DNA from: a virus
Length of the DNA: 32,531 nt
Direction: 5' to 3' (one strand)
IMG/VR virus record: IMGVR_UViG_3300025889_000530
Location: 1 to 32,531 of that record
In this document: piece by piece, positions 1 through 32,531 of the stretch
Position numbering within the stretch: the stretch's first letter is position 1
Layout: each line of letters starts with the position of its first letter
Notes under the pieces: generated by a model
What the model was told of the DNA's origin: nothing
Seen by the model: only the letters and a program-made list of their open reading frames with translations
The model's database searches: none
Program-made: the position numbers and the translations under genes

Positions 1-54
1 AGCATTCTCGGAGAATACCTCGACCCCATTCATTTTGAAGGATGCGTTACTCAT
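1..54 (-). CDS. Start of another leftward tail-region gene (partial)
   Basis: Only the first 18 codons lie in the window, reading MSNASFKMNGVEVFSENA before the left edge cuts the gene. The start ATG overlaps the stop of the upstream gene in an ATGA arrangement, the same coupling seen at several junctions of this leftward unit. This makes a real gene likely. The product cannot be named from 18 residues. By position it should be another tail or fibre component. Confidence 0.55.
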   Translation of the reverse strand, partial: MSNASFKMNGVEVFSENA

Positions 55-749
55 ACTACGTTTAGCGTTCCAGTTACGTTAATTGTGCCTGTAAAATCTG
101 CGACACCATGTGCTACCGTCAGGTATCCATAAACATTTGTTGTTCCTGCCAATTCTGTGTCGCCAAAGAAAGCTACATTCTGTCCTGTTGGAACCGTCAC
201 ATCGTCTGAGACTGTACTGTAGTGCGATACCCGATCATGTGACACCAAAACTGCACTCCGACTAACTACGGTTACCACATCTCCATTTGCTAGCGCACTG
301 GCAAAAGTAATGACTCCTGTTGCTGCATTGAGACTCGTAATGTCTGGGGAACCACCTGTGGTCGTAAGCTTGACTCCATTCAGAAAGACATGAGTGTTTG
401 TAGCATTTAACGGATAAGAGAACGTGACAGTTGTTGGTGTACCGGAGATCGTAAACTCTTCAATGTACTCACCTAGTTCCGTTTGCCTTTTCGTAATATC
501 TCTGCGTCCGGTAACGACTACAATGTCTCCATTGACTGCCGCATTGTTTAGTGTGATCGTTGCAGCATCAGAATCCAGTGTGTAGTCATCTTTACTAAGC
601 AGAACACCATTCCTATAAAGTTCTAGAAACTCAGAGTTTGTGTTGGTAACGAATCCAGAGGTATTGAAAACCGTCTGTGTACTGGTTACCGCAAACTCCT
701 CTCGGAATTCACTTGTATTTAAGACTGGCTGGTTGCCGATGTAGCTCAT
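51..749 (-). CDS. Tail fibre-like structural protein, 232 aa
   Basis: The protein starts MSYIGNQP, an N-terminus typical of short tail/fibre proteins in aquatic phages. It then shows two similar beta-rich units, roughly residues 20-90 and 95-170. Each has a phrase like YRNGVLLSKDDYTLD or VFLNGVKLTTTGG followed by GDIVVVTGR or GDVVTVVSR. The C-terminus (AFFGDTELAGTTNVYGYLTV onward) is a repetitive beta pattern. The composition is rich in Thr, Val, Asn and Gly with no membrane segment. Its start overlaps the stop of the next gene (ATGA), so translation is probably coupled. The role in host contact is inferred from composition and position; the exact family is not identified. Confidence 0.7.
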   Translation of the reverse strand: MSYIGNQPVLNTSEFREEFAVTSTQTVFNTSGFVTNTNSEFLELYRNGVLLSKDDYTLDSDAATITLNNAAVNGDIVVVTGRRDITKRQTELGEYIEEFTISGTPTTVTFSYPLNATNTHVFLNGVKLTTTGGSPDITSLNAATGVITFASALANGDVVTVVSRSAVLVSHDRVSHYSTVSDDVTVPTGQNVAFFGDTELAGTTNVYGYLTVAHGVADFTGTINVTGTLNVV

Positions 750-1000
750 GCTGTTTCTTGTGCTGCTAGATGTGCGGTGTAGGCGTTAATAACTTCATCT
801 GTAAAGACAGCAGAACAGACTGCTTGAACTTTAGCATCTCTAGTAGAGTAATCGTCTGTGGGTGATACAACATAGCGATGGTAAGATTGCGAAATGACTT
901 GTCCATCTTCCAGCACTTGGCTTGCTTCTCGCACTTGAATGTGGTTGTAGGGGCCAACGATTTCTATTTTGTCGGTGATGGTTTGTTTCGTTAGTGCCAT
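746..1000 (-). CDS. Small tail-associated protein, 84 aa (copy 1)
   Basis: This 84-residue protein begins MALTKQTITDKIEIVG and continues with HIQVREASQVLEDG and SQSYHRYVVSP. It ends in an alpha-helical AYTAHLAAQE segment. It is a close paralogue of the protein at 1505-1759, with the same length and most residues shared. Each copy is paired with a fibre protein carrying the GGVNFGT and LDDYEEG motifs. Proteins of this style occur beside fibre genes in uncultured aquatic phages, and a chaperone or accessory role is possible. The function is unknown to me. The stop overlaps the start of the 51-749 gene. Confidence 0.7.
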   Translation of the reverse strand: MALTKQTITDKIEIVGPYNHIQVREASQVLEDGQVISQSYHRYVVSPTDDYSTRDAKVQAVCSAVFTDEVINAYTAHLAAQETA

Positions 1001-1013
1001 TGATTATTTCCTG

Positions 1014-1508
1014 TTATGCAGTTCGATAAAAAAATCCAAACGAAACGTTTCTGGCGTTTCCAGAACCAGTACCCGTTAATATCCATCTAAAATTCGATGT
1101 GTCTTGTTTTCCTGCTACTATTCCTGAGACCAGAACACTATCAGCATTGTTTTCAATCTGCGCCCCACCTCCACCAGAGGATACAGTAAAAGGCAATCCA
1201 CTAAAATCAATTGTAGTCGCACTATTTGTATCGATCTGAAGGCTCACTGAAATGCAAATAATATTTCCAATTTTTGTGTAGTTGGATGACTTACCTGAAG
1301 TATTTTGATAGGTAATTGAGGGAGCAGTAGCACCTGTATATGTAGAAATGGCTGCTGTAAAAGTTCCCTCCTCATAGTCATCCAAAACCCCACCAGTAAC
1401 TGTTCCAGACCCATCTGTACTAGTTCCAAAATTCACCCCTCCGCTCGGAACAACAATCTGACTGCTGTTCCCATTTATGAGTTCTGATAATTTGACTGCG
1501 GTAGTCAT
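1014..1508 (-). CDS. Tail fibre/receptor-binding-like protein, 164 aa
   Basis: The N-terminal 50 residues (LINGNSSQIVVPSGGVNFGT, then VTGGVLDDYEEGTFT) are shared with the protein at 1768-2238. The remaining 110 residues differ. LDDYEEG-type motifs are common near the trimerisation or tip region of phage fibres. The C-terminal domain is beta-rich with a Gly/Ser stretch (VSSGGGGAQIE) and ends in FGFFYRTA. A conserved N-terminus with a divergent distal domain suits a receptor-facing module that changes quickly. The start overlaps the stop of the preceding 84-aa gene (ATGA). Confidence 0.65.
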   Translation of the reverse strand: MTTAVKLSELINGNSSQIVVPSGGVNFGTSTDGSGTVTGGVLDDYEEGTFTAAISTYTGATAPSITYQNTSGKSSNYTKIGNIICISVSLQIDTNSATTIDFSGLPFTVSSGGGGAQIENNADSVLVSGIVAGKQDTSNFRWILTGTGSGNARNVSFGFFYRTA

Positions 1509-1759
1509 GCAACTTCCTGTGCGGCTAGATGTGCAGTATAAGCATCTTTGACTTCCTGCGTATGAACTGCTGCTGCCACTGCTTGCACTTTCGGATCTTT
1601 GTCGGTTGTGTCATCCAGTGGAGAGACTACATAACGGTGATAGGACTGTGAGATTATGTTACCATCTTCTAGCACTTGGATTGCTTCACGAACTTGAATG
1701 TGATTGTACTGTCCAACGATTTCAATTTTATCTGTGATGGTTTGTTTGGTTAAAGACAT
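1505..1759 (-). CDS. Small tail-associated protein, 84 aa (copy 2)
   Basis: This is the paralogue of 746-1000: MSLTKQTITDKIEIVG, then YNHIQVREAIQVLEDG, SQSYHRYVVSPLDD and an AYTAHLAAQEVA tail. Differences cluster in the middle (TDKDPKVQAVAAAV against STRDAKVQAVCSAV). An AAGG ribosome binding site precedes the start. The pair of 84-aa genes, each with its own downstream fibre gene, shows that a two-gene cassette was duplicated. Function unknown. It probably serves the fibre protein encoded just after it. Confidence 0.7.
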   Translation of the reverse strand: MSLTKQTITDKIEIVGQYNHIQVREAIQVLEDGNIISQSYHRYVVSPLDDTTDKDPKVQAVAAAVHTQEVKDAYTAHLAAQEVA

Positions 1760-1767
1760 TGAATACC

Positions 1768-2238
1768 TTAGTTAGTAAAATAAAATCCTGTTATTGCATA
1801 TGTTTCGTTAGCAACAGCAGTGCTGCCATCATATCGGTAGAAATCAAAAGAATTAGTCACACTTTGCAATAAACATGATAAAGATTTACCAGTAGTTCTA
1901 CTGTTTCCCACAAATGCACCTCCAGTATTGTTAAATGAAAATGGTAGCGTAACGTTAACGTTCCCTCCTCCGCTAGAGACTGAAAGAACAAGGAGCATAT
2001 CAATTAAAACGACACTACCCACTTTACGATATTTTGCATAAGTGACAGATGTTGTAGCTGAACCAGATGGTAATGCCACCGTTGCAGAGTAACTCCCCTC
2101 CTCGTAGTCATCCAAAATCCCACCAGTAACCGTTGTTCCTGTACCATCTGTACCTGTTCCAAAATTAACTCCTCCACTCGGCACAACGATCTGACTGCTG
2201 GAATTGATTGTGTTTGCTAGTGTTCGTGCATTACTCAT
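1768..2238 (-). CDS. Tail fibre/receptor-binding-like protein, 156 aa
   Basis: The N-terminus (INSSSQIVVPSGGVNFGTGT and VTGGILDDYEEGSYS) matches the 1014-1508 protein closely. The distal part is beta-rich (VTYAKYRKVGSVVLIDMLL, VNVTLPFSFNNTGG) and ends GFYFTN. The pattern of a trial value followed by TKIGN or YRKVGSVV is frequent in C-terminal fibre domains of many phages. Its start lies 8 bp inside the end of the gene at 2231. It is likely an adhesin or tip component. The receptor cannot be deduced. Confidence 0.65.
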   Translation of the reverse strand: MSNARTLANTINSSSQIVVPSGGVNFGTGTDGTGTTVTGGILDDYEEGSYSATVALPSGSATTSVTYAKYRKVGSVVLIDMLLVLSVSSGGGNVNVTLPFSFNNTGGAFVGNSRTTGKSLSCLLQSVTNSFDFYRYDGSTAVANETYAITGFYFTN

Positions 2239-2569
2239 AGCTAGGCCACGTTACGTTGGTTAGATTTCCTTGGTCGTCTAGTTGTGGGTCTGCGGTTGCT
2301 GGTAGATCCCGTAGGGCTTGTCGGTAGTCGATTTGTGCTTGTGTCATGACTCTGTCGGATAGTGCCATCCAATCAGTTTGTGCTAGCAAATAATTCCGTT
2401 GTTTTCGTAAATCTGACCAAGCTTTATTTGTTTTATATTCATTTAACTTTTGAGTGACTACAGATTCGACTGGTGCTACCTCATCAGTTTGTGGAAACCA
2501 TTCGACTACCCCATTTTCAAACGAAAACGGGATACTAAACGATGAATAAAACTCTTGTAGATAATTCAT
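2231..2569 (-). CDS. Tail fibre assembly chaperone-like protein, 112 aa
   Basis: The second half contains RKQRNYLLAQTDWMALSDR followed by YRQALRDLP. This is the RxxLLxxTDWxxLxD...YRQALRDLP signature of phage tail fibre assembly/tail assembly chaperone-like proteins. I place the start at the ATG giving MNYLQEFYSS, because it forms an ATGA overlap with the stop of the upstream gene. An ATG four codons earlier (MENC) is possible. The location among fibre genes supports a role in folding or attaching fibres. Confidence 0.7.
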   Translation of the reverse strand: MNYLQEFYSSFSIPFSFENGVVEWFPQTDEVAPVESVVTQKLNEYKTNKAWSDLRKQRNYLLAQTDWMALSDRVMTQAQIDYRQALRDLPATADPQLDDQGNLTNVTWPSYE

Positions 2570-3189
2570 GCAATTTTCCATACTGCAATGTTTATCGGCC
2601 TGTCAGAATTCGCTGACCAACTAGCTGTCACTCCAGTTGAGTGTATAGCAGGTCTGAAATACAAGGTAACATTCGATGCTGCTGTATAAAGATGGGTTAC
2701 CATTGAACCGATTAAAATTCTGGGGTTATTTGCCGCAACGGCATCATCAACATATGCTTGCCCACCGTAGGTAAAAGTACCTTGTGAACTTGTAGTCAGT
2801 GTTGTTGTGTCATATTGAATAGCTCCATAACCAAAAGTAGTGGCATCTCTGGATTGAAAACCTCCACCAGAAATATGAATTAAGCACTTCTGACCAGACG
2901 TTAAAGTTACAGATCTGACTGTACCCCATCCATAATCGCTAGTTCGATCCCCAGAGTTTGACAGTTCTTGGTAGAAATCTACACCAATGACTACGCCAGA
3001 TGGAAACGTCACACCACTGCCAATCGTACCATTATTCAACGTCACCACCCCACCACTCTCACTCAAAACAGCAGTAGTTCCATCGCTTTTTGTGATCGAA
3101 TTCCCAGAGGATTTTAGTTTTGCTCCGTCCAGAGTAATTTCAGTAGCACTGACTAAACTGCTAGAGCGTTTGCTGCCGATATAGCTCAT
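2566..3189 (-). CDS. Tail fibre-like protein, 207 aa
   Basis: The protein starts MSYIGSKRSSSLVSATEITL, a start resembling that of the 51-749 product. It continues with ITKSDGTTAVLSESGGVVTL, a motif common in short tail fibre and knob proteins of aquatic phages. The C-terminal 120 residues are beta-rich (SVTLTSGQKCLIHISGGGF, ITVLYFR-like repeats) and could form a jelly-roll-like knob. That is inference from pattern only. Its start overlaps the upstream stop as TGATG. Confidence 0.65.
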   Translation of the reverse strand: MSYIGSKRSSSLVSATEITLDGAKLKSSGNSITKSDGTTAVLSESGGVVTLNNGTIGSGVTFPSGVVIGVDFYQELSNSGDRTSDYGWGTVRSVTLTSGQKCLIHISGGGFQSRDATTFGYGAIQYDTTTLTTSSQGTFTYGGQAYVDDAVAANNPRILIGSMVTHLYTAASNVTLYFRPAIHSTGVTASWSANSDRPINIAVWKIA

Positions 3190-3524
3190 CAGGTAATCTC
3201 CAGATAGCTGAGATGTACATCTACTGCTGATGCCGAATCTGCTGTGACTGTCAGGTTTTCATTCGGCACAAGTACCAGCTTTCCACCGTCTAAAAGATTT
3301 ACTGAAGATCCCACTGGAATTGGAATATTTGTGATGTAGCTTGTATAAGTAGGACTTCCGGTATCGTACTTAATTTCAACAGTTAGTGTACGAGACGCAG
3401 AAGATTTGTTTGAGGCTATCAGTCCGATGCAAACAACTTCTGTTGCAGAAGGCACATCTGACGCTAAAACATCAGTTCTTGATGTTCCTGCGGTTACTGT
3501 CTTTCGGAGGAATGCGTTTGCCAT
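3189..3524 (-). CDS. Small virion/tail protein, 111 aa
   Basis: The sequence begins MANAFLRKTVTAGTSRTDVL and is an all-beta protein. It contains VVCIGLIASNKSSASRTLTV and IPVGSSVNLLDGGKLVLVPN and ends LSYLEIT. Similar short proteins (start MANAF or MANSF, a VGSS...LLDGGK motif) are common in the structural region of aquatic phages, where they are usually unannotated. It follows the collagen-like fibre gene by 3 bp and overlaps the next gene. A role as a head or tail decoration or connector protein is plausible but not shown. Confidence 0.6.
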   Translation of the reverse strand: MANAFLRKTVTAGTSRTDVLASDVPSATEVVCIGLIASNKSSASRTLTVEIKYDTGSPTYTSYITNIPIPVGSSVNLLDGGKLVLVPNENLTVTADSASAVDVHLSYLEIT

Positions 3525-3527
3525 ATT

Positions 3528-4868
3528 TTAACCTAGTGCTATTGCGAAAGGTATTGGATCAGCACCTGCTGCGCCAGTAGCGCCACGAAGATCTCCTGTG
3601 CTAAAACCTAACCCGTCGTTACTCGTAAAAGTAACAATACCTGTGCTTGAATTATAACTACCTCCAGTAAAGCCAGTACCATCTGTGCCGTCTATGCCAT
3701 TGGTTCCGGCTGGGCCTGTTGCTCCTGTTGCACCTGTTGCTCCGGTAGCACCCTGTGGGCCTGTTGCTCCTGTTGCACCTGTTGCTCCGGTAGCACCCTG
3801 TGGGCCTGTTGCGCCTGTAGCCCCTCGTAAATCGCCCGTACTAAAGCCTAGTCCGTCATCACTCGTAAAAGTAACTATGCCTGTAGCGGAGTTGTAGCTT
3901 CCCCCAGTAAATCCAGTTCCGTCTACTCCAGCAGCACCAGTAGCACCCGTAGCTCCCTGTGGGCCTGTTGCGCCTGTAGCTCCCTGTGGGCCTGTTGCGC
4001 CTGTAGCTCCCTGTGGGCCTGTTGCGCCTGTAGCGCCTCTAACGTCTCCGGTACTAAAACCTAGCCCGTCATCGCTAGTAAACGTTATAACTCCAGTAGA
4101 ACTATCGTAGCTCCCACCCGTGAACCCATCTCCGGTAGAACCTGTAGCTCCTTGTGGGCCTGTAGCTCCTTGTGGGCCTGTTGCGCCTGTAGCTCCTTGT
4201 GGGCCTGTAGCTCCTTGTGGGCCTGTTGCGCCTGTAGCCCCCTGTGGGCCTTGTGCTCCCTGTGGGCCTGTAGCACCTGTAGCGCCATCTACTCCATCAC
4301 TTGGTTTGGCAAAGGTTACTTCGGTAGATGTACTATCTGTAAATTGAAACGTGATCCCGTAAGCAGCAGTGGGGTTTTGGGTGCTATTGCCTAGCGAAAT
4401 ACTACTAACTCCTCTACCTGCTGGGCCGGTAACCGAAGGGATCGTCAGGTCAAAGTTTGTAGTATTGCCTTGGTAGTCAGTAGTCGTGAAACGAGCCTGA
4501 CTGTTTCCTAGGTTCGTGATGCTCGTTACCGAAGTCCCGTCATTCCCTGCGTCTCCTTGATCCCCCTTGATCCCAGCAGGTAGTGTCAGTGTCTGATGGT
4601 ACGCATTGTTACCCCAGGTGACCGTAAACTGAGAACCATTCTGAACAATGCTATCAATTCCGTAGCCTCGTGGCCCCTGAGTTGCCTGAGCTACTATATG
4701 AGCCAGTGCACCGGAAACCGTAGTTGACGAGTAGGCTGTCTGATCTGTACTCGACAGAGGGATGTGACTAGCATTCAGCTCATCCGCAACGGTACTTAGG
4801 TCGTCACCGACAATTGGCCTTGAGGTGATAGTAAAAGTATTTCCTAGTGTATCTTTAAAACTAGCCAT
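3528..4868 (-). CDS. Collagen-like tail fibre protein, 446 aa
   Basis: After a globular N-terminus ([18 protein letters not shown] and a region with VTWGNN), the second half is built of Gly-X-Y runs ([10 protein letters not shown] type) that should form a trimeric collagen-like stalk. Three near-identical globular inserts, GFTGGSY(D/N)SSTG followed by [13 protein letters not shown](V/L)RG, interrupt the runs. The chosen start has an upstream GGAGGTGG ribosome binding site and overlaps the previous stop (TAATG). A longer frame starting five codons earlier would lose that site. Collagen-like phage fibres are well known; the long direct repeats may vary in number between isolates. Confidence 0.8.
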
Positions 4869-5713
4869 TATCTCCACCTCCAACCGACACGGATTCGTTT
4901 CCTCGATGCGCCTGAGTTTCTAGTCATTGAATTCGTAGACTCTGATTGGGTAGCATAGCGCACCATCTCTAGGAATCTCTGTCTAAAAACCCCTGATTTC
5001 TCTACGTTCCGTAATTCGTTCTCTTTCAAGTATGCCCGCTCAGCTACGCCAAAAACTAGCGCCTCCTGGTACATAGAACCAACTAGCGGAACGTCAGTAT
5101 CCGCCTGAGTATTGTTGTAGGTCAACCGATCTCTTGGAGGGTCGATCACTCCGTCAAACTTAATCACGGAAGTATCTACAATTGCAGTGATAATCCCTGT
5201 GGTTGTAGAGAGAACATCGGTAGAGCTGTCGCCCGTCACATCGAATACAGGGATCTGAGAGACTAACGTAGCACTAAAGAGGTGATCGGAGGTCGTCGGA
5301 GTCGGATAGACTCGGAAGGTAGGACTTGAGTTGTGCTCGATGACGATTGCTCGGATCGGGCCTGACTGACTCTGCCAGTTTGAATCTACAATCTGACCAC
5401 TGACTACTCGATTCTCGTCTAATACGCTAGAGGTAACAATCGGAATCTCAACGGAAGTATTCTCGATCCGAGCACGCTTGAGGTTCATCAGTGGCGGATT
5501 GGACGGACGATTAAAAGAAGAAGTAGCTTCTACAATCGTTACATCGGAAGTGACTATTGGAAACTCAGTAAGCCGGATGAACTCATGCTGAGCGTCATAG
5601 AGATACTGACGCAACTCCGGTGCAGTCCACCGCTTACTAGTATTAGAACTGTAACTCCCATCCTGTAGTAGAGTAGTTACTCTATCCAGAATTTGTGCTT
5701 GAGTCAGGCTCAT
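4868..5713 (-). CDS. Tail adaptor/head-tail connector-like protein, 281 aa
   Basis: The N-terminus ([20 protein letters not shown], then [20 protein letters not shown]) is helical and resembles the start of phage adaptor proteins that bind below the portal. The middle is beta-rich. The C-terminus returns to helix ([19 protein letters not shown]) and ends in a basic tail ([13 protein letters not shown]). That mix of a helical pair with a beta insertion suits connector proteins. Position after the capsid genes and before the fibres supports the call. Homology was judged by eye only. Confidence 0.55.
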
Positions 5714-6197
5714 TCTCCCCTACGTCTAGAGAGTGTTTTGTCTTTCTAGGTGCTCGTACTATTTTAGCTTTTGCTTCTGCTTGAGCTTCCATACCTGTAG
5801 CGGTATCGATAATTGTACCTTGAGCATCCTTAACAGGCATAATTACAGTAATCGGAAAACGTGGCCTCTGGTATCCTTCGGGTGGCTTGTAATACTGGGT
5901 CTGTGTGTACTCAGTAATTACACACTCTAACAACCTATTTATATGGACACCACTTACAATTCTAGCAGATCCTCTAGGAATTACTGTTGGAAACCCATTA
6001 ACCGATACACTAACTGCTTCAGTCTCGTGGTGATCCCGACCCATTTCCACACGGATTACTCCGAAACCTGGGGGTACGGATTCCGGCTTGCCATCCCACT
6101 CAGGGGCAAGGTTGTGTCGGCTATTGACTGTATGATAGCGACCAGTGCCTGAGTTGTACTCACTCGAAGTCTGGTTTGGTACGTATGTATAATTCAT
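5682..6197 (-). CDS. Hypothetical structural protein, 171 aa
   Basis: The product contains HNLAPEWDGKPESVPPGFGV, GFPTVIPRGSARIVSGVHIN and a PPEGYQRPRFPITV region. It ends in a charged, disordered, acidic tail. The C-terminal 10 codons overlap the start of the connector-like gene by 32 bp. The order after the capsid gene and before the connector suggests a head completion or head-tail joining role. I do not recognise a named family. Confidence 0.6.
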   Translation of the reverse strand: MNYTYVPNQTSSEYNSGTGRYHTVNSRHNLAPEWDGKPESVPPGFGVIRVEMGRDHHETEAVSVSVNGFPTVIPRGSARIVSGVHINRLLECVITEYTQTQYYKPPEGYQRPRFPITVIMPVKDAQGTIIDTATGMEAQAEAKAKIVRAPRKTKHSLDVGENEPDSSTNSG

Positions 6198-6214
6198 AGC
6201 TCCACTTTAGAATC

Positions 6215-6238
6215 AGAGGACTACCGAAGTAGTCCTCT
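6215..6238 (-). other. Strong intergenic hairpin with UUCG loop
   Basis: AGAGGACTAC and GTAGTCCTCT form a perfect 10-bp stem. In the leftward transcript the loop is UUCG closed by a C-G pair, the extra-stable tetraloop type. There is no T-run after it in the leftward direction, so it is not a classical terminator. It may protect or process the capsid-region mRNA, or set relative expression of the flanking genes. Confidence 0.7.
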
Positions 6239-6244
6239 TAGTTA

Positions 6245-6685
6245 TTATACGTAGCTCGTCACCTTTGTCGGGTGGACGTTCGCATCAAAGCGATAAACTA
6301 CATAAGCATAGACTGCTCCGGTAGAAGCAGATCCAGCCGTGTTAATAAATGTGAATCGGATCGTTCGATCCGGTAGTGAGGCTACCGGAACCCACTTCGT
6401 TTCCATCTCATAGATTGTTTCACTGTTAGCAGCGTTAAGATCTACAGGATTTGTTGGAGTAAAGTAGTCTTCATCCGCAGCTACGCCTACACCTGCAAGG
6501 TGTCCTGCGTCTACGGTAACTACTTGGTCGAAGTCATTCTTCACAACATAGACAATCTTCTCGACAATCGATTCGGGCGGAACCGTAATGTCGAAATATT
6601 TTGTCTCGTTAGCCGTCATAGCTGTCACAGCAATGTGTTCCGTACACTGTGGGACATAGCTCATTTGCATCTTGTCAGATCGCAT
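6245..6685 (-). CDS. Small virion protein next to the capsid gene, 146 aa
   Basis: The protein starts MRSDKMQMSYVPQC and is beta-rich: KYFDITVPPESIVEKIVYVV, RTIRFTFINTAG, AVYAYVVYRFDAN. It has no membrane or signal segment. A GGAG ribosome binding site in the same sequence context as that of the capsid gene (TAGGAGAAGAC) precedes the start, hinting at similar high expression. The position directly after the major capsid protein suggests a head decoration or stabilising protein. This is inference from location. Confidence 0.6.
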   Translation of the reverse strand: MRSDKMQMSYVPQCTEHIAVTAMTANETKYFDITVPPESIVEKIVYVVKNDFDQVVTVDAGHLAGVGVAADEDYFTPTNPVDLNAANSETIYEMETKWVPVASLPDRTIRFTFINTAGSASTGAVYAYVVYRFDANVHPTKVTSYV

Positions 6686-6706
6686 AGTCTTCTCCTAAGA
6701 GCTGGT

Positions 6707-6729
6707 AGCTAGTGCTACTAGCACTAGCT
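6707..6729 (-). other. Palindromic hairpin after the capsid gene
   Basis: AGCTAGTGC and GCACTAGCT form a 9-bp stem around TACTA. The whole 23-bp stretch is a near-perfect palindrome. It lies between the capsid stop and the next gene and lacks a T-run on the leftward strand. An RNA-stabilising or partial-termination element that lets the capsid mRNA accumulate is possible. Confidence 0.6.
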
Positions 6730-6740
6730 TAATAATAAAA

Positions 6741-7895
6741 TTAGACGTTGGTACTATACGGAGCAGGAGGATTGTACCAGTTGGTTGCTGAAGTCGTTCC
6801 GGTAGTTACCTCAGGGGTAAAGGCCGAAGCAGCAGTCTCAATGGAAACCATCCAATCTTCGTTTAAGATAATAGAACCAAACATAAACGTATACCCCACC
6901 GTACCACGCTGGCCTAGAGGGTCAGTACCGCTAGGAGTAGGTCGTACTACCTTTGGTACAATGCTATCCATCCCGCCAATCGTTGCTGTCCCTACAGAGT
7001 CTCTAGCAAAGATTACAATCGGGTAAACATCTGTTTTACCATTATTAGTCAATACAGGGGTGTTTGCATGTGGAGTAGCACCAGCACCCTGAGAAGTGTC
7101 ACCGTTTCGGTCAAACGGAACTGCTTGGGTAGTGGCAATAAAACGAATTCCGTTGTAGGAACCCATCTCAAAGTCCATCACATCTCCGCTAGCATACTTC
7201 TCAACTGGTACAAACCCTTCAATGTTCTCCAGGTCGTAGCGCAGATTCGGATGACAGATTGCAATGAATCCAGCACGGATCGGCTCAGTCGCTACATCAG
7301 GACTAGCAGCTAACATTTCGGTCATCTTCACGGCGTCATTGTTCTCTAGGAATCGAATAGCCTGATCGAACTCTTTACCCGTAGTAGATAAGATTCCGTT
7401 AACATTATCTCGTCTAGTTACTGCAACAGCAGGGCTAGAGTTAGATCCATCATTGGTGTAGATCACGTTAGCAGGGGAACGGAAATGCTTATAAGCTAGC
7501 ATGTCCATTGTCTCGGCTGCTTGGATCGCTTGTCTGTCACTAATGATACTGATGTAAGGATCTTGTCCTAAAAGTTCCATCAAGTCTGTCACAGGCGTGT
7601 AACGTCCGTACTGACGGATAGAATGTGAAATCACTTCAGATTCTAGCGTGTCGAAATCAGGAGTTACACCCTCGCCTAGTGGGGTAGTATTGATCGGGAA
7701 CTTCTTATATCTACGATGTCGAATCGTGTTGCCCTCTCCTGTACCCTTTGAATCCTTCTGAGCGAAGCGAGCAAAGGTTAAATGTTTTTGGGCAATCGGT
7801 AACATCTTTGACTGAATCGTCAAAGCATCCTCGGTGCTCAGATCTCCGTAAAGAGATCCAGCTACCGTTGTATAATTAGTAGCTGTAATAGCCAT
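6741..7895 (-). CDS. Major capsid protein, N4-gp56 family
   Basis: The 384-residue protein has the features of the N4-gp56 capsid group. The N-terminus (SKMLPIAQKHLTFARFAQKD) is followed by TIRHRRYKKFPINTTPLGEG, then SHSIRQYGRYTPVTDLMELLG. Later comes FIAICHPNLRYDLENIEGFVPV and a C-terminal TVGYTFMFGSIILNEDWMVSIE. The length fits the family. A strong AGGAG site precedes the start, only 8 bp after the scaffold-like gene. The protein forms the icosahedral head shell with an HK97-type fold, as known for the family. Confidence 0.9.
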   Translation of the reverse strand: MAITATNYTTVAGSLYGDLSTEDALTIQSKMLPIAQKHLTFARFAQKDSKGTGEGNTIRHRRYKKFPINTTPLGEGVTPDFDTLESEVISHSIRQYGRYTPVTDLMELLGQDPYISIISDRQAIQAAETMDMLAYKHFRSPANVIYTNDGSNSSPAVAVTRRDNVNGILSTTGKEFDQAIRFLENNDAVKMTEMLAASPDVATEPIRAGFIAICHPNLRYDLENIEGFVPVEKYASGDVMDFEMGSYNGIRFIATTQAVPFDRNGDTSQGAGATPHANTPVLTNNGKTDVYPIVIFARDSVGTATIGGMDSIVPKVVRPTPSGTDPLGQRGTVGYTFMFGSIILNEDWMVSIETAASAFTPEVTTGTTSATNWYNPPAPYSTNV

Positions 7896-7903
7896 GTCTT
7901 CTC

Positions 7904-8857
7904 CTATGCACTTGCACTAGTTAATTTGCTCCAAAACGCTAGTTTGTCGTCCTGCGACTCCACTCGTCTTGGAGCTTGATTACGTACAGGTGGCTTTGAG
8001 GGCATGGGCCGACTAGCAGCTACTCGCCTAGGATTAACTGCCGGAGCAGGAGCTTCTTCGGGAGGGCTAGGTCGGTGCGCCTGATCAGGGTAGTCGTATA
8101 AGTAAGATCTTACTAGATCCACAAAACCTACCGGATTCTCAAAGTCCAACACTGCATTCTTACGACTCGCACTACTTAGCACCCACTGAGCAAAGTCTGG
8201 ATCATCCAGATCTAGCTGAGCAGAGTTGGTAATGCCTAGTTCTTTGTTTGCTATTGCATGACGTTCGTTGAGCTTTTGCTGTACGTACTTCTCATGCTTC
8301 GCTTTGCGTACTTCTTGAAGATCTCCTTCTATCGCTTGGTTCGCTCGACCTAGCCTATGCTGGATCAAAGCGTCGATTCCTTGAAACAATTCGGGAAATG
8401 TCTCGACTTCTTCTCGAACAGTTGGTGATAGCTGATCCATAATGTCGGAAAAGATCGCATCCGCATTTGGTTCTGCAGTATTCTTACTACTCTCACTAGT
8501 AACTGGTGCTTGTTGAAGCTGAGCTACTTGTGCTTTTAACTGTTCAATACTATCAGCAAGCTGCTTATTCTCCCCTTTGAGGGTTGAAATGAACTGCTGT
8601 GAGTCTCGGAATCGCTTTACTAGTTTCGGGTCGTTAACTAGTGGATCTGGAGTCTCTGGTTCTACTTTGGGCGGAGGGTCTGGCTCCCGCTCAGGTTCGG
8701 GTTCGCTAGTTTCAGCTACCTCTTCAACTGGTGTCGCAGGAATAGGTGCACTAGCTTCTTGACCTGTGAGCTTGGCCCATAATTCATCTCGATCTAGAGG
8801 GGTTTCCTCTGTAGTTTCCTCCGGCTGAACCGGATTCTGGTCTGTTTTAGTAGCCAT
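7904..8857 (-). CDS. Probable capsid scaffolding protein, 317 aa
   Basis: The first 75 residues are acidic and proline-rich (PEPEREPDPPPKVEPETPD). A coiled coil follows (QQFISTLKGENKQLADSIEQ, then LKAQVAQLQQ). A middle helical region contains LSPTVREEVETFPELFQGID, and the C-terminus is basic and disordered (RRVAASRPMPSKPPVRNQ). A disordered acidic end, a coiled coil and a basic tail immediately before the capsid gene are the usual signs of a scaffold. No protease motif was seen. Confidence 0.75.
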   Translation of the reverse strand: MATKTDQNPVQPEETTEETPLDRDELWAKLTGQEASAPIPATPVEEVAETSEPEPEREPDPPPKVEPETPDPLVNDPKLVKRFRDSQQFISTLKGENKQLADSIEQLKAQVAQLQQAPVTSESSKNTAEPNADAIFSDIMDQLSPTVREEVETFPELFQGIDALIQHRLGRANQAIEGDLQEVRKAKHEKYVQQKLNERHAIANKELGITNSAQLDLDDPDFAQWVLSSASRKNAVLDFENPVGFVDLVRSYLYDYPDQAHRPSPPEEAPAPAVNPRRVAASRPMPSKPPVRNQAPRRVESQDDKLAFWSKLTSASA

Positions 8858-8866
8858 AAGGTCTAC

Positions 8867-9115
8867 TTAGCTCCGTTTGGTGTGACGTTCGGGGTAATCT
8901 AGCAGTTCTTTGAACGCTTGGATCTTCCCAACCCGTAAATTGTGGTCAGATAGCTGCTCCGGTGTCACCGGATGGGCTAATCTGTCCAGTTCTTGCTGCA
9001 TTCGTAGCCTCAAATACCCGCTCAGGTGCTGCCACAGTCTGCTTTGAGCGAGGATTTGCAGCTCTTCCGGTGACAGGGGGTGATCCTGCCATTGGTAGTT
9101 GTTCGGGTGCTCCAC
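8867..9115 (-). CDS. Small helical protein overlapping the portal gene end
   Basis: The 82-residue protein reads as two or three helices: LSPEELQILAQSRLWQHLSG, LRLRMQQELDRL, then VGKIQAFKELLDYPERH. Its first two thirds overlap the last 170 bp of the portal gene in another frame. The compact helical sequence with a (R/G)KIQAFKELL motif resembles small proteins often found between portal and scaffold in phages, so I judge it real. Its function is unknown. A role in portal or prohead assembly is possible. Confidence 0.65.
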   Translation of the reverse strand: MEHPNNYQWQDHPLSPEELQILAQSRLWQHLSGYLRLRMQQELDRLAHPVTPEQLSDHNLRVGKIQAFKELLDYPERHTKRS

Positions 9116-11213
9116 TCATCCCTTCCATTTGCTGACTTTGTAGTAATCTTTGGCGAACTTGCGCCATTTCTTCCTTAATTAGCACGCTCAAGTCGCTAAA
9201 ATCGCTAGGCTGACCTGGATCTACGCCCATTTCTAGCATTTTTAGCACTTTCTGGATTTCTAGATCCCGTCTCTGCTCTCCAATGGAGAGTCTTTCGTCT
9301 AAGCTAGCTTTCAATTTGACCTGCTGCTGCTCGATTTGAGCTTCTAGACCCTTGACTTTCGCCTCCATTTCTAGTTTTTGCTGCATAGCAGCCTGTTGCT
9401 GCTGCTGATCTCGCTGTAAATCCTCTGCAGTTTTTAACATTTCGTCAGGATCTAGCGAAAATGCACGTAACATCGGCTTGGCAAAACGATCAATCTTCAT
9501 CAAGTTGACTAGTGCCGGAACATTCATCACGATTTGCAGGAATTGCAACATCTGCTGGTTATGAATCTCCTCTGCTACAAACCTCTCATAGCCTGTACAG
9601 ATCGCTTCGGCATCACAATGCAGGTTTGGATCGTCGCTATCGACTAGTATCCAGCGGTATATCCCATCAATAGATCCTTGAAGTATCCGAGAAATGCTCT
9701 GAATGACAGAAGCTGTCTGCTTCTGGGAATTTGTATTGAGCAGGGACATCCCTGTGGCTGTTTTAGTCTGATAGCTAGCAGACTGACCTATCCCGATTGG
9801 GCTTTGACCACTAGAAAGATTGGCCTCTTTTTGCAGAAAGTTCATCATGTCCATCAAACCATGCGTCACATCCGGTATTACAATAGAACGGAAAGCACTA
9901 TTAATGTCTGTACCTGGCAAGAAAGTGATCGGTTTCCCAGGTTCTAGGTTCTGGAGGTCAACTTCATGTCCGATTTGCGAAGGATCTACGGCTAGTAGCG
10001 GCATAGAAGAGATCTGTTTGCCTTCCACATACATAGCCATTGTAAAGTTTAGTAGGCTTTGAATGTCCCTAATAGACCAGAAGATCCCATCACCCCAAAT
10101 ACTGTGTGGAACTTGCTGCCAGTAGCCAAAATGATACGGTAGCATCCCATCGTAAGGGCTGATTGTAGCTTTGACTGTACGATCTCCTAGTACATATACA
10201 CATACCGGAATGATCGTGAGGTCGCCAAAGTCAGACTTGTCAATAAATCCTTCCAGATCGTCTGCATCCAGAGTTCCCCAAAATTCTAAAAGCTCGTACT
10301 CCTTCTCCTCTTCCCCACCTGTTGTCTCCTGATGCGGATTGAGAGGCTGAGCAACCTCTGTTGTTTTGGTAAATACTCTGCGACCTAGTACATCGGAGAT
10401 AGCATCCTGATCAAAACCTGTGTCTAGCGTAAGTAGCTGACGAACTTGTACGGAAGATAGTTGCTTGCGTTCAATAATATAGCTAACGTCGTTAATATTC
10501 TCCGCTTCTGGAGAGGGATAGATATCAAAAATAGAGACGAATTTTGCAGAGGGAACTAGTTCTTCCTCGATTGCTGATTCGATTCGCTGTAGACGATTAG
10601 CGTATTTACCTTTATATACTGGGTAGTTTCGATGTTGTAGTACTGGGGACTTCATGACCCCAGTCCCGTGTAGTATCAGCTCGTGAATACTCTTCGAGAT
10701 CTCAGAAGTAAATTGGGTCTTGTCTAGTATATCTCGAATTCTATCTTCTATATTGTGTGCACGGTCTTCTAGAATTTCATCAATCGGTAGTTCTTTGCGG
10801 AGTTCAGCCAGATAAGTCTGCCTCTCCCTGTCCGTCATCTCAGCCATTCCCTCTGCAAACTGATGAATATCGCTAGGAATAAAGCGTGGGTATCGGGTCG
10901 GCTGGATAGTAAAAGGGATCTCGCCATTGCGGAATAGCATAGCGTTGATCTTGATGTGAGCAGAGGAAACCTCTCGTCGAGTAATCTGCATAAACGGCGG
11001 ACGGTTCGGTGCACTATCCGTATCATAGGGCGTACTATCGAATTTTCCGTTAAACGCATCTTCTCCCGGTAACCATCGATCCGCCTCTATATTCTTGCGA
11101 TAAGTACTAGCCGACTCAAACTTCTCTCGTACTAGCGTAGCAAGAGTATCACTGCGGGTTAGTGACTCGTCCACACTGGGTTCTGTGTTTTCGTCGTAGG
11201 GATTGTATGCCAT
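8946..11213 (-). CDS. Portal protein, 755 aa
   Basis: This long protein follows the terminase by 2 bp. Key stretches are NRPPFMQITRREVSSAHIKI near the N-terminus and ELILHGTGVMKSPVL with FVSIFDIYPSPEAENINDVS in the middle. Another is the phrase PYHFGYWQQVPHSIWGDGIF, typical of large portal proteins of podovirus-type phages. A C-terminal coiled coil rich in Gln (DLQRDQQQQQAAMQQKLEME) suits the portal barrel. It should form the dodecameric DNA gate at one capsid vertex. Its end overlaps the small gene at 8867-9115. Confidence 0.85.
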   Translation of the reverse strand: MAYNPYDENTEPSVDESLTRSDTLATLVREKFESASTYRKNIEADRWLPGEDAFNGKFDSTPYDTDSAPNRPPFMQITRREVSSAHIKINAMLFRNGEIPFTIQPTRYPRFIPSDIHQFAEGMAEMTDRERQTYLAELRKELPIDEILEDRAHNIEDRIRDILDKTQFTSEISKSIHELILHGTGVMKSPVLQHRNYPVYKGKYANRLQRIESAIEEELVPSAKFVSIFDIYPSPEAENINDVSYIIERKQLSSVQVRQLLTLDTGFDQDAISDVLGRRVFTKTTEVAQPLNPHQETTGGEEEKEYELLEFWGTLDADDLEGFIDKSDFGDLTIIPVCVYVLGDRTVKATISPYDGMLPYHFGYWQQVPHSIWGDGIFWSIRDIQSLLNFTMAMYVEGKQISSMPLLAVDPSQIGHEVDLQNLEPGKPITFLPGTDINSAFRSIVIPDVTHGLMDMMNFLQKEANLSSGQSPIGIGQSASYQTKTATGMSLLNTNSQKQTASVIQSISRILQGSIDGIYRWILVDSDDPNLHCDAEAICTGYERFVAEEIHNQQMLQFLQIVMNVPALVNLMKIDRFAKPMLRAFSLDPDEMLKTAEDLQRDQQQQQAAMQQKLEMEAKVKGLEAQIEQQQVKLKASLDERLSIGEQRRDLEIQKVLKMLEMGVDPGQPSDFSDLSVLIKEEMAQVRQRLLQSQQMEGMSGAPEQLPMAGSPPVTGRAANPRSKQTVAAPERVFEATNAARTGQISPSGDTGAAI

Positions 11214-11215
11214 AG

Positions 11216-12967
11216 TTAACTAGGAGCTACGTGCCTAAATAGGTTTCTTCTAGTACTAGTAGTGAGAGGAGATGTTTCAAAGCTATGTCGGTACGGGTGC
11301 TTCACTACTCCCCAGGCTGCTAGTGCGAGTGCCATCACACAGTCATCGTGACTTCCATGATTTGCTGCCTCTTTTCCATTTGCTAGTATAACAAAAGTCA
11401 TCAACTCGTCAACTATTCTAGGTGAGTGAACTAGTAGCTCTTCAGTACGTAATAGCTCACGTAGTACATCTATTAGTTGTGGCCTAGTACGAATCGTTGT
11501 CAGGAAGCCTACTCGTTTTGTACGTTTAGCTGTTTTCTCGTCCTGCTTGATCTCGTTATATAATTGAGTGTAGTGATGCTTATCGAGCAATGCTCTCAAT
11601 GTTACTAGTCCGTGGTTGTTTCGTTCTACTACTAACATAGCTTCATTATAGTATTGTGCTAGTGTTGTCAACTTCCAACCTAATAAATCAGGGTCAGTCT
11701 TTGTTCGCAGTAGGGCTACCTGCTCCATGCTATGAGCATCTAGTACTGTTGCTACTGACCAGTCTGTGTCCCGATCATTTATTTCTATCCCTTCGGAAAC
11801 ATCAACACCGATCCGGTAAGCTACTCCAGAAGTGGGTGGTCTGAAGACCTCAAGCTCCCCGAATTTATCCGGTTCCATTTTATAAATATAACTACCAGCC
11901 TCTGTGTAACGATTGACTTCTAGGTTATAGCGTTCCGGCTCACGCTCTAATTCTACTCTTTGGCGTATTCTTTCTAACAGATTTCGGTCAAACACCATCC
12001 TACCGCTGGCAAGGAAAGCTTCTCTAGCACTGGTAGGGTAATCTTGGTGAAAGTCTTCTAGCCTACCTTGACAATTGATATCGATAGCCTGTCTGCGCCA
12101 GTACAAGTTTTCTAGAGTTACTTTGAAACTGAAGTGACCTTCGTCTCCTAGGTCGTAGACAATCGTCTCATCAAGTAAACGTACTTCCTCTTCTCCTCCG
12201 TACCTGGGATCTTTGCCAAGCGATTCAACAAACTCTTCTTTTGCCGCTTTATTAGGAAACTTTTTCGAGTAGCTTTCAAAAACAAACCACGGGAAGAAAT
12301 CCGCTTCGTATCCTGTGCTAGTGCTGTCATGGGCGTCCCAAAACATCTGATAAAAGAAACCGCCTACCCCTCGTGCAGTAGACTCAAAGATCACTTCCGT
12401 ATTATCCGCTATTGCTACGTTTTTCAATAGTGCACTAGCATAATCTTTTGCGCTATTACCCCACCGAGACACTTCGGAGCAGTGGAGGTAGGAGATTTGA
12501 TCTCCGACGATCTCTGAGCCTCCTGCTGTACCTAGTCGGAATCTAGTATTCAATTGCTCCCAGTGTAGCTCTCGTCTGCCGCTATACCCCACTTTAGGTT
12601 TGAGAGCAGACGGGTGGTTCCGCTCCATCGTCCTTACCATATTAAATAGGGTCAGATTTGTTTCATCATCGTGCGCTACAATTGCGATTCTTTTCTGCTT
12701 AGCAAAAGTGCTAGCTCGATAGTATCTTGCGAGGCAGTAAGTGGAGAGTCCACTTCGTCGTGGTTTGAGTACTACTCGACGTACAAAGCCTGTCCGTTTT
12801 AACTGCTCTTGGCACTTATGATGTAGTATTTTTTGTACGTTATTTAGCTCAAAAGGTATCAATTGACCTGAGCCAAAAGCCTCTATTTTAATAATAGTTT
12901 TATAGTAGAAAAGAGGATCATCTTTTAATTTCTGTATAAACTTTTGATAGTCTGCTTCTTTTGCCAT
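11216..12967 (-). CDS. terL: Terminase large subunit
   Basis: The 583-residue protein has an N-terminal packaging ATPase and a C-terminal RNase H-like nuclease. The Walker A-like motif is KPRRSGLST (residues 68-76), where Leu stands in place of the usual Lys after Gly. Variants of this type with an upstream Arg are known in terminases. A Walker B-like strand with Glu is at ISYLHCSE (158-165), and the coupling motif is FESTARG (194-200). Nuclease acidic residues are D389 (YRIGVDVSEG), E448 (VVERNNHG) and D541 (HDDCVMAL). It cuts and pumps DNA into the prohead. No small subunit gene was recognised in the window. Confidence 0.92.
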   Translation of the reverse strand: MAKEADYQKFIQKLKDDPLFYYKTIIKIEAFGSGQLIPFELNNVQKILHHKCQEQLKRTGFVRRVVLKPRRSGLSTYCLARYYRASTFAKQKRIAIVAHDDETNLTLFNMVRTMERNHPSALKPKVGYSGRRELHWEQLNTRFRLGTAGGSEIVGDQISYLHCSEVSRWGNSAKDYASALLKNVAIADNTEVIFESTARGVGGFFYQMFWDAHDSTSTGYEADFFPWFVFESYSKKFPNKAAKEEFVESLGKDPRYGGEEEVRLLDETIVYDLGDEGHFSFKVTLENLYWRRQAIDINCQGRLEDFHQDYPTSAREAFLASGRMVFDRNLLERIRQRVELEREPERYNLEVNRYTEAGSYIYKMEPDKFGELEVFRPPTSGVAYRIGVDVSEGIEINDRDTDWSVATVLDAHSMEQVALLRTKTDPDLLGWKLTTLAQYYNEAMLVVERNNHGLVTLRALLDKHHYTQLYNEIKQDEKTAKRTKRVGFLTTIRTRPQLIDVLRELLRTEELLVHSPRIVDELMTFVILANGKEAANHGSHDDCVMALALAAWGVVKHPYRHSFETSPLTTSTRRNLFRHVAPS

Positions 12968-13010
12968 AGGAGTCCCAAAAAAGTTACCGTACCCCGTGTA
13001 ATATCAGAAA

Positions 13011-13039
13011 GTTATCAGCCTAACCTAAACGTGTGTGAA
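13011..13039 (-). promoter_or_regulatory. Possible leftward sigma70-like promoter for the late unit
   Basis: Read leftward, TTCACA and GATAAC are separated by 17 bp, each one base from the consensus used by the rightward promoter in the same region. It would start transcription some 40 bp before the terminase gene. The match is moderate and no other evidence supports it. Confidence 0.4.
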
Positions 13040-13112
13040 AATCTACTAGGGGAGGTAATAATATAATAGTACGTATGCGTGTGTGCCCCCAGGGGTATGC
13101 TAGGTAGGGAAA

Positions 13113-13160
13113 GCCCTAGCAGACCAGCAGCCCTAGCAGAACTAGTCCCTTTAGGGACTA
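13113..13160. promoter_or_regulatory. Direct repeats and palindrome in the divergent control region
   Basis: The 319-bp gap between terminase and the first rightward gene holds an 11-bp direct repeat (GCCCTAGCAGA at 13113 and 13130, period 17). A palindrome at 13143-13160 (TAGTCCC, 4-bp loop, GGGACTA) lies just upstream of a strong rightward -35 box. This arrangement looks like operator sites controlling the divergent promoters. The binding protein is unknown. Apart from these and the promoters listed separately, I see no convincing gene in 12968-13286. Confidence 0.5.
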
Positions 13161-13172
13161 ACGGAAACAAAC

Positions 13173-13201
13173 TTGACACTTTTCGTTGGTTGGCGGATAA
13201 T
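13173..13201 (+). promoter_or_regulatory. Strong sigma70-like promoter
   Basis: TTGACA (13173-13178) and GATAAT (13196-13201) are separated by exactly 17 bp, close to the ideal sigma70 pattern. The expected start is near 13208, giving an 80-nt leader before the ATG at 13287. The conserved motif at 13242 lies in this leader. It should drive the first early genes using host RNA polymerase. Confidence 0.8.
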
Positions 13202-13241
13202 AGTGGCAGATCGAGCAGGTCGGCTTGATCACGGCTAGTAA

Positions 13242-13268
13242 CTAGTACTAGTCGCACTACCTACACGC
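13242..13268 (+). promoter_or_regulatory. Conserved 27-bp motif copy 1 (CTAGTnCnAnTCkCACTA)
   Basis: The core CTAGTACTAGTCGCACTA aligns without gaps to six other intergenic copies. It begins 69 bp after the start of the -35 box of the promoter at 13173. It may be a phage-type promoter or a regulator/antitermination site. Confidence 0.6.
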
Positions 13269-13286
13269 CATTACTATGAGGTACTT

Positions 13287-13658
13287 ATGGCTGCTAAGAA
13301 AACCACCGCTACGTCACCAGCTCAGCAAATTCTCGCCAACCCTAACGCCCTCGCTATGATAGAGGCGCTACTAGCGCAGCAGGGCAAGGTAGCTGCTCCG
13401 GCTGGTAAGACCGTGATAGCTACGCTGGAGGATAGGGGAGCTACGGCAGAAATCATCGCAGATCGGCCCCTAGAGGCCGATGAGCAGGGAGCTTTCGACC
13501 TAGCTATGGCGCACGGTAAGACTACCACCTGGGCGCTTAACGGCCTCCAGCTCACTAGGCTGATGAGCTACGAGGTCAAGCGTAGCGACGGGACTACCGT
13601 ACGCTACGAGCGGATGGGTGGGAAGATGGGTAGGTTCTTCAAGAACATGTCCAAGTAA
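13287..13658 (+). CDS. Early protein of unknown function, 123 aa
   Basis: The first rightward gene has a GAGG ribosome binding site. The N-terminus is Ala/Lys/Thr-rich (MAAKKTTATSPAQQILANPN) and followed by a helix (ALAMIEALLAQQGK). A compact region with VIATLEDRGATAEIIADRPL and GAFDLAMAHGKTTTWALNGL follows. The end is basic (RYERMGGKMGRFFKNMSK). It has more alanine and higher GC than neighbours. It stands alone between a strong promoter and a strong terminator, so it is probably expressed early and abundantly. A nucleic-acid-binding or host-takeover role is possible. I do not recognise a family. Confidence 0.75.
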   Translation: MAAKKTTATSPAQQILANPNALAMIEALLAQQGKVAAPAGKTVIATLEDRGATAEIIADRPLEADEQGAFDLAMAHGKTTTWALNGLQLTRLMSYEVKRSDGTTVRYERMGGKMGRFFKNMSK

Positions 13659-13670
13659 CCACGCCTACTA

Positions 13671-13708
13671 GCTAGTGGGAGTCTCACGACTCCTGCTAGC
13701 TTTTTTTT
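13671..13708 (+). terminator. Rho-independent terminator
   Basis: GCTAGTGGGAGTC pairs with GACTCCTGCTAGC in a 13-bp stem with two G-U pairs and a TCAC loop. Eight T residues follow immediately. It lies 12 bp after the stop of the first early gene and is a textbook terminator. Confidence 0.9.
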
Positions 13709-13797
13709 ATTCACGTGGCTACTACTAGGCGATTAGGTGAAACCTAGCTCAAAGTTTTAGCCTCTTACGTAAACGATTAAGCGAATTTGGAGCGATT

Positions 13798-14088
13798 ATG
13801 TCCTACGGTTTAGGCTATGTAGAGGGTACTACCCTAGTGATGACAGACCACGATTTCTGCTCGTTGTGGCGTAGGTTTAGCCTTGAGCGGCCTACCCATA
13901 CTACTAGCATACTTCACCCAACTAAGGAGTTGCGTGGAGTAGATAACCCTACGTGGGTGCAGCTAGCACCCAAGGACGGATGGGAGCCAGTTAAGATCGA
14001 GCTAGGTAGAAACTACCGAGCTAACGATGACGGACGGCTAGCCATCCACGATCAGCTACAGATAACTGGCACTGAACAGTATATGTAG
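13798..14088 (+). CDS. Hypothetical early protein, 96 aa
   Basis: The start is preceded by TTTGGAG. The protein begins MSYGLGYVEGTTLVMTDHDF and is rich in Trp and Tyr. It has two compact beta-like segments (TWVQLAPKDGWEPVKIELGR, LAIHDQLQITGTEQYM). There is no membrane segment or known motif. It belongs to a row of small early genes that are probably host-takeover or accessory factors. Function unknown. Confidence 0.6.
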   Translation: MSYGLGYVEGTTLVMTDHDFCSLWRRFSLERPTHTTSILHPTKELRGVDNPTWVQLAPKDGWEPVKIELGRNYRANDDGRLAIHDQLQITGTEQYM

Positions 14089-14095
14089 CATAACC

Positions 14096-14133
14096 GTGCG
14101 GCTTTACTAGTGAGAGTCGCACTAGCATAGAGG
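14096..14133 (+). promoter_or_regulatory. Leader hairpin plus conserved motif copy 2
   Basis: GTGCGGCT (14096-14103) pairs with AGTCGCAC (14115-14122) in an 8-bp stem. The motif copy CTAGTGAGAGTCGCACTA starts at 14107, so it overlaps the 3' arm, and it is followed by GCATAGAGG, which merges with the ribosome binding site of the next gene. The same arrangement recurs at 14785 and 15180 with base changes that keep pairing. Confidence 0.6.
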
Positions 14134-14138
14134 TTAGT

Positions 14139-14519
14139 ATGTTGAAGGATAGATACATCACCTACAGTACTGGCGATATACGGTTAGCAGCCGAAGTCGC
14201 TAGTCAGCAAGAGACCGTGAACTGCTCAGCTACCTACCGTGATGATGAGGAAACAGGTAGGGATACAGGCTGGGTACGGTGGACGTGTACTAGCAAGCGA
14301 GAGGCGTTGAGCCTTGTTAGGTACAAGCTACGAGACCGAGAAGTCTGGGAGCGACCTTGGGAGTACGAGTACTTAGGTACGACTAAGTTCGTACGTAAGA
14401 ACTGGACTGATCCGGCTACGGGCTACCCCGTGGCTAACATTAACCTTGTTACTGCACGTAATGCTAACCTGAGAAGGTCAGGCTATACAGTAGCAATTCA
14501 TATAGGGGAATATGCCTAA
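14139..14519 (+). CDS. Hypothetical early protein, 126 aa
   Basis: AGAGG precedes the start. The protein (MLKDRYITYSTGDIRLAAEV at the start, YRDDEETGRDTGWVRWTCTS in the middle, NINLVTARNANLRRSGYTVA near the end) is charged, with many Arg and Tyr residues, and looks like a small alpha/beta fold. It overlaps the next gene by 8 bp, so the two form an operon. No family is recognised. Confidence 0.6.
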   Translation: MLKDRYITYSTGDIRLAAEVASQQETVNCSATYRDDEETGRDTGWVRWTCTSKREALSLVRYKLRDREVWERPWEYEYLGTTKFVRKNWTDPATGYPVANINLVTARNANLRRSGYTVAIHIGEYA

Positions 14520-14775
14520 GAAAATTCGCATCGATCATCGTCGCAAGACAGTAGGCAACGCAGCTAGTATGAAAAGCTGGCTACGTACGGCTAAGGTAGT
14601 AGACACCGACCGAGACAGGTCAGGTAAGATACACTCTGCTATCTACGAGGTGGAGATGGGTAGACTGAGGCTGGACAAGGACGTTACCTTACCAAGTGAT
14701 TTGGTAGGTAATGCTAGGTCTGGCCCTGTTGACCAGTTAACGTGGGTAGATCCTAACTACAGGTTCTACCGCTAA
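14512..14775 (+). CDS. Hypothetical basic early protein, 87 aa
   Basis: The start (AGGGGA site) overlaps the previous gene. The N-terminus is strongly basic (MPKKIRIDHRRKTVGN), followed by SMKSWLRTAKVVDTDRDR and a beta-like C-terminus (DQLTWVDPNYRFYR). The basic N-terminus may contact nucleic acid. Function unknown. Confidence 0.55.
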   Translation: MPKKIRIDHRRKTVGNAASMKSWLRTAKVVDTDRDRSGKIHSAIYEVEMGRLRLDKDVTLPSDLVGNARSGPVDQLTWVDPNYRFYR

Positions 14776-14784
14776 TCAATAACT

Positions 14785-14822
14785 GTGCGATTCTCCTAGC
14801 GAGAGTCGCACTACATAGGAGC
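14785..14822 (+). promoter_or_regulatory. Leader hairpin plus conserved motif copy 3
   Basis: GTGCGATTCTC (14785-14795) pairs with GAGAGTCGCAC (14801-14811) in an 11-bp stem with one G-U pair and a 5-nt loop. The motif copy CTAGCGAGAGTCGCACTA starts at 14796 and runs into ACATAGGAGC, which holds the next ribosome binding site. Confidence 0.6.
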
Positions 14823-14827
14823 AGAGT

Positions 14828-15172
14828 ATGAGATGGTTTGATCCACGAACATGGTGGCATTTGCTAGCAGATATGAAAAATCTACCGTGGGATATGCCGA
14901 ATGATTGGTACTGGTTGTCCCACCCTGACTACGATGACGAGTTTATATCTGCGCCATTAGATAGCCAGTTCTCCCTGATAGAAAACCACGCTAGCTTTAA
15001 CGAGGAGGAATACCTCTATCGAGACCGTCAAGCTAGCCTTTGGTTTATGGGCATGGAGCTAGAGGAGCACGTAATAGATAACGACAAGTACCTCGATTGG
15101 CTATTCGGAGGTGAGGCGGACGATGTACTAGAGCCACCTACAGAGGTGACAGTCGTATACGTACAGAACTAG
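14828..15172 (+). CDS. Hypothetical acidic early protein, 114 aa
   Basis: Preceded by TAGGAGCAGAGT, the same 12 bp that precede the next gene. The protein starts MRWFDPRTWWHLLADMKNLP and is very rich in Trp, Asp and Glu (PNDWYWLSHPDYDDEFISAP, LDWLFGGEADDVLEPPTEVT). High acidity and aromatic content are common in small phage inhibitors that mimic DNA or bind host enzymes, but nothing specific shows this here. No family is recognised. Confidence 0.6.
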   Translation: MRWFDPRTWWHLLADMKNLPWDMPNDWYWLSHPDYDDEFISAPLDSQFSLIENHASFNEEEYLYRDRQASLWFMGMELEEHVIDNDKYLDWLFGGEADDVLEPPTEVTVVYVQN

Positions 15173-15179
15173 CAACCAA

Positions 15180-15210
15180 GCGGCCCCTAGGGGTCGCATA
15201 CATAGGAGCA
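15180..15210 (+). promoter_or_regulatory. Leader hairpin plus degenerate motif copy
   Basis: GCGGCCC (15180-15186) pairs with GGGTCGC (15191-15197) around CTAG. The bases differ from the hairpins at 14096 and 14785 but pairing is kept. The following TCGCATACATAGGAGC matches motif copy 3 except for one missing base. Confidence 0.5.
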
Positions 15211-15214
15211 GAGT

Positions 15215-15493
15215 ATGACTAACTACTTAAACATAGAAGTAACTGACACCTACCAAGACCGATGGTCTGGTAACTACTGCTGGGTAGAGCGCAAGCAGGT
15301 CGAGCTACCTCCTAACGTACGAAGCCAGCACAGCATCGTCAGGCTAGCGAAGAAAGCGATAGGCTGGACGGGTATGCGGTGTGACGTAGTTAACTACGGT
15401 GACGAGTACCACATCGTACCTGTTAATGCGGCTATGATTGCCTACGTTCAATTCGGTTTCAGCTTTGAGCCAATCAACTGTGATTGCGAGTAG
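15215..15493 (+). CDS. Hypothetical early protein, 92 aa
   Basis: The gene shares its leader (ACATAGGAGCAGAGT) with the previous one. The protein reads MTNYLNIEVTDTYQDRWSGN, then YCWVERKQVELPPNVRSQHS and a helix (IVRLAKKAIGWTGMRCDVV). It ends in FSFEPINCDCE. It looks like a small alpha/beta protein with several Cys near the end. Function unknown. Confidence 0.6.
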   Translation: MTNYLNIEVTDTYQDRWSGNYCWVERKQVELPPNVRSQHSIVRLAKKAIGWTGMRCDVVNYGDEYHIVPVNAAMIAYVQFGFSFEPINCDCE

Positions 15494-15520
15494 TTTAGTG
15501 CCGCTCGTTTAGTGCCACTC
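15493..15520. repeat. 14-bp tandem direct repeat between convergent genes
   Basis: GTTTAGTGCCGCTC is followed directly by GTTTAGTGCCACTC, differing at one position. It fills the gap between the converging stops at 15493 and 15519. No T-run or hairpin accompanies it, so its role is open. Confidence 0.6.
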
Positions 15521-15995
15521 AGTCCTCACTCATCAGCTTATCTAGCTGATCCTCAAACGAGATGACTTCCTTGATAGAGTTACCATGCTTATTAAGGGAG
15601 TCAGCCATCCTAGCTACCAAAGCAGTGTCGCCTACTGATACACCATGCTTAGCTAAGTCTAATTGTATCTGACGTACATCGGATAAACTCCACTGCTGTG
15701 CCTTTAGGGTTAGCTGCTCGGCACTGACCCTTTCAAATAGCTTTAACTTATCGAATAAGGAGTTCAGCGCATGGATAGCCCCTCTAGTATCGTTCTCTTC
15801 GTCAGCTTTGTCGTACTGTTTTCGATACTGTTCCGCCGCCCATAACGTATCCATCTCTTGTAAAAGCTCTTGTCTACGTTGGGTAACTCGATTGATTAAC
15901 TCTTTTTTGCTCTCTTCTAACTTGCTAATATTACTAGGCATTTCTAAAGTATTAGAGGTGGGAAGAAAATTTATTTTACGTCGTGACTCTAACAT
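15519..15995 (-). CDS. Lone leftward coiled-coil protein, 158 aa
   Basis: The protein is charged and helical throughout: KLEESKKELINRVTQRRQEL, then LLQEMDTLWAAEQYRKQYDK and LSDVRQIQLDLAKHGVSVGD. It ends in an acidic tail. It is the only leftward gene in the rightward cluster before the integrase. Its start lies 10 bp from the start of the divergent gene at 16006. No good ribosome binding site is visible, and a start at the internal Met (MPSNISK, 15941) is possible. Leftward orientation suggests separate control, for example expression in lysogeny. No family is recognised. Confidence 0.6.
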   Translation of the reverse strand: MLESRRKINFLPTSNTLEMPSNISKLEESKKELINRVTQRRQELLQEMDTLWAAEQYRKQYDKADEENDTRGAIHALNSLFDKLKLFERVSAEQLTLKAQQWSLSDVRQIQLDLAKHGVSVGDTALVARMADSLNKHGNSIKEVISFEDQLDKLMSED

Positions 15996-16005
15996 AAGGA
16001 ATAGT

Positions 16006-16410
16006 ATGTATAGATTACAGTGTATTGAAAAGACTTACAACAATAGAGCTACTGAATTAGGTAGTGAACTGTTAGGTGAGGACTGTATCGTAGATAAAGT
16101 AACTAAGTCAATAGACTATTTAGTAACAGTAGCTGCTAAGCTATGTAAGAAGTACCATATAGATTCTACTTTTAAAACAGATGGCAGTGGATACTTATTC
16201 AATTTAAATACGATTAACTATGGCCCACTATGTATAGAAAAGTTTTATAGTCTAATCATAACTAAGGATGATAAACCCTTGGATACTTATGCCAATCAAA
16301 ACCTTAACTTTAAAATACTGAAAAGATCTGGTGTCCAACCAGTTGGAAGGAAGTTCCAGAAACTCCTCGCCAGACCAGCAACCATCAGGGATGAAAGAAA
16401 AAAGTCTTGA
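16006..16410 (+). CDS. Hypothetical protein, 134 aa
   Basis: I start at the ATG giving MYRLQCIEKTYNNRATELGS because AAGGA lies just upstream. The open frame continues further left only as an antisense shadow of the coiled-coil gene. The protein is Lys- and Tyr-rich (LVTVAAKLCKKYHIDSTFKT, GPLCIEKFYSLIITKDD) and its gene is more AT-rich than neighbours. It ends RDERKKS, and the -35 box of the next promoter overlaps its stop. Function unknown. Confidence 0.55.
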   Translation: MYRLQCIEKTYNNRATELGSELLGEDCIVDKVTKSIDYLVTVAAKLCKKYHIDSTFKTDGSGYLFNLNTINYGPLCIEKFYSLIITKDDKPLDTYANQNLNFKILKRSGVQPVGRKFQKLLARPATIRDERKKS

Positions 16411-16435
16411 CAGTTTTTTGTGATCATGTTGTAAT
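16407..16435 (+). promoter_or_regulatory. Strong sigma70-like promoter
   Basis: TTGACA (16407-16412), a 17-bp spacer and TGTAAT (16430-16435) make a near-consensus promoter. It overlaps the stop of the previous gene. It should drive the AAA+ ATPase operon. A second TTGACA at 16447 lacks a good -10 box. Confidence 0.75.
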
Positions 16436-16444
16436 GGTCGAGTC

Positions 16445-16472
16445 GTTTGACAGAAATTTATTCTGTTTAAAC
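16445..16472. promoter_or_regulatory. Operator-like palindrome
   Basis: ACAGAA and TTCTGT flank 5 bp (16451-16467), and the symmetry extends outward to GTTT and AAAC with a one-base gap. It sits just downstream of the promoter at 16407, a normal place for a repressor site. A related sequence (AGAATATATTCTGTTT) occurs near 23386. Confidence 0.5.
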
Positions 16473-16477
16473 ATTAA

Positions 16478-16504
16478 GTAATACTACTCTCACTAGGAGT
16501 TGAT
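16478..16504 (+). promoter_or_regulatory. Conserved motif copy 4
   Basis: The core is GTAATACTACTCTCACTA. It begins 71 bp after the start of the -35 box at 16407 and ends in AGGAG, which is the ribosome binding site of the gene at 16505. Confidence 0.6.
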
Positions 16505-16954
16505 ATGGAATTCAAGGACTACCAAGTAGCAGTAGAAAAGTACCTAAAGATTGTCGGTGAAGATGCCGAGTACATCAGCAAACGCCTAGCGTGGCAGATA
16601 TATAAGCTGGTTGAGCCACGGTTTAGTGAGCTTGACTACGCATTAGATGTACGAGTAACAGACTCCATCGTAGATGAGTTTGCCAAGAAAGATCCTAACT
16701 ACGATTGGTCTTTCCCGAACGAGCGAAAGGGTGACCTGTACCCTATATTACATCAGGGATTAGTAGGCTCGGCTTACTATTCTAGTAGTGCGAGTAGCAC
16801 TCCTAGTGTGTGTCTTGCGTATTACCTTCTGCCTCGTACTTCGACAGGCTGGTACATACTGAAGCGCACAATCTACCAGGACTATGTTATCAAGGAGCAA
16901 GATGGATTGGCAACAGATACGGGACGAGTCGAAGGTAGTAGATCTGCGGCCTGA
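16505..16954 (+). CDS. Hypothetical protein, 149 aa
   Basis: AGGAG precedes the start. The first 110 residues look folded: MEFKDYQVAVEKYLKIVGED, YISKRLAWQIYKLVEPRFSE, then VTDSIVDEFAKKDPNYDW. The last 25 residues lie in the region that overlaps the next gene. It is the first gene of the operon leading to the AAA+ ATPase. No known motif was found. Confidence 0.6.
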   Translation: MEFKDYQVAVEKYLKIVGEDAEYISKRLAWQIYKLVEPRFSELDYALDVRVTDSIVDEFAKKDPNYDWSFPNERKGDLYPILHQGLVGSAYYSSSASSTPSVCLAYYLLPRTSTGWYILKRTIYQDYVIKEQDGLATDTGRVEGSRSAA

Positions 16955-17222
16955 GCAGATCGAGACGGAACATGAGTTACCGTTCCCTGTTTATGTAAAC
17001 GGGGAGATGGTATCGAGAGAGTATAGCAACGCTTACACCGGACAGTCCGTGCTACTCAATCCTGAGTGTGCTGCTGTCTACGAGGTGACGATGGCGTGCT
17101 ATAACCTAGCAATGGCTGAAGCACGAGATGATCCTAGTCATTGGGGCTATGAGTACTACCGAAGAGGTGTTAAATGGATGCAGGAGTACTATATAGCTGA
17201 GTATATGGTACTCCTCGACTGA
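16902..17222 (+). CDS. Conserved-type small phage protein, 106 aa
   Basis: I choose the ATG giving MDWQQIRDESK because AAGGAG lies 4 bp upstream. A start six codons earlier lacks a usable site. The protein contains SVLLNPECAAVYEVTMACYN and ends YYRRGVKWMQEYYIAEYMVLLD. This end recalls a family of small phage proteins that finish in F/Y-x-x-G-x-x-W-x(4)-N/Y-x-x-x-YM-x-LLD. That recollection is not verified and the function is unknown. It overlaps the previous gene by 53 bp. Confidence 0.6.
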   Translation: MDWQQIRDESKVVDLRPEQIETEHELPFPVYVNGEMVSREYSNAYTGQSVLLNPECAAVYEVTMACYNLAMAEARDDPSHWGYEYYRRGVKWMQEYYIAEYMVLLD

Positions 17223-17227
17223 CTTAC

Positions 17228-17385
17228 GGGGGGCAGAAAGCAGCCAGCAATAGCAGTTTTCGTAATTTTCCTGCTAGCTGGTAAGGGATGTTGAGACCCA
17301 GTGCTAAGCAATACGAGTGGTGTAGTGATACCAGCAACCTCTATGGGATTCACTACTCTGGAAACACTCTACGCTGCTGCCCTCC
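17228..17385 (+). ncRNA. Multi-helix structured region before the AAA+ gene
   Basis: An 8-bp stem (17228-17235 with 17378-17385) continues, after a 4-nt bulge, as GCAGC/GCTGC (17240-17244 with 17273-17277 offset by 100, i.e. 17373-17377). Inside are a hairpin CAGC/GCTG plus AGCAG/CTGCT (17245-17280) and a nested arm GAGTG/CACTC (17315/17365) plus GTAGTGA/TCACTAC (17322/17350). The parts are compatible and form one closed junction. A 40-codon frame (17288-17410) also runs through it but looks less likely. Possible leader riboregulator or stand-alone RNA. Confidence 0.5.
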
Positions 17386-17426
17386 CCTCCTACTATTTTT
17401 ACTAACTTAATTTAATAGGAATTATT

Positions 17427-18950
17427 ATGGATCAGACTCCTAACTACAATCTTATGTCCTGCATGGCTCTGAAAAAGATTATTTCTCAGAGAAAACTATT
17501 CACCCCGCTTACTTATCTTCAACGGATACGTAAGGAGGAGTGCATCGAGATGTTAGAGCAAGCGGATCGAGGGGAGCAGGTAGTCATACCTCAACGGTTG
17601 ATTGAAGAGTACCGCAAGATACGAGAGCAGCCACCGAGACCTGCTACCGAAGAGGTAACCGAGGAAGAGGGTGGATTAGATGGTGAGGCGCTACTCGCTG
17701 AGATACTAGCTGGTAGTGGTACTCAGGAGGGTACGCAAGAGGAGGTCGATGGGGAGTTCGATGCGGAAGCTGAGCTTGCTGATATCTTTGGGATGGCTAA
17801 GCCCGAAGCGGTAGAAGCAGGTGAGTATACACCAGCACCGGAAGACGTAGAAGAAGACGACCTCCCCTACATACCTGTCGAGGCTACTACGGAAGCCGAG
17901 GATGACGAGACTCCAGCACCTAGTGAAGAGGAGTTGGCTAAGGCTAAGCAGGGTCAGCAGACTCTCAATGATATCTTTACTACGATTCTCAATAGCATTC
18001 AGCAAGTATCCGATAGAGTAGACACACTGGAAGCTAAGCCTGGTGTAGATACCGATGAGCTAGAAGCTAAGTTTGAGAAGGTAATGGAGAAGATGAAGGG
18101 TGCAGGTGGTGGTGGTGTTAAGCCACTAGTAATCGAGCAGCCGGACATCCCACCCGTAACTATTAAGACTCCTCATGCTAAGTTTCCTGAGTTGTTAAAG
18201 CTAGTCAATGCCAAGGTCAACTGTTATCTGGTTGGCCCAGCAGGTAGCGGCAAGACTCAGGCTGCTGCTCAGGTAGCACGTAGCTTATTCCCTGGGGAGA
18301 AGGGTAAGTTTGGAGCAATATCTCTGTGTAGACAAACATCGAAGGGTGACCTCCTAGGGTACAAGGATGTCAATGGTGTCTATCAGGAGTCGGAACTCGT
18401 CCGTATTTTCACCAATGGCGGAGTGTTCTTGTTCGATGAGGTAGATCAAGCTACCGATAGTATCATGAAGTTGTGTAACATGGCTATCGGCAACGGTGCT
18501 ATTGCTACACAAGACGGACTAAAGCAGAGGCATCCAAAGTTCTACTGTATAGCTGCTGCCAATACATATGGGACAGGAGCTGATAGGATGTACTGTGGAG
18601 CAAATCAGTTGGATGCTAGTACCTTGAACCGATTCTGCTTCATCGAGTGGCCTTACGATCACGAGTTAGAAAACCAGATGATTGGTGTAGCTCAGCCTGA
18701 TTCGCAGAAGTGTCCGCTCAAGAACGTTCCGTCACCTGCTCAGTGGCTACACGTAGTGCGAGTAGCACGAGCTAATATTCAGAAGAACCGTATGAGGATG
18801 GTCGTCTCTCCTCGTACTAGCTTGATGGGGGTACATGCTATCAGTGCAGGTAGCTCATTGGAAAACATGCTGGAGGGTTTCATCTATCAGGGTGCGGCTG
18901 AAGATAAGAAGAAGGTGGTCTTCGATCCAGCACGTGACTTTGCTGCTTAG
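17427..18950 (+). CDS. AAA+ ATPase, MoxR/CobS-like, 507 aa
   Basis: Residues 1-60 are helical. Residues 70-180 are acidic and probably disordered, and 180-225 form a coiled coil. The ATPase domain follows: Walker A GPAGSGKT (270-277), Walker B VFLFDE (333-338), sensor Asn in AAANTYG (379), and an arginine finger candidate in TLNRF (402). The order and the ASTLNRFCFIEWPY phrase match the MoxR/CobS branch, whose members remodel partner proteins carrying vWA domains. A possible partner is encoded at 19985-20947. Stop region hairpin CTTAGCC/GGCTAAG with GCAA loop lies at 18946-18963, without a T-run. ATPase call sure; target unknown. Confidence 0.85.
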   Translation: MDQTPNYNLMSCMALKKIISQRKLFTPLTYLQRIRKEECIEMLEQADRGEQVVIPQRLIEEYRKIREQPPRPATEEVTEEEGGLDGEALLAEILAGSGTQEGTQEEVDGEFDAEAELADIFGMAKPEAVEAGEYTPAPEDVEEDDLPYIPVEATTEAEDDETPAPSEEELAKAKQGQQTLNDIFTTILNSIQQVSDRVDTLEAKPGVDTDELEAKFEKVMEKMKGAGGGGVKPLVIEQPDIPPVTIKTPHAKFPELLKLVNAKVNCYLVGPAGSGKTQAAAQVARSLFPGEKGKFGAISLCRQTSKGDLLGYKDVNGVYQESELVRIFTNGGVFLFDEVDQATDSIMKLCNMAIGNGAIATQDGLKQRHPKFYCIAAANTYGTGADRMYCGANQLDASTLNRFCFIEWPYDHELENQMIGVAQPDSQKCPLKNVPSPAQWLHVVRVARANIQKNRMRMVVSPRTSLMGVHAISAGSSLENMLEGFIYQGAAEDKKKVVFDPARDFAA

Positions 18951-18997
18951 CCGCAAGGCTAAGTGGTGGCTTACTAAACACAAATTAAGGAGTAGCT

Positions 18998-19261
18998 ATG
19001 ACACCGAAGCCAAGAGATTGGGATGACGTAGTACGTAGGCGAACAGCGAAGAGTGAGGAGGCATACCAGCGCAAGATGGATGCAGTGTTTAAAGCGTTAG
19101 GGATTGACCCGACAAAAAGTACTCCGATGAAAGAACTCAAGCTATTCACTGATCCGCCAGAGGTTCTAACGGATAAGGAGATCAAGGCATTGATCATAAC
19201 AGGGCAAGCGAGCCAAGTATACGATGAGTACTATGAAGCCAAAATGAAGGAGAAGATATGA
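18998..19261 (+). CDS. Hypothetical protein, 87 aa
   Basis: AAGGAG precedes the start. The protein is helical and charged: MTPKPRDWDDVVRRRTAKSE, EAYQRKMDAVFKALGIDPTK, then VLTDKEIKALIITGQASQVY. It overlaps the next gene by 4 bp (ATGA), and the row of short genes lies between the AAA+ ATPase and its putative partner. Function unknown. Confidence 0.6.
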   Translation: MTPKPRDWDDVVRRRTAKSEEAYQRKMDAVFKALGIDPTKSTPMKELKLFTDPPEVLTDKEIKALIITGQASQVYDEYYEAKMKEKI

Positions 19262-19485
19262 ATAAATACCGATGTGTACTCCAGTGTACGTTCAAAGATC
19301 GAAGAGAAGGCGTGCCACTAATGGATGCGAAAGTGGAGGCGACAGTAACTATACACGGACACGATGAAGATGAAGTGAAATCGCTATTAGTTAGGGATGT
19401 TGCTTTCTATTTTCCTGAGTTAGCGGGCGAAACGTTACTTAATCCGGTAGTAACTTCAGTCACGAAAATAGAGGAGCAAGTATGA
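19258..19485 (+). CDS. Hypothetical protein, 75 aa
   Basis: The start ATG overlaps the previous stop and has AAGGAG upstream. The sequence MNKYRCVLQCTFKDRREGVP, AKVEATVTIHGHDEDEVKSL and RDVAFYFPELAGETLLNPVV suggests a small beta-alpha-beta fold. The gene overlaps the next start by 4 bp. No family is recognised. Confidence 0.6.
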   Translation: MNKYRCVLQCTFKDRREGVPLMDAKVEATVTIHGHDEDEVKSLLVRDVAFYFPELAGETLLNPVVTSVTKIEEQV

Positions 19486-19988
19486 ACGTATTTTATGTAG
19501 ACCATGACCCGGCACAGGCTGCTCGTGACCTGTGTGATAAGCACATACCCAAGATGCTAGTCGAGACATGCCAGATGCTATCGACAGCTCATCGAGTATA
19601 CCAACCAGACAAGGAGCACACCCAACGGTTATACAAGGCTGCCTACATGAACCACCCATGCAGTGTGTGGGTACGGGAAGCTAAGGACAACTACTACTGG
19701 GCGTACTTCCATGCTGTCGAATTGAACAAGGAGTTCACCCGTAGGTACGGAGGTACTCATGCTTCCGCTAGATTACTCGATGCACTAGCCGAGGTTCCCT
19801 TTGATCGAGAAGGTAGTACTCCGCCAGCATTGGCTATGCTGGATGGCATCAAGGCACTGACCTCTGACCCAGTGGAAGCCTACCGTCTGTACTACGTAAT
19901 TGCTAAGCACAAGATAGCAAAGTGGAAGATGACAAAGCCACCAACGTGGTACGTAGAACTACACAATTATTTTATAGGAGGCGAATGA
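19482..19988 (+). CDS. Conserved phage protein of unknown function, 168 aa
   Basis: The pattern is MNVFYVDHDPAQAARDLCDK, then HIPKMLVETCQMLSTAHRVY, NHPCSVWVREAKDNYYWAYF, FTRRYGGTH and VEAYRLYYVIAKHKIAKWK. I recall this series of His, Asp and Cys positions from an uncharacterised protein in T4-like and other phages that starts MN-V/I-F-V-D. The conserved polar residues suggest an enzyme, possibly metal-dependent, but no reaction is known to me. The start has GAGGAG upstream and overlaps the preceding stop. Confidence 0.65.
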   Translation: MNVFYVDHDPAQAARDLCDKHIPKMLVETCQMLSTAHRVYQPDKEHTQRLYKAAYMNHPCSVWVREAKDNYYWAYFHAVELNKEFTRRYGGTHASARLLDALAEVPFDREGSTPPALAMLDGIKALTSDPVEAYRLYYVIAKHKIAKWKMTKPPTWYVELHNYFIGGE

Positions 19989-20947
19989 CGAAGATTATCT
20001 ACGAAGGGTATCCGGCTGAAGGTATCTATGTGCAGCAGGGTACTCAGCATCTGGTAGTTAAGGCTGAGACTACAATGGATTGGCTGAACTTCACTAGGAA
20101 ACCAGGCTACCAACCTGTCGAGGATAAGAACAACTGGCTACACGGAGAGGATCATGGGCAGAACTCCTCGGCAGAGATGGGCTACGACGGGGACGCTTGG
20201 TATGGTACAGAAGACTACGACGCATGGATGGGGTTACTAGATAATGGCTGGGCTGAAGGTGCTGACCTAGCTGCCAAGCTAGCAGATGAAGTAGCTCCTT
20301 ACATACAGGGTATGAAGATCGTAGACGAGCCGAAGCGGGACTACGAGGGCGACGAAGTAGACATAGATATGTACTTAGAGGGTGACCCTGAGTGCATGAT
20401 TAACTATGAAGAAGCAAAGGTACACGGCAAGGCTAAGTTCCTGACAGTAGCTATAGATATCGGAGCGCTGTGTGATGTCAGGAAGGAGGCAATGATGTGG
20501 CGAGGGATCATAGCAGCAGCTCTAGTAGATACACTAGAGTCCAACGGGTTCCGGCTAGAGATCTTTGGCTACAGTTATGACCGAGGTAGGCGAGCGAGAG
20601 GTGCAGCATTTCATCGGGATAATTTAATTATCCTACCTGTCAAGAATGAGGATCAGCATATGGAGTTGGAGCGGCTAGCTTCCTTGATTGGACATAGCTC
20701 TTCATTCCGTAGGGGGATCTTCAGTGGCTTCGAGAAGTACCCTAAGCATATCTTTCAAGATTATCTAACCTTGTTTGGCTACGGTGCTAGTCAAAGCGGA
20801 TGGCCTACTCACTTCCCTGCGGATGTATTCATTGGTAAGGAGTGCTTGGCCCATGATGCTAAGAGTGCAGTTCAAACCTTCCGGCAAAAGCTCAGTGAGC
20901 TACCGGATTTTTATGAGTACCTACAAGAAGAGCGAGGTGAGCTATGA
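19985..20947 (+). CDS. Possible vWA-like partner of the AAA+ ATPase, 320 aa
   Basis: I start at the ATG after AGGAGG, which overlaps the previous stop. A longer frame from 19922 is unlikely. Residues 80-140 contain WMGLLDNGWAEGADLAAKLA and DIDMYLEGDPECMINYEEAK, a pattern I associate with an uncharacterised phage/plasmid family (perhaps DUF7192, unverified). Residues 152-197 (FLTVAIDIGALCDV, then IIAAALVDTLESNGFRLEIF) resemble the first strand and helix of a vWA domain, with Asp but without the full MIDAS DxSxS. Such proteins pair with MoxR/CobS ATPases, which fits the operon. The role in infection is unknown. Confidence 0.55.
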   Translation: MTKIIYEGYPAEGIYVQQGTQHLVVKAETTMDWLNFTRKPGYQPVEDKNNWLHGEDHGQNSSAEMGYDGDAWYGTEDYDAWMGLLDNGWAEGADLAAKLADEVAPYIQGMKIVDEPKRDYEGDEVDIDMYLEGDPECMINYEEAKVHGKAKFLTVAIDIGALCDVRKEAMMWRGIIAAALVDTLESNGFRLEIFGYSYDRGRRARGAAFHRDNLIILPVKNEDQHMELERLASLIGHSSSFRRGIFSGFEKYPKHIFQDYLTLFGYGASQSGWPTHFPADVFIGKECLAHDAKSAVQTFRQKLSELPDFYEYLQEERGEL

Positions 20948-21141
20948 CCCATCAGGAAAAGATAACTGCGGATGCTATGGTTGTTCGGCTTAACTACGAT
21001 CAGTCTAGCCCGTTCTACAAAATGACGGATATGAGGGAGTTCTGGAGTAAGCCCATCGAATACAAAGCACAAGTAGCTGAGTTATTGCCTAGCGAAATCG
21101 TTACTCATATAGAAAACCTCTATGCGAAAGGTGAGCTATGA
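20944..21141 (+). CDS. Hypothetical protein, 65 aa
   Basis: The start overlaps the previous stop (ATGA) and has GAGG upstream. The protein reads MTHQEKITADAMVVRLNYDQ, then MTDMREFWSKPIEYKAQVAE and a C-terminal helix. It overlaps the next gene by 4 bp, and both starts share the upstream context GGTGAGCT. Function unknown. Confidence 0.55.
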   Translation: MTHQEKITADAMVVRLNYDQSSPFYKMTDMREFWSKPIEYKAQVAELLPSEIVTHIENLYAKGEL

Positions 21142-21599
21142 CATTAGATACACAACTAAAAAAGTTCTGGCGTTTTGGTGTACTCGATCTCGACCCAAAG
21201 GTGGGTAAGTACTTAACGTGGGCTACTTGGGAAAAAGTACCTGAGTCTTACCGGAAAGATTTCCAGAAGCTGATTGATAGTGCGAGGACGGATTGCTGTA
21301 GCGCTAGTAAGTGGATCAACGGTAAAAATTACTCATTGCATAGGATGGGTGACATCAGGGAAGCAATGGATCTGCAACCTTTGACTAAGAATGGTGAGAT
21401 GATTATGTATATTTTTCGGGACGTATGGAGAGGAGTTCACCCGTCTAGCATGTTGGGTAGGTGGACAGAACCTATCGAAACAAGGCCAGCAGTGCAACCG
21501 ACTCCTGTAGTAAAGGCGAAACCAAAGGCTAGACGCAAAAAGAAAGAGGATACCGTGCAGGTAGCAGAAATGATCTCTGATTTTGCTGATTTACTATAG
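21138..21599 (+). CDS. Hypothetical protein, 153 aa
   Basis: The first 110 residues are compact: FWRFGVLDLDPKVGKYLTWA, then YRKDFQKLIDSARTDCCSAS and MGDIREAMDLQPLTKNGEMI. A basic linker follows (VVKAKPKARRKKKEDTVQ) and a short acidic helical end (VAEMISDFADLL). A folded domain, basic linker and short helix suggest a nucleic-acid-associated protein with a peptide that docks on a partner. This is inference. Confidence 0.6.
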   Translation: MTLDTQLKKFWRFGVLDLDPKVGKYLTWATWEKVPESYRKDFQKLIDSARTDCCSASKWINGKNYSLHRMGDIREAMDLQPLTKNGEMIMYIFRDVWRGVHPSSMLGRWTEPIETRPAVQPTPVVKAKPKARRKKKEDTVQVAEMISDFADLL

Positions 21600-21608
21600 G
21601 GGTGTTGT

Positions 21609-21992
21609 ATGCAAGTTAATAAGGTTAGAATCCGAATACCTAGCGAAGTCATTAAGCAAAAGGTAGACAAGCAGATCGAAGTGAAGATGGTAGAAGATGC
21701 TTGCGATATGGAGTTTGAGTATCGGCTACCGATCTCCAGTTTCCACAAGCTAGTCAATGACCACGAGGCGGACGATGATTCGGAGATGCTGGTTCGTAAG
21801 CTATCCCATGACGAGATCGAGCTGCTCTCCCGTATGCTAGAGATGTTACCCCTGGTAAGTGAGGATCGTTTTGCTGCGTTCCAGACTAGGGAGCACATCT
21901 ACCAGATCGTACTGGAGCGCAAGGATTTGGAGTGGATGTATGAGTACATCAAGGCTCAGAAACAACTGGAAGAATCCGAAATGTATAACTAA
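21609..21992 (+). CDS. Hypothetical acidic helical protein, 127 aa
   Basis: AGGGG precedes the start. The protein begins MQVNKVRIRIPSEVIKQKVD and is then strongly helical and acidic (NDHEADDDSEMLVRKLSHDE, IELLSRMLEMLPLVSEDRFA, YEYIKAQKQLEESEMYN). No motif identifies an activity. It sits in the operon upstream of the dCTP deaminase. Confidence 0.55.
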   Translation: MQVNKVRIRIPSEVIKQKVDKQIEVKMVEDACDMEFEYRLPISSFHKLVNDHEADDDSEMLVRKLSHDEIELLSRMLEMLPLVSEDRFAAFQTREHIYQIVLERKDLEWMYEYIKAQKQLEESEMYN

Positions 21993-22002
21993 AGGAGCAG
22001 GT

Positions 22003-22332
22003 ATGAGTGAGAAAGTTATTAAGTTCCACCCAAAGATTCACAAGAAAGGGGAGCTACCTGATAAAATAGTACCTGATGGTAGCGAACCTTCCGGTGGTGA
22101 CCCGTTTCACTTGCCGATATCAGATACTGAGTACTTGTATGGGTATACTCAGGTGATTGACTCCCAACTGCACATCTACGTGGAAACATTTCACGGGTAC
22201 GAGCCGATCATTACGGTAGGTGTGGTCGATAATAGTCTATGTACTACCACTCACGCTTTAGTTTACGGGATGCCTGAGCCGCAGACAATTACTAGACACC
22301 TGTTTACTAACTACAAGGAGAGCAAGAAATGA
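22003..22332 (+). CDS. Hypothetical protein, 109 aa
   Basis: I start at the ATG giving MSEKVIKFHPKIHKKGELPD, which has AAAGGAG seven bp upstream. A longer frame overlapping the previous gene is unlikely. The remainder is beta-like (LYGYTQVIDSQLHIYVETFH, GYEPIITVGVVDNSLC). It overlaps dcd by 4 bp (ATGA). Function unknown. Confidence 0.6.
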   Translation: MSEKVIKFHPKIHKKGELPDKIVPDGSEPSGGDPFHLPISDTEYLYGYTQVIDSQLHIYVETFHGYEPIITVGVVDNSLCTTTHALVYGMPEPQTITRHLFTNYKESKK

Positions 22333-22898
22333 TTTTATCCGATACCCAACTAGGACAGTTCGTATTAAATGACGGAGTACAAGGGAATGTAGGGGTGTTC
22401 CACCCGACACCTCCTTACGTGCCACACATCGGCCCTGCGTCTATCGACCTGACGTTGCATGAGAAGGTTCAGTTTATCAAGCCCAACCCCGTAGTCCAGT
22501 ACCAGCGAAGGCCGCAGCCTCAGTACAAGACAGTAAAGCTGGTAGATTCTAGCGAAGATGATAGGCTAGTCTACCTCGAACCTGGAGAGTTTTGCCTAGC
22601 GAGTACCCACGAAAAGATAGATCTCAGCAATGAGTATGCAGGGTTTATCGTAGGACGTTCTAGTTGGGGGCGACTTGGGTTGCAGGTAGAAAATGCTGGG
22701 TTTATAGATCCAGGGTTTATGGGTAGGGTAACGTTAGAGTTGATTAACTTTGCGCCTTACCCAATCCCCTTGATACCCAATACTCGTATCTGCCAACTAG
22801 TACTATTCTCATTAGATAAACCTGCGGTGCAAGGATATATCGGGAAGTACCAAGGGCAAATGGCAGCTACGGTTTCTAGGATTAGTGAGGAGTTATGA
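22329..22898 (+). CDS. dcd: dCTP deaminase / dUTPase-family enzyme
   Basis: The 189-residue protein has the family order: IGPASIDLTL (34-43), LEPGEFCLASTHEKIDL (83-99), GRSSWGRLGL (109-118), FIDPGFMGRVTLELIN (125-140) with catalytic Glu in LEL, NTRICQLVLF (151-160) and a C-terminal YQGQMAATVSRI. Family members deaminate dCTP to dUTP, and some also hydrolyse dUTP to dUMP. Which type this is cannot be settled by eye. With ThyX in the same cluster it supplies dTMP for phage DNA. AAGGAG precedes the start. Confidence 0.88.
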   Translation: MILSDTQLGQFVLNDGVQGNVGVFHPTPPYVPHIGPASIDLTLHEKVQFIKPNPVVQYQRRPQPQYKTVKLVDSSEDDRLVYLEPGEFCLASTHEKIDLSNEYAGFIVGRSSWGRLGLQVENAGFIDPGFMGRVTLELINFAPYPIPLIPNTRICQLVLFSLDKPAVQGYIGKYQGQMAATVSRISEEL

Positions 22899-23164
22899 CG
22901 ACGAACCCCTTTGTAAACAGGGTAGAGCGGGATACGAACCCTGCGTTCTATGCTGTATTGAATAGTGGTGGCGTACTATGCCGTAGTTGTGTGATCGGTG
23001 AACAGCATCTAATATTAGAAGCTACTGAAAACTATTTACAATCAGGGTGGGATCAGAGTGGGTATTTTGTTCTGAATATAGAAGAGAATACCGAGGACTA
23101 TAGCCTACGTTGCAGTCATTGCAGTGATCTTATCCCCCGAAATAAGGGGTGGCAGAAAGGGTGA
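22895..23164 (+). CDS. Small zinc-ribbon-like protein, 89 aa
   Basis: The start overlaps the dcd stop and has GAGGAG upstream. Two CxxC pairs are visible, CRSC (GGVLCRSCVIGEQH) and CSHC (YSLRCSHCSDLIPR), as in a zinc ribbon. The middle is LILEATENYLQSGWDQSGYF. The last codons run into the first copy of the iteron-like repeat. A DNA- or protein-binding role is possible; no family is named. Confidence 0.6.
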   Translation: MTTNPFVNRVERDTNPAFYAVLNSGGVLCRSCVIGEQHLILEATENYLQSGWDQSGYFVLNIEENTEDYSLRCSHCSDLIPRNKGWQKG

Positions 23165-23447
23165 CACTTCTCCGATGGGTGACACTTCTTTTCCAAGCTC
23201 AGTCTAACGTTCAGTGTCTTGGCTTTTGTTGTCGTCTGTTTTTGTAACGTTGTTGTCACGAGATGTGTCACCTTTTCGAGATCTGTCATCGAAGTGTCAC
23301 CCCTTCCAGCCCAGTGTTTCTCTGGCCTTGAGGGAAAAAGGTGACAGATGACAGATCTTTCCAGAAACTCTTCATGCAACTTGAAAGAATATATTCTGTT
23401 TCAAAGGTTATATAGAAACCTTTCCCGCAGAAGTGTCACCTGTCACC
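23159..23447. repeat. Iteron-like repeat cluster, candidate replication origin or operator array
   Basis: GGGTGACACTTCT occurs twice, at 23159 and 23177. Its complement or a core of it recurs as GTGTCACC (23265), GAAGTGTCACCC (23291), GGTGACA (23340), AGAAGTGTCACC (23429) and TGTCACC (23441). An 11-bp inverted repeat GATCTGTCATC/GATGACAGATC joins 23280 and 23347. AT-rich palindromes lie at 23382-23405 and 23404-23424 (AAAGGTT/AACCTTT). The 412-bp gap 23165-23576 has no convincing gene. Repeats, dyads and an AT-rich stretch in a replication region suit an origin. Confidence 0.6.
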
Positions 23448-23483
23448 GACCCCCCATTTCTGCAATGAAGTGTATTTGTACTG

Positions 23484-23513
23484 TTGACTTATTCCGTCAA
23501 GAGAATGTATTAT
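23484..23513 (+). promoter_or_regulatory. Sigma70-like promoter before rusA
   Basis: TTGACT (23484-23489), an 18-bp spacer and TATTAT (23508-23513) form a good promoter. It lies just after the repeat cluster and 70 bp before the conserved motif at 23554. Confidence 0.65.
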
Positions 23514-23553
23514 ATGTGTACTTTATCTTTCCTCGTGTAATCGTCTACAACTC

Positions 23554-23580
23554 CTAGTTTTATTCTCACTACTGCGATGC
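23554..23580 (+). promoter_or_regulatory. Conserved motif copy 5
   Basis: The core is CTAGTTTTATTCTCACTA, starting 70 bp after the -35 box at 23484. The motif runs into the rusA start codon. If it were a T7-type start site, the mRNA would be nearly leaderless. Confidence 0.55.
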
Positions 23581-23951
23581 TTAGCTTTACGTTGGGGTTC
23601 CCCCCATCTTTGAATAGTTATTATAAAAAATATAACAATCGAATAATAATATCCAAAGCAGGGAAAGACTACCAAGAACAAGTAAAGTTACTAGCAATGG
23701 GTAGGCCAATGTCTTTTGTATCAAAAGACAGATTGCGTATGGATATGCTGGTCTACCCTCCCGACTTACGTCATCGTGACCTAGATAATTTACTTAAATG
23801 CACCGCTGATTCTTTACAGAACGCAGGGGTATTCCCCAATGATAGCCAATTAGATTGCCTCCATGTCGTACGTTGTAAGAAAGACAAACATAATCCTAGA
23901 GTCGAGGTGACCCTATCCTTATTCGAGATGGAGGATGTACTTTGCAGCTAG
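23577..23951 (+). CDS. rusA: RusA-family Holliday junction resolvase
   Basis: The 124-residue protein begins with the family pattern FTLGFPPSLNSYYKK. It carries the catalytic stretch PPDLRHRDLDNLLKCTADSL, with Asp68 and Asp70, followed by NAGVFPNDSQLDCL with a third Asp near 89-93. The end is RVEVTLSLFE. The family acts as a dimer that cuts four-way DNA junctions, resolving recombination or replication intermediates before packaging. The length is normal. No clear ribosome binding site precedes the ATG, which is odd beside its neighbours. Confidence 0.88.
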   Translation: MLSFTLGFPPSLNSYYKKYNNRIIISKAGKDYQEQVKLLAMGRPMSFVSKDRLRMDMLVYPPDLRHRDLDNLLKCTADSLQNAGVFPNDSQLDCLHVVRCKKDKHNPRVEVTLSLFEMEDVLCS

Positions 23952-24352
23952 ACACCATACTGGTTCGAGTACTTACAAAGTATCGTGAGCGAGCTACCAA
24001 AGGACAGGAAAAATACGGAACAACTCTAGATAGAACAGACCTAACAGCCCAACAGTGGCTCCTCCACCTGCAAGAAGAGCTAATGGATGCCACCCTATAC
24101 TGCGAGAAATTGATGAGTCCTAGTGAAAACCTACAGAATGCTATCAAACAAGAGATCGATTCTTCTCTAGAAGAACACCTGACTAGGGCCAACACCCTAG
24201 CTGTAGTTCACCAACGTCTTTGGCTACGAATCCTAGATAAACCAGGAGATCCTAGTAGCTATCAGTACACCCCCGACGAGATGAACCTACTTAAAGAGAC
24301 TGCCTTGAGCTACCTGAGTGGAGATATGTTGGGAAAGTCAACCACGAGTTAA
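23942..24352 (+). CDS. MazG-like nucleotide pyrophosphohydrolase-like protein, 136 aa
   Basis: The start is a TTG with GGAGG eight bp upstream, inside the end of rusA. Residues 24-53 (KYGTTLDRTDLTAQQWLLHL, then QEELMDATLYCEKL) match the small phage MazG-like pattern KYG-x-TLDR-x-DL...WL-x-H-x-x-EE-x-x-DA-x-x-Y, with acidic residues for metal binding. Such enzymes hydrolyse nucleoside triphosphates. The C-terminal 75 residues are helical. The last codons contain a canonical -1 slippery site, so a longer fusion product with the next frame is expected; this entry is the zero-frame product. Confidence 0.7.
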   Translation: MQLDTILVRVLTKYRERATKGQEKYGTTLDRTDLTAQQWLLHLQEELMDATLYCEKLMSPSENLQNAIKQEIDSSLEEHLTRANTLAVVHQRLWLRILDKPGDPSSYQYTPDEMNLLKETALSYLSGDMLGKSTTS

Positions 24353-24399
24353 TAGAGTGTAGTTTCAAGAGACTATTAACTGCACTGGAGTATGCAGTT
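24331..24399 (+). promoter_or_regulatory. Predicted programmed -1 ribosomal frameshift signal
   Basis: GGGAAAG (24331-24337) is in the exact phase TTG GGA AAG of the MazG-like frame, the same heptamer used in lambda gpG-T. A 9-nt spacer leads to a 9-bp stem, AGTTAATAG/CTATTAACT (24347-24355, 24373-24381), which contains the zero-frame stop. A second stem AACTGCA/TGCAGTT (24378-24384, 24393-24399) overlaps it by four bases. Confidence 0.7.
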
Positions 24400-24855
24400 G
24401 AGCCACTTTTCACGACAAAAGAAGTAGCCGATCTCGTAGGATGCTCACATCTGCTCATACGCCGATGGATTTCCAGAGGTAGTTTACCCTACGTCGAACT
24501 AGGAAAGTGGAACTACGTCCGTCTGAAGGATCTGGAAATCCTATTGAAGACGGGCCGACCTCCGAACCAAACAGACCGTAGACGTAGCACCTACTCCCAG
24601 TTATCTGGTAATTCCCCTGCGGAATTACGAACAATGCTATGGACACGGTACGTATATACTATGCGTAAGGAAGAGGATCGGAGGAGAACAACAGGGTCGA
24701 CCGAAAACGAATACCCTACTTTTTTGGAATGGCTCCAAACAGGTGGGAGAGAAACTCGGAGGGCATTACGCAAGCTGGAGTCCCAGCTTAATGGCGTACC
24801 CCTGTCAACTTTTTTAGAATCATTGGAGGACAAAGAGTATACCCAGACTCTCTGA
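24337..24855 (+). CDS. Helix-turn-helix domain reached by frameshift, 172 codons
   Basis: This frame is open from 24295 to 24855 but has no ATG, GTG or TTG before the conserved domain. The only near-start candidates are ATA at 24352 and CTG at 24385. It encodes LFTTKEVADLVGCSHLLIRR, then WISRGSLPYVELGKWNYVRL, a MerR/excisionase-type winged HTH. A basic, Thr/Arg-rich region follows (GRPPNQTDRRRSTYSQ), then a helical end. Entry by -1 frameshift at 24331 would make a 304-residue fusion (132 + 172). An assembly error is the main alternative. The DNA-binding part could be an excisionase-like or replication factor. Confidence 0.65.
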   Translation, partial: VNHELIECSFKRLLTALEYAVEPLFTTKEVADLVGCSHLLIRRWISRGSLPYVELGKWNYVRLKDLEILLKTGRPPNQTDRRRSTYSQLSGNSPAELRTMLWTRYVYTMRKEEDRRRTTGSTENEYPTFLEWLQTGGRETRRALRKLESQLNGVPLSTFLESLEDKEYTQTL

Positions 24856-24967
24856 CAGGTCGATAGCTAGAGTTTTAATTAGCGTTGTGGACTCACGGTA
24901 AATAGTAGACGGAAGCTTGAGGGAGCCTCCATTATTTTATTTACGGCTATCGACCTGTCAGAGAGTC
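24846..24967. repeat. Perfect 22-bp inverted repeat spanning 122 bp
   Basis: The 22 bp from 24846 (GACTCTCTGACAGG...) recur exactly in inverted form at 24946-24967 (...CCTGTCAGAGAGTC). Nested inside the 78-bp interior are GTAAATA/TATTTAC and a GGA-GCT/AGC-TCC stem. The left copy covers the stop codon of the HTH frame. There is no T-run and no target-site duplication. The rest of the gap, to 25072, contains small weak hairpins only. Candidates are an RNA stem, an invertible segment or a recombinase site. Confidence 0.75.
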
Positions 24968-25072
24968 GAGCAGGCAGACAGGCGTTACCTGCTTTAAAAT
25001 CCTTATGCCTAGACGGTTTCAATTACTCTGTCGTCTTTAAACTTAATCGAGTGCTGAATACCTAGGAGCAAG

Positions 25073-25690
25073 ATGCTTAGCCAAAACCAAGTTCAACTAC
25101 TATCTTTTAGTGGAGGTGACGAGTCACACGCCCGAGCAGCATGGGTATCTACTTCAACAGATCTTACCCAACACAGACATCGAGTACCAGAGCTATTATC
25201 TTTCCTTGCAGCAAACGATCACGGCTCACCCTTTGAGCACAGTTCGTTTACCTTTCATATCCGTAGCGATCTAGCTACCCACATCCAGTTTCTCAAGCAT
25301 CGGGCTGGAGTCAGTATCAATACGGAATCCGCTAGATACAAGGAGCTAACAGACGATAGCTTTTACTTACCAGGCGATTGGCCTGACGAGGCGAAGCACA
25401 GGGCTGCCAGGCAAATAGAAGACTGTATGAGCGGATACCACAAACTAGTAGACGAGCTGACTCCCGACATTGGTAGGAAGCGTGCGAAAGAAACAGCTAG
25501 GTTATTGATACCTTATGCACACCAGTTGAGTTACATAGCCACCTTCAACTTCCGTTCTTTTATGCACTTTCAGAAACTACGCAATAGTGAACAGGCCCAA
25601 GACGAGATCGCTACCATAGCAGACGAGATGCTTGAACTACTGCGTGCTACTGGGATGTATGAAGATTCCCTTATGGCTTTTGGTTACTGA
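25073..25690 (+). CDS. thyX: FAD-dependent thymidylate synthase
   Basis: The 205-residue protein has the ThyX signature KHRAGVSINTESARY (about residues 75-89), corresponding to RHRxxSxNxxSxRY with Lys for the first Arg. It also has NDHGSPFEHSSFTFHI near the N-terminus and a C-terminal FNFRSFMHFQKLRNSEQAQDEI. It converts dUMP to dTMP using FAD, NADPH and methylenetetrahydrofolate, as known for the family. AGGAG precedes the start. Its end overlaps the convergent integrase gene by 7 bp. With dcd it forms a dTTP supply route. Confidence 0.93.
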   Translation: MLSQNQVQLLSFSGGDESHARAAWVSTSTDLTQHRHRVPELLSFLAANDHGSPFEHSSFTFHIRSDLATHIQFLKHRAGVSINTESARYKELTDDSFYLPGDWPDEAKHRAARQIEDCMSGYHKLVDELTPDIGRKRAKETARLLIPYAHQLSYIATFNFRSFMHFQKLRNSEQAQDEIATIADEMLELLRATGMYEDSLMAFGY

Positions 25691-26781
25691 AGACAAGCTA
25701 AGGCTGCTCTCATATCGGATTGATCCGAGTAGGCGTAGCGTTCAGTCGTAGACGTTTTGCTATGCCTACAGATCTCAGCAATCACCGGCAGAGGAACCTT
25801 TGCCCTCATCAAGGTAGTCACTAACGAAGCACGGAATCCGTGTAGTGGCTTAACTTTACCCTTGAGTCCCAACTCTTTTACTACTGGACGGACGAGTTTA
25901 GTCATTGCCGAGACATCGCAAAAAGCTGGATGACCCGAACCTGTGTCCAAGTAGTACGTCTCTTGAGCATCACGAGCCGCCAGATCCTGTGCTAGAAACT
26001 CCTGTAATGGTTTCGGTACAGGAAGTATTGCAGCTTTGCCCTTCTTTGGAGACCAGTTTAGTTCCGGTACATGACGGATTAGGATTTCCGATTGGCTCAG
26101 AAATATATGACGAAGCGGCAGCGTCCGCACTTCCGAAGCTCGCAATCCTAGATAGCGCAACATCATTACCATGCGTAGTCCATTACGGTTTCGCTCCGAC
26201 ATGGCAGCTTGGATATGCTCAAGATCCGTGAGGCTATACACCCCTCGTACCCGATCTTCTTCTGCTACATTTTTCAGAGTGATCTTCGGGATGAGTCCCT
26301 GACTATGCAGATAGTTTAGATAGATCCCGACCATCCGCAGATAGCTTCTCGTTGAGTTACGGCTCAGTCCGTCTGCGTCACAGCGTTTAATAAATTCACT
26401 GCTACTATTATCCGCTAGACTAGCGAGTTTTAGATCTCCGACAATCTCAATGAACTTGAGAACCGAAGATCGATACTCTTTCCTAGCTTTCTCTGTTCTA
26501 ACCGTTAGCTGATTGATCCAGATTTCTACCCATTCACTCATGCGTAGGTTAGCAACCGCCGTATTATTATTTAATGAGGCCTTTACTTTATTAGCTATTT
26601 CTTCCAGCAGACAATCGATCTCTAGCTGAGAGCGTCTGCGTCTGCCGCTACGTGTGCTTTTGAACTGGATGTCATCGTCGTCGGCTAGCTTTCTAAAGAG
26701 CAAACTATTTTCAGTATGTACTCGTAGATACCAGGCCTGACGATCTTTTCTATAGAAAATCTCCTGTCGTTTACGTGGCAT
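25684..26781 (-). CDS. int: Tyrosine-family integrase
   Basis: The 365-residue protein has an N-terminal region with basic patches, a SAM-like core-binding domain (MSEWVEIWINQLTVRTEKAR onward) and the catalytic domain. Catalytic residues are R214 (LGLRASEVRTL), K249 (WSPKKGKAAILPVP), H314 and R317 (LHGFRASLVT), H340 (CRHSKTS) and Y349 (TERYAY). The set is complete, so it should be active. It is cotranscribed with the Xre-type gene 7 bp upstream and opposes its neighbours. It implies site-specific integration. No attachment site could be identified in the window. Confidence 0.92.
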   Translation of the reverse strand: MPRKRQEIFYRKDRQAWYLRVHTENSLLFRKLADDDDIQFKSTRSGRRRRSQLEIDCLLEEIANKVKASLNNNTAVANLRMSEWVEIWINQLTVRTEKARKEYRSSVLKFIEIVGDLKLASLADNSSSEFIKRCDADGLSRNSTRSYLRMVGIYLNYLHSQGLIPKITLKNVAEEDRVRGVYSLTDLEHIQAAMSERNRNGLRMVMMLRYLGLRASEVRTLPLRHIFLSQSEILIRHVPELNWSPKKGKAAILPVPKPLQEFLAQDLAARDAQETYYLDTGSGHPAFCDVSAMTKLVRPVVKELGLKGKVKPLHGFRASLVTTLMRAKVPLPVIAEICRHSKTSTTERYAYSDQSDMRAALACLQ

Positions 26782-26788
26782 AGGACTC

Positions 26789-27124
26789 CTATAGACTCTG
26801 AGATTTTAAGTATTCGATATCCACTGCAATCTGATTGAGCTTTGCCATGATATCCTCGTTTGTAATGCTCCTTCGTGGAACAGTGTACGTGCTCTCTCGC
26901 TCAATCGTTTCGATCTCTCGCATCATGTGCTGAATATTCTGAGGATCTAGCGAAGACACCTTGGCTAGCATAAGAATGTAGTCTTCATCAGGAAACTGTA
27001 TCCCACGCTCTAGCCGACTAATCCGCTTTGGATCGGTACGGAATCTCTCAGCTAACTGCTCCTGAGTCAAGCGTGATTCATGTCTAGCTTCCTTTAACTT
27101 AATACCCAATTGAATCCGGTTCAT
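26789..27124 (-). CDS. Xre-type helix-turn-helix regulator, 111 aa
   Basis: The N-terminus is a classical Xre/Cro-CI HTH: LGIKLKEARHESRLTQEQLA, then ERFRTDPKRISRLERGIQFP. A C-terminal helical part follows (NEDIMAKLNQIAVDIEYLKS) and could dimerise. There is no peptidase domain as in lambda CI. GGAG precedes the start. It forms an operon with int and is divergent from the helicase operon, as expected of a lysogeny regulator. Its binding sites are unknown; the palindromes at 16445 and 13143 and the motif family are candidates. Confidence 0.85.
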   Translation of the reverse strand: MNRIQLGIKLKEARHESRLTQEQLAERFRTDPKRISRLERGIQFPDEDYILMLAKVSSLDPQNIQHMMREIETIERESTYTVPRRSITNEDIMAKLNQIAVDIEYLKSQSL

Positions 27125-27145
27125 ATTTGCTCCAATAGTTTTTAC

Positions 27146-27173
27146 TTATAAATACATAGGTTCAGCTTTCCAA
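27146..27173 (-). promoter_or_regulatory. Possible leftward promoter for regulator-integrase
   Basis: Read leftward, TTGGAA and TTATAA are 16 bp apart, with a start expected about 15 bp before the regulator's ATG. The match is moderate. The same AT-rich stretch could serve a rightward promoter for the helicase gene. Confidence 0.35.
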
Positions 27174-28448
27174 ATGAAGCCTTTTCCTTATCAACTACGA
27201 GTAGCCCAGCACCTTGTCGCTAACAAGCGAGTGATGCTGGATGCAGATATGGGTGTGGGGAAGACCATCATGTCCCTAACAGCCCTCAAGCTATTGCAAC
27301 CGGAGAGGACACTAATCCTCTGTCCGGCAGTAGCAGTAGCAAACTGGAATGCAGAGATCAAAAAGTGGGGCTGCTTCCACCTATCGATTCGGGTTCTCTC
27401 GTATGACAAAGCTCGCACGACTAGCACTCTCTCCACTCTAGTAGAGTGGAGGCCAGAAGTACTCGTGCTGGACGAAGCACACTACTTAAAGAATCCCGAA
27501 GCCAAGCGCACCTTAGCCATCTATGGCAAGGGAGGTCTGGCGCATGTTGCAAAAAGGGTATGGCTATTGAGCGGTACGTTTGCACCCAACAACGCTGCGG
27601 AATATTATCCGCATCTGCATTGCCTCTTCAGCCATCTCCTTCCCGATAAGGTGGAGAGTTACAATGCATTCCTAAACTACTTCTGTGTAGTACGGCATGA
27701 TCGTATCCAGGCCAGAGGCCGGACAATCACGATACCCAGAGTCTTAGGCAATGCAAATGTAGCGGAGATGAGGGATATCCTAGCACAAACAGGCGTGAGG
27801 ATTCGTGCTAGCGAAGTTCTTCCAGAGTTGCCGAAACTAACGTGGGCCACTCTCATGCTCGAAGGTTCTAACTTAAAAGGTTTGAGAGAACTGACTCGTG
27901 AAGCGGAGCGCTATCTGGAGTTAGTACAGCAAGGTATCCCAATCCCTCCCGACTCTCACCTTATGCAACTAAGAAGGCTACTGTCTGAGGCCAAAGCCAC
28001 AGCAGTTATAGAATGGTTACACGATTACACTCAGCATACAAGAAAAAAGCTAGTAATATTCTCACAACACATCAACCCCTTATCCAAAATCCACCAAGCT
28101 TTTAGCAGTAGTTCGTGCTTACTAAATGGAAGTACTCCTTCCAAAAAACGAGGAGAATTGGTAACTCGATTCCAGAATGATCCTGACTGCCAATTGTTTC
28201 TTGGACAACTCATAGCCTGTAACACTGCCATCACCTTAACGGCAGCAAGTCGTATCCTCTTCCTCGACCTATCCTTTGTACCAGGAGAGAACGCACAAGC
28301 CGCCGCCCGTTGCCATCGAGTAGGGCAACACCAGCCTGTCTTAGCACAGGTCGTCACGCTACCTCATAGCCTAGATGAAAAGGTAGCTGAAGTTCTTGTA
28401 CGTAAAACGCAAATGCTAAAGGAGCTAGAATATGCAGAACCATGCTGA
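27174..28448 (+). CDS. SNF2-type helicase/ATPase, 424 aa
   Basis: Superfamily 2 motifs appear in order. These are a Q-type PYQLRVAQHLV start, Walker A ADMGVGKT (24-31), DEAH (100-103, LVLDEAHYLKNP), SGT (133-135) and the C-terminal QAAARCHRVGQHQP, typical of SNF2/RapA-like proteins. Compact phage members of this group accompany DUF2800/DUF2815/DNA polymerase modules. It probably translocates on duplex DNA and remodels replication complexes. The start lacks a strong ribosome binding site. It is divergent from the regulator gene by 49 bp. Confidence 0.9.
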   Translation: MKPFPYQLRVAQHLVANKRVMLDADMGVGKTIMSLTALKLLQPERTLILCPAVAVANWNAEIKKWGCFHLSIRVLSYDKARTTSTLSTLVEWRPEVLVLDEAHYLKNPEAKRTLAIYGKGGLAHVAKRVWLLSGTFAPNNAAEYYPHLHCLFSHLLPDKVESYNAFLNYFCVVRHDRIQARGRTITIPRVLGNANVAEMRDILAQTGVRIRASEVLPELPKLTWATLMLEGSNLKGLRELTREAERYLELVQQGIPIPPDSHLMQLRRLLSEAKATAVIEWLHDYTQHTRKKLVIFSQHINPLSKIHQAFSSSSCLLNGSTPSKKRGELVTRFQNDPDCQLFLGQLIACNTAITLTAASRILFLDLSFVPGENAQAAARCHRVGQHQPVLAQVVTLPHSLDEKVAEVLVRKTQMLKELEYAEPC

Positions 28449-28515
28449 CGATTTAGAAGAAGAGCTGCTAGCGATCAAAGCCTTATTGGATGAGATCAAT
28501 CGGCGCAAAAGGTAG
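28432..28515 (+). CDS. Tiny coiled-coil peptide, 27 aa
   Basis: An ATG eight bp after GGAG, overlapping the helicase end, opens MQNHADDLEEELLAIKALLD followed by EINRRKR. Heptad spacing of Leu and Ile suggests a short coiled coil with a basic end. The good ribosome binding site and clean helix argue for a real peptide; size and lack of homologues argue caution. Its stop falls within the motif at 28512. Confidence 0.5.
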   Translation: MQNHADDLEEELLAIKALLDEINRRKR

Positions 28516-28538
28516 TACTATTCTCACCACAAACGGAG
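28512..28538 (+). promoter_or_regulatory. Conserved motif copy 6
   Basis: The core is GTAGTACTATTCTCACCA followed by CAAACGGAG. It lies directly before the gene at 28548 and shares AGTAC-n-A-n-TCTCAC-n-ACAA with the copy at 31824. No sigma70 promoter is visible 70 bp upstream. Confidence 0.6.
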
Positions 28539-28547
28539 TATACTGTC

Positions 28548-29267
28548 ATGCAACTACACGCCTTATCCAAAGAGCTGGAACTGGAACCGACGAAAGCCTC
28601 ACGGTTACTGACCAAGTTAGGCTACGGCAACAGTTTCCCCAATGAACTAGACGGAGACATGGAACTACATTTACGTACCGTCAATGACATGCTCAACCGA
28701 GGCTTCACGATCAACGATGCCGTAGGGGTCGTCAAGCGTCAGATCGACGGACTAGATGCAGACGATCCCGAAGAACCACCACCTCCTCCGGTTAGATTTA
28801 AGAAACGAGGCAGACCCAAGGGGTCTAAGAACAAGAGTAAAGACCCAAACGCTAATAAAACTTGGGATGAAGTCTGTTGGGAGGCTCAGTTACGTAGGTG
28901 GGAAGATAACCCAAGCTACCCAATCGGAGTAAAGATTAACTACTTACAGAATAAGGTTGTACGAACTGAAGAACAGGAGCAATGGCTAAAGAAGTTACAG
29001 GCCGAGGCTCAAAGAGAAGAGCGTAAACGGTTATCTAGTAAACCAATACCAATATGGGAAGCTATGAACAAAGCAGTCGAAGAGACAGTAGACAAAGCAC
29101 CAAAGGATGCACCGGAAGATACGAAGGAAGGACTCAAGCAATTGCTTTTAGACATTTGCCTCAATCTAGTTTCCCAACAAGATGCTAGAGCCTTTGAAGC
29201 AAACAAGGAACGCTGCCTTTCCTTGCTACGTAGAAACAATGCAGGTCAACCACTAACAGTAAACTAA
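28548..29267 (+). CDS. AT-hook-containing DNA-binding protein, 239 aa
   Basis: Residues 1-65 look like a small helical DNA-binding domain (LHALSKELELEPTKASRLLT, MLNRGFTINDAVGVVKRQID). A proline linker and an AT-hook, KKRGRPKGSKNKSK (around residues 84-97), follow. The C-terminal half is charged helix and coiled coil (EEQEQWLKKLQAEAQREERK). It probably binds DNA in the minor groove and may help replication initiation or regulate transcription. It starts the replication operon, directly after motif copy 6. Confidence 0.7.
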   Translation: MQLHALSKELELEPTKASRLLTKLGYGNSFPNELDGDMELHLRTVNDMLNRGFTINDAVGVVKRQIDGLDADDPEEPPPPPVRFKKRGRPKGSKNKSKDPNANKTWDEVCWEAQLRRWEDNPSYPIGVKINYLQNKVVRTEEQEQWLKKLQAEAQREERKRLSSKPIPIWEAMNKAVEETVDKAPKDAPEDTKEGLKQLLLDICLNLVSQQDARAFEANKERCLSLLRRNNAGQPLTVN

Positions 29268-29277
29268 GGAGCACTCA

Positions 29278-29535
29278 ATGATACCTGTCATTAAAGATAA
29301 AATACTCGATAAGGTTTGGGATCTCTACCGGGATCACTTATTCTACCAACTCAATAATCCCGATACAGGTGATTTCGGAGAAGAAAATAGTTGTCCTAAG
29401 TGTGCACTGGAACATGCAGTAGGGAGAACTGCCTTCTTTTTTGAAGCGGAAGACGTAGTACTAGAGGACATCTACAACATCGTCAAAACTCTAAGGGAGC
29501 AGCCTGATGAAACTAGCACAGACGACAACGGATGA
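29278..29535 (+). CDS. Hypothetical protein, 85 aa
   Basis: AAGGAG precedes the start. The protein contains WDLYRDHLFYQLNNPDTGDF, then ENSCPKCALEHAVGRTAFFF with a CPKC pair, and an acidic helical end. The CxxC and two nearby His could bind a metal. It overlaps the nuclease gene by 29 bp, so the two are translationally linked. Function unknown. Confidence 0.6.
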   Translation: MIPVIKDKILDKVWDLYRDHLFYQLNNPDTGDFGEENSCPKCALEHAVGRTAFFFEAEDVVLEDIYNIVKTLREQPDETSTDDNG

Positions 29536-30838
29536 CTTTGTTAAACGATTACACCACTACAATGAGAGTGAACACTCATACTTGTCCGCTAGTAAGATGG
29601 AGATCTGGGGTAACTGCCCTGGAGCAGTGGAGCTAGCGGAACGTATCGTGTTACCCAACCAGCCCAGCAGCTACGCCATCGAAGGGACGATGGCCCACAA
29701 ACTAGCAGAGCAGACTCTTCGAGGGGACATCGAGATACCGGAAGACGGACTCGAAAAGCTAACGCAAGGTGATCCGGTTGCCAACGACTTCCTGCCATCT
29801 GTGGAATACTACGTAGATTATGTGATGGAGAGAGTACGGGAGCTACGGGCCGAGTATCGTAGAAAGAAAGTCAAGGACGAACCTAAAGTAGCAGTAGAGC
29901 AGCGAGTTGGCCTTAACCCTCTGCTAGATCGTGACCCTTCTGGTCATACCTTGATCAACATGGTCAGCATGTACGGAACCGTGGACTGTGTGATCCGTGC
30001 AGACAAGGGAACATGGGGGTTGCCGCTTGATATAATCGACTACAAACACGGGGCTGGAGTACCAGTAGAGATCTGTGATGACTCAGGCTTCGGCCCGAAC
30101 CCACAACTTATGTACTATTTACTAGGAGTACTCGCTGATGATTTTAGAATTCCTGCCGACTACGGCTTCACCGAGGCATACCTCAAGAAAAGGTATAGCC
30201 GCTACACTATTCACATTGTTCAACCACGTGTACCGGGGAAAGGAGGTAGCTATGAAGTAACAGTAGATCAAATACTACAGTTCTATCAGGAGCTAGTTGA
30301 CAAGAGCGCAAGAGCGTTGAATCAACACTTAGCCCAAGACATCGATGAACTCAGCCTTAACACAGGAGAATGGTGTCGTTGGTGTCGGGTAAAAGACTAT
30401 TGTCCTAAGTTTTTAATGACGCAAATACAAGAGAGCATGGAGGACTTTATGCAGTTCGATATGATGGAGACTGGAAAGATCGGTAAGAACGTCGATGATC
30501 TTGACAATGGTCAGCTTTCTGATATACTGACAAAAGCTGAAAGAGTGGAGCGAATGATTCGCTTAGTGCGGAATCATGCAGAAGCTAAACTATATGCCGG
30601 AGATAACATCCCTGGCTTTGGACTAGTAGACAAACGAGCTACAAAGAAATGGTCAGACGAGAAGCTAGTACTTGGGATTATGAAGCGTCTCAACATCGAC
30701 CCGTTCAAGTTCCTCAACCTGCCTTCTCCGAGTGCTTTACTGAAAGTACTACCGAAGACAGTAAGTACGGAACTGAATGACTTAGTAGTCAAAGAGTCTA
30801 GTGGTAAACGCTTAGGCAAACTTCGAGAGGAAGGATGA
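29507..30838 (+). CDS. DUF2800-like, Cas4/RecB-type nuclease, 443 aa
   Basis: The protein starts a PD-(D/E)XK nuclease fold with SYLSASKMEIWGNCPGAVEL (Cys37). Catalytic-type residues are H64 (GTMAHKLAE), D160 (GTVDCV), D178 and K180 (LDIIDYKHG), and Q200 (PQLMYYLL). Three later Cys (290, 293, 299; EWCRWCRVKDYCP), together with Cys37, match the iron-sulfur cluster of AddB/Cas4-like nucleases. It probably trims DNA ends in recombination or replication. The neighbouring DUF2815-like protein and polymerase are its usual companions. GGGAG precedes the start. Confidence 0.85.
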   Translation: MKLAQTTTDDFVKRLHHYNESEHSYLSASKMEIWGNCPGAVELAERIVLPNQPSSYAIEGTMAHKLAEQTLRGDIEIPEDGLEKLTQGDPVANDFLPSVEYYVDYVMERVRELRAEYRRKKVKDEPKVAVEQRVGLNPLLDRDPSGHTLINMVSMYGTVDCVIRADKGTWGLPLDIIDYKHGAGVPVEICDDSGFGPNPQLMYYLLGVLADDFRIPADYGFTEAYLKKRYSRYTIHIVQPRVPGKGGSYEVTVDQILQFYQELVDKSARALNQHLAQDIDELSLNTGEWCRWCRVKDYCPKFLMTQIQESMEDFMQFDMMETGKIGKNVDDLDNGQLSDILTKAERVERMIRLVRNHAEAKLYAGDNIPGFGLVDKRATKKWSDEKLVLGIMKRLNIDPFKFLNLPSPSALLKVLPKTVSTELNDLVVKESSGKRLGKLREEG

Positions 30839-31194
30839 CCAAGAAAGAAGTATCGATCAAACTCAACGTAACGAGTGAGACAGTCAGAAACTGGATACGT
30901 GATGGCGTGCTAGTTCCTGACGAGAAGGGAGAGTTCAAGGCCGAGGACGTTATGGCTTTGGATACCTCCAAGTACGAAGATAGTTTCCGATGGTGTACAG
31001 TCCAGCAAGCAGCACACTTACTGGGACTCACCCGTGCAACTATCTTTACCTACTGTTCTAGCGGCACTCTGGTTAAAGAGAGTATGCGAGGACGTAGTTT
31101 CATTTCCCTTGCCAGTATCCGTGACCATCTGATGATGGAGAGCAAGCAGATCACTGGTAAACTTAATAATGTTGTCGCCTTAATGGAGCAATGA
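30835..31194 (+). CDS. Protein with two helix-turn-helix segments, 119 aa
   Basis: The start overlaps the nuclease stop (ATGA). Residues 1-40 (MTKKEVSIKLNVTSETVRNW, IRDGVLVP) look like one HTH. Residues 52-100 (CTVQQAAHLLGLTRATIFTY, then SGTLVKESMRGRSFIS) look like a second, MerR/excisionase-type HTH. A C-terminal helix may dimerise. Two HTHs in a short protein suggest binding to paired sites. It could be a replication accessory factor or regulator. Confidence 0.7.
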   Translation: MTKKEVSIKLNVTSETVRNWIRDGVLVPDEKGEFKAEDVMALDTSKYEDSFRWCTVQQAAHLLGLTRATIFTYCSSGTLVKESMRGRSFISLASIRDHLMMESKQITGKLNNVVALMEQ

Positions 31195-31195
31195 T

Positions 31196-31816
31196 ATGTC
31201 AGACTTTATCAAAACCCGTGAAAAACTAACTACTCCCCGTGGCTTTACCTACTGGGTGACCATCACTGATCCACTTCCGTACAATGAGAAGTTCAAGAAG
31301 CAGGAGGATCAGTACAACCTGCAATTTATGATTGAAGATGGGCAGGATCTCAGCAAGCTACAGGAAGCGATTCTTCGTGTAGCCAAGGCGAGTTGGCCCA
31401 AAGGCGTGAAGGACGCTCGCCAGCATAGCGAGACGAAAGGCCAGACCTTTACCGTAGCGCAAGCGTTCAAGAAGCGCATCCTCCACAACCCCTTGTTTAC
31501 TGATATCTCAGAGACAAGCTACCCCGAAGGGTCTGTGTACTTACGAGCCAAGTCCTACCGCAAGCCGGTCTGTGTAGATCACAACCGTAACAAGATAGAC
31601 AATAGCTCTATCGGTATCGGAGACGAGTGTATCCTCAGTCTCTCCATCTATAGCTGGGAATTCTCTGGAAACGTAGGGATCAGCTTTGGTCTGGAGGGTA
31701 TCCAGAAAGTCGGGCAAGGTCGTGGCATTGAGTACGATCCGACCAAGGATTTTGAGAATCAGGTAGTAACCGAGGTTACTCCTGCAGAGCAAGGCGAAGA
31801 GTACATGGTTGCCTAA
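31196..31816 (+). CDS. DUF2815-like protein, probable ssDNA-binding factor, 206 aa
   Basis: The sequence matches the DUF2815 pattern: FTYWVTITDPLPYNEKFKKQ near the start, a middle of SYPEGSVYLRAKSYRKPVCV, and YSWEFSGNVGISFGLEGIQK followed by VGQGRGIEYDPTKDF. The family is usually encoded between DUF2800 and the DNA polymerase, as here, and is thought to be a single-strand-binding or recombination mediator protein. GGAG precedes the start. The fold is predicted to be an OB-like beta barrel by analogy only. Confidence 0.85.
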   Translation: MSDFIKTREKLTTPRGFTYWVTITDPLPYNEKFKKQEDQYNLQFMIEDGQDLSKLQEAILRVAKASWPKGVKDARQHSETKGQTFTVAQAFKKRILHNPLFTDISETSYPEGSVYLRAKSYRKPVCVDHNRNKIDNSSIGIGDECILSLSIYSWEFSGNVGISFGLEGIQKVGQGRGIEYDPTKDFENQVVTEVTPAEQGEEYMVA

Positions 31817-31823
31817 CTACTAA

Positions 31824-31850
31824 CTAGTACGACTCTCACTACAATAGGGC
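31824..31850 (+). promoter_or_regulatory. Conserved motif copy 7, most T7-promoter-like
   Basis: The core CTAGTACGACTCTCACTA is followed by CAATAGGGC. Compared with the T7 class III promoter it shares TACGACTC, CACTA and ATAGGG. The difference is two extra bases in the middle (TC) and two before ATAGGG. A partial inverted copy lies at 31942-31954. Confidence 0.65.
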
Positions 31851-31954
31851 TATTTGGTGTAGGCCAGCATCCATTACTCTATTGCGGGGCTGAACCACAG
31901 GCTAGCTATGCTTCACGAGTTTGTAGCGTTTGTACCCTGCATGTAGTGAGAGTC
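31831..31954 (+). ncRNA. Three-way-junction leader before the DNA polymerase gene
   Basis: A perfect 11-13-bp stem joins 31831-31841 to 31944-31954 (GACTCTCACTA/TAGTGAGAGTC). Directly inside, CAATAG (31842) pairs with CTATTG (31879), and CGGGG (31885) pairs with CCCTG (31935). The three helices abut with almost no spare bases, forming a compact junction. The region has no gene (156 bp between 31816 and 31973). Possible roles are a cis-regulatory leader or a small RNA. Confidence 0.55.
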
Positions 31955-31972
31955 TACTTTCTTTAGGAACAT

Positions 31973-32531
31973 ATGATCTCTTTCGACTTAGAGACTAGAG
32001 GTGTTGTTGACCTACGGAAATGTGGATCGTATCGCTATGCTATCGACAGTCTGACTGATGTCTGGTGTCTCTGCTATCACGACAGTGAGACCGATGAGTA
32101 CCATACGTGGCTGCCTAACGATGACGTACCTCCCTGCTTTCTAAAATCAGACAATACCTACTGCGCTTGGAACGCACAGTTTGAGCGCAACATTCACCAG
32201 CACATCCTCCAACCTCGCTACGGTTTCCCTGCTATCGAGATCGAGCAATGGCACGATACGGCTGCTTGGGCTAGGCAACTCGGACTACCAGGAGCACTAG
32301 GCAAAGCAGGTCAGGCGCTAGGTCTACCTCTCGATCAGCAGAAGGACAAGGAAGGTAGCAAGGTAATGATGCGGATGGCTAGGCCACGCAAGTGGTCTGA
32401 CCGTGGCGTACCGATTTGGTGGGATGAGCAAGAGAAGCTAGATGTCCTCATAGACTACTGCCTCCAAGACGTAAAGACAGAGAAGAGTATTCGCAATCTC
32501 TTAATCGAAATCGCTAAGTACTCTGACATAA
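31973..32531 (+). CDS. Family-A DNA polymerase, N-terminal part (cut by window edge)
   Basis: The 186 visible residues are a DnaQ-like 3'-5' exonuclease domain. Exo I is ISFDLETRG (Asp5, Glu7), Exo II is CAWNAQFERN (Asn67, Phe70) and Exo III is DYCLQDVKTE (Tyr162, Asp166). The position after DUF2815 and the exonuclease style point to a family-A replicative polymerase of the type common in DUF2800/DUF2815 phages. The polymerase domain lies beyond the right edge. AGGA precedes the start. Confidence 0.85.
   Translation, partial: MISFDLETRGVVDLRKCGSYRYAIDSLTDVWCLCYHDSETDEYHTWLPNDDVPPCFLKSDNTYCAWNAQFERNIHQHILQPRYGFPAIEIEQWHDTAAWARQLGLPGALGKAGQALGLPLDQQKDKEGSKVMMRMARPRKWSDRGVPIWWDEQEKLDVLIDYCLQDVKTEKSIRNLLIEIAKYSDI

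Follow-up and report, generated by a model that had tools for sequence, protein, structure and literature searches.

The question raised by this locus is how a reading frame that encodes a predicted DNA-binding domain, and that appears to have no start codon of its own, comes to be translated. The window (the whole 32,531-nt stretch of IMG/VR record IMGVR_UViG_3300025889_000530 that was analysed) is a fragment of a tailed-phage genome, in which a zero-frame open reading frame (ORF) at 23942-24352, starting at TTG and encoding 136 aa, is overlapped by a -1 frame that is open over 24295-24855 and encodes a helix-turn-helix (HTH) domain (Table 1). The earliest ATG, GTG or TTG of the -1 frame is the TTG at 24544, at the end of the HTH domain, which bears out the claim of a first-pass annotation, made from the letters alone, that this frame has no usable start. 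When the rarer starts CTG, ATT, ATC and ATA were looked for, ATA 24352 and CTG 24385 were found to precede the HTH domain, and their Shine-Dalgarno pairing is weak (-3.3 and -2.9, respectively; the median is -5.8 for 42 ATG-start ORFs taken as genes, and random positions give -2.3). The annotation had proposed a programmed -1 frameshift at GGGAAAG that joins the upstream and HTH frames. The frames, the phase of the heptamer, the 9-nt spacer, both stems and the 304-residue fusion (132 + 172 residues) were all recovered as it described them, and the frameshift itself is supported by a conserved site and by the conservation of both protein ends. A programmed -1 ribosomal frameshift, conserved within the early genes of one family of tailed phages, is the reading adopted here, with a probability of roughly 0.8.

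Table 1. Features around the frame junction, in coordinates of the window
Feature	Position	Strand	Remarks
N-terminal domain of zero-frame ORF	23942..24109	+	Separate gene in relatives
Small helical domain	24113..24349	+	Fused in frame behind the N-terminal domain in the window; alignment A1
GGAG	24320..24323	+	7 nt upstream of heptamer; present in 4/4 sequences
Slippery heptamer G_GGA_AAG	24331..24337	+	In exact X_XXY_YYZ phase
-1 frame after shift	24337..24855	+	172 codons; begins VNHELIECSFKR...; ends TGA 24853-24855
9-bp AT-rich stem	24347-24355/24373-24381	+	AGTTAATAG/CTATTAACT; 9-nt spacer after heptamer; not conserved
Zero-frame stop TAA	24350..24352	+	In relatives, stop directly after heptamer
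Second 7-bp stem, overlapping the first	24378-24384/24393-24399	+	Not conserved
Winged HTH, excisionase/MerR/BldC type	24400..24573	+	HTH_17 (match 24406-24549), TIGR01764, fold matches

Three divergent relatives of this locus were found through the terminase and ThyX, namely G011 (locus L108), G016 (L038) and G017 (L086). Their large terminases are 77%, 64% and 63% identical to that of the window, and their HTH frames share 37%, 37% and 31% identity with the window frame over about 80 residues. They represent three of the 18 records searched besides that of L001, a near-identical contig, and the comparison comprises four lineages only, two of them fairly close. Scans of viral contigs with alignments A1, A3 and A4 returned the same four records only (three of them with A3), and two pattern scans of genome contigs returned no relatives. 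A search of 50 records with A1 (49 of the 70 ThyX loci) recovered the three known records together with a weak 24-residue match (G046, E 0.0115), which is left out of the relative count. Among named phages, neither the small ORF nor the HTH of L038 had a match and the HTH of the window had a single weak one (E 0.1); plasmids, searched with the small ORF alone, gave no match.

The slippery heptamer, read as GGA AAG in the zero frame and as GGG AAA in the -1 frame, recurs in phase within the two-frame overlap of all four sequences (GGGAAAG in L108 and L038, GGGAAAA in L086), at the same codon as in the window. In the relatives the zero-frame stop follows it at once (TAA in L108, TAG in L038 and L086); in the window, where the residues ..GDMLGK match ..GDKSGK of the relatives, four further codons separate the heptamer from the stop. 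Ten of the last 20 zero-frame codons are invariant in amino acid, of which eight vary in codon, and the two columns without codon variation are GGA within the heptamer and GGA within the GGAG element upstream of it. All four sequences carry G at the first position of the heptamer, despite a residue change from Ser to Leu. Counting both strands, the window has 92 ORFs with 60 codons or more. In a chance test for XXXYYYZ with Y = A or T, a phased heptamer within the last 20 codons was carried by 4 of them, and the -1 frame that follows runs for 172 codons at this locus and for 16, 16 and 25 codons at the other three. The constraint is tightest in L038, where the -1 frame becomes open just 3 nt ahead of the heptamer and the zero frame ends right behind it; because of these limits, a continuous reading would be possible only by a shift within 13 nt, stop included, and these contain GGGAAAG. 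In the accessible text of a review, G_GGA_AAG is called highly shift-prone in Escherichia coli (PMC5009743). According to the accessible part of another study, V_VV.A_AA.R, under which the GGGAAAA of L086 falls, is among the most efficient motifs, and the best three motifs, without a stimulator, shift at only about 0.3% (PMC4066793).

Coding conservation extends on both sides of the proposed shift. The zero-frame protein is conserved to its last residue (..GDKSGK), with 23 invariant columns of 77, one of which is the first residue, where the TTG of the window row is read as M. The post-shift proteins begin VNHELIECSFKR, VNKAQLEKSFRQ, VDPRVLATNWKR and IDPRVLQKNWDR and align free of gaps up to EP.F in the four sequences. 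Over the 12 codons that lead from the heptamer to an ATG aligned among the relatives, the sum-of-pairs BLOSUM62 score reaches 117 in the -1 frame. The two remaining forward frames score -62 and -21 and the three reverse-strand frames 13, -54 and -12, and when the nucleotide columns were permuted 20,000 times, 117 was never attained. For the bridge between L038 and L086 alone, 6 of 11 differences fall at third positions, a weak codon-position signal. Taken at the level of sequence, the comparison supports a -1 frameshift maintained by selection.

In the mechanism proposed, most ribosomes would finish a small helical protein of 72-77 aa (136 aa in the window, where it is fused behind the N-terminal domain), while a minority would shift at G_GGA_AAR to GGG_AAA and read on in the -1 frame. 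Slippage would thereby yield a fusion of about 200 aa (304 in the window, or 247 when counted from ATG 24113) ending in a winged HTH of the excisionase/MerR type, which in the three relatives would be followed by a basic tail. Both the occurrence of slippage and its rate are inferred.

The main competing explanation, which appears quite unlikely, treats the HTH as a separate, translationally coupled gene that starts at an internal ATG in the relatives and at ATA or CTG in the window, the heptamer being coincidental. All three relatives indeed possess an in-frame ATG at the 15th codon from GGG, at the same aligned place; L086 has a second ATG region with good Shine-Dalgarno pairing (-7.1), and simple ORF calling predicts HTH ORFs from those starts in all three. 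However, the window has CTA at the aligned codon and offers only ATA and CTG with weak pairing, with no ATG, GTG or TTG. L038 (-3.3) and L086 (-4.0) show modest pairing at the first aligned ATG, and that in L108 (-6.4) most likely derives from a GGAG about 15 nt away. Moreover, only the -1 frame shows protein conservation over the 12 codons that precede the ATG, and a start at the internal ATG would cut a predicted first helix (residues 5-23 of the window model) that is encoded right after the shift and precedes the HTH domain. L038 also has a GTG at codon 7 of its -1 frame, and upstream of the heptamer this frame contains no ATG, GTG or TTG in any of the four sequences. To judge from the alignment, a start codon common to all four sequences is lacking for the HTH frame. 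The first-pass annotation would have abandoned the frameshift if relatives had an HTH gene with its own start and no slippery site; the relatives do have possible starts of their own, but the slippery site is present there as well.

Transcriptional instead of ribosomal slippage would give the same protein, but is very improbable as the source of the -1 product, since the site has just three G and three A and polymerase slippage generally needs longer homopolymers. An assembly error or a decayed pseudogene, with one gene split by an indel, would fit the single frame break and the missing start codon of the window HTH but is barely conceivable and is rejected in view of a second assembly, which is identical in the region, together with the three divergent relatives, where the same break lies at the same codon and both frames are conserved. 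The second assembly is contig L001 (IMG/VR 3300006802_000129), which differs from the window at 9 of 16,237 positions without any gap and shows 0 mismatches over 23577-25072. An extra or missing base near 24331-24352, named in advance as an observation that would overturn the proposal, is therefore not seen, and because L001 is identical at the site and gap-free overall, a sequencing indel there is unlikely.

Two kinds of element were considered as stimulators of the frameshift. The longer stem is uncommon by position, as only 0.12% of 5,000 sampled positions are followed, at a distance of 5-12 nt, by a Watson-Crick stem of 9 bp or more. Folding of the window against shuffles indicates little extra stability, with z values of -1.7, -0.4 and -0.7 for 50, 70 and 100 nt. 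Among the relatives, L108 has a hairpin of its own (z -2.15 at 70 nt), that of L086 is weaker (z -1.33) and L038 has none to speak of, and RNAalifold on the four sequences found 0 shared pairs and no consensus structure. With unremarkable z-scores and no common pairs, the stem-loop is rejected as a conserved stimulator. The first-pass annotation had proposed to look for conservation of heptamer and stem alongside an open HTH frame; the heptamer and the open frame recur in three divergent relatives, but the stem does not. The GGAG element, in turn, is possibly a Shine-Dalgarno-like stimulator of the frameshift. The spacing for -1 stimulation is given as 9-14 nt in the accessible text of the review (PMC5009743), and the 7 nt found here is shorter; in the accessible part of another study, such elements were searched at 6-17 nt (PMC4066793), and because that range takes in 7 nt, the role is possible. 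In the E. coli dnaX sequence, AGGGAG lies 10 nt before the heptamer, compared with GGAG at 7 nt here, and because of this difference in spacing the parallel is lowered to a possible one.

The zero-frame partner of the HTH is a small helical protein, and not the MazG-like enzyme that the first-pass annotation had assigned to this frame. In all three relatives the order is a gene for the N-terminal domain, a separate small ORF of 77 (L108), 72 (L038) or 72 (L086) aa ending in GDKSGK, and the HTH frame in -1. The supposed MazG-like domain forms a separate upstream gene there, and its part as the conserved frameshift partner is not supported. In the window, ATG 24113 aligns one residue after the start of the small ORF of L108. 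AlphaFold predicts helices only for the small-ORF homologue of L038, with fair confidence (pLDDT 78.8), and a fold search with the small domain gave no convincing match, the best in the PDB having an E of 1.1. Weak matches of one stretch of the small domain to Pfam PAZ_2 and Argonaute fell below the cut-off and were judged to be due to chance.

As for the N-terminal domain, its matches comprise 144 named phage records, and short homologues occur in 18 further IMG/VR loci; its relatives in PHROGs are of unknown function. For the 136-aa protein, searches of Pfam and NCBIfam at E<=1 gave nothing, MazG families included, and a PDB search with a profile of eight N-domain homologues gave no match. 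Likewise, hhalign of the N-terminal domain against the MazG gene of two relatives returned a probability of 1.3% (E 0.041) in a single comparison of shallow alignments. A very remote relation between the two is still conceivable. A MazG-family gene comes after the HTH gene in G016 and G017; that of G017 belongs to PF03819 (E 3.4e-6), and that of G016 is its 65% identical homologue.

The domain added by the shift is assigned through both sequence and fold. In the window it matches HTH_17 (PF12728; E 1.5e-6, 28.8 bits, cut-off 27) and the excise family TIGR01764 (E 2.2e-7, 31.1 bits, cut-off 28.8). L086 scores 29.6 with HTH_17 (above 27) and 23.2 with TIGR01764 (below the cut-off), L038 scores 15.9 with HTH_17 (below the cut-off) and has no TIGR01764 match, and L108 matches neither. 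The model of the window HTH has a mean pLDDT of 66.7, and its best alignment is with BldC (Z 8.0, 54 residues, 1.8 A); Pukovnik Xis aligns with Z 6.5 over 51 residues at 1.8 A, and the other fold matches listed are mostly MerR-type or excisionase domains, together with a few packaging and partition proteins. A comparison of the HTH with a viral fold library gave no match with E <= 0.001. The tails that follow the domain are basic in the three relatives (net +12 to +15), and the window tail, which is longer, has a nearly neutral charge (+2).

It is tentatively proposed that the fusion acts as a DNA-binding early regulator or a recombination directionality factor, and that the commoner small protein associates with it or titrates it. 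An early regulator or excisionase role is suggested because the HTH gene follows RusA and lies near an opposite-strand integrase in the window and G011. RusA and integrase were recognised in the window by Pfam and the large terminase (TerL) by tblastn against annotated terminases, and ThyX, an SNF2 helicase and the portal were named by eye from translations. The order RusA, N-terminal domain, small ORF/HTH is common to the window and G017, and also to G011 with one extra ORF between. In the window (behind ThyX) and in G011, the integrase is encoded downstream on the other strand; in G017 it is situated about 41 kb from the HTH gene on the contig, and none was found in the 7.8-kb contig of G016.

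An alternative on function, considered unlikely, accepts the frameshift but takes the fusion to be a small terminase subunit, such that a few DNA-binding copies would be present among many short subunits. In G016 and G017 the HTH gene precedes TerL, from which it is separated by MazG, ThyX and a further ORF that looks nuclease-like by eye, and a packaging role is conceivable because of this position; weak matches to the PHROG 57 terminase small subunit were also obtained (E 0.0034 for the window and 0.021 for L086), and packaging proteins are found among the fold matches of the HTH at Z 5.1-5.9. Nevertheless, terminase and packaging proteins do not stand out among those fold matches, the excisionase and MerR/BldC matches are better, and in the window and G011 the gene is on the strand opposite to TerL, within an early block that ends at the integrase. 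Furthermore, another conserved protein is encoded upstream of TerL and on its strand, though not adjacent to it, in the window, G011 and G017. In the window this protein (15519-15995, - strand) has 158 aa and no convincing family match, and it is a candidate small terminase.

The phage lambda gpG/gpGT frameshift uses the heptamer GGGAAAG. As far as the accessible text of the review goes, that system shares with the present one the -1 direction, a shift site close to the 3' end of a small ORF lying upstream, and a minor, C-terminally extended product (PMC5009743). Here, however, the gene is located beside RusA and the integrase, away from tail genes, the added part is a winged HTH, and the gene pair has no tail-chaperone match in PHROGs. 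IS3-family OrfA/OrfAB likewise represents a two-form gene with a DNA-binding domain and a -1 shift, but in IS elements the DNA-binding product is, per the accessible part of the review, generally the upstream ORF made without a shift (PMC5009743), whereas here it is downstream. E. coli dnaX resembles the locus in its -1 shift, in a heptamer ending in AAG and in the GGAG upstream; unlike here, its shift gives a shorter product, and the present locus has no conserved stem. The lambda cI mRNA combines the gene of a phage DNA-binding regulator with possible early -1 frameshifting, which the accessible text of the review describes as not experimentally investigated and as giving a short, degraded product, a ribosome sink (PMC5009743), whereas the shift described here would add the DNA-binding domain. 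Winged HTH proteins of the excisionase/MerR/BldC type (TIGR01764, PF12728; Pukovnik Xis, BldC) are alike in domain sequence and fold, but differ in that here an N-terminal helical partner would be joined through a frameshift and a long or basic tail follows; the function is predicted from these resemblances.

In the accessible text of the sources, the phage frameshifts described, in lambda and others (PMC5009743) and in SPP1 (PMC6316719), lie mostly in virion assembly genes, and the frameshift candidates of a further study include three new prophage clusters and four predicted transcriptional regulators (PMC4066793). No phage frameshift that adds an HTH was found among the titles and abstract openings listed from the open-licence literature, which is no proof of absence. 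The mechanism is already known; a phage gene pair whose second part is the DNA-binding domain, opposite to the usual order in IS elements, did not occur among those titles and abstract openings. It is plausible, on evenly balanced odds, that a phage DNA-binding regulator (or excisionase) is made only as a frameshift product, so that slippage fixes its dose relative to a partner from the same start and sets the stoichiometry of a complex at translation, as gpG:gpGT sets the tail chaperone ratio, and that a gene boundary lost in the lineage of the window tied a third domain to the pair. If true, recoding would also set the dose of a phage DNA-binding protein, in an early block. It would mean, too, that such proteins are overlooked or cut short by simple ORF prediction; the window has its first standard start only at the end of the HTH domain.

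Several further features of the window were recorded. The ThyX gene (25073-25690) changes place, lying downstream of the HTH frame in the window, G016 and G017, whereas G011 has it on the other strand, beside the large terminase. When 1-12967 is compared with the rest of the window, late genes are on the - strand; in G016 and G017 the terminase and portal come after ThyX on the same strand as the HTH, and the late module has been inverted or rearranged between relatives. A perfect 22-bp inverted repeat (24846-24867/24946-24967, with 78 bp between the arms), whose first arm overlaps the end of the HTH frame, sits just before ThyX and the integrase; it also occurs in L001, is absent from the fetched stretches of the three relatives by exact search, and is possibly an attachment or binding site. 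Rfam and tRNA scans of the window gave no matches. At 30835-31194 (+ strand), a 119-aa protein with two tandem helix-turn-helix segments, recognised by eye, is possibly another excisionase or regulator. Finally, the protein encoded at 3528-4883 (- strand) contains long collagen-like G-A-T-G-P-Q repeats and is perhaps a tail fibre or adhesion protein.
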